Shown: one piece after another, positions 1 to 64,000 of the stretch | Numbering within the stretch: position 1 is the stretch's first letter | Layout of the letters: each line of letters starts with the position of its first letter | NCBI GenBank assembly: GCA_002049495.1 | Contig: LLYS01000001.1 | Coordinates: 310,001-374,000 of the forward strand | Source: Epsilonproteobacteria bacterium tcs-49 | GTDB taxonomy: Bacteria; Campylobacterota; Campylobacteria; Campylobacterales; Sulfurovaceae | Reading direction: 5' to 3' | DNA: 64,000 bases | Translations under genes and position numbers: made by a program | The notes under the pieces: generated by a model | What the model saw: the letters and a program-made list of their open reading frames with translations, nothing else | Database searches by the model: none | Told to the model about the DNA's origin: nothing

Positions 1-1
1 A

Positions 2-577
2 ACCACCGTCATCGATCTGGGCAGTACCAAAGAAAAAATTATCGCCGCCATTCCCGAAACGCTCCGGAACAACTTCGTTGCGGCCCACCCCATGACCGGG
101 ACGGAAAAGTTCGGCCCCCATGCCGCGCTGCCCGACCTGTATGAGGATAAAATCGTCGTTTTGTGTGATTTGAAAGACAGCGGGCAACTGCATGTCCGGC
201 GAGCTTTGGAACTGTTTAACCTGCTGCAGATGAAGATCGTCAAGATGGATGCCGCAGATCATGATCTGCACGCGGCCTTTATCTCCCACATGCCCCACGC
301 TTTGAGTTTTGCCCTGGCGCGCGCCGTACTGGCCCAGCAAGATCCCAAAAGTATCCTCACCCTTGCCGCTGGCGGGTTTAAGGATATGAGCCGCCTTGCG
401 AAAAGCAGCCCCGACATGTGGACCGATATCTTCAAACAAAACAAGCAAAATCTGCTGCACTCGCTCAAGCACTTCCAACAGGAACTCGACAGTTGTACGA
501 AGATGGTAGAAGATGATGATTTTGAAAGTTTGCACAGCTGGATAGCGCAGTCGAACAAACTGCACCATATCCTGTAA
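2..577 (+). CDS. tyrA: Prephenate dehydrogenase, 5'-truncated by window edge
   Basis: This is the C-terminal 191 residues of a TyrA-type enzyme, which oxidises and decarboxylates prephenate to 4-hydroxyphenylpyruvate in tyrosine synthesis. The frame is open from base 2. The visible part holds the end of the Rossmann domain (a DLGSTK segment, then AAHPMTGTEKFGP, the conserved HPMxG motif) and the helical domain (ISHMPHALSFAL, AAGGFKDMSRLA). It is convergent with aroE, with 6 bases between the two stops. The shikimate-pathway neighbours fit the role. Confidence 0.9.
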   Translation, partial: TTVIDLGSTKEKIIAAIPETLRNNFVAAHPMTGTEKFGPHAALPDLYEDKIVVLCDLKDSGQLHVRRALELFNLLQMKIVKMDAADHDLHAAFISHMPHALSFALARAVLAQQDPKSILTLAAGGFKDMSRLAKSSPDMWTDIFKQNKQNLLHSLKHFQQELDSCTKMVEDDDFESLHSWIAQSNKLHHIL

Positions 578-583
578 ATCCCC

Positions 584-1369
584 CTATAGTTCAAACGCCT
601 TTCGCATGACGGGCGTTATCTCCCGGGTCCCGTAGCGGTGGCCGGTAAAGTGTTCAAAGGCCAGCACCCCCTGATACAGCAGCATATCCGCTCCGTCCTT
701 TACTTCCAAGCCCCGCTTTTGCGCCGCTTGCAAAAAGGGCGTTTGCTTGCCGTAGATGACGTCCACGCACGCTTTGGCGTTTTCAAGTACGCCGCCGATC
801 ATCGCCTCGGGAACGGGCAGGTTTCCGTCGGCAAGCCCCGCGGAGGTGGTGTTGACCACCAGATCAAACCCCCTGTTTTCAAAGTTTTCCCACGTCATCG
901 TTTCACAGTGGTTAAAACCTTCCAGCCGACCCGCCGATCGGTTCATCACCGTCACGTCCAGCCCCCGTTTGTTCATGATATACGCGATCGCCTTGGCCGT
1001 TCCCCCCGCGCCTAAAAGCAGTACCTTTTCCCTGCTGAACTCTTCGATACTCAACATAAATCCCGGGGCGTCTGTATTGTAGCCGTGAAGCTTGCCGTTT
1101 TTCTCTATAATCGTATTGATCGCCCCGATCGCTTTTGCATCCTCGTCGATCACGTCGCAGGCGGCAAAAGCGGCCTCCTTGTGGGGGACGGTAATATTGG
1201 CACCGCTGAGCCCCAAAGCAAAAAAACGCGCTTTGAGGTCTTCACCGTTTTTAAGCAAAATACGGGTATAGCAGCTTTTTTCTTTGAAGTGGGCGAAACA
1301 GCGGTTGTGCATAAGCGGGGATTTGGAGTGGCTGACGGGGTTGCCGAAAATCGCAAACAGGTTTTGCAC
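584..1369 (-). CDS. aroE: Shikimate dehydrogenase
   Basis: A 261-residue NADP-dependent enzyme reducing 3-dehydroshikimate to shikimate. The N-terminus shows FGNPVSHSKSPLMHN, the shikimate-binding motif. ITVPHKE follows with the catalytic lysine, then the nucleotide-binding loop GAGGTAKAI and VNTTSAGL, with DMLLYQG near the C-terminus. Length is normal for the family. The start is GTG: its G overlaps the last base of the trpE stop (TAGTG), so translation is probably coupled to trpE. Confidence 0.95.
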   Translation of the reverse strand: MQNLFAIFGNPVSHSKSPLMHNRCFAHFKEKSCYTRILLKNGEDLKARFFALGLSGANITVPHKEAAFAACDVIDEDAKAIGAINTIIEKNGKLHGYNTDAPGFMLSIEEFSREKVLLLGAGGTAKAIAYIMNKRGLDVTVMNRSAGRLEGFNHCETMTWENFENRGFDLVVNTTSAGLADGNLPVPEAMIGGVLENAKACVDVIYGKQTPFLQAAQKRGLEVKDGADMLLYQGVLAFEHFTGHRYGTREITPVMRKAFEL

Positions 1370-2775
1370 TACCTGCCCTTTGCCGAGAGTTCGTCGATAG
1401 TCGCGTGCAGCGCCTTGAGTTTGTTGCTAACCTCCAGATACTCCAGCTCCGGTTTACTGTCCGCCACGACCCCGGCTCCGGCTTGCAGGACAATTCTGTC
1501 CGGCTTGATCATCGCAGTCCGGATCGTGATGGCGCTGTCCATATTGCCGTTGAAACTAAAATATCCCACGCTGCCGCTGTAAAAACCGCGCTTGAGCCGC
1601 TCATACTCCGCGATCAACTCCATAGCGCGGATCTTGGGCGCGCCGGTCATGGTGCCCGCGGTGAAAGTAGCGGCAAAAAGATCGAACATATCCTTGCCCT
1701 CTTGGAGTTTCCCCTCCACGTCGCTGACCATGTGCATCACGTGCGAATAGCGCTCCACGCGCATCAGATCGGTCACTTTCACGCTTCCGCCCTTGGCTAC
1801 TCGCCCCACGTCATTTCGCCCGAGGTCTACGAGCATGATATGCTCCGCCCGCTCTTTGGGATCGCTGAGCATCTCCTGTTCCAGCTCCCTGTCACGGTCT
1901 TTGTCCCTGCCCCGCTTTCTGGTCCCGGCGATGGGGCGCAGCATGATATCCTCATCGTTAAGCTGCACCATCACTTCCGGGGAACTGCCGCAGATGGTAA
2001 AGTCGCCGTATTCGAGCAAAAACAGATAGGGCGAGGGATTTTTGCTCCGAAGGGCGCGGTAAAAACTTAGACTGTCAACGTGTGCGGGCTGGGTATAGCG
2101 GTTGGAGATCAGCAGCTGGAACACGTCGCCGCTTCGTATCATCTCCTTTGCGTCCAGTACAATCTGTTTGAAAGCCTCTTCGCCGATGCCGTATGCACCC
2201 TCTCCCGTCTGCTTGATAGGTTGAAGCGGCGCAAAACGCATCGGTTCGTACAGCAGATTCTCGATGGCGTCTACACCGCTTAGATCACCGTTGTTGATGA
2301 TGGTCAGCTTACTGGTGCGGTGGGAATACGCCAGGATGATTTCGGGGCGTACCAGATCCAGATCGGGGGTATGCAGATCATCGTGCAGGTTACGCATATA
2401 CTTTTGCAGCGTCGGTTCAAAAACCTGGACCATATCGTAGCCGATAAACCCGATAAACCCGTCGATAAAACTAAAGCCGATCTCATCACTCAAGCTTTTA
2501 TAGCGGGCTTTATCCACCTTTTTATAATACTCTTGCAAAAATCCGAAAGGGGTTTGTTCCAACTCCCTGCTTTTGCCTTCACTGATATAGTGGGTTGTTT
2601 CGTTCTCATAGCGCAGGCGCTCTTTCGCACCGATGGTAATAAAACTGAAATTCCCCTCACTGGTGTTGACCACGCTTTCAAACAGCATGGTCACCTCCTT
2701 TGGAAACTTCTCCTTGATCTTAGCATAGATGGCGACGGGGGTAAACTCGTCGAAAAGAAGCTGTTTATACTCCAT
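1369..2775 (-). CDS. trpE: Anthranilate synthase component I
   Basis: A 468-residue chorismate-binding enzyme that makes anthranilate for tryptophan synthesis with a glutamine amidotransferase partner, which is not in this window. The chorismate-binding domain has SSPEVMVQL, RPIAGTRKRG, LVDLGRNDVGRV and, about residue 375, GTMTGAPKIRAMELI. The N-terminal domain is also TrpE-like. PabB is the main alternative, but overall length and the GRNDVGRV block favour TrpE. It overlaps the SPOR gene by 11 bases upstream and aroE by one base downstream. Confidence 0.88.
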   Translation of the reverse strand: MEYKQLLFDEFTPVAIYAKIKEKFPKEVTMLFESVVNTSEGNFSFITIGAKERLRYENETTHYISEGKSRELEQTPFGFLQEYYKKVDKARYKSLSDEIGFSFIDGFIGFIGYDMVQVFEPTLQKYMRNLHDDLHTPDLDLVRPEIILAYSHRTSKLTIINNGDLSGVDAIENLLYEPMRFAPLQPIKQTGEGAYGIGEEAFKQIVLDAKEMIRSGDVFQLLISNRYTQPAHVDSLSFYRALRSKNPSPYLFLLEYGDFTICGSSPEVMVQLNDEDIMLRPIAGTRKRGRDKDRDRELEQEMLSDPKERAEHIMLVDLGRNDVGRVAKGGSVKVTDLMRVERYSHVMHMVSDVEGKLQEGKDMFDLFAATFTAGTMTGAPKIRAMELIAEYERLKRGFYSGSVGYFSFNGNMDSAITIRTAMIKPDRIVLQAGAGVVADSKPELEYLEVSNKLKALHATIDELSAKGR

Positions 2776-3487
2776 CGGTCACCCTAACCAAAAAGGCTCC
2801 CTCGTTCAATCCCTGGCGAATCTTCTGTTTCGCTTCCGCCGCTTCGGCTTTGGTACCGTAGGTTCCCACGAGTACCTTGGTATATTTGGTTCCCTTTACC
2901 GTCGTGCGGTAAAAATAGTAGGTATACCCGGCTTTTTCGATATCTCGCAAGAAGCCCTGGTTGGGTGCGTATTTGTTAAACGATCCCACCTGCACGTACC
3001 AACCGTTTTTGACACGGTAGGGGTCGTGTTTGGTACCGGTAGCGGGCTTGGGCTCGGGAGCTTTGGTCTCCTCTGCCGCTTCGGGCTCGGGTTCGGGAGC
3101 CGGAGCTTCCGCCGTACTCTCCTGGGCCGGTTTCGGCGCTGCCGTCTCCTCCTGCTGCGCTTTTTCCGCCTCTTTGAGCTGGTTGATCATCTGGTTCAGC
3201 TCCTCATCCTTTTTACTGTCCCCCTCGATGGGCACCTCTTCAAAAAGCGGCTCTTTATCCTCGGCTACGTTTGGAGAGGGTGCCGCAACGGGCGGCGTCT
3301 GCGCCTGTTCCTGCTGCGTAGAATCCCCCAAAATCACCTTTGTCGCCGCGATAGCAATGATCAAGACCACGATAATCAGCGCAACAATCATCAAAATCTT
3401 TTTAAGCTGTTTGGAGCCTTTGCCCCCCTCGATCATAATATCGTCCAGATTTCCGTCTTGCTGTGTCTTCCCGCTTTCGTTTTCCAT
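2765..3487 (-). CDS. SPOR-domain inner-membrane protein
   Basis: A 240-residue protein with a cytoplasmic N-terminal tail and one membrane segment at about residues 30-52 (MIVALIIVVLIIAIAATKVI). A long Pro/Glu/Ala-rich periplasmic linker follows to about residue 155. A C-terminal SPOR domain begins at YRVKNGWYVQVGSF. SPOR domains bind denuded septal peptidoglycan, so a role at the division site is likely, as for FtsN or DedD. It is the first gene of the trpE-aroE run and overlaps trpE by 11 bases. The precise function is not shown by the sequence. Confidence 0.85.
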   Translation of the reverse strand: MENESGKTQQDGNLDDIMIEGGKGSKQLKKILMIVALIIVVLIIAIAATKVILGDSTQQEQAQTPPVAAPSPNVAEDKEPLFEEVPIEGDSKKDEELNQMINQLKEAEKAQQEETAAPKPAQESTAEAPAPEPEPEAAEETKAPEPKPATGTKHDPYRVKNGWYVQVGSFNKYAPNQGFLRDIEKAGYTYYFYRTTVKGTKYTKVLVGTYGTKAEAAEAKQKIRQGLNEGAFLVRVTDGV

Positions 3488-3573
3488 CGTTATCTCCTGC
3501 TAAGAATTTAGTCTATTATACCCTACACACAATGAAACAGCGCACCGAGGTACACTGTATGATTGCGTATATC

Positions 3574-4116
3574 CTACATATGCCGCGACCATGACGTTCC
3601 CCGCTCCTTCTCGTACAACGCGTACGGAAGGGTCAGGATATTGTACTCTCTGGGCAGATCGGGGTCAGGAAAGACCCGCCACTGCTTGGGCATTCGTGAA
3701 GCCAGCTTCATTGAAAGCATCTTGCCCAGCTGATACGCCTCCTGGAGCGTCGTGTGTCCCTTGTGGATATACAGGTGCAGATGCCCCGGTGTTTTTGTCT
3801 CATACGCCGTAAAATTCAAAAATCCCTCTTCTCTAAGCAATAACTGTGCCCGATGCCAAAACCGCTGGGGATCACGGCCGTTATAATCGATCACGATATT
3901 CTCCACTTTGTCGCGGCTGTTGATGAGCGAATGCGCCACGACAAGCTCCTTTGAATCGTGCTGATTCATCACCTGTCTTGTCAAACGTTCGTTGATTTTT
4001 TCAAACTTGTTATAAAAAGTCCGCCCGTTGTAGGTGATCTTTTCAACCACCCGCGGACGCTGCACCCAGTAGTGATCTGTCACCATTTTGATCAGATTGA
4101 TATCCACATTATACAC
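3574..4116 (-). CDS. DUF1882 protein, Campylobacterota-specific
   Basis: A 180-residue protein I recognise as the DUF1882 family, which to my knowledge is limited to Campylobacterota. Features are an N-terminal NVDINLIKMVTDHYW, a central region with VIDYNGRDPQRFWHRA, then a GHLHLYIHKGHT stretch. There is no signal peptide or membrane segment. It lies 18 bases downstream of... the glyA stop is at the other side, so it precedes glyA on its opposite flank: on the minus strand DUF1882 is transcribed first and glyA is the next gene upstream at 4135. Biochemical function is unknown. The placement beside glyA and lysS resembles H. pylori. Confidence 0.8.
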   Translation of the reverse strand: MYNVDINLIKMVTDHYWVQRPRVVEKITYNGRTFYNKFEKINERLTRQVMNQHDSKELVVAHSLINSRDKVENIVIDYNGRDPQRFWHRAQLLLREEGFLNFTAYETKTPGHLHLYIHKGHTTLQEAYQLGKMLSMKLASRMPKQWRVFPDPDLPREYNILTLPYALYEKERGTSWSRHM

Positions 4117-4134
4117 TGTTCGCTCCTTGCTCCG

Positions 4135-5385
4135 CTAATAGATCGGTTTTTCGTAGATTACAAAGCCCTGTGCCAATTGGCGAAGCTCCTCTTTGATCCC
4201 CGCTTGCAACTCTTTGTTATCGATATCGTCAAGTACGTCGGCGATCTTGCCCGCGATAATTTCAAACTCTTTTTCTTTCATTCCGCGCGCGGTCAATGCC
4301 GGCGCGCCGATACGGATACCGCTGGTGACGAAGGGGCTTCTGGTTTCTCCGGGAACGGTGTTTTTATTCACCGTGATCCCCGCGTTGCCCAATGCTTCGT
4401 CGGCGTCTTTTCCGCTGAAGTCCTTATTGAGAAAGGAAACCAGCACCAGGTGGTTATCCGTCCCGCCGCTGACTACGTCGTAGCCGCGTTCGATAAGTAC
4501 GTCTGCCAGCACTTTTGCGTTGGCTTTGACCTGCTTGGCGTACTCTTTCCAGCTGCTATCAAGAATCTCTCCAAAGGCCACCGCCTTTGCGGCGATCACG
4601 TGTACCAAAGGCCCGCCCTGGGTCCCGGGGAAGATGGCGCTGTTGGTTTTTTTGTAGATATCTTCGTCGTTTGTCATTATCATCCCGCCTCTTGGGCCCC
4701 GCAGCGTTTTGTGCGTCGTGGTGGTGACCACGTCGGCGTAGGGGAAGGGGCTCATATGCTCGCCCGCGGCGACGAGTCCGGCGATGTGGGCGATATCGGC
4801 AAACAAGATTGCGCCCACTTCATCGGCGATCGCTCTGAACTTTTTAAAATCGATCTCTCTGGCGTAGGCGCTGGCACCGCAGACGATGATCTTGGGCCGG
4901 ACGATCTTGGCGATTTCAAGTACTTTGTCGTAATCGATTCGCCCGTCAAGCTCCACACCGTAGTAAAAGGCCTGGTAGTTTTTGCCGCTGAAGCTGGGCT
5001 TTGCCCCATGCGTCAAGTGCCCGCCGTGGCTAAGATCCATCCCCAAAATTTTGTCACCCGCTTTTAATAGCGCGGCGTATACCGCCACGTTTGCCTGGCT
5101 TCCGCTGTGGGGCTGGACGTTGGCGTATTTGCAGTCGAAAATTTCGCAGGCGCGGTCGATGGCAAGCTGCTCCACTTCGTCGGCGAATTCACACCCGCCG
5201 TAGTAGCGCTTGTAGGGGTAGCCCTCGGCGTACTTGTTGGTAAATACGCTTCCCATCGCTTCCATAACCGCGGGGGAGGTGAAGTTTTCGCTGGCGATCA
5301 TCTCCAGATGATCCGTTTGGCGCTCCAACTCCTTTTCGATGATATCAAATACTTTTTTGTCGCTTTTTTCCAAAAAATAGCTCAT
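4135..5385 (-). CDS. glyA: Serine hydroxymethyltransferase
   Basis: A 416-residue PLP enzyme that interconverts serine and glycine and charges tetrahydrofolate with one-carbon units. The family lysine motif [14 protein letters not shown] is present near residue 225. Others visible are [29 protein letters not shown] and [11 protein letters not shown] near the N-terminus, and [14 protein letters not shown] near the C-terminus. Length is standard. On the minus strand it follows lysS by 64 bases and is followed by the DUF1882 gene after 18 bases. Confidence 0.97.
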
Positions 5386-5449
5386 TGTTTCTATCCTTTA
5401 TTAGTGATTCATTGTTTCGTTTGCTCAGGCTTCGCCTCCGGCGCAGCTC

Positions 5450-6985
5450 CTAATTTTCTTTCTTCTCGACTTCCTCTTCCAACTCTTTGGCGATCACCTC
5501 TTTGCTCTCGGGCCGCATCGCGGGGAAAAGCAGTACGTCGCGGATCGTATGCTGGTTTGTCAGCATCATCACCAGCCGGTCGATCCCGATCCCCTGTCCC
5601 GCGCACGGGCTCATACCGTAACTCAGCGCGCGCACGAAATCCTCATCCATCTCGTGGGCTTCGTCGTCGCCGCTGTCCTTTGCCGCAACCTGCGCTTCAA
5701 AACGCTCCAGTTGATCGACGGGGTCGTTGAGCTCACTGAAAGCGTTGGCGATCTCTTTTCCGGCGATAAAGAGTTCAAACCGCTCGGTTACGTCGGGGTT
5801 GGCGTCGCTGCGTCTTGCCAGCGGACTGATTTCGACGGGGTATTCGGTGATAAAGGTGGGGTTGATCAACTTATCCTCGACAAATTCATCGAAAAGCTCG
5901 CCTTGAAGCTGCCCCAGGTTCATCCCCTCCTCTACTTCGATGTTGCGCTCTTTGAGATAGGCAAGTATCTTATCCTTATCCGTTGCCACATCTTCGGGAA
6001 CACCGCCGATACTGCTTAGCGACTCGATCAGAGGGATCTGCTTAAACTCGCTGAAATCGATCTCCAGATCGCCGTAGGGCAGCAGCTTGGGCAGATCAAG
6101 GTGGTCAAACAGATACTCGAAATACTCTTTGGTGATTTCGATAAGGTCTTGATAATTTTTGTACGCCCAGTAAAATTCGATGGAGGTGAATTCCGGATTG
6201 TGCGTCGCGTCCATCCCCTCGTTTCGAAAGTTTCTGTTGATCTCAAACACCGCTTCAAACCCGCCTACGATCAAGCGCTTAAGATACAACTCGGGAGCGA
6301 TGCGCAGATAGCGGTCGACGCCCAGGGCGTTGTGGTGGGTAACGAAGGGTTTGGCGTTGGCGCCGCCGGGGATAGGGTGCATCATCGGCGTTTCCACCTC
6401 CAAAAAGCCCTTATCCTCAAAGAAGCGACGGGTCAAAGAGATAATCTTGCTTCTGGTGTGAAAAGTCTTTTTCACTTCGGAGTTCATGATCAGATCCAGA
6501 TAGCGCTGGCGGTAACGCAGCTCCTTATCCTGAATCCCGTGGTACTTTTCGGGCAGGGGACTGATCGCTTTGGTCAGCAGGGTCAACTTCGAAACGTTGA
6601 GCGTCAACTCTCCCTTGTTGGTCACGAAGGGAAAACCCGTCACTTCCACGATGTCGCCCACTTCCACGTTCTTTTTAAATACCGTATTGTAAAAGCCCTC
6701 TTCCAAATTGTCCCTGGCGACGTAAATTTGCAAAATGCCGCTTTCGTCTTCGATCTTTAAAAAGCTCGCTTTCCCCATCAAACGGAAAAACTTGATCCGT
6801 CCCGCGACGGTGTAGATACGTTTTTCATCGCGTCTATCTTCCAAATCATGCACGTCGCTGTTGACGTTGGCAAATTTGGCTATGGTCGTATTACGATCCG
6901 TTTCATTGGTGTAGGGATTGTAGCCCAGCTCCTTTAACCGCTGTACTTTCGAGAGTCGTTCCTGAATATATTGGTTGCTAAACAA
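5450..6985 (-). CDS. lysS: Lysyl-tRNA synthetase, class II
   Basis: A 511-residue class II synthetase that charges tRNA-Lys. The N-terminal OB-fold anticodon-binding domain holds [19 protein letters not shown]. The catalytic domain has motif 1 around [20 protein letters not shown] and motif 2 around [20 protein letters not shown]. Motif 3 is [20 protein letters not shown] near the C-terminus. All three class II motifs are intact. It stands between fur (27 bases upstream) and glyA on the minus strand. Confidence 0.97.
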
Positions 6986-7012
6986 ATATGTCTCCTGTTT
7001 TGTTTCTATGTA

Positions 7013-7501
7013 TTAAGTGTTTGTTTCCTTCCGGCACTCGGGGCAGATGCCGTAGATCTTCATACTGTGATCGGTCATGGAAAAGCCCAGCGACTGCGCG
7101 ATGGTTTCTTGCTTATGCTCGATCTCCTCGTCGCAAAACTCTACGATCTTGCCGCAGCGTTCACAGATGATATGGTCGTGGTGTTCTTTGGTACCCAGTT
7201 CATACTTTTTGCCCTGGGAACCGAACGAGAGTGAAGAGACCAACCCCTCATCCTCCAGCAGTCCCAGCGTACGGTATACCGTAGCGATCCCGATATTCAT
7301 ATCGGGGTCCTCCTCCTGCACCAACTGGTACAGCACCTCGGGGGAGAAGTGACCGCTGTTTTGGTACAGCGCTTTGAGGATAAGCTCACGCTGTTTGGTG
7401 TATTTGAGGCCGTTTTTTCTCAAAATCTCTTTAAACTCGTCAAGGAGGGCATCGTAACTCATCTTGGGTTTACTAAAATCTTTGATCAACTCATCCATCA
7501 C
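7013..7501 (-). CDS. fur: Ferric uptake regulator
   Basis: A 162-residue Fur-family metal-responsive repressor. The winged-helix domain includes YTKQRELILKALYQ and IGIATVYRTLGLLEDEGLV. The metal-binding region holds KEHHDHIICERCGKIVEF and a second CxxC in GICPECRKE, as in Fur proteins with a structural zinc site. It overlaps cvpA upstream by 11 bases and precedes lysS, so it is embedded in a housekeeping operon with no Fur box seen directly before it. Likely targets in this window are the Fur boxes at 48973-48991 and 52735-52753. Confidence 0.94.
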   Translation of the reverse strand: MMDELIKDFSKPKMSYDALLDEFKEILRKNGLKYTKQRELILKALYQNSGHFSPEVLYQLVQEEDPDMNIGIATVYRTLGLLEDEGLVSSLSFGSQGKKYELGTKEHHDHIICERCGKIVEFCDEEIEHKQETIAQSLGFSMTDHSMKIYGICPECRKETNT

Positions 7502-8129
7502 TATCCTTTTGTACAGCTTCCTTCTGCGGTTGGGTTTGGCCCTGCATCTTTTGCTTGATATGCTCCTGAAGCTGCTGCATATTCAGATTTTCCCGATCGA
7601 TATCTGCCGGGGCGCTGTCTTTGATGGCGCTGTTTTCAAACATCTTGGGATCGATCTTGATGATCGCTCCCCCCGCATCACGCAAAACGGGAAAGAGGAT
7701 GCTGTTTTTCGTGAACTTTTGCATATTCTGCGCTACGATCTCCACGCTTGAAAAGGCATACGCGATCAAAGAAAAGATCACGAACACTTTGCCCGCGCCG
7801 AACACAAACCCCATCGACTTATCAACAATCCCCAGACCGCTGAGTTTGGTCAACTTGGCGATCAGGTTGCCAAGGAGGATAATCCCGCCCCAGCTAAGTG
7901 CCAACAGTATCACAAACCCTACAAGGGTCGAAACCGATTCCTGCTCGAATTTAAAAAGCGTGTCACTTAAAAACATCCCAAAAGCCGACGCGTAGCTGGA
8001 AGCCAGATAAACGCCCCCCGCGATGCCCGCCAAACCGAACACCTCTTTGATAAGCCCGTTAAAGATCCCTTTCAATCCCAGAATCAGGATCAAACCGCCG
8101 ACGATAAAATCTATATAACTATACTCCAC
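7491..8129 (-). CDS. cvpA: CvpA family membrane protein
   Basis: A 212-residue protein of the CvpA/colicin V production family. It starts MEYSYIDFIVGGLILILGLKG, typical for the family, and has about four hydrophobic segments in the first 125 residues. A soluble, Gln-rich charged tail of about 70 residues follows. The family is linked to cell-envelope homeostasis, but its molecular function is not settled. It overlaps the diguanylate cyclase stop or start by one base and overlaps fur by 11 bases, so the three genes are co-transcribed. Confidence 0.85.
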   Translation of the reverse strand: MEYSYIDFIVGGLILILGLKGIFNGLIKEVFGLAGIAGGVYLASSYASAFGMFLSDTLFKFEQESVSTLVGFVILLALSWGGIILLGNLIAKLTKLSGLGIVDKSMGFVFGAGKVFVIFSLIAYAFSSVEIVAQNMQKFTKNSILFPVLRDAGGAIIKIDPKMFENSAIKDSAPADIDRENLNMQQLQEHIKQKMQGQTQPQKEAVQKDSDG

Positions 8130-9034
8130 TAACGCAACTCCACTCTGTTTTTTCCGTTTGCTTTTGCCTCGTACATCGCCTTGTCCGCTCTGGCGAACAG
8201 GGTTTCGTAATCATCACCCTCACGGTACTGCGTCACCCCGACGCTTGCGGTGATGGTGATGATTTCGGATTTGAATTTGAGCTTATTTTTACCTACGGCT
8301 TCCACCGCTTTGTGGGCCATCACCTTCGCTTCATCCACGAAAGCTTCGTTCATCACGATGATAAACTCTTCACCGCCGAAGCGATACACTTTCGCCCCCG
8401 TTTTCACCATAGCCTTCAGCAGCTTAGCCACGTAGATCAGCACCTTGTCCCCCGCCAGGTGGCCGTGGCGGTCGTTGATCAATTTAAAATCATCCAGATC
8501 CAGGATGACGATGGAGAAGGTGTTTTCTTTGCTTTGCGCCACCTCAATCAAATGGTTGATATCCTCTATGAGGGTTTTACGGTTGAACACTTTGGTCAAA
8601 TGGTCGAGGTTGACCTCTTTTTCCAGGGAGTGGATCTCTTGCTGGAGGTTTTCTATCTTTTTATTCGCCTTTTCCAGTTCGCCGAAGATCTCCGTGTGGA
8701 AACTGTCCACCTTGTTTTTAAGGTTGCTCAGATCCAGCTCCTCATCCAGGATGATCCGCTCAACCTGCTCGATGTTGAGTTTGGTAATATCGGAGATATT
8801 TTCCGTACTCTCCTGAAAGTTTTTGAGCGTATCTTTTGCCACGTCGCTTGCGTGGGTATCGGAATAGGCCAGCACCATTTTACGGTATTCGGGCTGTGAA
8901 AGGTCGAATTTATCGCAATTTTCGTACAGTACGTCAAGGAGTTTTTCCATCTGCTCCCTGTGCAGCCCATCTTTTTTGCACAGCTGCACCAACTCTTTGA
9001 AATAGCTATCGAAATCGCTGCAATTTTTTATCAT
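8129..9034 (-). CDS. GGDEF-domain diguanylate cyclase
   Basis: A 301-residue cytoplasmic protein predicted to make cyclic di-GMP from two GTP. The N-terminal 140 residues are helical, with a coiled coil near residues 110-140. The GGDEF domain begins at LDHLTKVFNRKTL and carries the active-site motif GGEEF at about residue 220. I see no RxxD inhibitory site at the usual spacing before it, so product feedback may be weak. There is no membrane segment and no EAL domain. It is the first gene of the cvpA-fur-lysS run. Confidence 0.9.
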   Translation of the reverse strand: MIKNCSDFDSYFKELVQLCKKDGLHREQMEKLLDVLYENCDKFDLSQPEYRKMVLAYSDTHASDVAKDTLKNFQESTENISDITKLNIEQVERIILDEELDLSNLKNKVDSFHTEIFGELEKANKKIENLQQEIHSLEKEVNLDHLTKVFNRKTLIEDINHLIEVAQSKENTFSIVILDLDDFKLINDRHGHLAGDKVLIYVAKLLKAMVKTGAKVYRFGGEEFIIVMNEAFVDEAKVMAHKAVEAVGKNKLKFKSEIITITASVGVTQYREGDDYETLFARADKAMYEAKANGKNRVELR

Positions 9035-9129
9035 TATGTATCCCGTCTCGAGAAGATTATGCTTATTATACTCAGTTTTTCTTTTTTTTTGGCTTGCCCT
9101 CAGGACAAAAAAGAGGTTTCAAGGTTTCT

Positions 9130-9585
9130 TTAAATAAATTTTTTCATCGCCTGTTTCGCTTCCCTGGCCATCGTTTTCTCTTTCAAACTTTGCCGCTTGT
9201 CGTGAAGCTTTTTACCCTTCGCCAGCGCTATCTGTACTTTGCACAGATTTTTTTTATTGAAATAAAGCTTCAACGGTACGATCGCCAAGCCCTGCTGTTT
9301 CGCGATTTTCCCCTCGAGCTTATCCAGCTGCAACCGGTGCAGTAGCAATCTCCTGGGCCTCGTAGTATCGGGCTTGAAGTGGGGATTTGTCGTATCCAGG
9401 TAGGAGATATGGGCATTGATCATCCACAGTTCCGATTTGATAAAGCGGCAATAGCTGTCTTTGATATTCGCGCGCCCCTCGCGCAGGGCTTTAACCTCAC
9501 TGCCGAGCAGTTCGATACCCGCTTCAAAGGTTTCTAAAATCTCATAATCAAATCGTGCTTTTTTATTTGTAGCGATCGGTTTCAT
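9130..9585 (-). CDS. smpB: SsrA-binding protein (tmRNA partner)
   Basis: A 151-residue SmpB, which binds tmRNA and brings it to stalled ribosomes. The family signatures are ATNKKARFDYEILETFEAGI, LLGSEVKALREG, DSYCRFIKSELWMINAHIS and a basic C-terminal tail. I place the start at the ATG at 9585, where a GGGAG ribosome site sits at good spacing and where the family begins. The longer frame to 9657 has no homologous look. No tmRNA gene is visible in this window. Confidence 0.93.
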   Translation of the reverse strand: MKPIATNKKARFDYEILETFEAGIELLGSEVKALREGRANIKDSYCRFIKSELWMINAHISYLDTTNPHFKPDTTRPRRLLLHRLQLDKLEGKIAKQQGLAIVPLKLYFNKKNLCKVQIALAKGKKLHDKRQSLKEKTMAREAKQAMKKFI

Positions 9586-9726
9586 AACGCTCCCGTTTCC
9601 TTGCTTATCAAGAGTAATTTTCTCTTTATTATACCAAAGGGGAGATGATTTTCGCATGATTTCAGTTTTAATTTATTATTTATTTAATATATCTTTTTTT
9701 TAATATGTCACTAAGGACTGTTTCGG

Positions 9727-9732
9727 TAAAAT
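9727..9732 (+). promoter_or_regulatory. Possible -10 box for rpmH-rnpA-yidC
   Basis: TAAAAT lies 42 bases before the rpmH start in an AT-rich intergenic stretch (9586-9774). Campylobacterota sigma-70 promoters depend mainly on the -10 element. No firm -35 box is seen. Confidence 0.35.
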
Positions 9733-9774
9733 ATCCAACAATTATTCTCAAAATTTACAAAAGGAAATAGAGTC

Positions 9775-9909
9775 ATGAAAAGAACTTTTCAACCACACAA
9801 CAAACCAAGAAAAACCAAACACGGATTCAGAGCCAGAATGAAAAGCAAAAACGGCCGAAAAGTGATCAACGCCAGAAGAGCCAAAGGTAGAAAAAGATTA
9901 TCAGTTTAA
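9775..9909 (+). CDS. rpmH: Ribosomal protein bL34
   Basis: This 44-residue gene is read directly from the sequence. It begins [19 protein letters not shown] and ends in GRKRLSV, the exact form and length of bacterial L34. An AGGAAA ribosome site precedes the ATG. It heads the conserved rpmH-rnpA-yidC-jag-mnmE order often found near the replication origin. Its last codons overlap the probable 5' end of rnpA in another frame. Confidence 0.97.
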
Positions 9910-10235
9910 AAGGGTTCGCGACCATAAAAGGGTCCGCGACCTTTAATAAACTGTACAGGAGATCACAAAGTTGGCACACGCCCTATTTTGTGATCTTTTA
10001 TAACAGCAAAGCTACAACGCAGATCGGTTTTGTCGCCAGTAAAAAGATCGGTAACGCCGTGGCAAGAAATCGAGCCAAACGCATTTTGCGCGCGCATTTT
10101 ATAGAGGTTTCCCCTCATCTGAAGGAGGGAAGTTTCATCTTTGTCGCCAAAAAAGAGCTGCTTGAATGCAGTTACACACAACGGAAAAAACAGTTTGAAA
10201 ATGCATTGAAAAAGCTTCAAGCATTGCAAAATTAG
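9897..10235 (+). CDS. rnpA: Ribonuclease P protein component, unusual start
   Basis: RnpA assists the RNase P RNA in maturing tRNA 5' ends. The signature [20 protein letters not shown] is complete. The only ordinary start codon is GTG at 9990, giving 81 residues and losing the conserved N-terminal strand. The same frame is open from 9891 and translates to a good RnpA N-terminus ([20 protein letters not shown]). I therefore place the start at ATT 9897 or ATC 9900, inside the end of rpmH and about 9 bases after an AAAGG. The coordinate is uncertain; a start at 9990 or CTG 9951 is possible. Confidence 0.75.
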
Positions 10236-10252
10236 TATTCAAGGACACTCAA

Positions 10253-11845
10253 TTGGATAAGTTAGACACGCAGAAAAGATTTTTGATCGCAACGGTTCTA
10301 TCCCTGCTGGTTTTTATAGGTTACGACTACTTTTTTATGCCCAAGCAGCAGCCAAGCCAGGAAACGGCCGCAAAACAGACCCAAAAAGTTGCCAACCAAG
10401 CCCCCCAGGAAGTGCAAGCCACTCCCGATGAAGCCCCCAAAAAGCAAGAGAGCGCGACCAACACCGCACCCCAAAGCACTACGACGCTGGATAAAACCCT
10501 TGCTACCGTTCATTCTACAAACTTTACCATGGAGCTGGACCAGTTGGCCCGAATTAAACAGATTACGCTGCTGGAGAGCCAGTACCACGATGAAGACGGC
10601 GCGTCTTTAAAGCTTCTGGGCGAAAACAAGATCAAACCCCTCGAAGTACGCTACAGCAACGCCGATTTGAACACCGCCGCGTTTAAAACCCCTTTTACGG
10701 CCGATAAAAGCGAAATCGACGTCAGTAACGGCGCGCAAACGATCACTTTTACGCAAACGCTGCCCAACGATACGACCGTTAACAAAAAGATCACCTTTTA
10801 TCCCGACGGGCACTATGATGTGGATATCTCGCTGAACAAAGAGGAAAAGTTTTTCCTCACTCCCGGGGACAAACCGGTCCTTGCCGTAGACGGCTTTGCG
10901 GTGCACGGCGCACTAGTACGCACCACGGACGAAATCCTGACCACTATCGAATCCGGAGAAGCGGAAGGAACGGAGAAATTCAGCAAAGTCAACATCGCTT
11001 CGGCATTTTCCAAATACTACGCGACGCTGCTGTATGATTTTGAAAAACCGCGCTCCGTTTCCGTCATCGCTGAAAACGAAGATCCCGTTTTGTTCGTAAA
11101 CGCCGATAAAAGCCTTGAGATTTCGGGTTATATCGGTCCCAAAGATTACTCCAAGCTGGCATCTATCCACGAGAAACTCACCGATGCGATCGAATACGGT
11201 TTCTTTACCTTTATCTCCGCGCCCATCTTCAAAGTCCTTATGTATATCCACGGCGTCGTGGGCAACTGGGGTTGGGCGATCGTAGTCTTGACCATCTTTA
11301 TCCGCCTGATCCTTTTCCCTTTGACGCACAAGGGGATGACATCGATGCAAAAGCTCAAAGATCTTTCGCCCCGGATCAAACAGATCCAGCAAAAGTACAA
11401 GGGCGACCCGCAAAAGATGAACGCGCACATGATGGATTTTTACAAAAAGCACAAGGTCAACCCCATGGGCGGTTGTTTGCCGCTGCTTCTGCAGATCCCT
11501 GTATTTTTTGCGATCTACCGCGTACTGATCAACGCCATCGAACTTAAGGGCGCGGATTGGATTTTGTGGATCAACGATCTGTCTTTAATGGATCCCTACT
11601 TCGTACTGCCTATCTTGATGGGTGCGAGTATGTGGTTCCAGCAAAAGATTTCACCCAACAACTTTACCGATCCCATGCAAAAGAAAATCTTTGAGTGGCT
11701 CCCCGTGATCTTTACGCTCTTTTTTATCACGTTCCCGGCTGGATTGGTTCTTTACTGGCTTGTCAACAACCTCTTCTCCATCGCGCAGCAATGGATAATC
11801 AACAAGCAGTTTGAAGCAAAAAGGCAAAAGCATGCTCAAAGTTGA
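10253..11845 (+). CDS. yidC: Membrane protein insertase YidC
   Basis: A 530-residue insertase placing proteins into the inner membrane with or without SecYEG. The first membrane segment is at about residues 8-24. A Gln/Pro/Thr-rich linker and the periplasmic beta domain (residues 85-320) follow. The conserved C-terminal insertase core begins at IHGVVGNWGWAIVVLTIFIR, with MNAHMMDFYKKHKVNPMGGC and LPAGLVLYW-like FPAGLVLYWLVNN. The start is TTG at 10253, only 17 bases after rnpA, so no yidD gene lies between them. It overlaps jag by 14 bases. Confidence 0.96.
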   Translation: MDKLDTQKRFLIATVLSLLVFIGYDYFFMPKQQPSQETAAKQTQKVANQAPQEVQATPDEAPKKQESATNTAPQSTTTLDKTLATVHSTNFTMELDQLARIKQITLLESQYHDEDGASLKLLGENKIKPLEVRYSNADLNTAAFKTPFTADKSEIDVSNGAQTITFTQTLPNDTTVNKKITFYPDGHYDVDISLNKEEKFFLTPGDKPVLAVDGFAVHGALVRTTDEILTTIESGEAEGTEKFSKVNIASAFSKYYATLLYDFEKPRSVSVIAENEDPVLFVNADKSLEISGYIGPKDYSKLASIHEKLTDAIEYGFFTFISAPIFKVLMYIHGVVGNWGWAIVVLTIFIRLILFPLTHKGMTSMQKLKDLSPRIKQIQQKYKGDPQKMNAHMMDFYKKHKVNPMGGCLPLLLQIPVFFAIYRVLINAIELKGADWILWINDLSLMDPYFVLPILMGASMWFQQKISPNNFTDPMQKKIFEWLPVIFTLFFITFPAGLVLYWLVNNLFSIAQQWIINKQFEAKRQKHAQS

Positions 11846-12641
11846 AGCGCAAACGCTAGAGGAAGCTTACACGAAAGCTTCGGCCGAACTTGAATGCTCT
11901 ATCACGGAGCTTCAGTTCGAGATCGTCCAGCACCCCAAGCCCGGTTTTTTGGGACTGTTTAAAAAAACCGCGATCATCATCGCCAGTTGTAAACAGATCC
12001 CCAAAGAGACCGAACCCCAAGCCCCCTCTAAGCCCGCTTCCCACAAACAGAAACAGCCCAAACCATCCAAACCCAAACCCCGCGAACGCCAAAAACCCAG
12101 AACAGAAAAACCCAAAGCCAAAAAATCCGCCTTTGACGATACGCAGATTATCGACAGTTTTTACGACAGCGATTCCCGAGAAGACGACGGGACGATCGAA
12201 GAGATCGATGAGAAGATACGCAACCTCTTTGACAACATCTGTTTTGACCTGGACAGCATCAAAGTCACCATGCTCGATGAAAAAACGGTCTATATCAATA
12301 TCCAGGGCAAAGACGCCGCGCTGCTTATCGGCAAGGAGGGGTACCGCTACAAAGCGCTTTCGTATATGCTGTTTAACTGGATCAACGCCAAATACGGCCT
12401 CAGTACGAGATTGGAGATCGCGGAGTTTTTGGTTTCGCAAGAGAAGATGATCGCCAACTATATCCGCCCCGTCGTCGCGCAGGTGGAAAAATCCGGACGA
12501 GCGCAAACCAAACCCCTGGACGGTATTTTGGTCCAGATTGCGGTCAAACAGCTGCGCGAACACTTCCCCGGCAAGTATGTCGGCATCAAGACCAACAGTT
12601 TTGATGAAAAGTATATCATCATCAATGACTTCAAAAAATAG
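11832..12641 (+). CDS. jag: Jag/KhpB family RNA-binding protein
   Basis: A 269-residue protein with three parts. The Jag-N domain covers residues 1-50 (LKVEAQTLEEAY, PGFLGLFKK). A Lys/Pro-rich linker covers about 55-105. KH and R3H domains form the C-terminal half, with KH loop LIGKEGYRYKALSYML. The start at ATG 11832 is where the Jag-N domain begins and lies inside the yidC end. The family binds RNA and is linked to envelope and division control in other bacteria. Its end overlaps the mnmE start by 17 bases. Confidence 0.9.
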   Translation: MLKVEAQTLEEAYTKASAELECSITELQFEIVQHPKPGFLGLFKKTAIIIASCKQIPKETEPQAPSKPASHKQKQPKPSKPKPRERQKPRTEKPKAKKSAFDDTQIIDSFYDSDSREDDGTIEEIDEKIRNLFDNICFDLDSIKVTMLDEKTVYINIQGKDAALLIGKEGYRYKALSYMLFNWINAKYGLSTRLEIAEFLVSQEKMIANYIRPVVAQVEKSGRAQTKPLDGILVQIAVKQLREHFPGKYVGIKTNSFDEKYIIINDFKK

Positions 12642-13971
12642 CACCATCGCCGCGATTGCCACGGCAAGCGGCGTCGCTTCCATAGCCATCGTCCGCGTCA
12701 GCGGCGGCAGGGCACTGCATATCGCCCGAACGCTGAGCAAAAAAGAGCGCTTCACTCCCCGCTACGCCCATCTTGCTACCCTTTACGATACCCACGACGA
12801 TCCCATCGACCAGGCGATCATTCTTTATTTTCAAGCGCCGCTGAGCTTTACCGGTGAGGATGTGGTGGAGTTCCAATGCCACGGCGGCCAGGTGGTAGCG
12901 ACACAGGTACTTGAAAGCGTCCTCGCCGCCGGCGCTTCGCTCGCCCAGCCCGGAGAGTTCAGCAAACGCGCCTTTTTAAACGGCAAGATCGATCTGAGCA
13001 AAGCCGAAGCGATCGCCAAACTGATCGAGTCAAAAAGCTTCGATGCCGCAAAGATCTTGACAAAGCAACTTAAAGGCGAACTGCAGGACTTTGTGGCCGA
13101 GTCCAGAGAGCAGCTGCTCACCGCGCTGGCGTATTCGGAAGTCAGTATCGACTACGCCGAGGAGGATCTGCCCAAAGATCTCAAAGACAACCTTACCCAA
13201 AAGCTGCAAAGTCTCTCTGAGCTTTTGGAAAAGATCGTCGATTCCAGCCGCAGGCGGCGCGGTTTGATCGAAGGTTTTAAAGTCTCCATCATCGGCAAAC
13301 CCAACGTGGGGAAAAGTTCGCTGCTTAACGCGATGCTAAGCTACAACCGCGCCATCGTCAGCGATATCGCAGGCACCACCAGAGACACCATAGAGGAGCA
13401 GCTGCGCATCGGTACGCATCTTGTACGTATCGTCGATACGGCAGGGATCCGCAACTCCGAAGAGATGATCGAAAAACTGGGGATCGAGAAATCCCTCGAA
13501 GCGGCAAAAGACGCCGACATCGTTTTGGCGCTTTTTGACGGATCCAAACCCTTTGAAAGCGATGACGCCGTGATCGTGGAGATGCTGCAAAATACCGACA
13601 AACAGTGCGTGGTAGCGGTCAATAAAAGCGACCTGCCCCAAAAACTCGAAGCCCGAGCGATCCAAGGTTTTGAGCCGCTGTTTATCAGCACCAAAGGCTC
13701 CTTTAGCGCCGTTATCGACAAAATGCAGGAGTTTTTGGATCAAGCGGGTCTGGATGAGGAGATCATGCTCACCTCCAAACGCCAGCTTGACGCAGTGGAG
13801 CAGGCGAAGGAGCAGATTGACGCCGCGCTTGTGCCGCTGCAAAACGAGGAGCTGGAGTTTTTCAGCTACCACCTACAGCAAGCCGTAGAGCAGATCAGCT
13901 CCATCTCCACTCCTTTTAACAGTGAAGAGGTGCTGGATAAAATGTTTGGAGAGTTTTGTTTGGGCAAATAG
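12625..13971 (+). CDS. mnmE: tRNA modification GTPase MnmE
   Basis: A 448-residue GTPase that with MnmG modifies the wobble uridine of several tRNAs. The N-terminal formyl-THF-binding domain has PGEFSKRAFLNGKIDLSKAE. The G domain has G1 GKPNVGKSS, GTTRDT, DTAGIR and NKSD. The protein ends with the family's C-terminal CxGK motif (C445-K448). The start is ATG 12625, inside the jag 3' end, where the characteristic TIAAIATASG sequence begins. Longer forms in this frame run into jag and are not family-like. Confidence 0.96.
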   Translation: MTSKNSTIAAIATASGVASIAIVRVSGGRALHIARTLSKKERFTPRYAHLATLYDTHDDPIDQAIILYFQAPLSFTGEDVVEFQCHGGQVVATQVLESVLAAGASLAQPGEFSKRAFLNGKIDLSKAEAIAKLIESKSFDAAKILTKQLKGELQDFVAESREQLLTALAYSEVSIDYAEEDLPKDLKDNLTQKLQSLSELLEKIVDSSRRRRGLIEGFKVSIIGKPNVGKSSLLNAMLSYNRAIVSDIAGTTRDTIEEQLRIGTHLVRIVDTAGIRNSEEMIEKLGIEKSLEAAKDADIVLALFDGSKPFESDDAVIVEMLQNTDKQCVVAVNKSDLPQKLEARAIQGFEPLFISTKGSFSAVIDKMQEFLDQAGLDEEIMLTSKRQLDAVEQAKEQIDAALVPLQNEELEFFSYHLQQAVEQISSISTPFNSEEVLDKMFGEFCLGK

Positions 13972-14024
13972 TAACAACCCGTAATCGGAGGGTACTTTTC
14001 AGGAAAATGTATATCTTTTTTCGA

Positions 14025-14030
14025 TAAAAT
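14025..14030 (+). promoter_or_regulatory. Possible -10 box for DAHP synthase
   Basis: TAAAAT within TCGATAAAATC lies 46 bases before the chosen start at 14077, in the 105-base gap after mnmE. No -35 box is clear. Confidence 0.35.
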
Positions 14031-14076
14031 CTTCCAATTTCCAATAATTATAATGAATAGAGATAAAGGTTTAATA

Positions 14077-15423
14077 ATGAGTAGTTGGAATCCTAGCAGT
14101 TGGAGAGATTTTCCAATAAAACAGCAACCACAATATCAAGATCAACAGATGCTCAAGCGCGTCGAAGAGGAGCTTGGCAGCTATCCGCCGCTTATTTTCG
14201 CGGAGGAAGCCAGACGGTTAAAAGAAAACCTCGCGCAAGTATGCAAAGGGGACGCTTTCTTACTCCAGGGCGGCGACTGCGCGGAGAGTTTTTCCGCCTT
14301 TAACGGCGACAACATCAAATCGCTTTTTAAAGTCTTGATGCAGATGGCGGTGGTGATGACCTTCAGCGGCGGCAAACCCGTGGTCAAAGTCGGCCGTATC
14401 GCCGGACAGTTTGCCAAACCCAGAAGTTCGGACTTTGAAAAGGTAAACGGGCAGGAGTTGCCAAGCTACAGAGGCGACATCATCAACGACATCGCCTTTG
14501 AGGAGATAGCCAGAGAGCCAAACCCCAAAAAACTGCTTAAAGCGTACAACCAAAGCGCGGCTACGCTGAATCTGCTGCGCGCTTTTGCCAGAGGCGGGAT
14601 GGCCGATCTGAATAAGGTACATACGTGGAACCAGGACTTTTTAAAAGACCACTCTTTGGGACAGAAGTATGAAGATATCGCCACCAAGATCGAAGAAGCC
14701 CTGCGCTTTATGAAATCCTGCGGCATCACCGCGGACAATACGCCCGCTATCGCCCAGACGGTGCTTTATACCTCCCACGAAGCTTTGCTGCTTAACTACG
14801 AAGAAGCGCTGACCAGACGTGACAGCCTCACGGGCGAGTGGTATGACTGTTCGGCACATATGCTCTGGATCGGGGACCGCACCAGAGACTTAAACGAAGC
14901 GCACGTGGAGTATTTCAGAGGGATCAAAAACCCCATCGGCTGTAAAGTGGGACCGAGTATGGAACCCGATGAGCTCCTGCAGCTCATCGACAAACTCAAC
15001 CCCGAAAACGAGCCGGGTCGCCTCAACCTCATCGTACGGATGGGTGCGGATAAGGTCGCAGAAAAATTCCCCCCGCTGCTTCGCAAGGTTAAAGAAGCGG
15101 GCAAAAACGTGGTATGGAGCTGTGATCCGATGCACGGCAATACCATCAAAACCGATACGGGATACAAAACCAGAGAGTTTGAAAACATCCTCAGCGAAGT
15201 GAAGCAGTTTTTCCAAATCCACAAAGCCGAAGGCACGGTTGCCGGCGGTATCCACCTGGAGATGACGGGGCAAAACGTCACCGAGTGTACGGGCAGCCAA
15301 AGTAGCCAGATCACCGCGGACGGACTGTCTGACCGATACCACACCCAGTGTGACCCCAGACTCAACGCCGACCAGGCGCTGGAGCTTTCTTTTATGATCG
15401 CGGAAACCTTCAAAGAAGCGTAA
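14077..15423 (+). CDS. 3-deoxy-7-phosphoheptulonate (DAHP) synthase, class II
   Basis: A 448-residue enzyme condensing phosphoenolpyruvate and erythrose 4-phosphate, the first step of the shikimate pathway. It is the plant/class II type: [15 protein letters not shown] at the start, [24 protein letters not shown], then WSCDPMHGN and [17 protein letters not shown]. The start ATG 14077 fits the family; an in-frame ATG at 14053 is less likely. It is monocistronic in appearance and convergent with the sirtuin gene. With aroE, trpE and tyrA it adds to an aromatic amino-acid set in this window. Confidence 0.95.
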
Positions 15424-15430
15424 CTGCGGC

Positions 15431-15450
15431 CAAGGGGGCTATTCCCCTTG
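15431..15450. terminator. Stem-loop between convergent genes
   Basis: CAAGGGG (15431-15437) pairs with CCCCTTG (15444-15450) around a six-base loop, right between the DAHP synthase stop and the sirtuin stop. It could end transcription from both sides, though no strong T-run follows. Confidence 0.5.
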
Positions 15451-16137
15451 CAGGTACTTTCTGCAATCCTCTACGATCTCATCCACCGCCTCGGTGGCTT
15501 TTTTATACAGCACTTTTGAGTAAAATTTATCGTTTATCGCCACACTTGGTTCCAGATTGTTCAAGATGGAGTAATCGCAAAACGCCGCGATGGTATCGGT
15601 GCCGATGACGTTGCCGCTGCTGCCCATAACCACAAATACTTCGCAATCCTGTATCTCTCGGTTGAGCGTTTCATACATGGGCGCGGCTTCGCCGAAAAAG
15701 ACGATATCGGGGCGCAGCAAACCGCCGCAACCTTCACACCCCGCGCCGCGGTCTTGCTTTGTATACCCTATCTCAAAACGGCTTTCACAGCTTTGGCAGC
15801 GCAGGTTGGGCAAAAAACCGTGCAGATGCACCACGTCGCGGCAACCCGCGCGTTCAAACAGGTCATCGACGTTTTGCGTGATCACCGCCACCTCGTCCGG
15901 ATACCCGTTTTTTAACTCCGCAATCGCTTCGTGGGCGTAGTTGGGCCGTTTCTGTGCCAGCTCCGTACGCCGCTTGTCGTAAAACTCCAAAGTCATTTCA
16001 CGGTTGCTTTCCAGACACCCCGCGCTGCACACATCCTCGATACGGTAGCGCTCCCACAACCCGCCGCTGTCGCGAAAGGTGGAGATACCGCTTTCGGCGC
16101 TGATACCCGCGCCGCTGAAGATGATGATTTTAGCCAT
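15439..16137 (-). CDS. cobB: NAD-dependent protein deacylase, sirtuin
   Basis: A 232-residue Sir2-family enzyme removing acyl groups from lysine with NAD. It shows the NAD motif FSGAGISAESGISTFRD, the TQNVDDLFERAG motif, the catalytic HLHG histidine segment, and a four-cysteine zinc site (CQSC then CEGC). The start ATG 16137 puts the Rossmann motif at the N-terminus as in the family; upstream residues to 16209 look non-coding. The class is CobB-like. It is followed upstream by YaiI. Confidence 0.92.
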   Translation of the reverse strand: MAKIIIFSGAGISAESGISTFRDSGGLWERYRIEDVCSAGCLESNREMTLEFYDKRRTELAQKRPNYAHEAIAELKNGYPDEVAVITQNVDDLFERAGCRDVVHLHGFLPNLRCQSCESRFEIGYTKQDRGAGCEGCGGLLRPDIVFFGEAAPMYETLNREIQDCEVFVVMGSSGNVIGTDTIAAFCDYSILNNLEPSVAINDKFYSKVLYKKATEAVDEIVEDCRKYLQGE

Positions 16138-16156
16138 GGATACTCCTTTAGCGGTT

Positions 16157-16603
16157 TTACGAATTCTTCTGCAAAAAGGCGTTGAAGCTGTTTGAAAAGT
16201 TGCGCGCATCCTTTTGCGTATACGCCGCGGGACCTTTGGTCACCTCTCCGCTTTCTCGAAGCTCCTCCATCAGGTTGCGCATGGCAAGGTATTGCTTGAT
16301 ATTGTCTTTGCTGTAAAGTTCGCCTCGGTGGTCGATGGCGTGGGCGTTTTTGGTTATCACCCGGTCGGCCAGCGGGATATCCGCGGTGATGACCAGATCC
16401 CCCGGTGCCACCAGTTCGACGATCCGGTGGTCGGCTTCGTCGGCGCCCTCCCCGACGATTTGGTACTCGATCGTCGCACTTTTGCCGATGTTTATCTTCT
16501 TATTGGATACGACGACCGTCGGCAGTTTTCGTTTCTCTATCGCTTTATGTACGATGGGTTTGAGCATATTGACAAACGCGTCCCCGTCGATAAACAGCGT
16601 CAT
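16157..16603 (-). CDS. YaiI/YqxD family protein (DUF188)
   Basis: A 148-residue protein of the UPF0178 family with a PIN-like fold. Visible motifs are FIDGDAFVNMLKPIV at the start, GADEADHRIVELVAPGDLVITADIPLA and HRGELYSKDNI. Acidic residues in these motifs suggest a metal site and possible nuclease activity, but no activity is established that I know of. Its start overlaps the YwbE stop by 4 bases, so the two are co-translated. Confidence 0.88.
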   Translation of the reverse strand: MTLFIDGDAFVNMLKPIVHKAIEKRKLPTVVVSNKKINIGKSATIEYQIVGEGADEADHRIVELVAPGDLVITADIPLADRVITKNAHAIDHRGELYSKDNIKQYLAMRNLMEELRESGEVTKGPAAYTQKDARNFSNSFNAFLQKNS

Positions 16604-16791
16604 AGGATCTTTTGCACCCGCCCTACCCGGTTATCGGTAAGGCGCACCTTGATCCCGTGGGGATGGGTCGGGGAGTTGGTGAGGATATCCTTGACCACCC
16701 CCTCGCTCAATCTGCCGCTTCGTTGATCTTTTTTCAAAACGATCGCGACTTTTTGCCCGCTTTTGATATTTTTTCTCTGCTTAGGGTCCAT
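16600..16791 (-). CDS. YwbE family small protein
   Basis: A 63-residue protein of the YwbE family (DUF2196). It has the hallmark DILTNSPTHPHGIKVRL near its middle and KSGQKVAIVLKKDQRSG before it, suggesting a small beta-barrel fold. The start at ATG 16791 has an AGAGGA ribosome site at good spacing; a longer start at 16830 is possible but not favoured. The function is unknown. It overlaps the YaiI start by 4 bases. Confidence 0.85.
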   Translation of the reverse strand: MDPKQRKNIKSGQKVAIVLKKDQRSGRLSEGVVKDILTNSPTHPHGIKVRLTDNRVGRVQKIL

Positions 16792-16858
16792 CGGTTTTCC
16801 TCTTTTTTTGTACACTTCCTTTTGCGCCATTATACCACAACGGCTGCTTCAGAACGCC

Positions 16859-17701
16859 TCACAGGGTAATTGAGAGATAATAATCGGCTTCAAAAACCCC
16901 CTCTTTTTGCGCAAAGGGATTGTTGTGGAAAATCGCGAAGGAGGGTTCGGGGGTCGTTTCATATCCGCTTTCTATCAGCCAGATAAAATGGATCCGGTTG
17001 ATAAATTCCAAAAACGCTTCATGCGTCCCTTTGAACGCGAATTTGGCATAAACCCCTTCGGGCATCTCAAATTCCGGAAACGGCCCCCCGGGCAGCTCCG
17101 ACTTGACAATCACCCCCGCCGTATGTTTGCATTTTTGCGGCGGCGTGATCAGAGGGATGTCGTGGTAAAACCCTATCCGCTCATACTCGCTTGTCCCGTT
17201 TACGAGCAGCCAGCTTTCGAGTTTTACCCAAACATCGTGCAAAGAATCGTCATAGCCTTTATGTCTGATATAGCTAACTCGCTTGCCCCCAAACTTGACG
17301 ATACGGGGTTTACTCTTCGTAAAAGCCCCGGCTTTCGAAAAGTGCAAAAAGTTTTGATAACCGCCGGTTCGCCAGGCGGTGGGCGTCATGCCAAAACGCT
17401 GCTTGAAAACACGTATAAAAGCGCCGTGGGAAGTGTACCCGCACATCTTTGCCACATCCGTGATCGTCGAGTTTTTATTAGTAAGCAGCAGCGTGGAGGC
17501 TTTTTTTAACCGTGTTTCCTTGATCGTTTCATAAATGTTTTCCCCAAACTCTTCCCGGAATATCCTCAGCATATGGTATTTACTCGTCCGCGTCATCTCA
17601 CTGAGTTCATCGAGGGTGATATGGGTATCGATATATTTATAAATATAGTGCATGATGCCGTTGACTATCTTTTTGTGTTTTTGGACCGTGGCTTTTTTCA
17701 T
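16859..17701 (-). CDS. AraC-family regulator with GyrI-like ligand domain
   Basis: A 280-residue regulator. An N-terminal AraC helix-turn-helix pair (THITLDELSEMTRTSKYHML, then ITDVAKMCGYTSHGAFIRVF) is fused to a C-terminal GyrI-like small-molecule-binding domain (from about residue 120). This MarA/Rob-type layout usually senses a small ligand. The start at ATG 17701 lies 7 bases after a TATAAT box, with no ribosome site, so the message may be leaderless. An ATG at 17749 would run through the promoter. It is divergent from yitT, a possible target. Confidence 0.85.
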   Translation of the reverse strand: MKKATVQKHKKIVNGIMHYIYKYIDTHITLDELSEMTRTSKYHMLRIFREEFGENIYETIKETRLKKASTLLLTNKNSTITDVAKMCGYTSHGAFIRVFKQRFGMTPTAWRTGGYQNFLHFSKAGAFTKSKPRIVKFGGKRVSYIRHKGYDDSLHDVWVKLESWLLVNGTSEYERIGFYHDIPLITPPQKCKHTAGVIVKSELPGGPFPEFEMPEGVYAKFAFKGTHEAFLEFINRIHFIWLIESGYETTPEPSFAIFHNNPFAQKEGVFEADYYLSITL

Positions 17702-17780
17702 AGTGTTGATTATATAGTTTTTCGCAATATTAGTAAATATATTTAGCAACTACTATGAAGAAAAAAGGATAAAAACCCCC

Positions 17781-17786
17781 TATAAT
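17781..17786 (+). promoter_or_regulatory. -10 box of yitT-type gene
   Basis: A perfect TATAAT lies 22 bases before the ATG at 17809, followed by the ribosome site AAAGGAG. It sits in the divergent region shared with the AraC-family gene. Confidence 0.6.
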
Positions 17787-17808
17787 CACCCATCGACAAA
17801 GGAGATGC

Positions 17809-18642
17809 ATGAAAGAGTTTCAAAATCTGTTTTATATCGTTATCGGTGCGCTGATTCTGGCCTTTTCCACGGTGACCTTTTTAACTCCCAACAACCTCAT
17901 CACCGGGGGAGGCATAGGTATCGCCCAACTTTTTTATACCCTTTTCCCCTCCATTACCCTGGGCATCTGGATAACTCTTATCAGCGTACCCCTGATGCTT
18001 GCGGGGATGACGTTTTTCGGTAAAACTTTTGTGCTAAGAACCCTGCTGGCGATCGGGTTGATCTCGGTTTTCAGCGATCTGTTTCAGGAGGTGCTCCAGT
18101 TGCCAAGGGTTACGGATGAGCCGATTCTCGCGTCTATTTTCGGGGGTTTGCTCATCGGTCTCGGGGTCGGTTTTGTGATGCGCGGCAAATCCTCCACCGG
18201 GGGCACGACGATCCTCGCCGAGATAGTTTCAAACAAAACACGGCATAAAACTTCGGAAATTCTTTTGGCTATCGACGCCGTGACGATGTTTAGCTCCATC
18301 TTTGTGTACAACGATGTGCAAAAGGCCCTTTTTAGTGTCCTGGGCGTGTATGTGGCAACCCGCATCATAGGGCTGCTGCTTTCGGGAAGTCCTTCACAAA
18401 AATCGGTCACCATCTCCTCAAAAAACGCCGAACTGCTTTCCAAAGAGATCGCCGAACATTTGGGAGAACACGGCACCTTGGTAAAGGGCAGGAATCTACT
18501 GCAAAGCGCTAACAGAACCCTCCTTTTTGTCATTGTCGATTTTTCCAAACTGCAACTGCTCAAAGAGATCGTCGGCAAACACGACCAAGACGCGCTCTTG
18601 ATCGTACAGGAAGCATCGGAACTCCACGGCAGGGATTATTAA
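17809..18642 (+). CDS. YitT family membrane protein (DUF161/DUF2179)
   Basis: A 277-residue protein with about five or six membrane segments in the first 190 residues, with GGGIGIAQL, the family motif GKSSTGGTTILAEIV and a soluble DUF2179 domain at the C-terminus (residues about 200-275). The family is widespread and possibly a transporter, but the substrate is unknown. A TATAAT box and an AAAGGAG site precede the start. It is divergent from the AraC-type gene at 16859-17701. Confidence 0.87.
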   Translation: MKEFQNLFYIVIGALILAFSTVTFLTPNNLITGGGIGIAQLFYTLFPSITLGIWITLISVPLMLAGMTFFGKTFVLRTLLAIGLISVFSDLFQEVLQLPRVTDEPILASIFGGLLIGLGVGFVMRGKSSTGGTTILAEIVSNKTRHKTSEILLAIDAVTMFSSIFVYNDVQKALFSVLGVYVATRIIGLLLSGSPSQKSVTISSKNAELLSKEIAEHLGEHGTLVKGRNLLQSANRTLLFVIVDFSKLQLLKEIVGKHDQDALLIVQEASELHGRDY

Positions 18643-18733
18643 CTCCCGGCTTTGGCGGAGGAAAAAATCTGCTTTTTGAAGAATTAGGCAAGGATTTTAC
18701 AAAATTATTCTATTAAAAACTCTTTTTTTTCTT

Positions 18734-18739
18734 TATAAT
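18734..18739 (+). promoter_or_regulatory. Likely -10 box of molybdenum hydroxylase operon
   Basis: A perfect TATAAT lies in the 185-base gap after the YitT gene, 88 bases before the first gene of the operon. The implied leader is about 80 bases. I see no clear riboswitch fold in it. Confidence 0.45.
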
Positions 18740-18827
18740 AGGTATCTATCATAGTATCACTCTCGCAACGCGGCGGATGTCGGACACGCCAACAACGGCA
18801 CGCAAAACAAACGACGGAGGAGTTGTC

Positions 18828-19286
18828 ATGAACAGTATTACAATTAACAATAGATCATTTGACGTAACGGAAATCCCTGAAGATACCCCTTTGCTGTGGG
18901 TTCTTAGAGACTATCTGGACCTTACGGGCACCAAATACGGCTGCGGGGTGGGACAGTGCGGCTCCTGTACGATCCTGCTTGAGGGCAAAGCGGTCCGCAG
19001 CTGCCAAATGCCCCTAAGCAAAGCTTCGGGCAAACGGATCACCACCATCGAAAACGAAGAGGACAGGGAGATCAACCTTTTGCGCAAATACTGGCAGGAA
19101 GAGGATGTGGCGCAGTGCGGCTACTGCCAACCCGGCCAGCTCATAAACGCCGCCGGCTTGCTCAAATCAAACAATACCCCCGGCAGAGAGGAGATCATGC
19201 AAGCCATGGAGGGCAACATCTGTCGATGCGGGACCTACAACCGCATCGAAACGGCTATCTCAAAAGCAGTGGAGGAGTTATCATGA
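18828..19286 (+). CDS. Molybdenum hydroxylase 2Fe-2S subunit (IorA/CoxS type)
   Basis: A 152-residue iron-sulfur subunit passing electrons from the molybdopterin subunit. The plant-type ferredoxin domain binds a cluster through C39, C44, C47 and C59. The helical second domain holds CGYCQPGQL and CRCGTYNRI for the second cluster. The start ATG 18828 has a GGAGG site 5 bases before it; a longer frame from 18777 has none. Its stop overlaps the start of the large subunit as ATGA, so the two are made together. Confidence 0.93.
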   Translation: MNSITINNRSFDVTEIPEDTPLLWVLRDYLDLTGTKYGCGVGQCGSCTILLEGKAVRSCQMPLSKASGKRITTIENEEDREINLLRKYWQEEDVAQCGYCQPGQLINAAGLLKSNNTPGREEIMQAMEGNICRCGTYNRIETAISKAVEELS

Positions 19287-21421
19287 GACTGACGCGAAGA
19301 GATTTTCTCAAACAGACGTCGCTGGCTACGTCAGCCTTCGTCATCGGCTTTTATGTTCCGGTAAAAGGTTTGGCGAAAAGCTCCGGGGACAACCCCATAC
19401 CCAAACCAAACGCTTTTATCAAAATAGATAAAGACAATACGATCACCTTTATCATGGGTCAGGCGGAGATGGGACAGGGGGTATACTCCACCATGGCGAT
19501 GTGCATCGCCGAAGAGCTTGACACGGCGTGGGAGCATGTCGTCTTTGAACCGGCTCCCGTCAAACCGGTCTATGCACGACCGGGCGCGGGGATGATGATG
19601 ACGGGTGGATCGGGTTCGATCACCAACCACCAAAAGCAGGTGCGTCGGGTAGGCGCCGCCGTAAGACAGATGATCAAGCGTGCGGCCGCGAAAAGCTGGA
19701 AAGTCAGGGTAAGTGAGGTCAAAACGGACAGAGCCCATGTCATTCATAAGCGAACAAACCAGAAACTGCCCTACGGCCACTTCGTCGAGGCGATCAACTC
19801 GATGCGCGTCCCTAAAACGGTTACTTTGAAAAAACCAGGCGAATACAGACTCATCGGCAAACCCATGAAACGCCACCCCGTGGAGGTCCGAGACAAGCTT
19901 ACGGGGAAAGCCCGGTTCGGTATCGACGTACGGCTGCCGAATATGAAATACGCCTGCTTGGTCCACCCGAAGGTTTTTGGAGCGACCATCAAAAGCTATG
20001 ACGCGAGCAAAGCCCAAAAACATCCCGGAGTCCTCAAAGTCAAGCAGCTGCCAAATAACAAAATCGCCGTCATAGCGCAGCGCTGGTGGCAGGCGAAAAA
20101 GGCGGCCGAACTGGTCGAGGTAACCTGGGATGAAGGGGACTTCGCGAACGTAGATACGGACCGGCTGCGCAAAGAGTATGAAGCGAGGCTGGACGCTGAA
20201 GACAATCCGGTCATGAGAAAAGAGGGAGATGTGCAAACGGCATTTGACCGGGCGGATAAAACCGTGGAAGCGCGGTATGATTTCCCCTTTTTGGCCCACG
20301 CCATGATGGAACCGCTCAACTGTACGGTGGAACACAAAGGGGAAAAGGCTTATATCGCCCTGGGGACGCAGTTTCAAACAAACGTAAGAAACACCGGCGC
20401 CGAGATCCTGGGCGTAAAGAAAGACAATGTCAAACTGCACAACACCTACCTGGGAAGCAGTTTCGGGCGAAGGGCCCCAAGCGATATGGATTACGTCAAG
20501 GACGCGCTTTATACGGCCAAAGACGAACCGTGGCCGGTGCAGACGCTGTGGGCCAGAGAGGATGATATCCAGCAGGGCAACTACCGCCCCATGACCAAAG
20601 CAAGCGCGAAACTTTCCCTCGACAGAGAGGGGAATATCACCGCGTTTAAAGGAAAGATCATCAACCAATCCCTGGCCAAGGGTACCATGTTTGAATCCAG
20701 TATGTATAAAAACGGTATCGACGCGACCCAGAGAGAGGGGTTTGAAAACCACCCCTACAAAGTCGCCAACCACGACCTGCAGGCGTTCTGCCCCGATTCG
20801 CCCGTTTCGGTACTGTGGCTGCGCTCCGTCGGACACACGATCTCCGCACCGGTCGTAGAAGATATCATCGATCAAGCGGCCCATGCCGCCGGTATGGATC
20901 CCCTTGATTTCAGAATCAATAATTTAAAAGATGAACGCTTTATCAAGCTGCTTGAAAACGTGGCCGAGCAATCGGATTGGTACAACAGAGAAAAGGGCAG
21001 CGGATACGGGGTCGCTATCGCCGAATCGTTCGGCAGTATCGTCGCCTACGTCGTCAAGGTCAAAGTGCAAAACGGCGACTACCGCGTAGAAAACGTCTGG
21101 GGTGCCGTGGATTGCGGATACGCGTTCAATCCACTCAACGTCGAAAACCAGATCATCGGCTCCGTGAACTTCGCCGTCGGATATACCAAATACTCGCAGC
21201 TGCGCATCGAAAACGGCAGCACCATACAAAGCAACTTTTACGATTACAAAGTCAACCGAATCACGGACGCGCCGCGGATCAAGGTCGAAATCATCAACTC
21301 CGGCGCCAAACTCGGAGGGATCGGAGAGCCCGGAGTGCCGCCCGCCTTTCCCGCTATCGCCAACGCCCTTTTTGACGCGACGCAAAAGCGCTATACCGCG
21401 TACCCGATCAAACTGGGATAA
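19283..21421 (+). CDS. Molybdopterin-binding subunit, isoquinoline 1-oxidoreductase (IorB) type
   Basis: A 712-residue large subunit of the xanthine dehydrogenase family, of the two-subunit IorAB kind. The N-terminus MRLTRRDFLKQTSLATSAFV is a twin-arginine signal, so the folded enzyme is exported to the periplasm. GQAEMGQGVYSTMAMCIAEEL and GGSGSIT are cofactor-binding motifs, and GIGEPGVPP carries the conserved catalytic glutamate at about residue 682. The substrate (an aldehyde or N-heterocycle) cannot be told. No FAD subunit and no cytochrome subunit is present, so the electron acceptor is open. Confidence 0.88.
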   Translation: MRLTRRDFLKQTSLATSAFVIGFYVPVKGLAKSSGDNPIPKPNAFIKIDKDNTITFIMGQAEMGQGVYSTMAMCIAEELDTAWEHVVFEPAPVKPVYARPGAGMMMTGGSGSITNHQKQVRRVGAAVRQMIKRAAAKSWKVRVSEVKTDRAHVIHKRTNQKLPYGHFVEAINSMRVPKTVTLKKPGEYRLIGKPMKRHPVEVRDKLTGKARFGIDVRLPNMKYACLVHPKVFGATIKSYDASKAQKHPGVLKVKQLPNNKIAVIAQRWWQAKKAAELVEVTWDEGDFANVDTDRLRKEYEARLDAEDNPVMRKEGDVQTAFDRADKTVEARYDFPFLAHAMMEPLNCTVEHKGEKAYIALGTQFQTNVRNTGAEILGVKKDNVKLHNTYLGSSFGRRAPSDMDYVKDALYTAKDEPWPVQTLWAREDDIQQGNYRPMTKASAKLSLDREGNITAFKGKIINQSLAKGTMFESSMYKNGIDATQREGFENHPYKVANHDLQAFCPDSPVSVLWLRSVGHTISAPVVEDIIDQAAHAAGMDPLDFRINNLKDERFIKLLENVAEQSDWYNREKGSGYGVAIAESFGSIVAYVVKVKVQNGDYRVENVWGAVDCGYAFNPLNVENQIIGSVNFAVGYTKYSQLRIENGSTIQSNFYDYKVNRITDAPRIKVEIINSGAKLGGIGEPGVPPAFPAIANALFDATQKRYTAYPIKLG

Positions 21422-21424
21422 GCG

Positions 21425-22312
21425 ATGTTTGCCGACAAGCAGCTGCTGCGCTTTGTCAAACGAAGTATGCAACAGGGGCTGGATCTCGTCCTTGCCGGCG
21501 TGATCGAGACACGGGGTTCGACCTACGCCAAACCGGGACAGGTGCTTGCGGTAAATGCAAAGGGCCGCGCCTGCGGCGTGCTGGGAAGCCCCGGGCTGCA
21601 CAGACAGATCATCGATCTTTCCCATGAGGTGCTTCAAAGTAGAAGCGTGCGGCAATTTGAAAGCTCCCCCGACGATAGCAGCGGCCACGGACAAAGCAGA
21701 TATCTCCTGCACCCCTTTTTCCACTCGGAGGGCTACGGCGCGCTGGGAGAGGCTTTAACCCGGTTCGGCCAAACATGGATACGCTCCGTTGAGGATGGAC
21801 ATAGCCGCTTTAGCGATGAAAAGATATCGCCCCGCCTTGCGAACACGGAGTTTTACCAAACGATCGCCCGCCCCTATTCGCTGCTGATTTTCGGCTCGGG
21901 AGCCCACGTGACAACATTGATCGTCATCGCCAATGCGATGGGCTGGACGACGACGGTGGTCGATACGAAGATCCAGGAGGCTTTTGTCAAAGAGGCGGAT
22001 CATCTTATAGCGCTAAAAACCGCCCGGGAGGTTGATTCTATAGATTTAACCCCCTACGACGCGGCCGTGATTTTGAGCCATTCGGCGCAAAAGGATCCAC
22101 TCTATCTAGAGGCGCTGCTTTCTTCGGAAATGACCTATATCGGTATGATGGGGAACAAAACCAATATGCGCCGCATGAAAGAGAGGTTCAATCTGACAAA
22201 GGATCGGCGCTTTTTCGCTCCGGTCGGTCTGGATATCGGCGGAAAAGGCGCCGAGTCCATCGCGCTCTCCATCTGTGCCCAGATCGAAGCCGGCAGGAAC
22301 CAAAAGCTATAA
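21425..22312 (+). CDS. XdhC/CoxI family maturation factor
   Basis: A 295-residue protein that in its family binds molybdenum cofactor and inserts the sulfurated form into xanthine-dehydrogenase-type enzymes. The XdhC N-terminal domain has ETRGSTYAKPGQVLAV and GVLGSPGL. The C-terminal Rossmann domain has LLIFGSGAHVTTLIVIANAM and TYIGMMGNKTNMRRM. It begins 3 bases after the large subunit and ends 2 bases before the cytidylyltransferase, so it serves this enzyme. Confidence 0.88.
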   Translation: MFADKQLLRFVKRSMQQGLDLVLAGVIETRGSTYAKPGQVLAVNAKGRACGVLGSPGLHRQIIDLSHEVLQSRSVRQFESSPDDSSGHGQSRYLLHPFFHSEGYGALGEALTRFGQTWIRSVEDGHSRFSDEKISPRLANTEFYQTIARPYSLLIFGSGAHVTTLIVIANAMGWTTTVVDTKIQEAFVKEADHLIALKTAREVDSIDLTPYDAAVILSHSAQKDPLYLEALLSSEMTYIGMMGNKTNMRRMKERFNLTKDRRFFAPVGLDIGGKGAESIALSICAQIEAGRNQKL

Positions 22313-22314
22313 AT

Positions 22315-22878
22315 ATGGCCGATAATCTGGCAATCGTGCTCCTGGCGGCGGGAAGTTCCAGCAGGCTCGGACAGCCCAAACAGCTGCTCCAATTCCACGG
22401 GGAATCGCTGCTTCAAAACAGCGTCAAAAAAGCCCTAACGATCTCTGGGCATCTCTACGTTGTTTTGGGGCATGAGAGGGAGGCTTGCGAAAAAGAGTTG
22501 GAAGGGTTCGCCCTCACTCCGATCTATAATAAAGAGTATCACCGGGGGATGGGTTCGTCCCTCTCCTTTGGCATAGAGCATACCCGGAAGTTTGACAATA
22601 CCATGATCATGCTCTGCGACCAGCCGCTCATTCCCACGTCGCACTACCGCTCATTACGCGATCGACACACGGGGGAGAGGATAACGGCTTCTCTTTACGA
22701 CACATCACCTGCCGTTCCGGCCATATTTCCGAAAAGGTTCTATGCTCAGCTTCTTAAGCTCCACGCGGACAAAGGCGCGCGCTCCCTGCTGCAGGCGGAA
22801 AACTGCGATGTGGTCACGCTGCCCAAAGCGTTCTCGCTTGATATCGACAACGGGCAAGACCTGGCTCGCTGTTTATAA
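22315..22878 (+). CDS. MocA-type molybdenum cofactor cytidylyltransferase
   Basis: A 187-residue MobA-like nucleotidyltransferase. The N-terminal loop VLLAAGSSSRLGQPKQLLQF is the nucleotide-binding motif, MLCDQPLIPTSHY is the metal site, and PAVPAIFPKRF and KGARSLL follow. MocA makes the cytosine dinucleotide form of the cofactor used by xanthine-dehydrogenase-family enzymes, which fits its place as last gene of this operon. It converges with the secretion adaptor gene 12 bases further on. Confidence 0.85.
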   Translation: MADNLAIVLLAAGSSSRLGQPKQLLQFHGESLLQNSVKKALTISGHLYVVLGHEREACEKELEGFALTPIYNKEYHRGMGSSLSFGIEHTRKFDNTMIMLCDQPLIPTSHYRSLRDRHTGERITASLYDTSPAVPAIFPKRFYAQLLKLHADKGARSLLQAENCDVVTLPKAFSLDIDNGQDLARCL

Positions 22879-22890
22879 CAATGCGCCTTA

Positions 22891-24204
22891 TCATCGCACA
22901 CTCATTCCCTCATCCATATACTTCACCAGCGGATAGATAAAAAATTCGATAATCCTGCGTTTTCCCACCTTCAACTCGGCGGTCACGCTCATACCAGAGT
23001 GCAGCGGCAGAGTTTCCCCATCGACTTCCAAAGAGGTTTGCTCGGGATCGATATAAACTTCATAAACGGGTCCGAGTTTTTCATCCTCTACCGCATCGTC
23101 GGAGATGTGCTTGACTTTTCCGTCGATCAGGCCGTATTTTTGAAAGTTGAACGTATCCACTTTCACCGCACTTTCCATCCCCTTTTTGATAAATCCCACA
23201 TCTTTATTAAGTACCTTTGCCTTGACCATCAGCGGCACGGATTTGGGCACGATAGAGATAAGTTTTTCCGCCGGCGTCACTACGCCTCCGACCGTATGCA
23301 CCATCAACTTTCCCACATAACCGTCTACGGGGGAGCGCAGACGCTGCTTCGCGCTTTTGAACTCGATCGCTTCTATCTCCACTTTGAGGGCTTGAAGTTC
23401 CTTGCTCTTTTTCGTAAGCTGCTCCAACAGGGTATTTTTATATTTTTGGGTTGAAAGTTTTCGCTGTTTTTGCAATTCCCGCTTTTTTGAATCCAGCTGC
23501 TGCACCTCATGGGTTTTCATCGAGAGCTGCTCTTTGAGATTAAGGGTCTCATCGACAAGCTTCTCATACTCTTTGCGGGCTACAATATCCAGTACCTGCT
23601 CCATACGACGCTGCCTTATAAGCGAATTTTCATACAATTGCTGCAACCGTCCCCTGTCCACTTCGGCGGAAAGAAGCTGTTCCTCGGTCTGCTCCAGCTG
23701 ATCGTTAAGTACCCCCTGTTCCTGTTCGTGGGAACTTTTCAGGGTTTCATATATGTTTTGCTGCGTGCGTATCTCCCTGTCCATATTCTCAACCTTTGAG
23801 GGGATAAAAAGAGTATCCTCGATCAAAGCGTTTAAACGGGCAAGTTCCAACTCCAATACCTTCAAACGGTTCTGCTTGGCTTCCAGGTTCGTTTCCGTCA
23901 CGGAGGGGTCGATCTCCATAAGCACCTGGCCCTTTTTGACCTGTTCCCCCTCTTTGACAAGAATTTTACTTATCACGCCCGTTTCGATAGGCTGCATCAC
24001 CTTGACCTCTCCGTCGGGGATCACCTTCCCCCTAGCGCTGACGACGATATCGACCTTGGCGAAGTAAAGCCATAAAGAGGTCAAAACCATAAAGATCACG
24101 ACGATCCACAGCAGACTGCGCCCCAGAGGGTTAAGCGGGCGCTCCTCAATCTCTACCAAGAGGGGTTTAAACTCATGTTTATCTTTGGTGTGAAATAGGT
24201 TCAT
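22891..24204 (-). CDS. Type I secretion membrane fusion protein (HlyD/LapC type)
   Basis: A 437-residue periplasmic adaptor linking the inner-membrane ABC exporter to TolC. A short cytoplasmic tail and one membrane segment (about residues 29-50) come first. The barrel begins with SARGKVIPDGEVKVMQPIETGVI, a long coiled coil spans about residues 100-290, and the C-terminal beta domain includes RSPVDGYVGKLMVHTVGGVV and ends MDEGMSVR. The start is 2 bases after the ABC gene, so it is the last gene of the secretion operon. Confidence 0.93.
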   Translation of the reverse strand: MNLFHTKDKHEFKPLLVEIEERPLNPLGRSLLWIVVIFMVLTSLWLYFAKVDIVVSARGKVIPDGEVKVMQPIETGVISKILVKEGEQVKKGQVLMEIDPSVTETNLEAKQNRLKVLELELARLNALIEDTLFIPSKVENMDREIRTQQNIYETLKSSHEQEQGVLNDQLEQTEEQLLSAEVDRGRLQQLYENSLIRQRRMEQVLDIVARKEYEKLVDETLNLKEQLSMKTHEVQQLDSKKRELQKQRKLSTQKYKNTLLEQLTKKSKELQALKVEIEAIEFKSAKQRLRSPVDGYVGKLMVHTVGGVVTPAEKLISIVPKSVPLMVKAKVLNKDVGFIKKGMESAVKVDTFNFQKYGLIDGKVKHISDDAVEDEKLGPVYEVYIDPEQTSLEVDGETLPLHSGMSVTAELKVGKRRIIEFFIYPLVKYMDEGMSVR

Positions 24205-24206
24205 CT

Positions 24207-26306
24207 CTATCCTTGCTGCATATAAAGTCGGTAATAATAGCCCTGCTGCGCCATCAACTCTTCGTGGGAGCCCTGCTCGACCACTTCACCTTTATCCAAA
24301 ACAAGGATCACGTCGCAATCCTTGACGGTACTGAGGCGATGAGCGACGATAAACATCGTCCGTCCCTTTTTGATATGTTCGAGGTTTTCTTGTATGATCT
24401 TTTCCGATTCGTAATCCAGTGCGGAGGTCGCTTCGTCAAAGATGAGAATCTTTGGATTGGACAACAGTGCCCTGGCGATGGCTACCCGCTGTCGCTGACC
24501 GCCGGAGAGGGAGGCCCCACGCTCCTCGACCATCGTATCGTACCCTTCGGGCAGCTCGGCCACAAACTCATGGGCCCCGGCCACTTTCGATACGGCGATT
24601 ATCTGTTCCATGGAAGCGTTGGGGCGTCCCAGAGCGATGTTTTCTTTGATCGTTCCGGTAAAAAGAAAATTTTCCTGCAATACGACGCCTATATGGTTCC
24701 GCAGCCATTTGGGGTTCATATGCTTGATATCCACGCCATCAATATAGATCGCGCCACCGCTGGGGACATAAAGCCGCTGTATCAACTTCGTAACGGTACT
24801 TTTTCCGCTGCCGCTGCGCCCTACGAGTCCGATAGACTGTCCCCCCTCAAACTCCGCGGAAATCCCTTTGAGAACGGGCGGTTTATCGGGCCCGTAGGAG
24901 AAACTCACCTTGTCAAAACGCACCTGCGCGTCCACCTTCGACAGCGTGATCGCTTTGTCGTTTTTCTGTTCGGTGGGCGTATTGAGTATATCCCCCAGCC
25001 GATCCACCGAAAGCAGGGTCTGCTGGAACTCGTTCCAAAGATTTACAAGCCGCAAAACGGGACCGCTGAACTGGTTGGCAAACATTTGAAACGCAATGAG
25101 CTGCCCGACGCTGAGCCTCCCCTCAAGCACCAGCGTTACCCCCACGTAAAGCATGGAGATGGTCATGAGTTTTTGCAGCATACCCGAAAGTCCGCCGAGA
25201 ATATTGGAAAGATTACTCAGGTGAAAACCGGAATTGACGTACTTTCCGAGATGATCCTCCCATTTACGCTGCATAGATCCCTCAAGTGCCAGGGATTTGA
25301 CCGTTTGCACCCCGGTAACCGATTCAACCAGATACGCATTGTTTTGTGCTCCCATTTGAAACTTTTCCTCCAGCCGCCTGCGCAGCTCGGGAGTAACAAA
25401 AAGATAGATCAAGGCGATCACGAGCACGAAACTCAATACGATCAGTGTCAGTTTGACGCTGTAAAGAAACATCACCGCTACAAAAACCCCCGAAAACAAA
25501 ACATCGAGTATGACACTGACGGATTTGTTGGCGATAAATTCGCGTATCTGATCCAGCTCGCGAACCCGGGCGATAATGTTGCCCACCTTCCGCCGCTCAA
25601 AATAGGCGATGGGCAAAGCCATCAAGTGGTGAAAAAGCTTGGCCCCCAGCTTTGCGTCGATCTTTGAGGTGGTATGGACGAAGATATAGTTTCGCACGAT
25701 GTTTATGATGAAATCAAAAACCGTTACGGCCAAAAAAGCGATAGCGAGCACGTCCAGCGTCGTCATAGAGTGGTGCACCAGAACCTTATCTAAAATCACC
25801 TGGGTAAACAACGGAGTCACCAACCCGAAAAGCTGGAGGATAAACGACGCCGCCAGCACCTCCCCGATGATCGTTTTGTAGTTAAGAATTTGCTTGTAGA
25901 ACCAGCCGAAACCAAAGCGTACCTGCTGTGAAAGCATCCTGTGCTTTAAAACGATAAACTTTTCCTCGGCGATCTGCTCGTAATCGTCAAAGGAGAGGAT
26001 GTAGGGCTCTTTTGCGCTCGTATCAAAAACCAGCAACTCTCTTTTTTCTTCGTCCGCTTTGATGAGGGTAAAATACTCTCCCTCCTTTTTTTGAGCGATA
26101 ATGGGAAGGGGGTAGTTTTGCAACGCTTTTTCAAGCCCCACTTTTTTGATGCCCGCACGAAAACCCTGATGCTTTGCGATACGTACCAGCTCCTCGATGG
26201 GAGGTTCCTGCTCTTCTAAAGCGTACTCCTTTGCTATATTTTGACTGTCTATTGAGATACGGTTTAGCTGTCCCGCAACCTCCAGTGCCGTTAAAGCTGA
26301 ACGCAT
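24207..26306 (-). CDS. Type I secretion ABC exporter (HlyB type)
   Basis: A 699-residue permease-ATPase that drives RTX proteins across the envelope. Residues 1-125 form a C39-like domain without the catalytic cysteine (it opens SALTALEV), as in HlyB, so substrates are bound by it but not cut. Membrane segments lie at about 145-400. The ATPase has Walker A GRSGSGKST (496-504), signature LSGGQ (600-604) and Walker B LIFDE (621-625). It lies 83 bases after the TolC gene and 2 bases before the HlyD gene. Confidence 0.95.
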   Translation of the reverse strand: MRSALTALEVAGQLNRISIDSQNIAKEYALEEQEPPIEELVRIAKHQGFRAGIKKVGLEKALQNYPLPIIAQKKEGEYFTLIKADEEKRELLVFDTSAKEPYILSFDDYEQIAEEKFIVLKHRMLSQQVRFGFGWFYKQILNYKTIIGEVLAASFILQLFGLVTPLFTQVILDKVLVHHSMTTLDVLAIAFLAVTVFDFIINIVRNYIFVHTTSKIDAKLGAKLFHHLMALPIAYFERRKVGNIIARVRELDQIREFIANKSVSVILDVLFSGVFVAVMFLYSVKLTLIVLSFVLVIALIYLFVTPELRRRLEEKFQMGAQNNAYLVESVTGVQTVKSLALEGSMQRKWEDHLGKYVNSGFHLSNLSNILGGLSGMLQKLMTISMLYVGVTLVLEGRLSVGQLIAFQMFANQFSGPVLRLVNLWNEFQQTLLSVDRLGDILNTPTEQKNDKAITLSKVDAQVRFDKVSFSYGPDKPPVLKGISAEFEGGQSIGLVGRSGSGKSTVTKLIQRLYVPSGGAIYIDGVDIKHMNPKWLRNHIGVVLQENFLFTGTIKENIALGRPNASMEQIIAVSKVAGAHEFVAELPEGYDTMVEERGASLSGGQRQRVAIARALLSNPKILIFDEATSALDYESEKIIQENLEHIKKGRTMFIVAHRLSTVKDCDVILVLDKGEVVEQGSHEELMAQQGYYYRLYMQQG

Positions 26307-26389
26307 TGTTTTTGTCCTTGCGATAAGATTTGCAGTGAACGCCGCTGGCTGTGAAGATCAATTCTTTGCAGCTCCACCTTCAGTTTGTT

Positions 26390-27589
26390 TTATAAATTTT
26401 CTATTCGCTTGGCCACTACACGGGGCTTGTCCGCTTCTCCGTTTTGTTTCATCCTTTGCAGCATCACTTCAAGTTCCCGGCTTTTTTCGCTGGTCTTTTT
26501 AGAGATCGTGTACTGCTTTTGCAACTGGGCGAGATTTTGCCGTCTGGTTTCAAACCTGTAGCGGTGCTGTCTTTTCAAAAGCTTTTTTTGCTCCTGCAGC
26601 CGCAGCAACTCCAGGCGCAAACGGCGCCGCTCATGCTCGGATTTAAACCCTTCAAACAGGTTAAAGCGTATGCCTAGTCCCACTTTCCAGCTGTTGCTGC
26701 TGATATCTTCGTAAGCACTCTCCAGCGACCCGGGGTCGGCACCGTAGAAATAGTAGTTGCCGTACAAGGCCAATGCCGGCAGGCGTGATCGTTTAGATAT
26801 TTCCAGCTCCAGTCGCTTTTGCTCGATCTTTTTTTGTATTTCTCGGCCCTTCACACTCTTTTCAAACAGCGGTTTGGCCGGGTGGGTATTTTGTGAAGTT
26901 TGAATCGGTAGCAGTCGGCTTTGATTATCCAAAGGCACGTGGGTCAATTCGCTTAGGCGAAGAAGCAGCTGTTCATACTCTTTTTGCATTCCGGCCATAT
27001 TTTGCTGACGCTTAACCAGTGTCAGCGCCGCTTCTCCCAATGCGATCTTTGAGTATTCGCCCGCCGTATATAAACGCATAAGATCACGCATATTCCTCTG
27101 CCCCAGGGAGATAATCTCCCGGTTTGTTTTCAAACGCCGCTGCAGCTTGAGCGCCCGGGTAAAATGATCCAGGATCTCAAGGTCGAGTTTTTGCTTTTGT
27201 TGACAATACAGTAACGTTTTGACGCGTATCTCTTTGAGGGCTGTCGCAACTTTGCGTTCAAATACCCCGAAGCGGTAAAGATCGTAGTTCATGTTCAACG
27301 CTACCGAGCTTTTATACTTGGTTCCGCTGCTGATCACCGTATCGCCTACGCTTTCCGTTTCTCCCGTCTGGCTTAGATCTTTATAATATTCGCTGTTGGC
27401 GCTGAGTGCGAAGGTGGGATAATACCCCGATTTGACCTCCTCCAGGCGCTGTTTTTCGATACGCGTATCGATATCTTTTAAAACCAGTGTTTTTGAGTGC
27501 CGGTGTGCCGAATCCAGTAACTGTTCAAACCCTACCCCTTTTGCGCATAGCAAAAGGGGCAGCCATAATGCCGCCGCAACTATCCGCAT
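26390..27589 (-). CDS. TolC-family outer membrane channel
   Basis: A 399-residue protein with a signal peptide (residues 1-16, ending near LLLCAKG) and two repeats of the outer membrane efflux fold. The repeats are seen as long amphipathic helices with EVKSGYYPTFALSANSEYY in the first and RLPALALYGNYYFYG in the second. It forms the exit duct of the type I system. It is 9 bases behind the RTX gene 27599-30613, which ties channel, exporter and substrate together. A dedicated TolC within an RTX operon is typical of LapE/TolC-type systems. Confidence 0.88.
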   Translation of the reverse strand: MRIVAAALWLPLLLCAKGVGFEQLLDSAHRHSKTLVLKDIDTRIEKQRLEEVKSGYYPTFALSANSEYYKDLSQTGETESVGDTVISSGTKYKSSVALNMNYDLYRFGVFERKVATALKEIRVKTLLYCQQKQKLDLEILDHFTRALKLQRRLKTNREIISLGQRNMRDLMRLYTAGEYSKIALGEAALTLVKRQQNMAGMQKEYEQLLLRLSELTHVPLDNQSRLLPIQTSQNTHPAKPLFEKSVKGREIQKKIEQKRLELEISKRSRLPALALYGNYYFYGADPGSLESAYEDISSNSWKVGLGIRFNLFEGFKSEHERRRLRLELLRLQEQKKLLKRQHRYRFETRRQNLAQLQKQYTISKKTSEKSRELEVMLQRMKQNGEADKPRVVAKRIENL

Positions 27590-27598
27590 TAGACGCCT

Positions 27599-30500
27599 TT
27601 ACTGCTGCCAAGCCGAGGTGATGATCTGCATCATCTGATCGTTGCCTCGGATATCATCGTTGTCGATCCGGTGCATATCTTTCTCTTTGGCATAGGCGTT
27701 GATCTGCTGCACGACCAAATCCAGATCTTCATGATTTAAGTAGTTTCCGTCACTAAGTTGAACTTTTTCTATTTGAGACTCTTTTTTATCTTGATCTTTT
27801 ATAATTATTGAATCATTGTCACTATATTGTAGATATAGATCCCCTCTTTTTTCATAAAAGCTGATATCTTCTTTATTTACACTTTCCCCAAAAGCAACAG
27901 TATCCTCTCCTCCGTCTGGTTTTTTTATATTCCACCATAGAAAGCTTCTTGATGGTTCACTATCTTGTATCGTATCTACTCCGTCTCCTTTTTCAAACAT
28001 ATAGGTATCATTACCTAATCCACCTTCTAAGTAATCTCTATCTTTACTTCCTATAAGCGTATCATTTCCATCTTGTCCGTAAAGGCTGTCTCTTCCTCTA
28101 CCTCCATAGAGGTTATCGTTATCTTCGCCGCCATGAAGTTTATCTCTGCCTTCATTTCCTGTAAGCAAGTCATCTCCGTCGTTACCGTAGAGTGTATCGC
28201 TGCGAGAACTACCAAAAAGGATGTCGTTTCCTGATCCGCTTTCTAGGTAATCTCTAAAGCGTGAACCTTCTATCAAGGTATCTGCATCACTGTTACTGCT
28301 GTTGTTATATCCAAAGAAAAAACAAAAACTGTTTGATGACTCTATCACATCTTTATGAAGAGAAATTGATCCTTGTTTGGTTAAAAGCGTATCCACTCCG
28401 CTGTCTGCATCTTTGAAATAATCTTTAAGTGTGATCGTTGCATCATCACTTTGAATTCGTATAAGCATATCATTGCCGCTTTGTTCAAAGTCTAGATCAC
28501 TTTTGTTAATATGTTCAAGAGACAGACTATCGCCGTCACTATCGTTTATAACCAGATCACTGCCTTCATAGATATAGCCTTGCCTGCTGAAGTTAAGGTT
28601 TTTTTCTACCGTAGCGCCGTTACCGTCATCAACGGTAATTACTGCGCTATCTTCTCCGTTATATGAAGGCTCTGCCTCATAGTGCCAGTTACCTTCTTCA
28701 TCTACATGCAGTTCTCCATGAGTTACATTAGAAGTGATCGTATAGGTTAATGCATCGCCGTCTACATCATTTGCATCTATACTGCCATCAATCTCTCTGA
28801 TATTTACTAAATCGATGTTTTCTACAGGGGTTGCTAATTCGGGAGCATGATTTGCCAGCTCTTCAATAGTAAAAATATCTCCATTAAAAAAAACAGATCG
28901 TTCAATAGCATTATGATCACGTATTGCATTTTTTATAGTGATACCGTCTCTGCTCTGTGTTGCTTGATCTTCATCGTATTTAAAAGAAAGCATTATATTG
29001 TCGTCTTCATATTTGACGACTATATCCGAAGCCGATATCCCTTCACCGAATTTGATTGTATCAACTCCGTGTTGATCAAAAATAATGTCTTTGCCGTCAC
29101 CTCTGTTAAAAACATAGGTATCATCACCCTCTCCGCCTTCAAGGCTGTCATTACCCTTTCCACCTTTGAGCAGATCATTGCCGGCCCTGCCTACAAGATC
29201 ATTATCATCTTCATTACCTTCGATCACATCATCTGCATCAGTCCCCGTATTCACCGCATCAAACAAAATTTTTGCTATATCTGAGTTGTTTTGTGCGTTA
29301 AAGGACAATCCTCCGGTTTCTTCTGCCAACTCTTGGAAATCAGAAACAGTAGTTGCATTACCGTCTATGGCTATCGTATAAATTTCAATATTGAACGGTG
29401 CGGCCGTTTTTTCTGCCGTAAAAACAGCATCGGTTTTCGTAACAGTATTATTTACTGCCATACTTTGTAAACTTTTTGTACTCAACCCTATCCCCTCAGC
29501 CAGTGCCAGTACGTCAGAAAGCAGCTCTTTATCTTTGCCCGGAGCGTCCCCGAAAAGAAAAATTCTTCTTGCCGCAGCGTCTTCACGCCACGTTCCCGCT
29601 CCCCCGTTTAACGCCCTGAGCAAACCGGAATAAACCATCTCAGGAAAGTCTCCTCCCCCACTGGCACCAAGTGCGTTGATTGCCAAAAGCGCTTCGGCTT
29701 TGTTGTGTGTAAATGATTGTACCGTTTGGGTTGAGGGATCATTGTACCCCACTACCGCAACCCTTGAATTGACCGTTTCATCGCCCTGTTGAAACAAAGA
29801 GTCGATAATACTGTTGGCCTGGGATTTCACCAATGCGATATCATCGCCCATCGAACCGGTCGTATCAACCACGAATACAACGTCCTGCCCCTGATTGTCT
29901 CTAAGTCTGATTCCCAACGAATCCTCTTCCTTGTCGAAATTTTTAATTATCAAATCATCGTTGACCGTCAATGTGTTACGGACTGTATCAAGTTTGTATG
30001 TTGTTTTTCCGTCCTCACTGACATAAACTTTTTGATTTTTTGTAGATTTTTTTCTGTCCAGTATTCCTCCTGTAAGTTCTACACTGCTACCCTTGCCGTT
30101 TTTAAAAAGCACTTTCCCTAAACCGTCGCTGTCTTGTATAATATCACCGCTGTTTACATGATATGTATCAAAACCACTGCCGCCTGCAAGTGTATCAGCT
30201 CCTTCTTTGCCATACATGACATCATCACCGCCGTTACCGTTTAAAGTATCATCTCCCCGCTCCCCAAAGATCAAATCGTTATTGTCGGTGCCGTTGAGGG
30301 TATCGTTATAAGCGTTGTTTGTATCTGCATAGTCTTTTGCATTGTTTTCTCCGATACCCTGACCTACGATGATATCTCCGTCTATAGTAGTGCCTTGGGC
30401 GTAGTTGCTGATGAGATGATTTTTTGCAGGGGCAAGTTTTGTGTCGATAAGTCCATCATTTTCATAAGCACTTTTGATTGGATTATCATTTCCGCTTGGT

Positions 30501-30613
30501 GTGAAAATGTTGTGTTCTACGGCATAAATGGTACCTTTATGCTTTGTGTACATCTGCATGACTTGTTTGTAGTAGTTTTCATCGGCATCGGTGGGATAGA
30601 GATCACTCAGCAA
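27599..30613 (-). CDS. VWA- and RTX-domain secreted protein, likely 3' part of a split lysozyme-RTX gene
   Basis: A frame of 1004 codons. In order it holds a linker (1-100), an RTX block (about 105-155), a von Willebrand A domain with metal site DTTGSM (about 246-430), a second RTX block (455-520), and a cadherin-like repeat (about 605-700). A third RTX block (780-890) and a C-terminal export region of about 110 residues (KRGDLYLQYS, LSDGNYLNHEDLDLVVQQI) follow. The first codon is TTG without a convincing ribosome site, 11 bases inside the lysozyme frame, so I think both frames were one gene. The C-terminus matches that of the giant RTX protein at 34315-44094. Confidence 0.85.
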   Translation of the reverse strand: MLSDLYPTDADENYYKQVMQMYTKHKGTIYAVEHNIFTPSGNDNPIKSAYENDGLIDTKLAPAKNHLISNYAQGTTIDGDIIVGQGIGENNAKDYADTNNAYNDTLNGTDNNDLIFGERGDDTLNGNGGDDVMYGKEGADTLAGGSGFDTYHVNSGDIIQDSDGLGKVLFKNGKGSSVELTGGILDRKKSTKNQKVYVSEDGKTTYKLDTVRNTLTVNDDLIIKNFDKEEDSLGIRLRDNQGQDVVFVVDTTGSMGDDIALVKSQANSIIDSLFQQGDETVNSRVAVVGYNDPSTQTVQSFTHNKAEALLAINALGASGGGDFPEMVYSGLLRALNGGAGTWREDAAARRIFLFGDAPGKDKELLSDVLALAEGIGLSTKSLQSMAVNNTVTKTDAVFTAEKTAAPFNIEIYTIAIDGNATTVSDFQELAEETGGLSFNAQNNSDIAKILFDAVNTGTDADDVIEGNEDDNDLVGRAGNDLLKGGKGNDSLEGGEGDDTYVFNRGDGKDIIFDQHGVDTIKFGEGISASDIVVKYEDDNIMLSFKYDEDQATQSRDGITIKNAIRDHNAIERSVFFNGDIFTIEELANHAPELATPVENIDLVNIREIDGSIDANDVDGDALTYTITSNVTHGELHVDEEGNWHYEAEPSYNGEDSAVITVDDGNGATVEKNLNFSRQGYIYEGSDLVINDSDGDSLSLEHINKSDLDFEQSGNDMLIRIQSDDATITLKDYFKDADSGVDTLLTKQGSISLHKDVIESSNSFCFFFGYNNSSNSDADTLIEGSRFRDYLESGSGNDILFGSSRSDTLYGNDGDDLLTGNEGRDKLHGGEDNDNLYGGRGRDSLYGQDGNDTLIGSKDRDYLEGGLGNDTYMFEKGDGVDTIQDSEPSRSFLWWNIKKPDGGEDTVAFGESVNKEDISFYEKRGDLYLQYSDNDSIIIKDQDKKESQIEKVQLSDGNYLNHEDLDLVVQQINAYAKEKDMHRIDNDDIRGNDQMMQIITSAWQQ
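27657..27721. repeat. 65-bp exact repeat, copy 1 (RTX export signal)
   Basis: These 65 bases are identical to 34370-34434, and similarity continues with few changes for about 35 more. Both copies encode the same C-terminal segment of two RTX proteins. Confidence 0.95.
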
Positions 30614-31244
30614 CTCTTCGCTCTGCCATTCCCGTGCCTACTGTTTGATAACTCTTTCCTCCATTGGATTGGTAGCGGATTTGAAACCATGCTTCGGCTC
30701 TGTCGTTGTTTTGCAATGCGTTCACCAGATCTGTTCCAAACAGACCTGCTCCGCCGTTGTAAGCCAAATCTACGAGGGCTACGAGTTCTTTGGTGTTGGC
30801 TAGTGAATTGTAAAGAGCGGTGCCGAGTTTTGATTTGACGATATTTTCGTAGGTGTCTTTGATGGTGAGAAAGAGCTCTCCTACTTGTGTGGATGAGAGC
30901 GTTATGGCATTGGCGGAGGCGTTGTAGGTATCTACTAGGGCTTTGACTTGGGATTCTTTTTGGGCGGTGTTGAGGGAGGTTGCCAAAATTCCGTTTGAGT
31001 CATCATATAAGTCTTTCAGTGCCTGTTCTTCTTCGGCAGACAAAGTAATCCCTGCCACTGAAAAATCAGCTTTGACTAAAGCAAATGTTGTGCGTGCAGT
31101 CAGTGCATAACCCGCTCCGATAGTCGGCACGCCGACACCGTCTGTGTGTACTTTTAGTACACTTGTTTTAGAACCCTCTTTACTTGTGATAAAAGCTTTG
31201 AGTGCTGTTTCGTAATCCGTTGTATGTAATCCTGTAAGTGCCAT
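30603..31244 (-). CDS. T4-type lysozyme domain protein (GH24), likely 5' part of the RTX effector gene
   Basis: A 213-residue protein matching phage T4 lysozyme in order and spacing. Catalytic triad candidates are E23 (KEG), D35 (HTDG) and T41 (PTIGAGY). D35-T41 spacing equals that of D20-T26 in T4 lysozyme. Later come LVDLAYNGGAGLFG and a closing AERRVAE, like the GH24 C-terminal RRxAE. There is no signal peptide and no phage gene nearby. The frame stops at TGA exactly where the RTX frame begins. An AAGGAG site lies 9 bases before the start, one base after the inhibitor gene. Alone it would lack an export signal. Confidence 0.85.
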   Translation of the reverse strand: MALTGLHTTDYETALKAFITSKEGSKTSVLKVHTDGVGVPTIGAGYALTARTTFALVKADFSVAGITLSAEEEQALKDLYDDSNGILATSLNTAQKESQVKALVDTYNASANAITLSSTQVGELFLTIKDTYENIVKSKLGTALYNSLANTKELVALVDLAYNGGAGLFGTDLVNALQNNDRAEAWFQIRYQSNGGKSYQTVGTGMAERRVAE

Positions 31245-31245
31245 G

Positions 31246-32250
31246 TTATTTTTCTCCTTGTTGTGTTTGGGATTTTTCTATTTTTTTGAATGGAATAATT
31301 GCTTGCCATACTCCAGTGAACCTAATAGTTGGGTCTTCTGAAGATGTTCTGCTTAAAATCTTGTATAACTCAAAATAAACTTTGTGATTTTGATCCCATA
31401 TCAAATCAAATACATACTCCTGCTCTTTATAGCTGATAATTCCAGCATGATATAGCCCAGACTGCGACCTCTTCACCCTCTCTCTATCATAATTCAGTGC
31501 ATCCACAAGATTGTTTTTGAGTCTCTCTTGTTTACAAAGTGCGGTATCGACTAAGTAGGCACTGCCTGAGGTTGTAGGTTTGATAAACAACCACTCTTTA
31601 TTTTTGGCGGTTGTTTTCCAAACAGATACATTGATATCACGAAGGGGTTTTCGCTCATCTTCCACCCAATACTTTTTACCATCTTCTATATATTTTGGAT
31701 GATCAAACTCTCCTATTTCCAAATCAAATCTATAAAAGTAACAAACCCCTAAAATCTCTTTGAGTCTGGGGTCGTTGTATTGGACATTTTCAATAAGAGG
31801 GGGTTTGAATTGGATGTTTTTGAAGCGGAATAAGTCATCTTTGAACTTTAGTCCTGCATCGATGCGTTCTTGTTCACTAAAGATGATGGGATTCCATACT
31901 ATCTCCATGTGCTCTTGTGCCTCTTTCATCGCATCGAGGTAGAGCTTGGGGAAGGTTTTTTGATTGGCAAGAGAAGTGGTGAGTTCTTCTACTCTCTTTG
32001 TATAAGCCTCTTTGATGCAGTTTGTATCTTGGCATGTGTTTCTCTTTTTAATCCATGCTCTTTGGTCGGTTTTTATCTCTTTGGTGAGGAGGTAAAAACT
32101 TGTATAAACCCTGTTCAGTTTTTCATCAAACTGTGACAACTCTTTATCTGCACATATCATCTTCTCTACATTTGTTGTTGCATGGGTGCAATCAAAGCTT
32201 GCTGCTAAGAGGGAGATATTTACAAAGAGTATGAGGAGTAGTTTTTTCAT
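31246..32250 (-). CDS. LprI-like (DUF1311) periplasmic protein, candidate lysozyme immunity protein
   Basis: A 334-residue protein with a signal peptide (residues 1-17) and an LprI/DUF1311 domain in residues 20-95. It shows C21 and C33 in the VEKMICADKELSQFDEKLN motif, then QRAWIKKRNTC with C73 and C78. The family is named for the Mycobacterium lysozyme inhibitor LprI. The other 230 residues I do not recognise. It is one base before the lysozyme frame, so it is probably co-translated with it. Protection from that lysozyme is inference. Confidence 0.78.
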   Translation of the reverse strand: MKKLLLILFVNISLLAASFDCTHATTNVEKMICADKELSQFDEKLNRVYTSFYLLTKEIKTDQRAWIKKRNTCQDTNCIKEAYTKRVEELTTSLANQKTFPKLYLDAMKEAQEHMEIVWNPIIFSEQERIDAGLKFKDDLFRFKNIQFKPPLIENVQYNDPRLKEILGVCYFYRFDLEIGEFDHPKYIEDGKKYWVEDERKPLRDINVSVWKTTAKNKEWLFIKPTTSGSAYLVDTALCKQERLKNNLVDALNYDRERVKRSQSGLYHAGIISYKEQEYVFDLIWDQNHKVYFELYKILSRTSSEDPTIRFTGVWQAIIPFKKIEKSQTQQGEK

Positions 32251-32592
32251 TTCTTAACCTCGTTCATTTTAAAACAAGAACCCGAAAGCCCGACGCGGAT
32301 GAATGAAAAAAAGTTATTAGTTAGTATAAGTTATAACAGTAGTTTTTATATTTAAGCTATTTTACCATTGTTGCAAAAAGTTTCTTAATTTCTTATAAAT
32401 TATTTTAATTTTAATTATTAGTTTTTTATTTTAATAAATATGCTACTTTCTATGCGGCTTTTTTATACGCGCCGTATCCGCTCCACCCGTCGATGAAGGA
32501 TTGAAACTCGTTGCGTTGTTTTTGCAAGTTTTAGGGCTATGGATTTAAGGTTGTCGTTTTGGTTAAGCAGTTGTATTGCGGTCTATATAGGA
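32251..32592. other. AT-rich gene-free stretch before the LprI gene
   Basis: This 342-base gap separates abiEii from the LprI-lysozyme-RTX operon and probably holds that operon's promoter. On the minus strand, GTTATAACTTATACTAAC near 32310-32330 offers -10-like sequence. The part at 32450-32530 is more GC-rich and reads on the minus strand as a 26-codon open stretch, bounded by stops, containing FIDGWSGYGAYKKAA. It may be the tail of a lost gene, of unknown family. No complete gene is seen. Confidence 0.5.
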
Positions 32593-33588
32593 TTATTTGA
32601 AAGTATTTATCTCATCTTCTAAATCTTGCAATCTGTTTAGTATCTCTTCAAACTCAAGATTTTTATGAAAAATCATATTTTGCATCGCTTTGTAATCTTT
32701 TTGCAGCTCTTTGATATGAAACTCTGAGGGCATTAGTTTTACACTTCCGGGTTTAGCCATTTCAAACTGTGCCCATGTGGCAGGGTAAAACTTGAGTTTA
32801 AAATCAACCACCTGTTTTAATAGTTCTAAATCATTTAATGCTTCATCTTTTATTGAAGACTCAGCCATCATGGCTAGATCATAATAGTGCCTTGAGTATC
32901 TTATAGGAAGTTTTTTTTCTTTATCACGATTTGCTTCTTGATGTAAAATCGTTACTTTTTCCCAAAAAGTTCGTTTAGCAAGTATCGTATTTACTTTGCA
33001 TGAGTGCTTTTGAAAAAGCCTAGGGAAAACTTCTACTACATAAGCAGATATTTCAAAGCTCTCCCAAGGCATCCATGAAGCTAAGGGACCAATCTCAAGC
33101 AATACTTCATTTCTTAAATAAGTGTCTTTAAAAGTTGCCGGGTAACTCACTTTGATATTAAAAGGATTGTCTTCATCAATTTTGCATTTACAATATGGAT
33201 GCAATATAGTTTCTACTCTCCCCAGTAGTTGCTCTTTGATATACACTTTTGCGTTTTCATTTATCAGCTGATTGAACTTAACTTGTTTGTTTTTACTTGG
33301 GTGATCTTTTTTAGGATCATCTTTTGTCACCTCTCTCCAATCAAGTATCAAATCTATATCTTCAGAAAATCTACCGATAACATTAAAAACTTTAGAAAGT
33401 GAAGTTCCGCCTTTAAACATTAGTATTTTACTTAAAGCTTCATCGCTAAATATCTTGTCCAGTATCCAAACAACCCAGAAATCTTTTTCTACGATTGAGG
33501 GATGCACCGCCATTTTATGCGCAGCTTCTGAAAAAAGTTCCTTTCTTTCATGAATTTCAAATTGCGTGATTTTATTCATTAGTATCAT
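32593..33588 (-). CDS. AbiEii/AbiGii-type nucleotidyltransferase toxin
   Basis: A 331-residue toxin of the type IV AbiE abortive-infection system. The N-terminus has VEKDFWVVWILDKIF. The nucleotidyltransferase motifs are GGTSL at residues 60-64 and the DxD pair D77/D79 in RFSEDIDLIL. Family members pyrimidylylate tRNA acceptor ends or otherwise use NTPs to stop growth until phage spread is blocked. The start overlaps the antitoxin gene by 17 bases, so the pair is translated together. The base composition is AT-rich compared with the flanking core genes. Confidence 0.9.
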   Translation of the reverse strand: MILMNKITQFEIHERKELFSEAAHKMAVHPSIVEKDFWVVWILDKIFSDEALSKILMFKGGTSLSKVFNVIGRFSEDIDLILDWREVTKDDPKKDHPSKNKQVKFNQLINENAKVYIKEQLLGRVETILHPYCKCKIDEDNPFNIKVSYPATFKDTYLRNEVLLEIGPLASWMPWESFEISAYVVEVFPRLFQKHSCKVNTILAKRTFWEKVTILHQEANRDKEKKLPIRYSRHYYDLAMMAESSIKDEALNDLELLKQVVDFKLKFYPATWAQFEMAKPGSVKLMPSEFHIKELQKDYKAMQNMIFHKNLEFEEILNRLQDLEDEINTFK

Positions 33589-34189
33589 CTTTTTTACAAA
33601 TTTTTTTTATCGTTTCATAGACCCAATCAGTAGTTGTGACCGTATCTTTTAAGATTTTATCATACATTTTTTTATCTATTTGCTTTTTTATTTTAACGAT
33701 AATATCTTCATTGACATTTTCTTTACCCAGTGCCCTTAATGCTTGAACTATCAAAGAGCTTTCTTTGTACTTAAAGCCTATGTTTTTGAGTGCTGATTTT
33801 TTAAATTCAAGGGTAATATTGTCATAAATAACATATTGTTTTTTTGGACCGTTGCTTAGATAGATATATTTACTAACTACTTGCGTAGAAAGTCCTAAAA
33901 TGTTCAGTGCACTTTCTCCGCTGATTTCTATTTTCCAGTTAAACTTTCTAGCATAAGCGTGAGCTACTTGCTCAACATCAGGCGAGAGTTCACTTTGTAA
34001 AATTTGGCTATACTTTGGATAATCGTACATCCCTCTTGCAAGCCTTCTGATTTTCCCTTGGTGTACTAAATCCGAAAGCGTGTTATCTATCTCTTGTCTT
34101 GAAAATTTATGGATCAAGTCATGTGAGGAAAACGCCCATCCTCTTCCATGACTTCTAATAAAATGAAATATCTTTTCATAGAGTTTCAA
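33572..34189 (-). CDS. AbiEi-type antitoxin (DUF6088)
   Basis: A 205-residue partner of AbiEii. The N-terminal winged helix includes QEIDNTLSDLVHQGKIRRLARGMYDYP, the usual AbiEi DNA-binding part. The remainder (GESALNILGLSTQVVSKYIYLSNGPKK) is the domain that neutralises the toxin. Start is TTG at 34189 behind an AGGAAA site. In the family the antitoxin represses its own promoter by binding inverted repeats; a perfect palindrome sits 16 bases upstream at 34205-34222. Confidence 0.88.
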   Translation of the reverse strand: MKLYEKIFHFIRSHGRGWAFSSHDLIHKFSRQEIDNTLSDLVHQGKIRRLARGMYDYPKYSQILQSELSPDVEQVAHAYARKFNWKIEISGESALNILGLSTQVVSKYIYLSNGPKKQYVIYDNITLEFKKSALKNIGFKYKESSLIVQALRALGKENVNEDIIVKIKKQIDKKMYDKILKDTVTTTDWVYETIKKICKKDDTNE

Positions 34190-34204
34190 GTAAATTTCCT
34201 TTTT

Positions 34205-34237
34205 CTTTTTTCTAGAAAAAAGTATATCTATTTCTAG
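34205..34237. promoter_or_regulatory. Candidate AbiEi operator
   Basis: CTTTTTTCTAGAAAAAAG (34205-34222) is a perfect 18-bp palindrome. Its TTTCTAG core recurs at 34231-34237, 22 bases (about two helix turns) further. Position just before the antitoxin start suggests autoregulation. The DNA pattern is seen; the binding is inferred. Confidence 0.65.
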
Positions 34238-34314
34238 ATTTTATCTACATTAAAACAATATATTTGGATACAAATAGTGATTAGCAACAGTACAACCGTG
34301 TTTATCACGCAATT

Positions 34315-37300
34315 TTACCCCCACCCGCTTTGCACGATCTGCATCAGTTCTTCGTTTTTTCTGATGGTTTCGTTGTCGATCCGGTGCATATCTTTCTCTT
34401 TGGCATAGGCGTTGATCTGCTGCACGACCAAATCGATATCTTCATGATTTAAGTAGTTGCCGTCACTAAGTACGATCTTTTCGATTCTGGCGTTGTCGTT
34501 ATTCTGGTTTTTAACCACCAAGGAATCTTCCGGGCTGTACTGCAGATGCAGATCCCCTCTTTTTATCAAAAAGCTCACATCCTCTTTTTCGATCCCCTCA
34601 CCAAGGACGACGGTATCGTTGCCGCCGTTGTTTTTTTGCGGGAAAAGCCAGGAGAGAAAGCCTCTATTCCTTGAAGGGGTATCGTCAAAGATACGATCAC
34701 GGCCGTCACCCTTTTCAAACATATACACATCATCCCCCTCACCGCCTTTGAGCAGGTCGTTGCCCAAACCGCCAAGAAGCGTATCGTCTCCCTCTTCCCC
34801 ATAAAGTTTGTCGTTGCCGCTGCCACCGATCAGGACATCGACACCTTTACCGCCAAGGAGCGTATCCCTGCCGGCATCGCCGTAGAGATGATCAGCTCCG
34901 TTGTCTCCGTAGAGGGTATCCCGACCGCTGCCGCCAAAGAGGGTATCGTCTCCTCCATTGCCGCGAAGCCGGTCACCGCCGCCCTCTCCAAAGAGAAGAT
35001 CATCTCCGCCATTGCCCTGCAGCCAATCGGTATTGCTCGAACCACCCATGAGCGTATCGCGGGAATCATCCGCCCGTCCAAAGCTAAAGCTCCAAAAAGT
35101 ACGGGGATCTTGTATCGTTTCTTTGCCAAGATCCAGTTTGCCTTCATCGGTCAAAATAGCACCGATCCCTTTGGAAGGAGCACTGAAGTAATCTTTGACC
35201 GTCACGGTGGTACCGTCTTTTGGAATATGCACGAGCATATCGCTGCCGCTTTTATCCAGGGTAAAGTCCCCTTTATTCATACCAGAAAGCAGCAGGTCGT
35301 CGCTGCTATCACTGTCGATAGTAAAGCTCTCTCCGCCGTAAACATATCCATCGACACTGAAATCCAGACGCTTCTTCACAAAAGTACCGCTGCCGTCATC
35401 GACACCGATAACAGCACTATCGGTTCCGTTGAAAGAATCATCGGCACGGTAGTGCCAATTGCCCTGAGCATCAACCGTAAACGTCGCATTATCCGGGTTG
35501 GAAAGTACGGTATAACTTATCTCATCCCCCTCAACGTCAAAGGCTTCAATACGGCCACCGACCTCTCTAGCGTTGAGCAGATCAAACTCTTCGTAGGGTT
35601 TTTCAAGCTCGGGAAGGTCATTGACCGATTCGATAGAAAGATCCAGTGTCGCGGTATCGCTCAAACCGTATGCATTGGTCACCTTTACGGTAACGCTGTC
35701 ATCACCGTAGTAATCAGCCTCGGGAGTGTAGGTGAATTCCCCCTCACTGCCGAGGCTAAACGTGCCGTCGGTGCTGTCGGCTACCACCTCGTAAAGCAGC
35801 TCCCCGCCTACGGGATTATCCACGCTAAAGGCCGATTGGACAAAGCCGTCCTCTTGCAATTGCAACGACAGGTCGCTTACAACGGGATCGGAGACTTTGA
35901 TGTCAAACTTCAGGGTTTGCTCCACACTGCCGCCGTTTCCGTCATCAATGTTTATGACCGCGCTATCGCTTCCGATGTAGTGTCCGGCTACGTTGTAACT
36001 CCAGTTACCTTCCTCATCTACAGTGATAGTACCGTGCTGTGCATCCGTTTTTACACTGTAAGTTAAGGTGTCGCCGTCGGGGTCGGTTGCTTCTATCTCC
36101 CCACTTGTCTCTCGCTTATCTTCTAATGTGACACTTACACTTTCCTCCTCTAGTGTAGGTGACTGGTTTGTCTGTTCTGTTATTGTAAAGTTTAATGTTT
36201 GTTCAACGATTCCGCCATTTCCATCACTAATACTTATAACGGCACTATCTTCTCCAAGGTAGGAATCATTAGCAACATATTCCCAACTGCCGTCATCATT
36301 TATCTGTAAACTACCGTTTTGAGGTTGGCTGCTAAGGGTGTAACTTAGTGCATCTCCTTCAACATCGGTTGCCTCGATATTGTCGTTTGCAGTGGTAGCA
36401 TTTGCTAAAGTAATTTGTTTTTGTGCTTCATCAACTTCAGGAGCATCATTAATGGCTTCAATGTTTAGTGAAACATTGCTTGTTGCCGCTCCTCCAAACT
36501 CGTTTATAACATTGACTTTAAAACTATCTTCTCCGTTATAGTTTTCATTAGGAGTATATTCCCATGTACCGTTTTGAGTATCAAGATCAAGTGTCCCGTG
36601 TAACGGCTGCTCTATAAGTTCATAACTAAGTTCTTCACTGTTTTCAACCTCTATACTACCTTGTAGGTTTTCATCTTCCAATCCTTGACTTGTAGTATCA
36701 TACACCGTAGGTACAACCGTTTGAGATAGATCAAGAGCGTTGCCTTGACTATCTACAATATTTTCTATACGGATATCACTATTTGTCCAAGAAGAGAGTT
36801 TTAAACTGCTTCCATCTTCAAGAGTTAAAATGAGGTCATCTCCAACTAATTGACTTTGAACACTTTCTAAAGTAACTCCCTCTTTAAACATCACCGTATC
36901 ATTGCCTGCAGTATCATAAACTACATCGTTACCGTCACCAAGACCAAACATATACAGATCATCGCCACCTTCTCCATAAAGCGTATCATCACCTGCTTTT
37001 GCATCAAAAAGTTCATTTTCTTCACTTCCATATATGGTTTGATCACTATCATCACCTTCTAAGTTTTCAGTCGAATACGATATAAGCTTCATTTCATTTA
37101 TATCTATCGTTGTACCGTCTTCAAAGTAAAAGTGTTCAATCGCATCTTGATAATTGCTAATTGTTAATTTATCTTTAAGATCATCAAATCCAACGCCTTC
37201 TTCATTTAATGCTATTATCATAGTATCTTCTACGATTTTCACTCTCACATCATCTTGGGCTATACCCTCTCCAAAGTGCAGCGTATCAGTTCCGCCGTTA

Positions 37301-40300
37301 TCTTCTATGCTAACTTCTCCATCACCTTTGACAAAGTAGTAATCAGTATCAGAAACAGCTTTTGCCAACACTTCATAAAAATCGTAACGCTCATTTTTAA
37401 AGTAAAAATGCTCAATCATCCCCTCATTGTATCCATCTTTAATCGTAACACTTCCAAAAGCTCTGCCAAAAGCATCAAGTTTACTTCCAAGTTCATCATG
37501 AATATGAATCACCATATCATCATCTATTCTTTCAATCGATACTCTTGATATATCTAAATTTGTAAACCGAACGGTATCTGGTGCATTTTCATCACTTCCT
37601 GCATCGATTATCGTATCACTTCCATCCCCCCAAGCATACAGATAAACATTTTGACTATCTGAACCAAGTAAAGTATCATCTCCCTGACCACCTTCAAGTA
37701 CGTCATTGCCTAAATTACCGTCAAGGATGTCATTGCCTTCACCGCCTATTATGACATCGATGCCTTCACTTCCTACTACCGTATCATCTGCTTTAGAGGT
37801 ATAGATACGAACTCCGTCTTTGCCGCTAAAGTCATAGTTTTCTGCACTTTCATCACCAAAGTAGCGATTTCCTATATGTCCGGTTATACTTCCATCATGA
37901 AAACTTATCTCTATATTACTTTGCTTTAGCAAATAAGCGATTGTAGGATCACTAAAATAATCTGAATATATATCTTTTAAAACGCTTGTATGCTCTTTTT
38001 TAAGAAGTGATGCTAAAAGGTTAACTGATAACACCGTCTCAGCAGTAGTTGCTACGCCTCCTGCTACTCTACCTAGTGTATTATTAAGGGCATCATGTAA
38101 AAAGGTACAATTTGGAAAGTCTTCACCGTATAGTTTATTTGTAATGATCTTTGCAATAGTATCGTAACGCAAAGCTTCGTACTGATTGAGTACCTCTGCT
38201 ATTACTTCAACACTATTTCGCTCTTCACTGTTTAATCTTCTTCCATAAAACCTTTCAACAACAGCTATCTTTTTTTCATCACTATCACTTAAGTTGCTAT
38301 AGGCTATGGTGTCGCTGCTATCATATTGAAACCAAACATCACGAACCAACCCTTCACTACCGTCATTATTTGTATAGTTTGTTTCATTTGTGATCGAATT
38401 ACCGTTTTCCGTGGTTTGTTCAAAAGTGATGTTTTCATCACCCAAATCAATAGAAGTTATAGAGTTATCACTTAAAGTGCTTAACTCTCCCTCATCACTT
38501 TTTCCATTTAAATTATGATCATTCCAAACTAAAAGGTCAGAAAAGTTTTCATCGTTTACATCAAGAATATTGTCACCGTTGGTATCATACTTTTTCATAG
38601 CCTCATAACCGTTTGATGCACTATTTGTATCATCTATAGGTGAATACTCTCCAAATATCTCTTGACCGTGAGTTATCACCCCATCAGCATTTAGATCAAC
38701 AGCCAAAAGTGCGTCATCTTCTTCTATCCACGCTGTTTTTTCTCGTCTTCCGTCACCGTCATAATCAAAATATGCGTTTGATTCTTGTAATGAATTTGAG
38801 GTAACACCGTTATTGTTTAGATCAAGTACAATAGGAGGCGTGGTATCAACCGTTTCACCCTCTAGATCATACATCGCCCAGTTTTCCAAGATAGCATCTA
38901 TATCATTTTCAAAATCAGCCAGGTTTCCGCTTTCACTCAAAGCTTGAAACTCTTCTACGCTTTGGGCTAGTTCACTTTGTTCATTCATCGCTTCTTGCAG
39001 ACCAATTACATTTCCGCTACCTTCAGACTCTGGGAGATTCTGTACACCTTCATCTATCTCTTTATCATAGCTGTATCTTGTGTCTAATGTATCACTTTTT
39101 AACCAAACATTACTCAAAGTTCCTTTATATCCCACACCTTCAAAAATAGTTTGCGCACTTGCTCCGTTTAGTCCGCTTCCAGTATAGCGACTCTCTAGGG
39201 TAAAAGAATCTATATCGCTATCGCTCATCGCTTCAATAGAATCAACAGGAATCTCATTATCAATTTGTATAGCCTCAAAGGATTCACTAAAACTTCCAGT
39301 TTCTGCTACCTCGCCTTCTGAAGCCTCAATGCTGTCATCACCATTTGTCACAAATCCAACATCACGGATAATACCTGCACCGGTGCCTGTTTCAAACTTG
39401 GTTTCATTTAAAAGAATATTTCCGTTTTCCATTGTTTGTGCATATACACTGCCATCTTCTCTTTGTAAATTAATGGAACTAATTCCATTTTCTTGTAATG
39501 TAATTAATTCATCACTTGCACTCACTCCATCACGGTTTTTATCTTTCCAAAGTAACAGCTCATCATAGTTTGCATCATTAGCATCAATGACACCGTTACC
39601 GTCACTATCATACTGGCTCAAAGCTTCATACCCGCTAGTTGCGCATGATCCATCAGGCATCAGTGTATGTTTTCCAAATTGCTCAGCGCCGTTTGTTATC
39701 TTGCCGTCACCGTTTACATCTTGAACTAAAAGAGCATCCCCGGGGTCTATCCAAGCTGTTCTTTCTCGCTCACCGTCAGAATCATAATCAAAGTACGTAT
39801 TTGAATCTTGAAGTTTTGTTGAAGTGATCTCATTGCCGTTAAGATCAAGTACGATAGGATATGCAACTTCCGTTATTTCTATGTTAAAATGCTGGGCTAT
39901 GTCATATGTCGTTCCATCATTTAACTGTAAAGTTTCAACGCCGTACTTATTATAATCTTCATCCCATTTTTTAACTATCATCTTATCTGAAAGTTCGGTG
40001 ATGCTTTTTCCCTCTTGGCTAAGTCCAATGTAAAGATCATCGCCAATAAGTTCTGCCTCTATGTCATCTATAGAGATCCCTTCACCAAACTCGATCGTAT
40101 CGGTTCCACCATAGTAGTGGTTTGAACTATCAAAGATTATATCTTGACCATCACCTTTATTAAAAATGTATTTATCATTGCCTTCACCACCTAATAATAT
40201 GTCATTACCTCTACCGCCAATGATAATATCACTCCCTCCCGAAGCATATATAACATCATCACCGCCTTTTCCTTCAAGAGTGTTTGTGCCGTAAGTTCCG

Positions 40301-43300
40301 TATATATGTTCGTCAAGTTCACTTCCCACATAAGATGCAGACAATGGATCATCCGGATTTATATAAACTCCTCTTACTTCATTAATATCACCTAAATTTT
40401 TCTCCTCACCGTCTTGCAACACACTACCCACAACACCTAAAAACAATCCATCTTCTAATTCATCATTTAAAAACTTTACATAGTCGATAGATGAATTATA
40501 ATTTTTGTCATAATCATATAATGGTTCAGAATCATTAAACCAGTTTGCCACCGTAATAGAATCTTCATTGGTTTGATTGCTTAATATCAAGTTTAAACCA
40601 TCTCTTTTTATAGTAATATCATTTTCAGTGATCCCTTCACCAAATTGTATGGTATCTCTTCCTCTTGAGTCTATGATCGTATCTAGTCCATCGCCTTTAT
40701 TGAAAATGTATGTATCATCACCGTCTCTGCCATCAAGAATATCATTGCCGGCTCCTCCAGTGATCTTATCACCGTAAAATGAACCTGTGACAATATCATT
40801 ACCTTCTTTTCCTATAAGAATATCTCCTTGACTGTTTCCTATTAATGTATCATTAGCTTGTGTTCCTTCAAAAACATTTTCTTCAAGCATATCTAGTAAT
40901 CTGCTACTGCTTCCATCTTGAAATTCTAAAAACTCAACATTACTACCCGTTACACCATTTACAATTCTAAGAGCAGGAATAGTTTCTGATGTCTCAGTAT
41001 CATATATACTTATAATGATATCACTTTCCCAAACAAAAATACTCAAATCATCTTTGGTAATTCCTTCAGTAAACTTTATTGTATTGGTTCCTTTACTGTC
41101 TATGATCGTATCTTTACCGTCACCCTTATTAAAAATATATGTATCATTTCCATCACCACCGTCAAGGATATCATCTCCCTGACCGCCGTTTATAGTATCA
41201 TTTCCGCTACCTGCATACACAACATCATCACCTTCTAATGCATCTATAACTTCATCATCTTGTGTACCTAAAATACTATCATTCTCATTAGTTTGCATAA
41301 GATCAAGTATCCCTGTTTGATCTAAAACCGTTCCATCACTGAATTTAATTTCTTCAAATCTTCCACTAACACTCCACTCATTGATCGTTATCTTTTGTGA
41401 AAGCTCATTAAAACTCTTGCCTTCTTCTTTTATACCGATATACAGATTAGTTCCATCTCCTTTTAACACAAGATCATCAGCGGTTATACCTTCACCAAAC
41501 TCTATGGTATCGACTCCTCCACTATCTAGAATTGTATCTTTTCCATCTCCTTTGTTGAATATATAGGAGTCATTACCTCCACCACCGTTTAATACATCAT
41601 TACCTTTACCGCCGTGTAAAGTATCATTTCCATCTTTACCGTAAAGTACATCGTTACCCAACTCACCTTCTAATGTATCATCTCCTTCTTCTGCATAGAT
41701 AAGATCATTTCCTTCTTTAGAGTTTAAAGTGTCATCATTCTCAGTTCCATACATCTCATCATCTTCATTTGTCCCTATATGTGAAACTATATCATCAACA
41801 CTCCATACTTCACCGTCATGAAATGTAATGTTTTCTATTTGATTATCTGTATCATACCAATCTTTAACCGTTATCGTTTGTGAAAGTTCGTCAAAACTTT
41901 TTCCATCTTCTTTTACACCGATATACAGATTGGTTCCATCACCTTTTACTACAAGATCATCGGATGTTATCCCTTCACCAAAGGTTATACTATCACTGTT
42001 TCCTAAAGTATCTACGATCATATCTTTACCATCACCCTTGTTAAAGATATATGTGTCACTTCCCGCTCCGCCGTTTAGCGTATCATCGCCGCTACCTCCA
42101 CGCAAAGTATCATTTCCGCCTCCTGCATTGATAACATCATCACCCACACCGCCGTTAAGCGTATCGTTTCGTTCCGTGCCGTATATCTCATCATCTGCAT
42201 CCGTACCCAAATGTGAAACCATATCATCAACGTCCCATGCCGTGCCATCACTAAAAACGATACCTTCTACCCTAGTGTTTTTGTTATACCAATTCTTTAC
42301 CGTTATCGTTTGTGAAAGCTCATTAAAACTTTTTCCATCTTCTTTTACACCGATATACAAATTGGTTCCATCGCCTTTTAACACAAGATCATCGGGTGTT
42401 ATACCATCACCAAATTCTATACCGTCAACTCCTCTGCTATCTATGATCGTATCTTTTCCGTCACCTTTGTAAAAAAAGTAAGTATCGCTGCCGCCTCTTC
42501 CTATGAGTGTATCATCGCCTTTATCTCCAAAAATCTCATCACTTTCATCCGTGCCGTAAACGGTGTCATTAAGCGTCGTAGAAAAACGCCCTACTATATC
42601 TTTTGCATCAAGAGTTGTGCCGTCATTAAAACTGATGTACTCTATACGATTGTCTTTATTGTGCCAATCTTTAATAATGATTTGATCACTTAATTCCGAC
42701 AGCGATTTATCCCCATCTTTTAGATATACGCTTATATCATCACCGTTACTTTTTATGATGATATCTTCTACACTGATCCCTTCTGCAAAGCTTACGGTGT
42801 CACTGCTACCTGCAGTATCTACGATCATATCTTTACCGTCGCCTTTGTTAAAAAGGTAAGTATCGCTGCCGCTGCCCCCTTTTAGCAAGTCACTGCCCTT
42901 GCCGCCGCTTATGACATCATCACCCCTTTGTGCGTCTATGATATCTCTGCCGTCGTTGCCATGTAGTAGGTTTGCTTCTTTGTTCCCCTCTATCTTGTCA
43001 TTTTCATCCGTACCTTGTACTTCGTTGTTTAGCTGCATCTGCCCTGAGTAAAACAGTATCTTTCTTATGATCTTTTCACCCTCATTAGTTTGAATGCTTT
43101 CATTACCTTTATACCCTGCTATCATATCTCTTGCATCTTGGCTATTTGGCAGATAAAGCGTAACACTGTCATCTTCGTTTGTTTGTATATAGAGGTAATC
43201 TGATAATCTATCTGAAGAGTTTATAGTTCCATCATGATTACTATCGTAGCCGCTAAGAAGTGTTTGGTAAGGATTTAGCTTTATCCGTTGTATGGCTCCT

Positions 43301-44094
43301 GCTTCACCTAAACCTTGAAGTTCTCCTACATCTGTTACACCGTTGTAGTTTCTATCTGTCCAAAAGGCAAGTCCCGAGTTATCTGTTTCATCTATAACCC
43401 CGTCATTGTTACTATCAAATGATTTTAACGCTTGGATGGTATCTTCTTTTTTCCCTTGAGAAGTTATCATGTGATTTCCCACTACTTCGGCTCCGCTTGT
43501 TATCTTGCCGTCATTGTTTAAATCTTTTACTACCAACCACTCATTTGGACTCATCCAAGTTATCATCTTTTCTTCTATACCGTTTGCATCCATATCAAAG
43601 TATACTCCGCCACTTGGATTGGAGTTGTTTTCATAAGAAAAGAGTACATCTCTCATGATACCTTCACCGTTAGTATCAGTGAAACTTGTTTGTTGTACTA
43701 TGGTATTACCCTCTTCACTTTGTGGTAGATACTCTTGCTGTGAAAGCTTTAGTGAACTAACACCAGCTTGTTCTAAACTTTTTAGCTCTCCTGCATCGGT
43801 TTGCCCATCTTGGTTAGAATCGATCCAGAGTTTAAGTTCACTAAATCTTTCATCGTTGCTATCGATGACATTATCACTGTTACTGTCATAATCATAGAGT
43901 GCTTGGTAACCGCTTTTAGCGTAAGTTCCGTCACTGTTTATAGTGTAGTTACCAAAGAGTTCGTTTCCATTGTCTATGGTACCGTTTGCATTTTTATCAT
44001 TTACTAAAAGTGCATCTTCACCTTGTATCCAAGCGGTGTTTTCTTTGACGCTATCACCGTCATAGTCAAAGAGTGCTTGTGAAGCAGCAAGCAT
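34315..44094 (-). CDS. Giant RTX / EF-hand / cadherin-like repeat protein, N-terminally cut
   Basis: A frame of 3259 codons. By coordinate, calcium-binding EF-hand-like modules lie at 44.09-43.1 kb, many RTX/HBL units of about 430 bp at 43.0-40.0 kb, and EF-hand modules again near 39.8 and 38.8 kb (both opening PIVLDLN). A unique helical stretch (38.25-37.85 kb) and more RTX follow. Five cadherin-like repeats span about 36.7-35.3 kb, then a last RTX block and the export region, shared with the 27.6 kb protein. Its first module starts mid-repeat, lacking the PIVLDLN part. It is probably an adhesin or matrix protein exported by the nearby type I system. Confidence 0.9.
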   Translation of the reverse strand: MLAASQALFDYDGDSVKENTAWIQGEDALLVNDKNANGTIDNGNELFGNYTINSDGTYAKSGYQALYDYDSNSDNVIDSNDERFSELKLWIDSNQDGQTDAGELKSLEQAGVSSLKLSQQEYLPQSEEGNTIVQQTSFTDTNGEGIMRDVLFSYENNSNPSGGVYFDMDANGIEEKMITWMSPNEWLVVKDLNNDGKITSGAEVVGNHMITSQGKKEDTIQALKSFDSNNDGVIDETDNSGLAFWTDRNYNGVTDVGELQGLGEAGAIQRIKLNPYQTLLSGYDSNHDGTINSSDRLSDYLYIQTNEDDSVTLYLPNSQDARDMIAGYKGNESIQTNEGEKIIRKILFYSGQMQLNNEVQGTDENDKIEGNKEANLLHGNDGRDIIDAQRGDDVISGGKGSDLLKGGSGSDTYLFNKGDGKDMIVDTAGSSDTVSFAEGISVEDIIIKSNGDDISVYLKDGDKSLSELSDQIIIKDWHNKDNRIEYISFNDGTTLDAKDIVGRFSTTLNDTVYGTDESDEIFGDKGDDTLIGRGGSDTYFFYKGDGKDTIIDSRGVDGIEFGDGITPDDLVLKGDGTNLYIGVKEDGKSFNELSQTITVKNWYNKNTRVEGIVFSDGTAWDVDDMVSHLGTDADDEIYGTERNDTLNGGVGDDVINAGGGNDTLRGGSGDDTLNGGAGSDTYIFNKGDGKDMIVDTLGNSDSITFGEGITSDDLVVKGDGTNLYIGVKEDGKSFDELSQTITVKDWYDTDNQIENITFHDGEVWSVDDIVSHIGTNEDDEMYGTENDDTLNSKEGNDLIYAEEGDDTLEGELGNDVLYGKDGNDTLHGGKGNDVLNGGGGNDSYIFNKGDGKDTILDSGGVDTIEFGEGITADDLVLKGDGTNLYIGIKEEGKSFNELSQKITINEWSVSGRFEEIKFSDGTVLDQTGILDLMQTNENDSILGTQDDEVIDALEGDDVVYAGSGNDTINGGQGDDILDGGDGNDTYIFNKGDGKDTIIDSKGTNTIKFTEGITKDDLSIFVWESDIIISIYDTETSETIPALRIVNGVTGSNVEFLEFQDGSSSRLLDMLEENVFEGTQANDTLIGNSQGDILIGKEGNDIVTGSFYGDKITGGAGNDILDGRDGDDTYIFNKGDGLDTIIDSRGRDTIQFGEGITENDITIKRDGLNLILSNQTNEDSITVANWFNDSEPLYDYDKNYNSSIDYVKFLNDELEDGLFLGVVGSVLQDGEEKNLGDINEVRGVYINPDDPLSASYVGSELDEHIYGTYGTNTLEGKGGDDVIYASGGSDIIIGGRGNDILLGGEGNDKYIFNKGDGQDIIFDSSNHYYGGTDTIEFGEGISIDDIEAELIGDDLYIGLSQEGKSITELSDKMIVKKWDEDYNKYGVETLQLNDGTTYDIAQHFNIEITEVAYPIVLDLNGNEITSTKLQDSNTYFDYDSDGERERTAWIDPGDALLVQDVNGDGKITNGAEQFGKHTLMPDGSCATSGYEALSQYDSDGNGVIDANDANYDELLLWKDKNRDGVSASDELITLQENGISSINLQREDGSVYAQTMENGNILLNETKFETGTGAGIIRDVGFVTNGDDSIEASEGEVAETGSFSESFEAIQIDNEIPVDSIEAMSDSDIDSFTLESRYTGSGLNGASAQTIFEGVGYKGTLSNVWLKSDTLDTRYSYDKEIDEGVQNLPESEGSGNVIGLQEAMNEQSELAQSVEEFQALSESGNLADFENDIDAILENWAMYDLEGETVDTTPPIVLDLNNNGVTSNSLQESNAYFDYDGDGRREKTAWIEEDDALLAVDLNADGVITHGQEIFGEYSPIDDTNSASNGYEAMKKYDTNGDNILDVNDENFSDLLVWNDHNLNGKSDEGELSTLSDNSITSIDLGDENITFEQTTENGNSITNETNYTNNDGSEGLVRDVWFQYDSSDTIAYSNLSDSDEKKIAVVERFYGRRLNSEERNSVEVIAEVLNQYEALRYDTIAKIITNKLYGEDFPNCTFLHDALNNTLGRVAGGVATTAETVLSVNLLASLLKKEHTSVLKDIYSDYFSDPTIAYLLKQSNIEISFHDGSITGHIGNRYFGDESAENYDFSGKDGVRIYTSKADDTVVGSEGIDVIIGGEGNDILDGNLGNDVLEGGQGDDTLLGSDSQNVYLYAWGDGSDTIIDAGSDENAPDTVRFTNLDISRVSIERIDDDMVIHIHDELGSKLDAFGRAFGSVTIKDGYNEGMIEHFYFKNERYDFYEVLAKAVSDTDYYFVKGDGEVSIEDNGGTDTLHFGEGIAQDDVRVKIVEDTMIIALNEEGVGFDDLKDKLTISNYQDAIEHFYFEDGTTIDINEMKLISYSTENLEGDDSDQTIYGSEENELFDAKAGDDTLYGEGGDDLYMFGLGDGNDVVYDTAGNDTVMFKEGVTLESVQSQLVGDDLILTLEDGSSLKLSSWTNSDIRIENIVDSQGNALDLSQTVVPTVYDTTSQGLEDENLQGSIEVENSEELSYELIEQPLHGTLDLDTQNGTWEYTPNENYNGEDSFKVNVINEFGGAATSNVSLNIEAINDAPEVDEAQKQITLANATTANDNIEATDVEGDALSYTLSSQPQNGSLQINDDGSWEYVANDSYLGEDSAVISISDGNGGIVEQTLNFTITEQTNQSPTLEEESVSVTLEDKRETSGEIEATDPDGDTLTYSVKTDAQHGTITVDEEGNWSYNVAGHYIGSDSAVINIDDGNGGSVEQTLKFDIKVSDPVVSDLSLQLQEDGFVQSAFSVDNPVGGELLYEVVADSTDGTFSLGSEGEFTYTPEADYYGDDSVTVKVTNAYGLSDTATLDLSIESVNDLPELEKPYEEFDLLNAREVGGRIEAFDVEGDEISYTVLSNPDNATFTVDAQGNWHYRADDSFNGTDSAVIGVDDGSGTFVKKRLDFSVDGYVYGGESFTIDSDSSDDLLLSGMNKGDFTLDKSGSDMLVHIPKDGTTVTVKDYFSAPSKGIGAILTDEGKLDLGKETIQDPRTFWSFSFGRADDSRDTLMGGSSNTDWLQGNGGDDLLFGEGGGDRLRGNGGDDTLFGGSGRDTLYGDNGADHLYGDAGRDTLLGGKGVDVLIGGSGNDKLYGEEGDDTLLGGLGNDLLKGGEGDDVYMFEKGDGRDRIFDDTPSRNRGFLSWLFPQKNNGGNDTVVLGEGIEKEDVSFLIKRGDLHLQYSPEDSLVVKNQNNDNARIEKIVLSDGNYLNHEDIDLVVQQINAYAKEKDMHRIDNETIRKNEELMQIVQSGWG
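34370..34434. repeat. 65-bp exact repeat, copy 2 (RTX export signal)
   Basis: Identical to 27657-27721, in the same orientation and the same place within the 3' end of the giant RTX gene. The two copies lie about 6.7 kb apart. Confidence 0.95.
41370..42400. repeat. Imperfect ~430-490 bp tandem units in the giant RTX gene
   Basis: Near-identical stretches of over 100 bp start near 41376, 41866 and 42297. Each reads on the plus strand as a variant of TTTTGTGAAAGCTC... followed by CCGATATACA and GATCATC. They encode repeated KSFNELSQTITVK / DGTNLYIGVKE modules. High DNA identity suggests recent unit duplication or conversion. Confidence 0.85.
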
Positions 44095-44095
44095 A

Positions 44096-44527
44096 CTACC
44101 TGTACGTCATCCGCTGAATCTGCCGCCACTGTTTGGGGGTTACGATCTTTTTAAACCGGTTGAGCGCATCGATCCGGCTGTCCATAGCTTCTCGCTTCAA
44201 GGTGGCGATTGCATCAAGAAGCTCTTTAAGCTCCGCTTTCCCATGCCCTTTTGCCACCATGCGCTGCACCTTTTTTTCCAAGGTGAACGCTTCACGCATT
44301 TTGCTTTGGAACAGGGGCACATACACCGCTTTGATCTCCTTTTTTATACGCATCTTTTGCTCTGTGTTAAGTTGCAGCTTATCGTTATGCAGCTTTACCA
44401 GTTTGCCCGGGTGGGGCAAAAAAACCAATTCGTCAATCCTGAACTTGTTGCTTTTACCTGACGCCGCTTCGGCTTGCAGCGCAAAAACAAACGCCAGAAA
44501 AACTATTCCTGCTATCCTTTGCATCAT
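44096..44527 (-). CDS. Spy/CpxP-like periplasmic protein
   Basis: A 143-residue protein with a signal peptide (residues 1-21, ending AEAASG) and an all-helical mature part. The helices carry LNTEQKMRIKKEIK and a closing VTPKQWRQIQ, like the LTxxQ motifs of Spy and CpxP. Such proteins act as periplasmic chaperones or envelope stress sensors. It follows the outer-membrane protein gene by 6 bases. Its stop is one base before the start of the giant RTX frame. The family call is moderate because LTxxQ is only approximately matched. Confidence 0.7.
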   Translation of the reverse strand: MMQRIAGIVFLAFVFALQAEAASGKSNKFRIDELVFLPHPGKLVKLHNDKLQLNTEQKMRIKKEIKAVYVPLFQSKMREAFTLEKKVQRMVAKGHGKAELKELLDAIATLKREAMDSRIDALNRFKKIVTPKQWRQIQRMTYR

Positions 44528-44533
44528 GCCCCC

Positions 44534-45478
44534 TTAAAAGTTATATCCCAGGCGAAACATCACCCTGTGATCTTCACTCAACCCCCCGGTATTGCTGGAG
44601 ATATCGTAGTTATTGTCGCGATGGATCATCTTTGCATAACCCGCACTGAGGTCGAACTTCCGGTTTGGACGAAAGTGCACCTCCGGAGAAAGGTAGGCGA
44701 AGGTACCGCCGCTATATGCCACCTCCACCCCGCGGCTTCTATGTTTATCCGTATGGTGGCCGTGCAGCCCCAGACCGATATCGATACGGGGATTAAGCGC
44801 ATAGTTATATCCGATATTCCACGTCACCTTGTTACCGAATTCATATGCGTTATCCCCCACGTTGGTTTTTTTATAGGTCACATGCGCGTCGATGCGCGAA
44901 TGCGGCAATATCTTCGTCATCCCTATCTCCGCCAAATAATCCGTACTGCCGCTTCCAAGCTGCATCGTAGGGGTCTTGGCACTGCCCTGCGGCGTTGCAA
45001 ACACCCTTTGCGTATCCCCCGTAGGCAGTTTGACCCCGGCACCCACGCAGAGATTGACTGGATCGCCCTTTCTTTGATCGCTGAGTGCATAGCGCACAAA
45101 AGAGACCACATCCCCCAACCCTTCGTTGGAATTGTCATACACCCGTTTACTGACCGGATGCATGACACTGTTTTCTTTTTTTACGCGGGGAATGACCACC
45201 CGCATATCCAAGCCCGGGACGATCCCGCGGCGATAGACGAACTTGGTCACGTCCATCTTCATGGATCTGTTTTTCCCGTCGACTACCTTTTCATCCCCGC
45301 TGTAGGCACTTTTTTTACTGACGTGCATATGTTTTATCACAAAGCGCTGCCGGGAGGGTTTGTAAACCATCCCGTTACTGCCGCTTACTGTTCCCAGGGG
45401 GACGGTTTTACCCTCCGTATCCTGCGCAGACAGCGTCACCGCGGCGACAAATACCGCCGTTGTTACCGATCTCTTCAT
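44534..45478 (-). CDS. Outer-membrane beta-barrel protein, unknown substrate
   Basis: A 314-residue protein with a signal peptide (residues 1-23) and alternating amphipathic strands (MRVVIPRV, VNLCVGAGVKLPTG, IDIGLGLHGHH, FRLGYNF). The terminal phenylalanine is typical of barrels that the BAM complex inserts. It resembles the phenol-degradation MetA / transporter-like barrel group, but I cannot name the family with confidence. It lies within the operon of flavodoxin and a Spy-like protein, with gaps of 5 and 6 bases. Confidence 0.65.
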   Translation of the reverse strand: MKRSVTTAVFVAAVTLSAQDTEGKTVPLGTVSGSNGMVYKPSRQRFVIKHMHVSKKSAYSGDEKVVDGKNRSMKMDVTKFVYRRGIVPGLDMRVVIPRVKKENSVMHPVSKRVYDNSNEGLGDVVSFVRYALSDQRKGDPVNLCVGAGVKLPTGDTQRVFATPQGSAKTPTMQLGSGSTDYLAEIGMTKILPHSRIDAHVTYKKTNVGDNAYEFGNKVTWNIGYNYALNPRIDIGLGLHGHHTDKHRSRGVEVAYSGGTFAYLSPEVHFRPNRKFDLSAGYAKMIHRDNNYDISSNTGGLSEDHRVMFRLGYNF

Positions 45479-45483
45479 TCCTT

Positions 45484-45684
45484 TTATACCTTTCCTAAAA
45501 TCTGTAAAGTGTAATCTTTTTGCATCCTGTAGCGGATACGGTTTGTATCCAGCAAGCAGACAATTTCCAAAAATGCGGAAATATCCGCCTGGTTGTCCGG
45601 TCTGACACTGATAACGCTTTCACTCTTCTCATCAAAACAAAAACTTCCGTAATCGTTGATCCGGTCAATCAATTGTCCGCTCAT
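45484..45684 (-). CDS. Small conserved-looking protein after flavodoxin
   Basis: A 66-residue protein that I do not recognise. It is soluble, acidic in the first half, with a hydrophobic helix (ISAFLEIVCLLDTN) and a basic YRMQKDYTLQILG end. It starts 9 bases after flavodoxin and ends 5 bases before the barrel gene, which supports a real gene in the operon. The opposite strand has no better candidate. Confidence 0.65.
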   Translation of the reverse strand: MSGQLIDRINDYGSFCFDEKSESVISVRPDNQADISAFLEIVCLLDTNRIRYRMQKDYTLQILGKV

Positions 45685-45693
45685 AGTATCTCC

Positions 45694-46191
45694 TTAGCAG
45701 ATAAACTCTTTTATCGCCGCGCTCCACGTCTTTAACCGCTTCTCCGTGAGTTCATCCTGGTTATCCTCGTCAAGGGCCAATCCTACAAATTCATCCCCCG
45801 ACAGGGCTTTGGAATCCTCAAATCCGTAACCCTCCGCCGGCCAATGTCCCACGACGGTTCCCCCGGCTTGCACGACCTGTTCATGGATCATCCCCATAGC
45901 ATCGAGAAAGTTATCCTCATATCCCTCCTGATCTCCCAGACCGAAAAGCGCTACGGTTTTGCCGCTGAAATCCAGCTCGCAAAAATCCTCCCAATACTCC
46001 AGCCAATCATCTTGCAACTCTCCCTCGCCCCACGTGGAGCTTCCCAAAATCAATTTGTCATACGAGGCCATCTCCCCCACTCCGTTCGTTCCGATATCAA
46101 AGGTTGCCACACCGTCGAGATTTTGGGCCAAACGTTCGGCCACCTCTTTTGTATTGCCGGTACTGCTTGCGTAAAATATTGCCGTTGCCAT
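45694..46191 (-). CDS. fldA: Flavodoxin
   Basis: A 165-residue long-chain flavodoxin carrying FMN as a low-potential electron carrier. The FMN phosphate loop YASSTGNTKEVAERLA is at the N-terminus. LGSSTWGEGELQDDWLEYWEDF and LFGLGDQEGYEDNFLDAMG are the isoalloxazine-binding loops. In Campylobacterota it serves pyruvate and 2-oxoglutarate oxidoreductases. It follows the 254-residue gene by 10 bases and starts a run of closely spaced genes down to the giant RTX frame. Confidence 0.96.
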   Translation of the reverse strand: MATAIFYASSTGNTKEVAERLAQNLDGVATFDIGTNGVGEMASYDKLILGSSTWGEGELQDDWLEYWEDFCELDFSGKTVALFGLGDQEGYEDNFLDAMGMIHEQVVQAGGTVVGHWPAEGYGFEDSKALSGDEFVGLALDEDNQDELTEKRLKTWSAAIKEFIC

Positions 46192-46201
46192 TATTATCCT
46201 T

Positions 46202-46966
46202 TTATATAATTGATTTGAGCGAATAGGGGATCAACTTTATCCCGTAATCGCTACAGCTGTCCAGTTCTCTGACTTTGACCTCTATATGTTTGTTGAAATC
46301 TTTATTTTTGGGATAGACCAGATAAACCTGCTTAAAATCTCCCCCGTTTATACACGCTACCGCCCGTTTCAAGTGCTTCTCTACCAGGGGTGCTTTCTTG
46401 CTCAGATGGTGCCAGTAGGGATATATCTTGATCCCCCGGGAAGATCGCGGCAACAGATCGATGGAATCCTCATCCCCGCGAACCAAACGGTTGGCCTTGA
46501 TCTGCTCAATATTTTTTTGAACAAAACCTTTAAACAGTTGATCTGAATTTATCATCATAGCGGGCTCGGTACCCGAGAAGTATGAAATTAACCGTACCGC
46601 CGAGTCAAAGCTCCCGGAGCGGTCAAAGGATGTCGAAAAAGGTTGAGGCTGCATTTTTAAAGGATTTGCTTTTAAAAATTTATCGACACGCCCTATGGCA
46701 TACTTGTCTAATTGAACTTTTTTTGGGTCTACAGGAGAAATCCCGGGCACCGAACCCACATAGAGTAAAGAGTGGATCTTTTGGGTAAAGATCGTGTAAA
46801 GATCGCAATCAATGCACTTTTTCATATCCTCTTTACCGAATCTGAGTTCTTGGTCAACCGATGCGTTAAACAGCCGCAAAAACAGTTGTCGCCGTTTTGC
46901 GCTGTCGGTGCATTGTTCATATTCGGGCAGGTATTCCCGGCGTTTATCAAATCCGAACCGTTCCAT
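46202..46966 (-). CDS. Hypothetical protein heading the flavodoxin operon
   Basis: A 254-residue cytoplasmic protein that I do not recognise. There is no signal peptide or membrane segment. It has a CxxC in KKCIDCDLYTIF at about residue 50, a conserved-looking middle (FSTSFDRSGSFDSAVRLISYF) and a C-terminal part (ACINGGDFKQVYLVYPKNKDFNKHIEVKV) of mixed alpha/beta look. Its start has no strong alternative. It is the first gene of the unit leading to flavodoxin, and the spacing of 10 bases suggests they are linked. Confidence 0.7.
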   Translation of the reverse strand: MERFGFDKRREYLPEYEQCTDSAKRRQLFLRLFNASVDQELRFGKEDMKKCIDCDLYTIFTQKIHSLLYVGSVPGISPVDPKKVQLDKYAIGRVDKFLKANPLKMQPQPFSTSFDRSGSFDSAVRLISYFSGTEPAMMINSDQLFKGFVQKNIEQIKANRLVRGDEDSIDLLPRSSRGIKIYPYWHHLSKKAPLVEKHLKRAVACINGGDFKQVYLVYPKNKDFNKHIEVKVRELDSCSDYGIKLIPYSLKSII

Positions 46967-47014
46967 CGTTTTTCACCTTTTATATATTTGTTTTTACTAA
47001 CCGGACAAAAGCGC

Positions 47015-47043
47015 AACCGCCCTCCCCGAAGGGAGAAGTGGTT
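47015..47043 (-). terminator. Stem-loop after the porin gene
   Basis: On the minus strand CTCCC-TTCG-GGGAG forms a tight UUCG hairpin (47022-47035), with outer AACC/GGTT pairing (47015-47018 with 47040-47043), then GCGCTTTTG. It lies at the porin stop. Confidence 0.5.
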
Positions 47044-48145
47044 AAAAGCTGTATACCGCCGTCAACATCAATTTGTCGTAATCTGCCCCGGATGCGTGGG
47101 CATCCACATTGGCGTAAAGTGCGGACACGTTCATAGTATCGTCAAACGCGTATTCCGCTACGACATTGAGTTCCTGCTCATCTTCACTAAGGGCTCCGTT
47201 TGTGTAATCGGTGTCGCCGTAGATGGCGCTGAGTACTACGCTTGCGATCTCATAGGATGCGCTTAGGTAGTAAGTATCCGCATCCAACGCGTACACCCGG
47301 TTCCCGTCTTCGAGGGGATTGATATTTTCCCCCACCGCATCCATACTGCCGATGGCCCCTTTGCTGTCGGTGCTAATATAGCCGCCGGCAAAACCGAAAC
47401 CTTTAAAACCGGAACGCAGTTCGGCGTGGGCGATACCGCCGTCTTGGGTCCCCGTCACGTCTTCGCTGCTTTGCGCATAGTGTGCGGTGACACCGAAATA
47501 CGCATTGTCATAATCCAGTTTCGCCCCGTACCAATCCGCCAAGTCCTTTGCGTTATAGTAGTAGGCGTTGGCCCTCAGATCGGATATCCCCTCGTAAGTG
47601 ATATCGAGCACATTCGCCCCGTGATCTTGATTGACGTCTGCAAAATCCTCCAGCGCAGCATCGGGATCCTGCGCGGCCATACGAACGGTGTGTCCCGCCA
47701 CAACCGTCGTATCGGGGATCGATTTTAAAACCCCCACGTACGCTTCATGGAAATCGCTCATCCACTCCAGATCGATCTCCTGACGCCCCAAAATCAAAGC
47801 GAACCGGTCGTTTTCATAGGAGATATTGGCCGTATGCATAACCGCTTTGGGTTCATCGCCGAGACTGTAATCCCCTACCTCTTTCTCATGGAGATCGTGG
47901 TTGGCTCGAAACCCCAAAGCCCCCTTGAAATTATGAAAACTGTCCGTTTCATACCCCAATCCGATCGATCCCATCGTAAATCCCGCATTCTTCGTAGGGG
48001 AATCGTTATCGATCTGCTCGCTGTAGAGGGTAAAATCCCCGCTGAAACTTCCGTTGCTCAAGGCATCTTGCAAACTCGAAGACTCCGCACTGGCACCGGT
48101 GGCCAGCACGATCGCCGACGCCGCTATACTTATCTTTTTTCTCAT
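47042..48145 (-). CDS. Opr-family outer membrane porin
   Basis: A 367-residue porin with a signal peptide (residues 1-20, MRKKISIAASAIVLATGASA), a segment LQDALSNGSFSGDFTLYSEQ at the mature N-terminus typical of epsilon-type Opr porins, then alternating beta strands and a final phenylalanine (LTAVYSF). The ATG at 48145 has an AAGGA site and begins the signal peptide; the longer frame to 48184 runs into the DUF4198 gene. It follows the DUF4198 gene by 11 bases and so lies behind a Fur box. Confidence 0.85.
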   Translation of the reverse strand: MRKKISIAASAIVLATGASAESSSLQDALSNGSFSGDFTLYSEQIDNDSPTKNAGFTMGSIGLGYETDSFHNFKGALGFRANHDLHEKEVGDYSLGDEPKAVMHTANISYENDRFALILGRQEIDLEWMSDFHEAYVGVLKSIPDTTVVAGHTVRMAAQDPDAALEDFADVNQDHGANVLDITYEGISDLRANAYYYNAKDLADWYGAKLDYDNAYFGVTAHYAQSSEDVTGTQDGGIAHAELRSGFKGFGFAGGYISTDSKGAIGSMDAVGENINPLEDGNRVYALDADTYYLSASYEIASVVLSAIYGDTDYTNGALSEDEQELNVVAEYAFDDTMNVSALYANVDAHASGADYDKLMLTAVYSF

Positions 48146-48156
48146 CTGTTTTTTCC

Positions 48157-48954
48157 TTATTTCATATCTTTGGCTTGAACCCATATCACCGCGTCCTGAC
48201 TCAACTCTTTGCCCTTATACTCCTTGTCGCTCCCCGCTCCGAGGGCGCAAAAACCCCACCATCCGGCTTTGGGAATGGCAAAGGTAAACTCTCCGTCCTT
48301 GTTCGCTTTGATCCCCATGGTGACAAAGGAGTCGTGGGGAGCTTTTACTTTTGAAGGTCCCATGGCGTTATTTCGCAAATCCACGTCCCTGTTTAGATAC
48401 TCCACTTCGATCTCGGCAAAGGGAACCGGTTTGCCGTTGCTTTTGACCACGCCCGTAAAACTGCCGCCCGTCCAGATTGAGTAGGGCTTGGTCAAAGGAA
48501 CGATTTCGGCTTTAAGCCCCAGCTCCCTGTCCCAGTCGGTGGGTAACCCCGCCACGTTCACGACCGTTTTGGTGATCTGTTGAATATAGATATCCTCATT
48601 GGATTCATAGTAGGGCTTTGGTTTTAAAACCATGAGGTGATCCCCCATACGTCTGGCTTTATACGTGGATTTATACCCTTTTCCGCTGTTGTGGTTGCCT
48701 TTAAAAGTGATCGTCTCAAGCGTATCTTTGAGATCCTTTTTACGCTTTTTGTTGATCACGTAAAACTCCTCCACTCCGCTCATATCCATCGTATGCTCGT
48801 CGGCAAACGGGTGGGTAAAAACCTGTCTGAGTTCTATGGTTTTCCCCTTGTCCAACGCACTTTCGGGCGTATAGTTCATTTGAAAGTGTGCCGCTGCGGA
48901 CGTTGCCAGCATGGAAACCGCGGCAACCGCACTCAGTAGCGTAGACTTTTTCAT
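48157..48954 (-). CDS. DUF4198 periplasmic protein under a Fur box
   Basis: A 265-residue protein with a signal peptide (residues 1-22, ending SAAAH) and a DUF4198 fold (HFQMNYTPESALDKGKTIELRQVFTHPF, then a carboxypeptidase-regulatory-like beta domain with GKPVPFAEIEVEYLN). Members of this family are often found with nickel or iron uptake genes. The start ATG 48954 follows a good ribosome site (GGAGAG). A 16-of-19 Fur box lies 19 to 37 bases upstream. It is followed by the porin gene, so both are probably iron-repressed. Confidence 0.85.
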   Translation of the reverse strand: MKKSTLLSAVAAVSMLATSAAAHFQMNYTPESALDKGKTIELRQVFTHPFADEHTMDMSGVEEFYVINKKRKKDLKDTLETITFKGNHNSGKGYKSTYKARRMGDHLMVLKPKPYYESNEDIYIQQITKTVVNVAGLPTDWDRELGLKAEIVPLTKPYSIWTGGSFTGVVKSNGKPVPFAEIEVEYLNRDVDLRNNAMGPSKVKAPHDSFVTMGIKANKDGEFTFAIPKAGWWGFCALGAGSDKEYKGKELSQDAVIWVQAKDMK

Positions 48955-48972
48955 CTTCTCTCCTTTGATTGT

Positions 48973-48991
48973 GGTAATTATTATCATTAGC
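48973..48991 (-). promoter_or_regulatory. Fur box upstream of DUF4198-porin
   Basis: On the minus strand GCTAATGATAATAATTACC matches the Fur consensus GATAATGATAATCATTATC at 16 of 19 positions. It lies 19 bases before the DUF4198 start. Confidence 0.8.
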
Positions 48992-49010
48992 ACTCTATAG
49001 CGAACCACGG

Positions 49011-49058
49011 CCGCGTGCTAAAAAGTAGGCAACTTCTTACGCACTCTTTAGCACGCGG
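49011..49058. terminator. 12-bp perfect stem with 24-base loop
   Basis: CCGCGTGCTAAA (49011-49022) is inverted as TTTAGCACGCGG (49047-49058). It sits between the 100-residue gene and the Fur box of the DUF4198 gene. A terminator for the upstream unit is one reading; the long loop and lack of a T-run leave a regulatory fold possible. Confidence 0.45.
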
Positions 49059-49070
49059 CACCCCTTCGCA

Positions 49071-49370
49071 CTACTCGGTAATATCGCTTCCTGTGATCTT
49101 CACCGCGTGCCCCTCTCCGGCGTCAAACACCGCAGTGTATGCTCCGCTGGGTTTTTCAAAGGTAAAATCGCTGTATTCGCTCATCTTCCCTTCGATAACC
49201 GTTTTGCCGTTTTGTTCTACACGGAACTTTACGCCGCTGGCGCTGCTGCCGTCACTGAAGCCGCCTTCACACGTCACGGTACCGTCTCCATTGTCAAAGC
49301 AACTCATCAAAGCCGTATGGGCAAATAGCGATCCCGTAGCCAGGGCCAGTACTAAAACCGTTTTTTTCAT
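49071..49370 (-). CDS. Small exported protein after feoB
   Basis: A 99-residue protein with a signal peptide (to about SLFAHTA), a cysteine in MSCFDNGDG, another in TVTCEGGFSDGSSASG, then a short beta domain (FRVEQNGKTVIEGKMSEYSDFTFEKPSG). I do not recognise the family; it resembles small periplasmic transthyretin-like domains, also seen in the DUF4198 neighbour. Two adjacent ATGs (49373, 49370) exist; the second has better spacing to GGAG. It is located 92 bases after feoB. Confidence 0.7.
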   Translation of the reverse strand: MKKTVLVLALATGSLFAHTALMSCFDNGDGTVTCEGGFSDGSSASGVKFRVEQNGKTVIEGKMSEYSDFTFEKPSGAYTAVFDAGEGHAVKITGSDITE

Positions 49371-49462
49371 CATTGTCTCCTTTATCGTGATTTTTACTCC
49401 GTGCCGCCTTTCCTGCGGCGCCGCTTCGCTCTGTCCCGACCAAACCTCCCCCTTGAAAGGAC

Positions 49463-51946
49463 CTAATGAAGGTCCCGTACCTTACTTTGCGGCAATCCTC
49501 CGCTCCAGTTGATCCGCTTTTGCGGCATCAGCCCGAGTACCAGCGCGGTCAACAAAACCGATACGTAAAAAAACGTCATCGCTTCCACCCCGTTTAGGGA
49601 GCTGTGCACTCCCATTTGAAATACCGTTATCGCCGTTGCGATCCCCAGCGTAATGGGGAAAAAGATCGCGAAAAGCATCCAGCGGTAACTGCCCGTTTGA
49701 AACTTCACCACGATCATCGTAGCGATGCACGGCGGGGTTAAAATCATAAAAATGATCATCGCCGTAGCGTGCAGCGGGGTGTAGCCGCTGTTTTGTGCCA
49801 TCGTTTCCTCCGCGCGCGCTCCCTCTTTTGTTTTATTGTTTTCATAGATGCTTCCCAGCGTCGCCACGGCCGATTCCCTGGCGGCGAAGGAGCTTAAAAA
49901 CGCTACGTTGACCTTCCAGTCAAATCCCGCATATTGCGTAAAGGGTTCGATGGATCGTCCCGCCATCCCCAACAGGGAGTTTTCCACCTTTTCATCTTTG
50001 ATATCCATCAAAATCTTTTTGCGCATCCGTGAAAGTTTGCGCAGGGGGCGGTTGATCTTTCTCGCTTCCGCGTCCCCTTTTGGTTTGACAAATTTGAAAA
50101 ACTCCGGGTTCAGAGCCTTATACTCCGAATCGACGGCTTGGGCCCCCTCCTTCCCGGAAGCCGTCATCCGCTTCATCTTGTAGCCGTCGTAAAAATTCAG
50201 CAGTCGCGAAACCTCCTCTTTTGTATCCACCAAAGCGTAGTAGTCGCTTCCACGCACACGGTTGTCAAAATAGCTTAGCGCTTCTTGGGATTTTTGCGCG
50301 TAATGTGCCCTTCGCTCCTCGTCCAACCCCGGAAACTGCAGCAGGGCAAACAGGATCACCGCAACGGCCAAAACGATGGTCACCACCTTTTTGATATAGA
50401 TCCACACCCGCTCAAAAGCGCGCAGCACCACCCCCTTAAACGTGGGTAGGTGATACGGCGGAAGTTCCATCACAAAAGGCGCGGTTTCACGGGTTTTCAG
50501 TACCGTGCTTGTCAAGATTTTGGCTACGATCAAAGCGATGAAGACGGTCACCGTAGAGATATAAAACATCATCAGCGCCATCTCCGCTTTGAAAAACGCC
50601 CCCAGAAGCAGCGTATAAAAAGGCACTTTGGCCAGGCAGTTCATATACGGCACCGTCAAGATGGTCGCCATGCGTGCCCGGTCATCGGCAATCCCTTTGG
50701 TCGCCATCACCCCGGGAACGGCGCAACCGCCCACGAAAGCTCCGCCGAGAACCAGCGGGAGGGTGGATTGTCCGTGCAAACCGAATTTTCGAAACAGCCG
50801 ATCCAGGATAAAAGCCATCCTGGGCATATACCCCACATCCTCCAAAATCGCGATCAGCGCAAAAAGGATCAAAAAGATGGGGATGTAGTTTAGCAGCGCG
50901 TTGGCGCTGTTGACCATCCAGATGCCAAACTCCGTAATCACGGGGACTTCGGTAAAATTTGCCGCCGGCAGAATATCGACGGTAAAGTTTTTTACCGCCG
51001 CCAGCAGCGGCCAGGTGTAATCGGTAATTTTATACCCCATGACGATGGAGAGTTCGTAAATTCCAAACATCACCAAAAACAGAAAAGGCAGTGCCAGCCA
51101 CCGGTTGAGGATAAACCGATCGGCGATATCGGTGGCGGTCACGTGATCCTTTTGCTTTTCCACGACGCACTTGTGATAGATAATATCCGCCGAATCAAAC
51201 CGCAGGGCCGCTAAAAAGCTTTCCGGGTCGCGGTCAAGAACTTCATGGAACTGCAAGCGGTACTCTTTGGCCTTTTGGGCGATCCCCCTTTGCATCTTTT
51301 CAAGCTTTTGGATTATCTGCATATCCTGTTCTAACGCTTTTATCGCCAGCCAACGGCTGCTTACCACCGAATCTATCTTGGTAAAATCCCTTTGCAGCTT
51401 CTGGATAAAGGGTTCCAAACCTTCATAATTGAGACGAAACTCTTCAAAACTGCTCTTTTGATCCCATATGAGCTTCAAAGCTTGAAGAATCTCCTCCTTT
51501 CCCTTTCCCTGGGCACCGCTGGCTTCAACAACCGGACACCCCAGCAACTCGGCCATCTTGTGTGAATCGATCTCAATCCCCCGGCGCGCGGCCACGTCCA
51601 TCATATTCAGCACCACAACAACCGGTTTTCCGATCTCTAAAAGTTGAAAAGTCAGGTAGAGGTTGCGCTTAATGTTTGACGCATCCACAACGTTGACGAT
51701 GATATCGGGGTCCTCCTCCAAAATGACATCTTTTGCCACCCGCTCCTCCGCGGAGTAGGAGCTAAAGGAGTATGTGCCGGGCAGGTCCACAAGCTCCACC
51801 TCCCGATCCCCCGCTTTGAAGCGGCCGCTTTTTTTATCTACCGTCACTCCCGGATAGTTCGCGATATGCTGGTATATTCCGCTGATCATATTAAATACGG
51901 TGGATTTACCGCAATTGGGCTGTCCCGCCAATGCTACTTTTATCAT
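49463..51946 (-). CDS. feoB: Ferrous iron transporter FeoB
   Basis: An 827-residue inner-membrane Fe(II) transporter. The N-terminal G domain has GQPNCGKST (8-16), ANYPGVTVDKKSG, DLPGTYSF and LNMMD. Two Gate-type membrane blocks follow from residue 285. An extra soluble loop of about 120 residues (near 565-690, with GSDYYALVDTKEEVSRLL) sits between membrane segments, making the protein longer than a typical FeoB of about 700-770. FAARESAVATLGSIY is typical. The start overlaps the feoA stop by 4 bases. Confidence 0.95.
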   Translation of the reverse strand: MIKVALAGQPNCGKSTVFNMISGIYQHIANYPGVTVDKKSGRFKAGDREVELVDLPGTYSFSSYSAEERVAKDVILEEDPDIIVNVVDASNIKRNLYLTFQLLEIGKPVVVVLNMMDVAARRGIEIDSHKMAELLGCPVVEASGAQGKGKEEILQALKLIWDQKSSFEEFRLNYEGLEPFIQKLQRDFTKIDSVVSSRWLAIKALEQDMQIIQKLEKMQRGIAQKAKEYRLQFHEVLDRDPESFLAALRFDSADIIYHKCVVEKQKDHVTATDIADRFILNRWLALPFLFLVMFGIYELSIVMGYKITDYTWPLLAAVKNFTVDILPAANFTEVPVITEFGIWMVNSANALLNYIPIFLILFALIAILEDVGYMPRMAFILDRLFRKFGLHGQSTLPLVLGGAFVGGCAVPGVMATKGIADDRARMATILTVPYMNCLAKVPFYTLLLGAFFKAEMALMMFYISTVTVFIALIVAKILTSTVLKTRETAPFVMELPPYHLPTFKGVVLRAFERVWIYIKKVVTIVLAVAVILFALLQFPGLDEERRAHYAQKSQEALSYFDNRVRGSDYYALVDTKEEVSRLLNFYDGYKMKRMTASGKEGAQAVDSEYKALNPEFFKFVKPKGDAEARKINRPLRKLSRMRKKILMDIKDEKVENSLLGMAGRSIEPFTQYAGFDWKVNVAFLSSFAARESAVATLGSIYENNKTKEGARAEETMAQNSGYTPLHATAMIIFMILTPPCIATMIVVKFQTGSYRWMLFAIFFPITLGIATAITVFQMGVHSSLNGVEAMTFFYVSVLLTALVLGLMPQKRINWSGGLPQSKVRDLH

Positions 51947-52212
51947 ACCCGCTCCACCTCAATCAGCTGTGCTTCGCTTTTTCGAAGGGAAACAAGATAG
52001 TTTTGCACCCGCAACTCCATGGGGTCAAACAGGGGAGCTTCGCGGATAACGTTTATCACCGTTCCGTCGATAAACCCCATGTCCAGAAGCTTATACAGCA
52101 GTTTATCCCTGGCGTTGACCCGAAGTATCTTCACGCTTTCTCCGCTGGATATATCGCTCAGACGTTTGAAACCTTCGCGTTTTTGTTTGCGATAGCGAGC
52201 TCTTCTCATCAT
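51943..52212 (-). CDS. feoA: FeoA SH3-like iron transport protein
   Basis: An 89-residue FeoA domain protein, partner of FeoB. The segment KRLSDISSGESVKILRVNARDKLLYKLLDMGFIDGTVINVI is the FeoA hallmark. It ends with a hydrophobic strand and overlaps feoB by 4 bases. It starts 21 bases after the DUF2325 gene. The short basic N-terminus is usual for standalone FeoA. Confidence 0.92.
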   Translation of the reverse strand: MMRRARYRKQKREGFKRLSDISSGESVKILRVNARDKLLYKLLDMGFIDGTVINVIREAPLFDPMELRVQNYLVSLRKSEAQLIEVERV

Positions 52213-52233
52213 CGATCCTTTCCTCTTTGCGGT

Positions 52234-52542
52234 TTATACGTTTTTCCCGTCGCAACTTTTTCCAAAAATATTGCATAGCGCGCAGCTTACGCTGCTGCAG
52301 GCTCTTTTGGAACAAAGAAGGGGGATATCCTTGCTTTTGGCTTCCTTTTTAAACTGCTTCATCGCGTTGTGGTTTAAAAAATCCGTCAACAAAAGTACGC
52401 AATCGGTACCGCTTGGTATATTTTTTTTACTGATTGCGCGCTTCCCCCTTGCGCTCCAGTGGGTAATGGACGTCGCCCCGTACTCTTTTAAAATATCCTT
52501 GATCGCGGAGATCCTGTCTCCTCCTACTACCAACACACTCAT
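52234..52542 (-). CDS. DUF2325 protein in the feo operon
   Basis: A 102-residue protein of the DUF2325 family. It opens SVLVVGGDRISAIKDILKEYGA, a Rossmann-like strand-loop-helix. The middle VLLLTDFLNHNAMKQFKKEAKSKDIPLLCSK continues the fold. It ends with four further cysteines (ACSSVSCALCNIFGKSC), a possible metal or cluster site. Its gene lies between the 55-residue gene (10 bases) and feoA (21 bases), so an iron-linked role is likely but not shown. Confidence 0.85.
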   Translation of the reverse strand: MSVLVVGGDRISAIKDILKEYGATSITHWSARGKRAISKKNIPSGTDCVLLLTDFLNHNAMKQFKKEAKSKDIPLLCSKRACSSVSCALCNIFGKSCDGKNV

Positions 52543-52552
52543 TTTTCACTCC

Positions 52553-52720
52553 TTATTCGCCTAACAATTCTCTGGCCACGATGCGGGCACGTCTTGAATC
52601 CAGGTCTCTGTGCTTCATCTTCATCAAGCGCACGATGGAGCACACCATTTTCGGGCTTTTTTCATAGCCGCACTCTTTGATGATCCTGTTCATTCGTGTT
52701 TTCAGCAGTAAAGAACTCAT
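52553..52720 (-). CDS. 55-residue protein, first gene after the Fur box
   Basis: A short gene read from the sequence, MSSLLLKTRMNRIIKE to ARELLGE, 55 residues. It is basic and helical with two cysteines (ECGYE, MVCSIV) and no signal peptide. An AGGAGAG ribosome site precedes the ATG. It stands between a strong Fur box (15 bases upstream) and DUF2325, so it is likely expressed with feoAB. I do not recognise it. Its place suggests a FeoC-like accessory, but no FeoC motif is seen. Confidence 0.7.
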   Translation of the reverse strand: MSSLLLKTRMNRIIKECGYEKSPKMVCSIVRLMKMKHRDLDSRRARIVARELLGE

Positions 52721-52734
52721 CTCTCCTCCTTTTT

Positions 52735-52753
52735 GATATTGATTATCATAATC
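52735..52753. promoter_or_regulatory. Fur box of the feo operon
   Basis: GATATTGATTATCATAATC matches the consensus GATAATGATAATCATTATC at 16 of 19 positions. It lies in the divergent region between the feo operon (start 52720) and DUF1007 (start 52832), so it could control both. Confidence 0.82.
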
Positions 52754-52831
52754 TTATAATACTATTCCTTAATATTTCTTGAAAGAGATAGATTTTTCCG
52801 GAGAAGTTACGAAATTCGATATACTTTTGTT

Positions 52832-53347
52832 ATGAAAACGGTTGTACTATTACTTTTTTGCGTTTTATCGCTGTGGGCACACCCCCATACCTTTGTAGAT
52901 GTACATATGGATATCCAAAAGTCAAAAGAGCGGATCGACTCCATCGACTTCCGGTGGGAATTTGACGAGATGACCTCCTCTATGATGCTCATGGAGTTTG
53001 ACCACAACGGCAACGGCACCATAGAAGCCGATGAAACCAGCTACGCCTACCACAACTACTTCATGCCGCTACAGGAGTTTAACTTCTACACCGATTTAAA
53101 GATCGGGGGAAAAACCGTCGCCGTTTCTCCGCAAAACTTCAAAATGAGTATTAGAAACAACCGCGTCTGCTACCACTTCACCCTTCCCGTCGATGCAGCC
53201 AAGGACAGGGTCGCGCTGGAGTTTTACGACAAAGACAACTTCGTGGCGATGGTGGTCAAAAAGCGGTTTATGCACACAACGCTCAAATACGCCATCAAAG
53301 ATGTGGATTATGATTTTTACTTCGCTTACCGGGTGGAGTTTTCATGA
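52832..53347 (+). CDS. DUF1007 periplasmic protein with EF-hand-like site
   Basis: A 171-residue protein with a signal peptide (residues 1-16, ending LWAHPHTF). HPHTFVDVHMDI is the DUF1007 hallmark. It has one EF-hand-like loop at about 55-66 (DHNGNGTIEADE). Members sit next to NicO transporters and are thought to pass metal. No ribosome site precedes the ATG, and a TATACT box ends 6 bases before it, so the message may be leaderless. It overlaps the transporter start by 4 bases. Confidence 0.85.
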   Translation: MKTVVLLLFCVLSLWAHPHTFVDVHMDIQKSKERIDSIDFRWEFDEMTSSMMLMEFDHNGNGTIEADETSYAYHNYFMPLQEFNFYTDLKIGGKTVAVSPQNFKMSIRNNRVCYHFTLPVDAAKDRVALEFYDKDNFVAMVVKKRFMHTTLKYAIKDVDYDFYFAYRVEFS

Positions 53348-54096
53348 GTGAGTACTACAACGCCTTTTTAAAACAGATCATCTCCTGGCAATATGAACTC
53401 AACCGCCTCGTATCAGGGGAGATCCGCGGTATCAACGATGAAAACTTTCTCGGCGTTTACGCCACGATCATCGGTATCGCCTTTTTGTACGGCTTGATCC
53501 ACGCCGCGGGTCCCGGCCACGGCAAAGCACTGGTGGCGTTTTACTTTGCGAAGGGCAAAGAGAGTTATAAAAGCGCGTTCAAACTGGGCTATCTTATCTC
53601 GCTAATCCACGCCGTCTCCGCGCTGGCGGTGACTTTCGGGATCTTTTTTATCATCGAAAAGATGTTTCGGCACAATTTTGACGCCTATTCGCAAAAAGCG
53701 ATGCTTGTCAGTGCGGTGATGATCCTTACGGTGGGACTCTATATCGTGGTCAAATCCTACCTTGAGCGCAGAAAAGTCCATGAGGGTACCCCCGTCGATA
53801 CGAAAAAGAGCCGCTACGCCATCGCTTTTTCCGTAGGCGTGGTCCCCTGCCCCGGGGTGATGACGATCGTTTTATTCTGCATCATGCTCAAGCAGTTTAC
53901 CCTGGGGATATTGGCGGCTGTGGCCATGAGTATAGGGATGGGGCTTACCATCTCCATCGCCGGGATCTTAAGCGTCGTGTTCGCGGAGAAGATGCAGCCG
54001 CTGATGCGCTCAAAGGGGTATATTCTTGAAATGCTCAGCGGCGTACTCATCATCGCGCTGGGCGGTTTTTTGCTCGCGGCAAACCTGCAAAGTTAA
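53344..54096 (+). CDS. NicO/RcnA-type nickel-cobalt transporter
   Basis: A 250-residue inner-membrane protein with about six membrane segments. The family motif HAAGPGHGKALVAFYFA is at about residues 57-73 and VGVVPCPGVMTIVLFCIML near 165-185. RcnA-type members export nickel and cobalt; others import. Direction cannot be told here. The start overlaps DUF1007 by 4 bases. Because it is divergent from feoAB and shares a Fur-box region, its metal may be linked to iron status. It ends one base before the YeiH stop (convergent). Confidence 0.85.
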   Translation: MSEYYNAFLKQIISWQYELNRLVSGEIRGINDENFLGVYATIIGIAFLYGLIHAAGPGHGKALVAFYFAKGKESYKSAFKLGYLISLIHAVSALAVTFGIFFIIEKMFRHNFDAYSQKAMLVSAVMILTVGLYIVVKSYLERRKVHEGTPVDTKKSRYAIAFSVGVVPCPGVMTIVLFCIMLKQFTLGILAAVAMSIGMGLTISIAGILSVVFAEKMQPLMRSKGYILEMLSGVLIIALGGFLLAANLQS

Positions 54097-54097
54097 A

Positions 54098-55099
54098 TTA
54101 CAATAAGAGATACACCGCCGTATATCCGCCCGCGACCAGCCAGACAAACATCACAAGCGCTACCCCCAGAGGCTTGACCCCGGCTTGTTGGAACTTCTCA
54201 ATCCCCGTTTGCATCCCCAGTGCGGCCATCGCCATGGTCAGCATAAAGGTATCGGCCTGCAGTATCATAGCGTGCACGGCACCGGGCAGCAAGGAAAAAG
54301 AGTTTAGCGCGATCACTCCTAAAAACAGCAGTGCAAACCACGGGACGGTGATCTTTGCCCTTGTACCCTTTTGCTTTTTTGACGACATATAGGCAAGCAG
54401 AAGCAAAAAGGGAACAAGCAGCATCACCCGAAACATCTTCACCGCCACGGCGGCATCGGCTGCCGATTCTCCCACGGCGTTACCCGCCGCTGCTACGTGT
54501 GCCACCTCATGCAGCGTCGCGCCGATATAGATCCCCATACCTTTCTCCTCAAATCCGAGCACCCCGCTTTGGTAAAGCAGCGGATACAAAAACATCCCCA
54601 GCGTTCCGAAAAACACCACCGTCCCTACCGCCACAGCGGCTTTGTAGGCTTTGGCACGCAAAACAAAATCCGTTGCCATGACCGCCGCCGCGCCGCAGAT
54701 GCTGCTCCCCGCACAGATCAGCAAAGCCAGATCTTTTTCCAGTTTCAACCACTTCACGGCGATAAGATACCCCAGGGCAAAGGTTGAAAGCATCATAAAC
54801 GCCCCGACTATAAACCCCTCTGCTCCCAGCAGTTCCAGATCGCCGAAGGTAAGGTGAAAGCCGTATAAAACGATCGCTACGCGAAGCAGGGTTTTACTGC
54901 TCCAGGCGATACCGCTTTGTCCCGGTGCGTACCGTTTGGCCAGGGAAGTGTTGGCATATATCATCCCAAAAACGATGGCGATGATAAGAGGCGAGAGCCC
55001 CGCACGCTCAAAGATCTCCACTTTCGCCGCAAGCACGGCCAATAGCGCTACAAAAGCGGTGAGTAAAACCCCCGCCATAAATCCATATCTGCTTTGCAT
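54098..55099 (-). CDS. yeiH: YeiH family putative sulfate/sulfite exporter
   Basis: A 333-residue membrane protein with about ten hydrophobic segments. The YeiH/PSE family motifs SGIAWSSKTLLRVAIVLYGF, CAGSSICGAAAVMAT and GATLHEVAHVAAAGNAVG are all present. The substrate is unproven; in E. coli the gene pairs with the LysR regulator YeiE, linked to sulfite. Here it is divergent from the LysR gene at 55201, matching that layout. It converges with the NicO gene with one base between. Confidence 0.87.
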   Translation of the reverse strand: MQSRYGFMAGVLLTAFVALLAVLAAKVEIFERAGLSPLIIAIVFGMIYANTSLAKRYAPGQSGIAWSSKTLLRVAIVLYGFHLTFGDLELLGAEGFIVGAFMMLSTFALGYLIAVKWLKLEKDLALLICAGSSICGAAAVMATDFVLRAKAYKAAVAVGTVVFFGTLGMFLYPLLYQSGVLGFEEKGMGIYIGATLHEVAHVAAAGNAVGESAADAAVAVKMFRVMLLVPFLLLLAYMSSKKQKGTRAKITVPWFALLFLGVIALNSFSLLPGAVHAMILQADTFMLTMAMAALGMQTGIEKFQQAGVKPLGVALVMFVWLVAGGYTAVYLLL

Positions 55100-55200
55100 A
55101 ACACTCCTTTGCTTTTCCGGTGTTATTATAGCCGTGAACTATATATTTGTAAAATAAATTATTTTTACTATAATGATGTATTTTATCAATAAGGAAAGGC

Positions 55201-56103
55201 ATGACACTCAACCAGTTACAATGTTTCTATCTGCTTTATGAAACACAAAGCGTCTCCAAAGCCGCGAAGAGACTGCACAAAAGCCAGTCGGCCCTCTCCA
55301 TCGCTCTGGCCAAACTTGAAGACACGGTGGGGGAAAAGCTTTTTGACCGGGTGGGGAAAAAACTGCTCCTCAATGAGCGGGGGCGCTACTTTTATACGCA
55401 GACCAGAGAACACTACCTGCATCTTCTTCAAGCCAAAACCCTGTTTCAAAAAGAAAAAATCGCCGGTTCGCTGCGCGTAGCCGCGAGTAAAACCATCGCC
55501 AACTATCTGCTGCCAAAGAGTTATTACGATTTTTTGCAAAAGTATCATATGGTGCGTCTTCACACAAAAACCGGCAACTCCGCCTCCATCATACGCGACG
55601 TAACCGCCGGCAGGATAGATATCGGCTTCATTGAAAACAGTACCGTCCATGGGGAGTTGCAAGTCACAAAGATCGCCGAAGACAGATTGATGCTGCTCAC
55701 CGGTGACCCGAACGCACCGAAAAAGTGTTATATCGACACTATCAACAAAAAATGGATTATGCGTGAGGAGGGTTCGGGAACGCGGGAATTTTTCATGCGG
55801 GCTATCGGAGATTATGCCAAAGAGTTATCCATCTTCCTGGAACTTGGTGAATTTGAAGCGATCAAAAATATTCTTTTGATGCAAAAAGATACCGTGGGCG
55901 TACTCTCCCAAGCCGCGGTTACCAAAGAGCTTGCGCAGAAAAAACTCTTTGGTATTGAAGCGATCAATATCGATCTGCGCAGGGATCTGTTTATGATCTA
56001 CCGCAAAGACAGGGTAAAAAGTACGCTCTTTAGCACCTTTGAAGAGTTTATCAACCGCAGACGGCCCCTCTCATCCTGCATGAAAAGCGAAGCGAAGCCT
56101 TAG
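55201..56103 (+). CDS. LysR-family regulator (YeiE-like)
   Basis: A 300-residue regulator. The helix-turn-helix QLQCFYLLYETQSVSKAAKRLHKSQSALSIALAKLEDTVGEKLFDR is typical. The effector domain has KIAGSLRVAASKTIANYLLPKS and REEGSGTREFFMRAI, with the GSGTREFF motif of CysB/CbbR/YeiE-like subgroups. An AAGGAAAGG site precedes the start. It lies divergently next to yeiH, its probable target. The 101-base gap has TAAAATAA/ATTATTTTTA near 55150, an imperfect dyad. Its end overlaps metE by 4 bases. Confidence 0.88.
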   Translation: MTLNQLQCFYLLYETQSVSKAAKRLHKSQSALSIALAKLEDTVGEKLFDRVGKKLLLNERGRYFYTQTREHYLHLLQAKTLFQKEKIAGSLRVAASKTIANYLLPKSYYDFLQKYHMVRLHTKTGNSASIIRDVTAGRIDIGFIENSTVHGELQVTKIAEDRLMLLTGDPNAPKKCYIDTINKKWIMREEGSGTREFFMRAIGDYAKELSIFLELGEFEAIKNILLMQKDTVGVLSQAAVTKELAQKKLFGIEAINIDLRRDLFMIYRKDRVKSTLFSTFEEFINRRRPLSSCMKSEAKP

Positions 56104-56112
56104 CTTCGCTTC
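56089..56112. terminator. Stem-loop at the LysR/metE convergent ends
   Basis: GAAGCGAAG (56089-56097) pairs with CTTCGCTTC (56104-56112) around CCTTAG. It overlaps the last codons of both genes and could stop transcription in both directions. Confidence 0.55.
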
Positions 56113-58373
56113 CTCCGTACCTGCTGTGTCGCTTTGACCATATTTTCCAGGCTCGGTATCACCTCCTCCCACTTTCTGGTTTTCAAGCCGCAGTCGGGAT
56201 TGATCCACAGCTGCTCCTTTGGCAGCACCTCCAGCAGCTTTTCGATCTGATCGGCCATCTCATCAACGGAGGGGATGCGCGGCGAGTGGATATCATACAC
56301 CCCCGGACCGATCTCCTGTTTATATCCCGTCTGCGCAAAGATATGCAGCAGTTTGTTGCCGCTTCGCGCCGTTTCTATGGAGATCACATCCGCATCCATC
56401 GCTTCGATAGTATGGATGATATCGTTAAAGTTGCTGTAGCACATATGCGTATGGATCTGCGTTTCTTCCCGGGCGCTGCTGACGCTGAGTCTGAAGCTTT
56501 CCACCGCCCAGCGCTCATACCCCTTTCTGTCTTTGCTGCGCAGGGGGTACCCCTCTTTAAACGCCGCTTCATCCACCTGCACGATACCGATGCCGCCATC
56601 TTGCAGATCGTTCACCTCATCGCTGATGCAAAGTGCTATCTGTTTGGAAACCTCGCTCGGGGGCAGATCGTTTCGTACAAAAGACCAATTCAGGATCGTT
56701 ACCGGACCGGTGAGCATCCCCTTGACCCATCTGTCGGTTAAACTTTGCGCGTACGTAATCCACTCTACGGTCATGGGACGTTTTCTGCTGACATCCCCGT
56801 AGATTACCGGCGGTTTGACGCAGCGGCTGCCGTAGCTTTGCACCCAGCCGTTTTGACTAAAGGCAAACCCTTCAAGCATTTCGCCGAAATACTCCACCAT
56901 GTCGTTTCGCTCCGGTTCGCCGTGGACGAGTATATCCAGTCCCGCTTCTTCCTGTACTTCTATCGCTTTTTTGATATAGCGTTTCATCGCCGCTTCATAC
57001 TCGGCTTTAGCGATCGCACCTTTTTTGTATTCGCGCCGTACCTTTCTGATATCGGGAGTCTGGGGAAAGGAGCCGATGGTCGTGGTGGCGAGTTCAGGGT
57101 AGTTCAGGCGCTGCTTTTGCCGCACGATCCTTTGGGCAAACTTTCCCGCTCTTTGGCTTTTGTCCCGTTCTCGCATACGTTTTTGCACGTTCGCGTCGTG
57201 AATCTTTTCGCATCTTTTCATCTGCGCAAACAGGGCACTGTTGTTTTCCAGCGCCTGCAGATCGTCCTGTGCCGGAGATTCATGGAAAAACAGTCTTTTC
57301 AGCAGCGATACCTCCTGTAGCTTCTCTTTGGCGTAACTCATCCATGAACGTATCTCGGGATCAAGCTTTGTCTCATACTCCAACGTATAGGGAACATGGA
57401 GCAAAGAACAAGAGGTCGAGACCGAAAGCTTCCGTTTGGGCACCTCTTTAGCGATACTTTCCAAAAGCTCCAGACTCCCTTGCAGCTCGTTTTTCCAAAT
57501 ATTTCTGCCATCTACCACCCCGGCGATCAGATGTTTCCCGCTTTGTGCGATAGCGGGCAGCGCTTTAAAATTCTCTTTGCCGTAGATAAAATCCAGGGCA
57601 AAAGCGTGCACCGGTGTTTCGACCAACTCTTTAACCGCTTCGACGGAGTGTTCAAAGTAGGTCGCCACCGCGATTTTGCACGGAGCGGCGGCGCGGCACA
57701 GTCTCTCATAAGCCGGTTTGACCAGATGCAGCAACTCTGCAACCCTGTCGGTGGCAAGGATCGGTTCCTCAATCTGCAGCAGCGGCTGTTTTTCCAGCGT
57801 ACTCAAGCGCGCCAAAAGCTGCTCATACGCCTCTTCGATCCGGCCTAACAGCTCCATTGCATCCCCGCCGTCACTTCGTTTGGCAAGGGCGGTAAAGGTG
57901 ATGGGACCGATGAGATTGATCTTGGTCTCAACCCCCTCTTGAAGTGCTTGTTCATACTCATCTAAAACCTTTTGCGCATCGATTTCGTAGCGATCGTCCA
58001 AACTGAGCTCGGGTACGAGGTAGTGGTAATTGGTATTAAACCATTTTGTCATCTCCATGGCAACCGCTTCTTTACTGCCCCTGGCCATGGCAAAGTAGCG
58101 CTTTTTTTCATCCTTTATATGCGCAAAACGCCGTGGGATAGCTCCCAGCATCTGCGCGGTATCAAGCATCGCGTCGTAGTAGCTGAAATCATTGCTGCTG
58201 ATACAATCGATCCCCGCATCTTTTTGATAGTGCCAGTGGCGGCTTTTGAGCATATCCGCCGTGCTTTGCAGCTGCTCCATACTGCATTGTCCGCTCCAGT
58301 AGCTTTCAAGCGCTTTTTTCAACTCCCGCTGCTCCCCGATCCTGGGAAATCCGATAATATAACTTTTTTGCAT
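56100..58373 (-). CDS. metE: Cobalamin-independent methionine synthase
   Basis: A 757-residue enzyme moving a methyl group from methyl-tetrahydrofolate to homocysteine. The N-terminal domain starts YIIGFPRIGEQRELKKALE. The catalytic C-terminal half has TTIGSFPQTPDIRKVRREYK, VHGEPERNDMVEYFGE, and zinc ligands in HTHMCYSNFNDI and near WINPDCGLKTRKWEE. The start ATG 58373 has an AAAGGAAG site. It is convergent with the LysR gene. The sequence is intact over the full length. Confidence 0.97.
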   Translation of the reverse strand: MQKSYIIGFPRIGEQRELKKALESYWSGQCSMEQLQSTADMLKSRHWHYQKDAGIDCISSNDFSYYDAMLDTAQMLGAIPRRFAHIKDEKKRYFAMARGSKEAVAMEMTKWFNTNYHYLVPELSLDDRYEIDAQKVLDEYEQALQEGVETKINLIGPITFTALAKRSDGGDAMELLGRIEEAYEQLLARLSTLEKQPLLQIEEPILATDRVAELLHLVKPAYERLCRAAAPCKIAVATYFEHSVEAVKELVETPVHAFALDFIYGKENFKALPAIAQSGKHLIAGVVDGRNIWKNELQGSLELLESIAKEVPKRKLSVSTSCSLLHVPYTLEYETKLDPEIRSWMSYAKEKLQEVSLLKRLFFHESPAQDDLQALENNSALFAQMKRCEKIHDANVQKRMRERDKSQRAGKFAQRIVRQKQRLNYPELATTTIGSFPQTPDIRKVRREYKKGAIAKAEYEAAMKRYIKKAIEVQEEAGLDILVHGEPERNDMVEYFGEMLEGFAFSQNGWVQSYGSRCVKPPVIYGDVSRKRPMTVEWITYAQSLTDRWVKGMLTGPVTILNWSFVRNDLPPSEVSKQIALCISDEVNDLQDGGIGIVQVDEAAFKEGYPLRSKDRKGYERWAVESFRLSVSSAREETQIHTHMCYSNFNDIIHTIEAMDADVISIETARSGNKLLHIFAQTGYKQEIGPGVYDIHSPRIPSVDEMADQIEKLLEVLPKEQLWINPDCGLKTRKWEEVIPSLENMVKATQQVRRKRS

Positions 58374-58432
58374 AATAATCTTCCTTTGCTTTTTCTATGT
58401 CTATGGTTGTGATTTTCATATTGTCAGTAGTA

Positions 58433-58774
58433 TTATGCAAAAGCGGGAGGATGGACGCCCGTACGCCGAAAGGCGAAATAGGTGCAGTAGTAAGGGCACC
58501 TGGGAATAAAGAGGTAGATACCGTACGCCAGTTTGGCGCGGCGCTTAAAGATACAGTCGCAATGGCAGGGTTTTGTCTGTTCAAGACAGGGCAGCTCGGC
58601 CCCGGGGCAGAGTTCGTCGGGAGGAGGGTCCTCCTCACTCTCTTTGGGGGCGGGTTTTAGCATACGGCGAGATTCATAAACCACTTCCCGATCACGCAGC
58701 TTTTTTGCGGTAGAGTACGCGGTAATCGCCGAAAGGGTAAAGTAGTTTTTACCAAAGCCGCGCAGATTTTTCAT
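58433..58774 (-). CDS. Hypothetical cysteine-rich protein
   Basis: A 113-residue protein of unknown family. The N-terminal half is basic and helical (KNYFTLSAITAYSTAKKLRDREVVYESRR). It is followed by a Pro/Glu-rich stretch, then a cysteine group (CPGAELPCLEQTKPCHCDC) and a tail CPYYCTYFAF. A good AGAGGAG site precedes the ATG. Seven cysteines suggest metal or cluster binding. It lies 26 bases after the small thioredoxin gene. A shorter frame on the other strand exists but is poorer. Confidence 0.55.
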   Translation of the reverse strand: MKNLRGFGKNYFTLSAITAYSTAKKLRDREVVYESRRMLKPAPKESEEDPPPDELCPGAELPCLEQTKPCHCDCIFKRRAKLAYGIYLFIPRCPYYCTYFAFRRTGVHPPAFA

Positions 58775-58800
58775 CCGTACTCTCCTCTTTTTTTACGCCA

Positions 58801-59031
58801 TTATACCAAAAACTCCGCTATCTGTTCGGGGCTGAGCAGCTTCCCCGTGGATTTTACCTCCCCGTCGATAACAAGTCCGGGGGTATTCATCACCCCGTAT
58901 TCCATGATCTTTTGGATATCTTCCACCTTTTCGATCTGGGCGAATTTGCCGCTGTCTGCCACCGCTTTTTGGGCGTTGGCTTCCAACTCTTTGCACTTTT
59001 TGCAACCCGTTCCCAAAATTTCGATTTTCAT
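58801..59031 (-). CDS. Small thioredoxin-like protein
   Basis: A 76-residue redox protein with the CxxC at C10-C13 (GTGCKKCKELE), and NTPGLVIDGEVKSTGK with the cis-proline near residue 50. It is of the redox-active disulfide protein 2 type and often sits beside ArsP/YraQ permeases. It likely supports arsenic handling or thiol exchange. The neighbour permease is broken, as described at 59184-60126. Confidence 0.9.
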   Translation of the reverse strand: MKIEILGTGCKKCKELEANAQKAVADSGKFAQIEKVEDIQKIMEYGVMNTPGLVIDGEVKSTGKLLSPEQIAEFLV

Positions 59032-59183
59032 TTTACACTCCTATTATATTTTTTCTTTTGAAGAAGCTAAGCTCCTTCAAAACTCTTTGCACTAAAGCTT
59101 CGGCCTTGCCTCAGCTCCGCTGCGAGTAAGCAAAGCTCACTCTCCGCTTCGAGAAACCTAAAAACATGAGAATTTGTCCTATG

Positions 59184-60126
59184 TTACAAAATAAAATTAA
59201 ACATATACCCCACCAGCAAAATTCCCGCTCCGACGATCCCGAAAAACAGCGCTATGAGCTTCACATCCAAAATGCGCTTAAGAATCATCGCCTCAGGCAG
59301 GCTTAGTGCCGTCACCGCCATCATAAACGCCAGGGCCGAGCCAAGCAGCATCCCCTTATCGGTCAACACCTCCACCAAAGGCATCACCCCCGCGGCGTTG
59401 GAGTACATGGGTATCCCCAGCGCCACGGCGGCGGGTACGGCGTACCAGGCGTCGCCTCCGGCGTAGCGGGCGATAAACTCGGCGGGGATATAGCCGTGGA
59501 TAAACGCGCCGATCCCCACGCCCACCATCACGTAGAGATAAATTTTACCGAAGATATCGCTCGTATACTCCCACGCTTCCCGTACCCGCTCCTTGGGCGT
59601 CATGCGGATCTGCACCTGCTCAAGCTCCCCCTCCATGGGCGTTACGGGGATGAGCACATACTTCTCTATCCCCTTGATTCTGCCGATGAGATAGCCGCCG
59701 AAGATCGCTACGAGCAGCCCGAAGCCGATATAGATCGCCGTAATCTTCCAGCCAAAAAGGCTAAAAAGCATCGCGATGGCGATCTCGTTGTTTAAAGGCG
59801 CGGAGATAAGAGGGGATGCGCGCTTGCATAAACCCCAGAAAAAGCGGGATCGCCGAGCAGCTGCAAAAGGGGGTGATGATACCAAAGAGCGCGGCTAAGA
59901 CGTTGCCGCTGAATTCACTGCGCTTTTGCAGATAAACCCGCACCTTTTCGGTGTTGAAAAAGGTGCGCAAAAAACTGATGGCAAAGATGATACCAAGCAG
60001 CAGGATAAAGATTTTGATCGTATCGTAGATAAAAAAGTGCGCCGCACTGCCCAGGCGTGTCGCCGCATCCAGGCCGCCCAGGTCATAGACCAGCCAGTCG
60101 GTGATCCGCTCCCACCAGTTAAACAC
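59184..60126 (-). pseudogene. ArsP/YraQ-type permease, frameshifted
   Basis: Two overlapping frames together make a complete permease of about 310 residues. The first (60126 to 59761) starts MFNWWERITDWLVYDLGG and reaches the signature FCSCSAIPLFLGFMQARIP, then goes out of frame. The second continues from LISAPLNNEIAIAMLFSLFGW, then VGVGIGAFIHGY and YSNAAGVMPLV, to the end at 59184. The join near 59809-59812 lacks about seven residues expected in the family (near LGVTFSF), so about 20 bases seem lost. It is therefore probably inactive. It overlaps arsC by 8 bases. Confidence 0.82.
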
Positions 60127-60526
60127 GGCACAACCTCTTCTCTACCTCGGGCAGCAGTTTCTCTTTGATCTGCGCGTAGGTTTTCTCAAAGGCTTCAAAA
60201 CTCTGTCCGTCGGGGTCTTCAAAGCCCATGTGCAGCTTCTCTACGGGCTTTGGAAACATGGGGCAGCTTTCCTTGGCGTGATCGCACACCGTCACCACCA
60301 GATCAAACTCCTCATCTATCACCTCCTCCAGCACTTTGGAGCGGTACTCATCCCGCCAGATCTCTTTTTGTTCCAGCAGCTTTTTGGCGTTGGGGTTGAC
60401 TTTGCCGCTGGCTTTGACCCCGCTGCTTTTTGCCTCTACGCATCCGCCCAATTCGGCGTTTATGAGCGCTTCGGCGATGATGCTGCGGCAACTGTTGCCC
60501 GTACACAATATAAGTACTTTTTTCAT
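60119..60526 (-). CDS. arsC: Arsenate reductase, low-molecular-weight phosphatase type
   Basis: A 135-residue enzyme reducing arsenate to arsenite. The P-loop CTGNSCRS (C8, C13, R14) is at the N-terminus. Others are SSGVKASGKVNPNAKKLL, VTVCDHAKESCPMFP with two further cysteines usual in thioredoxin-coupled ArsC, and FEDPDGQSFEAF. It follows arsB by 10 bases. The next gene, the permease, overlaps it by 8 bases. All needed residues are present. Confidence 0.94.
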   Translation of the reverse strand: MKKVLILCTGNSCRSIIAEALINAELGGCVEAKSSGVKASGKVNPNAKKLLEQKEIWRDEYRSKVLEEVIDEEFDLVVTVCDHAKESCPMFPKPVEKLHMGFEDPDGQSFEAFEKTYAQIKEKLLPEVEKRLCRV

Positions 60527-60536
60527 TTTTTCTCCT

Positions 60537-61787
60537 TTAAAGTGCCAGCAGTACTATTAACAGTACCGGCGGGGTGACCAAAAGGCCGAACTTACTGTAT
60601 TGCCAAAAACCGATCTTGACCCCCTTTTGCGCAAGCACGTGCAGCCACAAAAGCGTGGCTAGGGAGCCAAAGGGCGTCATCTTGGGTCCTAGGTTACACC
60701 CGATGATATTGGCATAGATCATCGCTTCGCTGCCGATATTTTCTAAAGCGATATCCATCACCATCACCGTGGGCATATTGTTCATCACCGCGCTCAGTCC
60801 CGCGGCGATAAAGCCCGTAGCCACCACCGCTACCGTTTCCCCCTGCGTACTCACCGTTTGCAGCAGCTGCGCCAGATGCTCGGTCAGCCCCGCGTTTTTC
60901 AAACCATACACCACGATATACAGCCCGATGGAAAACCATACGATTTGCCAGGGGGCGCGGCGCAGGGTCATCCAGGGTTTGGCACTGCCCGCAGCGCCGG
61001 CGATAATCAAAAAAAGCAGCCCTCCTCCCAGGGCAAAAACCGATACGGGCAAGCCGTAAAGATCGCCAATAAAATAACCAACCAGCAACAGCACGAGGAA
61101 AAGCCACGCGAAACGGAACAGCTTCTCATCCTTGAGCACGCTTTTGGGATCTTTGAGCAAAGTTGTATCGACTCTTTCGGGGATATCTTTGCGCAGAAAC
61201 AGCCACAAAACGGCGATGGAAACGGCAACGCTTACCAGATAGGGGATGATCATATTAAGCGTGTATTCCAAAAACCCGATCCCGAAGTAGTTGACCGTAA
61301 CGATGTTGGTGAGGTTGGAAAACACCAGCGGCAGGGAAGCGCTGTCGCTGATAAAGCCGCCCGCGAGCAAAAAAGCGACGATTGTTTTGAGATTGAGTTG
61401 TAAAATACGCATCTTCGCCAGCAAGATGGGAGTAAGGATCAACGCCGCCCCGTCGTTGGCAAACAGCGCGGAGACGAAACTCCCCAAAAGCAGCGCGTAG
61501 ACAAACATCTTGTGTCCGCTGCCTTTGGAGAGTTTGGCCATCTTGATAGCACACCACTCGAAAAACCCGATCTCATCAAGTACCATGGAGAGGATAATGA
61601 TCCCGATAAACGACAGCGTCGCATCCCAGACGATGGAGGTCACCTCCCCCACATCACCCATATCCACGATGCCCAGCAACAGTGCGGCGACGGCGCCGAT
61701 CATCGCCGTAGTCCCAATCTGCAAGCCCTTTGGCTGCCAAATGATAAACAGTAGCGTTACAAGAAACAACCCCAGTGCCGCCGTCAT
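60537..61787 (-). CDS. arsB: Arsenite efflux membrane protein (ArsB, ion transporter superfamily)
   Basis: A 416-residue inner-membrane pump with about ten or more hydrophobic segments. The core has the ArsB-type regions FIGIIILSMVLDEIGFFEWCAIKMAKLS, SALFANDGAALILTPILLAKM and SAVMNNMPTVMVMDIALENIG and NLGPKMTPFGSLATLLWL. It exports arsenite driven by the proton gradient. It is the first gene of an ars unit, and a 12-bp palindrome lies upstream at 61838-61849. No ArsR gene is in the window. Confidence 0.92.
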   Translation of the reverse strand: MTAALGLFLVTLLFIIWQPKGLQIGTTAMIGAVAALLLGIVDMGDVGEVTSIVWDATLSFIGIIILSMVLDEIGFFEWCAIKMAKLSKGSGHKMFVYALLLGSFVSALFANDGAALILTPILLAKMRILQLNLKTIVAFLLAGGFISDSASLPLVFSNLTNIVTVNYFGIGFLEYTLNMIIPYLVSVAVSIAVLWLFLRKDIPERVDTTLLKDPKSVLKDEKLFRFAWLFLVLLLVGYFIGDLYGLPVSVFALGGGLLFLIIAGAAGSAKPWMTLRRAPWQIVWFSIGLYIVVYGLKNAGLTEHLAQLLQTVSTQGETVAVVATGFIAAGLSAVMNNMPTVMVMDIALENIGSEAMIYANIIGCNLGPKMTPFGSLATLLWLHVLAQKGVKIGFWQYSKFGLLVTPPVLLIVLLAL

Positions 61788-61837
61788 CGTTACCCCTTTT
61801 TTATGAAAGTGTAGCAGATTTCTTTTAATATATCAAT

Positions 61838-61849
61838 ATATCATGATAT
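61838..61849. promoter_or_regulatory. Palindrome upstream of arsB, candidate ArsR-type operator
   Basis: ATATCATGATAT is a perfect 12-bp dyad in an AT-rich stretch, 51 bases before the arsB start and right at the end of the DedA gene. An ArsR-type repressor is the natural candidate, encoded elsewhere. Confidence 0.4.
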
Positions 61850-61850
61850 G

Positions 61851-62369
61851 TTATTTTGTAACTTTTCTTTTGCCTTTCATGCCAAACACCACCGCCCAGC
61901 CAAGCATCGCCGAGAGAAAAAGCAATCCGAAGATGACAAACAGCGTTTGCATATCGGTAATCATGGAGCCGAAATACGCCAGCAAAAAGCATCGTACGAA
62001 AGAAACGGCAAAGGTGATGAGCAGGTATTTGCGCAGCTTGACTTTGATGATTCCCGCGGCGTAGGAGATGATATCGGAGGGGTTATAGGGCAGTACACGT
62101 ACCAAAAGCAGCAACGTCTCCACCTCATGCAATCGGTCGATGACGCGCGCGACCTTTTGCCTGGCAAAGATGCCGTGAAAGCCCCGCTCGATAAAGCGCC
62201 CTAAAAAATACACCGCCACCCCGCCGGTAAACAGTCCGCTGCCCGCAACCAGCGTAGTGATCCCCACGCCGTGGATCTTACCTGCGGCCACGACGATCAG
62301 CTCGGCGGGAATCGGGGGCAAAATCACCTGCACGATCATGAGAAAATAAACGATAACCAACTCCAGCAC
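61851..62369 (-). CDS. VTT/DedA-family membrane protein
   Basis: A 172-residue inner-membrane protein of the SNARE-associated/VTT group. It has PPIPAELIVVAAG near the N-terminus, GRFIERGFHGIFARQKVARVID, and the family motif VRVLPYNPSDIISYAAG in the middle. Members act as lipid scramblases or flippases, for example of undecaprenyl-phosphate. It stands before the ars unit in the same orientation, separated by 63 bases with a palindrome. Confidence 0.85.
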   Translation of the reverse strand: MLELVIVYFLMIVQVILPPIPAELIVVAAGKIHGVGITTLVAGSGLFTGGVAVYFLGRFIERGFHGIFARQKVARVIDRLHEVETLLLLVRVLPYNPSDIISYAAGIIKVKLRKYLLITFAVSFVRCFLLAYFGSMITDMQTLFVIFGLLFLSAMLGWAVVFGMKGKRKVTK

Positions 62370-62506
62370 GATTCTCCTTTTTTCCCGCCATTATACACCA
62401 TTTTGTCTTTTTTAAAAGGGGAAGTTACAGCAAGAAATTTATCTTGCTTTACACAAGCGGGTAAAAGATGCTACCATTGACGGTAATTTCATATAAAGGA
62501 TGGAAA

Positions 62507-62716
62507 ATGGTAGCAAAAAATATGGGTAAGATCGACAAAGTTTTACGTATCGTTATCGGCCTTGGGTTGCTGGCATTTGCGGTGACCACGGGAAACTGGA
62601 TCGGATATATCGGGATCATCCCCATCGTCACGGCACTGATCGGATGGTGTCCGCTGTATTCCATTTTAAAAATCGACACGGGATGCACCGAAAACTGTGA
62701 AAACCCCAAAAAGTAG
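62507..62716 (+). CDS. DUF2892 membrane protein
   Basis: A 69-residue YgaP-C-like protein with two membrane segments (VLRIVIGLGLLAFAV and IGYIGIIPIVTALIGW), followed by CPLYSILKIDTGC and ENCE. These cysteines are typical of the family. The start ATG 62507 follows an AAAGGA site. It converges with the AraC-type gene, stop to stop. Family function is not defined. Confidence 0.85.
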   Translation: MVAKNMGKIDKVLRIVIGLGLLAFAVTTGNWIGYIGIIPIVTALIGWCPLYSILKIDTGCTENCENPKK

Positions 62717-63745
62717 CTAACCCCCGTGCGGCGGTTTTGCCGCCGCAAAACGTCGGCGGCACTGCTTGGGCGTATACCCGTGCCACTTTTTATAAGCGCG
62801 GTAAAAGGAGCTTACCTCCGAATACCCCAATAAAAAAGCGATGGTGGTATCATCCAGCCTCGTGTGCAAAATGTAGTGCTGGGCCAATCGCTTTCGCACG
62901 TTTTGCAACGCATGGCTGAAGCGCTTTCCCTCCGAAGCCAGGTGGTTTTGCAGCGTTCGCACGCTTACGTCCAGGGTTTGGGCGACAAAGGCGATCGAAA
63001 TCTCCCTGTCACCTATATTTTTCAAAATCTCCCTTTCGACGTTACGGTACCACCCGATACCGTCAGATTCGTGAAGAACCTTTTGCGCCTGGGCTTCAAA
63101 GTAAGCCAGCATCGCCGGATCCGCACTCTCCACGGCGATATCCAACCCATCTTTTTTAAAAAAGACGGCGTTTACCTCCCGGTTAAAAAAGATCGCCTCC
63201 CCAAACACTTCCCGGTACCGTTTCATAGCACCCACCTCATCTTGGCTAAAGTGGGTATAATCGGGAACGACACGGCGCCCCAGCAGCTGCGAGAGGATAT
63301 TTAAAATCGCGCTCAAATGCACCTCCGCGTGGAAGCTGGGGACGGGGATATAGGGATTTTCATTGATCAAGATCGCGATTTTATAATAATCGCCCTCATC
63401 ATAAAGGTTGAATTTCAAATGTGCACTGATCAACTTTTGGTAATGGTCGAATTTTTCGATCATCTGCTTGAGCGTCGTGGTATTAAGCAGCAAATACCCC
63501 AGAATACCCAGCGATTGGTAGGGGATGGAAGCTCCGATGTCCAGTGCCAGATGCGCATTGTCGGTTTGCTGCATGCAGTAACGAAAGATCGTAGAGAGGT
63601 GTTCACTCTCGATCTTGCCCCCAGGTTGCGTCAAGCACACATCTGAAAGCCCCACATGCCCAAGCATCTCGTTTATGGGAATTTTGGTTTTCGCTTCCAG
63701 CGCTTTGAGTACGTAGTGAAAAGTGATATTGGAAACTTCGACCAT
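62717..63745 (-). CDS. AraC-family regulator (OruR/ArgR-like sensor domain)
   Basis: A 342-residue regulator. The large N-terminal ligand domain is of the Arabinose_bd/OruR type (LGILGYLLLNTTTLKQMIEKF). The C-terminal helix-turn-helix pair includes ISIAFVAQTLDVSVRTLQNHLASEGK and TTIAFLLGYSEVSSFYRAYKKWHGYTPKQCR. The start ATG 63745 has a GAGGGG site six bases before it; an earlier ATG at 63769 has none. It is divergent from the partial gene at 63862, a possible target. Confidence 0.88.
   Translation of the reverse strand: MVEVSNITFHYVLKALEAKTKIPINEMLGHVGLSDVCLTQPGGKIESEHLSTIFRYCMQQTDNAHLALDIGASIPYQSLGILGYLLLNTTTLKQMIEKFDHYQKLISAHLKFNLYDEGDYYKIAILINENPYIPVPSFHAEVHLSAILNILSQLLGRRVVPDYTHFSQDEVGAMKRYREVFGEAIFFNREVNAVFFKKDGLDIAVESADPAMLAYFEAQAQKVLHESDGIGWYRNVEREILKNIGDREISIAFVAQTLDVSVRTLQNHLASEGKRFSHALQNVRKRLAQHYILHTRLDDTTIAFLLGYSEVSSFYRAYKKWHGYTPKQCRRRFAAAKPPHGG
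62728..62746. terminator. GC-rich stem-loop at the end of DUF2892 and AraC genes
   Basis: GCGGCGG (62728-62734) pairs with CCGCCGC (62740-62746) around TTTTG, just after the DUF2892 stop and within the AraC gene end. The T-run is absent, so it is a weak call. Confidence 0.45.
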
Positions 63746-63861
63746 AGTTTGCCCCTCAAGAAACGGCATTTTCGTAAAATGTCAGTAATTCTGCACATAT
63801 TAGCATAAATATTTACAATAAAACCGGGTAAAATTGTATAAAAAATAATAATGGAAAAGTG

Positions 63862-64000
63862 ATGGCAACCCAAGAGATCCGTGTTGATGAGAGTTATACC
63901 AGCTTTAAAAATATCGACTGTTTTGAAAATGCCTGCTTAGTGATTGACCATATGCTCCGCGTTTTGAAAAACCCCGACAACAATAATGCGTTTTGGGAGC
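63862..64000 (+). CDS. Unidentified gene, cut by window end
   Basis: The first 46 residues of a gene, starting MATQEIRVDESYTSFKN, with an AAAAG/GGAAAAG site before the ATG. No signal peptide or known motif is seen. It is divergent from the AraC-type regulator across 116 bases. The frame is open to the last base. I cannot name it. Confidence 0.65.
   Translation, partial: MATQEIRVDESYTSFKNIDCFENACLVIDHMLRVLKNPDNNNAFWE

Follow-up and report, generated by a model that had tools for sequence, protein, structure and literature searches.

A locus on the minus strand of the window, by which we mean the whole stretch of 64,000 nucleotides analysed here from Epsilonproteobacteria bacterium tcs-49, likely holds a polymorphic antibacterial toxin system that relies on type I secretion, in a copy that is probably disabled. 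The cargo of this route is usually taken to be host-acting toxins, enzymes, adhesins and small bacteriocins. In the mechanism that we propose, an RTX carrier would be led out of the cell through HlyB-HlyD-TolC by an export signal at its C-terminus, whereas its N-terminus would hold an exchangeable toxin domain, here a GH24 lysozyme predicted to attack the peptidoglycan of neighbouring cells. The upstream gene would encode a Sec-exported partner kept in the envelope of the producer, where it would block the same lysozyme when delivered by kin, the LprI module being an optional portion of this partner.

Table 1. Features of the toxin locus and its surroundings in the window.
Feature	Coordinates	Strand	Basis
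LprI-like ORF, presumed periplasmic immunity protein	31246..32250	-	Pfam LprI
GH24 lysozyme-like toxin tip ORF	30603..31244	-	Pfam Phage_lysozyme, E23/D35/T41
Overlap of lysozyme and RTX frames, 11 bases	30603..30613	-	ORF coordinates
VWA/RTX carrier ORF	27599..30613	-	Pfam HemolysinCabind, VWA_4
TolC-like outer-membrane channel	26390..27589	-	Pfam OEP
HlyB-type exporter, C39-like N-terminal domain	24207..26306	-	Pfam and NCBIfam TIGR01846
HlyD-type periplasmic adaptor	22891..24204	-	Pfam and NCBIfam TIGR01843
Second, larger RTX carrier	34315..44094	-	ORF and C-terminal identity to the first carrier

The six reading frames follow each other in the order, on the strand and with the gaps (1, -11, 9, 83 and 2 bases) that the original prediction had given (Table 1). 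Its assignment of a GH24 lysozyme, a VWA/RTX protein, HlyB and HlyD was also recovered with Pfam and, for the last two, with NCBIfam as well. The HlyB frame matched ABC_membrane with 197.1 bits (cut-off 28) and the type I HlyB model TIGR01846 with 879.8 (cut-off 725.55), and the HlyD frame matched HlyD_3 with 70.9 bits (cut-off 22.2) and the type I HlyD model TIGR01843 with 344.3 (cut-off 208.65); the TolC frame reached 106.9 bits for OEP (cut-off 22) and 37.5 for the type I TolC model TIGR01844, under its cut-off of 225.15. The neighbourhood of exporter and toxin, equally anticipated, is seen in some relatives too, where HlyB, HlyD and TolC adjoin the toxin. Among 60 loci of at least 10 kb, however, homologues of both HlyB and HlyD were seen within the DNA covered at only 14 and of either one at 31, numbers obtained with an HlyB criterion that also picks up other ABC transporters and with flanks taken up in some cases by a contig end or by the toxin gene itself. 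A search for the HlyC acyltransferase, which would mark an HlyA-type pore-forming RTX toxin, gave no match in this genome and none in 14 control genomes either, so that it says nothing on the absence of the enzyme. Elsewhere in the genome there is a Peptidase_C93 gene, which was considered in relation to LapG surface retention. Scans for promoters (26 versus 21.5 in shuffled DNA, sd 4.2) and terminators (16 versus 10.9, sd 3.2) were near and slightly above expectation, respectively, and carried no weight in our conclusions.

The lysozyme frame of the window matches Pfam Phage_lysozyme (PF00959) with 33.4 bits (cut-off 22.3) and has E23, D35 and T41 at the positions previously put forward for the catalytic triad. 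With the catalytic E...D...T positions presumed to be those of T4 lysozyme, 96 of 106 lysozyme sequences, the window counted, have letters at all three columns; E and D are kept in 87 of these 96, and E, D and T in 68. A structural model of the frame (pLDDT 84.2) had T4 lysozyme as its best matches in Foldseek, at E 0.028 and with none at E <= 0.001, and was aligned by VIA-align to pesticin (Z 9.5, 168 residues, rmsd 3.7, 16% identity), with T4 lysozyme about one Z unit below (Z 8.4). The 50 matches listed by VIA-align had Z values of 8.1-9.5, within the warning range of the tool for helical folds, and were lysozymes, endolysins, pesticin or chains that we take to be T4-lysozyme fusions. Within the limits of a model, nothing here contradicts the lysozyme fold expected for this frame. 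Pesticin, which the modelled tip would resemble best, is a bacteriocin in which a lysozyme fold is aimed at bacteria, and it is not known as an RTX protein.

The first carrier has eight stretches of nonapeptide calcium-binding repeats (HemolysinCabind, 121.7 bits, cut-off 23) and a VWA domain (VWA_4, 91.8 bits, cut-off 27), in a layout that runs from a linker through VWA, a bacterial Ig-like domain and RTX nonapeptide blocks to a C-terminal region also present in the second carrier. The latter shares 49.5% identity with the first over its C-terminal 437 residues, begins mid-domain without a recognisable tip and, we infer, is probably a cargo of the same exporter. In the window, the lysozyme and the RTX repeats lie in different frames and not on one polypeptide, with a stop in the lysozyme ORF right after RRVAE. 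The "gap" of -11 bases, which the original prediction did not stress, is a frame break at a point inside the single continuous ORF of relatives, such as L041 from Sulfurimonas (3312 aa) and L065 (3166 aa). The proposal that the RTX protein carries the lysozyme out of the cell does not hold for this copy as assembled: with the two frames differing, it is probably disabled and probably exports an unarmed carrier, judging from the sequence. It could be argued that the locus works with two frames, the lysozyme being made alone or a ribosomal frameshift giving some fusion, since the RTX frame is open for 1004 codons, the lysozyme ORF retains its motif and the 11-base overlap fits coupled translation. 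We consider this improbable: relatives have a single frame with a longer joining segment than the window, no common shift site was noticed in an unsystematic look, and other toxins of the phylum are broken too, two of them by different premature stops (G497 and G503) and that of genome G495 by an insertion element. A pure sequencing or assembly error, which would have split an intact fusion gene of a fully functional system, is conceivable in a draft genome of 17 contigs, but compared to fused relatives the junction lacks about 11 bases, unlike a one-base homopolymer slip, and we hold such an error to be improbable as well.

The design that this copy would have lost recurs in relatives: the RTX carrier starts with a GH24 lysozyme tip, and a partner gene lies directly upstream. 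Before counting, lysozyme matches with E > 1e-6 were left out, as were ten loci (L001, which is the window, L017, L002, L007, L009, L010, L011, L016, L020 and L021), where L017 is interrupted by an insertion element and reappears as L111, and the other eight bar L001 are repeats; 80 of the 102 matching stretches from a scan of genome contigs were taken in. The match in G119 (L003) was set aside as unrelated, because its ORF resembles by eye a fatty-acid oxidation enzyme. The 105 lysozyme ORFs found outside the window include some fragments, and at several loci there are two or three. Partners were defined as the longest co-directional ORF of at least 100 aa within 120 bases, or otherwise the nearest within 250. 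In this way, a co-directional upstream ORF was found for 95 of the 105 lysozyme ORFs, at no more than 70 bases in 83 of them, a figure that includes four doubtful ORFs from 11 Rhizobiales loci without a plausible partner on reading. In loci L023-L102, such a close upstream ORF precedes 73 of 88 lysozyme ORFs and 201 of 464 other ORFs; being common anyway, its mere presence is weak evidence, and the repeated occurrence of the same partner families counts for more. In this regard, all 63 members of three partner families outside the window sit at 70 bases or less from the lysozyme, and tandem partner-lysozyme pairs occur at L024, L028, L036, L038, L052, L067, L076, L088 and L089. Partner and lysozyme distances covary (44 pairs, rho 0.25, 0 of 2000 permutations), in a comparison confounded by relatedness. 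A crude signal-peptide rule picked 62 of 95 upstream ORFs and, among control ORFs that came from these loci and were 150-450 aa long, 257 of 1053, but it misses signals evident by eye and is not a main argument. Altogether, and at the level of sequence, lysozyme and upstream partner are a recurring gene pair.

The partner in the window begins with a signal peptide, recognised by eye, followed by an LprI domain at residues 21-83 (PF07007, 27.1 bits, cut-off 22) and a C-terminal domain. Partner profiles were built and searched inside the 96 proteins only, so that their E-values are valid for that small set. Three profile families hold 64 of the 96 partners, the window counted, and 32 fall outside them; the LprI-like family has 20 members, and the C-terminal domain of the window partner belongs to a family of seven. 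Comparison of the three profiles with hhalign (probabilities of 0.1-0.2%) gave no support for a C-terminal fold common to all partners. The AlphaFold model of the window partner is poor (mean pLDDT 56), its C-terminal domain is not modelled well and had no trustworthy structural match in VIA-align, and the matches to the LprI part were unspecific (best Z 7.3). Searches of PDB sequences had no match at E <= 1 for the window partner or for the tip of L146, and a single one, at E 0.23, for 16 members of the main partner family. LprI neighbours do exist at other RTX-lysozyme loci, as the original prediction expected, on 20 of 96 partners by profile and on 18 by Pfam at E <= 0.01, as compared with 18 LprI matches when 41 related genomes were taken as a whole. 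The remaining 76 partners lack LprI by profile, and most of the family-assigned ones among them bear other modules. LprI as a universal antidote was consequently rejected, and the idea of LprI as the guard stands only in part: the lysozyme-partner pair recurs, but LprI is not its constant immunity module. On these counts, LprI is a real but optional piece of the presumed immunity protein. As type I export bypasses the producer's periplasm, protection from toxin sent by kin and neighbours is a more plausible role for the partner than protection from the cell's own toxin on its way out. Inhibition of lysozyme has been reported for the LprI of M. tuberculosis, as cited in the accessible sections of PMC8867033.

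The genomes of relatives also point to an exchange of tips. Among sister genomes, G385 shares 97.3% DNA identity with G497 and 98.1% with G503 (blastn) over 6.5 kb that start inside the toxin gene and run through HlyD-TolC-HlyB; upstream of this segment there is no blastn match at E <= 1e-5, and both tip and partner differ. Within G344, two carriers with different N-termini share 98.9% identity over a C-terminal stretch of 626 residues. One carrier with differing N-terminal domains, as looked for in polymorphic toxins, thus occurs both between G385 and G497/G503 and inside a single genome, and the adjacent partner was swapped along with the tip. Orphan cassettes, another trait of such toxins, lie nearby: in a 19.5 kb region of the lysozyme-armed genome G503, a gene that lacks a tip and shares 70% and 74% identity with partner-type genes of G385 is located upstream of LprI, G344 has a second, truncated lipase-like tip, and the partner-type genes of G385 are repeated. 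The exchanged N-termini would be toxic domains, and the exchanged partners their immunity proteins. Moreover, a T6SS-like cluster (L105) has the gene order VgrG-LprI-lysozyme. The set of genes, for which no described counterpart was known to the original prediction, is therefore not unique, but one tip of an apparently polymorphic system that spans many phyla and extends to T6SS clusters. A different explanation would place the lysozyme in an RTX adhesin, as a peptidoglycan enzyme for housekeeping or surface anchoring that clears or binds the cell's own wall, with the partner as a common envelope protein resembling lysozyme inhibitors. Large adhesins typically contain VWA, Ig-like and RTX repeats, all present in the carrier, and the 11 Rhizobiales loci without plausible upstream partner point in the same direction. 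In this line, a Salmonella LprI-domain protein has a periplasmic cell-wall role according to the accessible text of PMC7933661. However, the joint swap of tip and partner on a near-identical carrier, the tandem arrays, the tip-less partner genes and the lysozyme-LprI pair behind VgrG are unexpected for a housekeeping enzyme, and we regard the adhesin as unlikely in comparison with a polymorphic toxin system.

In CDI (CdiA), MafB and Rhs systems, a conserved carrier has an exchangeable tip, adjacent immunity and orphan cassettes, with the tip at the C-terminus and immunity downstream. This order is reversed here, with an N-terminal tip and the presumed immunity gene upstream, as expected if the T1SS signal occupies the C-terminus. 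Likened by description, the closest precedent is FrpC/FrpD of Neisseria meningitidis, for which an antibacterial effector with its immunity protein is only hypothesised in the accessible parts of PMC6759196 and PMC5472700, the latter mentioning MafB cassettes as well. According to the same excerpts, FrpC is, as predicted also for the window carrier, a large T1SS-exported RTX protein, with a variable N-terminal domain of ~350 residues, and FrpD, encoded in the same operon as is the window partner, binds the N-terminal part of FrpC. Here, in contrast, a GH24 lysozyme can be recognised in the tip, and the partner is a protein with LprI or other modules, presumably periplasmic, whereas FrpD is described as surface-exposed (PMC6759196, PMC5472700). 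The Smlt3024/Smlt3025 effector-immunity pair of the Stenotrophomonas X-T4SS also has the partner gene upstream, which is stated for most effectors there, but relies on type IV delivery and has no lysozyme. For the T6SS of Salmonella Dublin, the accessible sections of PMC8867033 present a predicted LysM/LprI pair in which LprI is likewise the partner of a peptidoglycan-cutting effector, although encoded downstream, delivered by T6SS and without RTX fusion. WHIX T6SS effectors, in the portion available of PMC12135965, similarly have LprI (DUF1311) neighbours and are not RTX fusions.

Beyond this organism, we incline to think that RTX proteins across many phyla constitute an unrecognised class of antibacterial T1SS carriers with swappable N-terminal tips (lysozyme, lipase-like and other), upstream immunity and a pool of tips and immunity proteins common to T6SS effectors; lysozyme-LprI pairs occur behind T1SS carriers and behind VgrG alike. 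If tip exchange holds true, the earlier suggestion on FrpC/FrpD would gain comparative support, and many giant RTX proteins without apparent purpose would be antibacterial weapons, with the toxin at the N-terminus and the antidote in the gene upstream, so that their function would become predictable and testable.

The operon keeps the order, strand and gaps of its six ORFs as originally described, judging from ORF coordinates and sequence. Most of the predicted domains were also confirmed, with LprI, phage-type (GH24) lysozyme, VWA/Ig/RTX, HlyB and HlyD all above curated cut-offs, but the TolC assignment stood only in part: the channel passes the cut-off of Pfam OEP and falls below that of the type I TolC model of NCBIfam. 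By eye, the LprI-like ORF starts with a hydrophobic leader. Moreover, because LprI is rare (18 profile matches in 41 whole related genomes), abuts the lysozyme (the sole match of the source genome lies one base from that gene) and the pairing recurs elsewhere, this set is unlikely to be a chance arrangement. The first 94 residues of the window partner match the phage family phrog_4675 (90.8 bits), and therefore phages also have LprI-like proteins. The source genome further encodes a LapG-like protein (Peptidase_C93), a family that elsewhere cuts RTX adhesins at the cell surface.

Location of the features discussed in the text
Feature	Position	Strand
LprI-bearing partner	window 31246-32250	minus
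Lysozyme	window 30603-31244	minus
VWA/RTX carrier	window 27599-30613	minus
TolC-like channel	window 26390-27589	minus
HlyB	window 24207-26306	minus
HlyD	window 22891-24204	minus
AbiEii-type pair	window 32593-34189	minus
Second RTX carrier	window 34315-44094	
Short unrelated ORF	window 44096-44527	
Mucispirillum MAG locus with VgrG	L101:6987-12736	
Helicobacter anseris lysozyme locus	L099:4611-7348	
Locus with tandem LprI-type partners	L107:7031-9504	
LysM-containing VWA-RTX locus	L113:5316-9230	
LapG-like gene, source genome	L152 (G000:C14:114883-115206)	

The window lysozyme ORF ends just past the motif RRVAE, 11 bases inside the RTX ORF, which runs in a different frame. In aligned relatives, lysozyme and linker are continuous in a single frame; in genome G497, the lysozyme match covers roughly residues 1-203 of its ORF, and by blastp the window RTX ORF aligns from residue 2 to that same ORF from residue 206 on. 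The joining segment is ~11 bases shorter in the window than in relatives. The simplest reading of these sequences would be one ancestral gene, since split into a carrier without tip (the N-terminal toxin domain) and a lysozyme without export signal. The prediction of an RTX protein bearing the lysozyme applies to the one-frame fusions of relatives, but not to the window, where the two frames differ. Other toxin genes of the phylum are also damaged: premature stops, a different one in each genome, interrupt the VWA-RTX part of G497 and G503, the lysozyme of G495 is disrupted by an insertion element, and locus L109 seems split beside its unbroken relative L110, the upstream ORF being open in all four. 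In L112 (from G106), toxin and partner genes both appear broken. Overall, with the ambiguous L113 left aside, the partner ORF is open in 5 of 6 interrupted cases, window included, a non-exhaustive count by eye that is too small for a test.

The window lysozyme, modelled with AlphaFold (pLDDT 84.2), aligned best in structure with pesticin (Z 9.5, 168 residues, 3.7 A) and T4 lysozyme (Z 8.4, 142 residues, 3.9 A); Foldseek ranked T4 lysozymes top, but with every E-value >0.001. All three catalytic columns are occupied in 96 of 106 sequences, window included, among which E and D occur in 87 and E, D and T in 68. Within the window's own family, the lysozyme matched 3 of 175 genomes (the source genome, G106 and L003, the last rejected as spurious), and phylum-wide 16 of 397, source genome included. 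A one-genome-per-species scan yielded 102 related stretches (80 kept), whose record titles point to Campylobacterota, Nitrospirota, several proteobacterial classes, Desulfobacterota, Planctomycetota and others. The lysozyme ORFs studied, 105 in all, exclude hits with E above 1e-6 and ten loci (the window itself, one interrupted by an insertion element, and eight duplicates). At least three RTX motifs (simple pattern) are found in 66 of the 105 lysozyme ORFs, some truncated by contig ends, and several exceed 3000 residues.

A directly upstream partner, taken as a co-directional ORF of at least 100 aa, is present for 95 of these 105 ORFs and absent for 10. The gap is at most 70 bases in 83 of the 95, with one- or four-base overlaps in some. 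In a control with L023-L102 (lysozyme ORFs preceded by 500 bases or more; other ORFs of at least 250 aa), such an ORF lay within 70 bases upstream of 73/88 lysozyme ORFs versus 201/464 other ORFs, so that proximity by itself gives no more than a moderate signal. Three profile families take in 64 of 96 partners, window included, and all 63 non-window members sit no more than 70 bases from the lysozyme. By profile, these families have 50 members (conserved cysteines, consensus KGKGVxVCEAYxKNL), 20 (LprI-like) and 7 (window-type C-domain). Single-linkage clustering with phmmer grouped 63 of the 96, 61 of them common with the profile set; 32 of the 96 fall outside the three families, which speaks against a universal partner rule. 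LprI itself is not a constant neighbour of the lysozyme, only 20 of 96 partners being LprI-like. In the first family, four cysteines are invariant and a DIDNDGK motif is present (consensus of 16 members, set A5), and its best match in a PDB sequence search with those 16 was at E 0.23. Since LprI is combined with this family in eight proteins, the partner is modular and LprI an optional front part. Across the 96 partners, no Pfam family apart from LprI matched more than one, and the only such NCBIfam models were LprI-like NF049887 and, weakly and in 2 members, SaoC. Distances between partners rise with those between tips (rho 0.25, 896 comparisons, 44 pairs, 0/2000 permutations), a trend that common descent alone could produce.

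Particular cases were also found. Eleven Rhizobiales loci (L032, L033, L042, L059, L066, L077, L079, L082, L083, L087, L090) encode lysozyme-RTX proteins of ~440-620 residues without plausible upstream partner, preceded only by ORFs of non-coding look (four of them counted within the 83), and may serve a different purpose. In Helicobacter anseris, the start of the lysozyme gene is overlapped by an ORF that resembles a DUF285/PARCEL-repeat protein, not an LprI-type partner, an assignment tied to the family scan through the ORF's sequence. In L107, the lysozyme is preceded by two tandem LprI-type partner genes, of which the first is interrupted.

With the window VWA region as query, 43 of 397 genomes gave matches, many weak, and regions from eight of them were examined. 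The HlyD-TolC-HlyB genes and carrier of G385 share 97.3% and 98.1% DNA identity with those of G497 and G503 over 6.5 kb. This similarity starts within the toxin gene, ahead of VWA, and upstream of that point no blastn match occurs at E <= 1e-5; instead of lysozyme and LprI, G385 has a different N-terminal domain and, by eye, a membrane-protein-like partner. Genome G344 harbours two carriers 98.9% identical across 626 C-terminal residues with different N-termini, one a lipase-like GHSLGG domain (Abhydrolase_1, slightly under cut-off) and the other related to the G385 tip, and the start of each carrier is overlapped by a small ORF of its own. G351 shows another, LysM-containing N-terminus on a VWA-RTX carrier. 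A LysM-containing VWA-RTX protein also occurs at L113, abutted by a small ORF whose SLATT-like match is weak and under cut-off. Moreover, two partner-type genes of G385 have a relative in G503 (70% and 74% identity), located upstream of LprI-lysozyme and with no matching tip found in the 19.5 kb region; G344 has a truncated extra lipase-like tip copy with upstream ORF, and G385 runs of similar small genes. Neutral on exchange are other kinds of VWA protein (L150, L151), a short one (L147) and RTX ORFs cut by contig ends (L148, L149). From sequence comparison, the patterns in G385, G344, G351 and G503 show the marks of polymorphic toxin systems, from which this one differs in its N-terminal tip and upstream putative antidote gene. 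The T1SS export signal sits at the C-terminus, and if this end must hold it, such an arrangement would be predicted.

The second RTX carrier of the window is 49.5% identical to the first over its last 437 residues and probably uses the same exporter. This protein of 3259 residues begins, by eye, mid-domain, immediately behind an unrelated short ORF, and its N-terminal tip may have been lost. An AbiEii-type nucleotidyltransferase (Pfam 119.9 bits) and its DUF6088/AbiEi-like partner sit between both carriers, in the window's most A+T-rich 2-kb block.

PMC6759196 describes an X-T4SS effector similar to a domain found at the N-terminus of many RTX proteins, with an immunity protein similar to FrpD. 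It puts forward the hypothesis that FrpC acts as an antibacterial effector of a T1SS and FrpD as its immunity protein. PMC5472700 gives FrpC a variable N-terminus of ~350 residues and a partner encoded in the same operon, and PMC8867033 and PMC12135965 present LprI as a T6SS immunity domain. Among the matches listed by full-text search (titles and abstract openings; few subscription journals, without preprints), we found no paper dealing with RTX proteins that bear a lysozyme tip, or with polymorphic toxins that have N-terminal tips and T1SS delivery.

Beyond the gene pairing, tip exchange, carrier-exporter linkage and window frame break established here, a mechanism can be proposed in which the carrier would exit via HlyB-HlyD-TolC, bypassing the producer periplasm, fold in calcium, attach to neighbour cells through its VWA/Ig/RTX parts and somehow deliver the lysozyme to their peptidoglycan, an envelope-located partner protecting kin. 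Crossing of the target outer membrane is the weakest step of this proposal.

Relatives of the pair also occur beside T6SS genes. At L105, a VgrG homologue precedes an LprI-bearing partner and a lysozyme ORF of 1194 residues, with TssK- and Hcp-like ORFs (by eye) in the surrounding region, and L109 and L110 follow the order VgrG, another partner, lysozyme. In the Mucispirillum MAG, VgrG (Pfam and NCBIfam) is encoded upstream of a lysozyme-like ORF that is divergent and devoid of the catalytic residues. L106, L107 and L108 hold an LprI-bearing partner and a lysozyme, with no VgrG or T1SS homologue within the 19.5 kb examined. Since lysozyme-partner pairs lie behind VgrG as well, tip and antidote modules appear, at the sequence level, to be common to different delivery machines.
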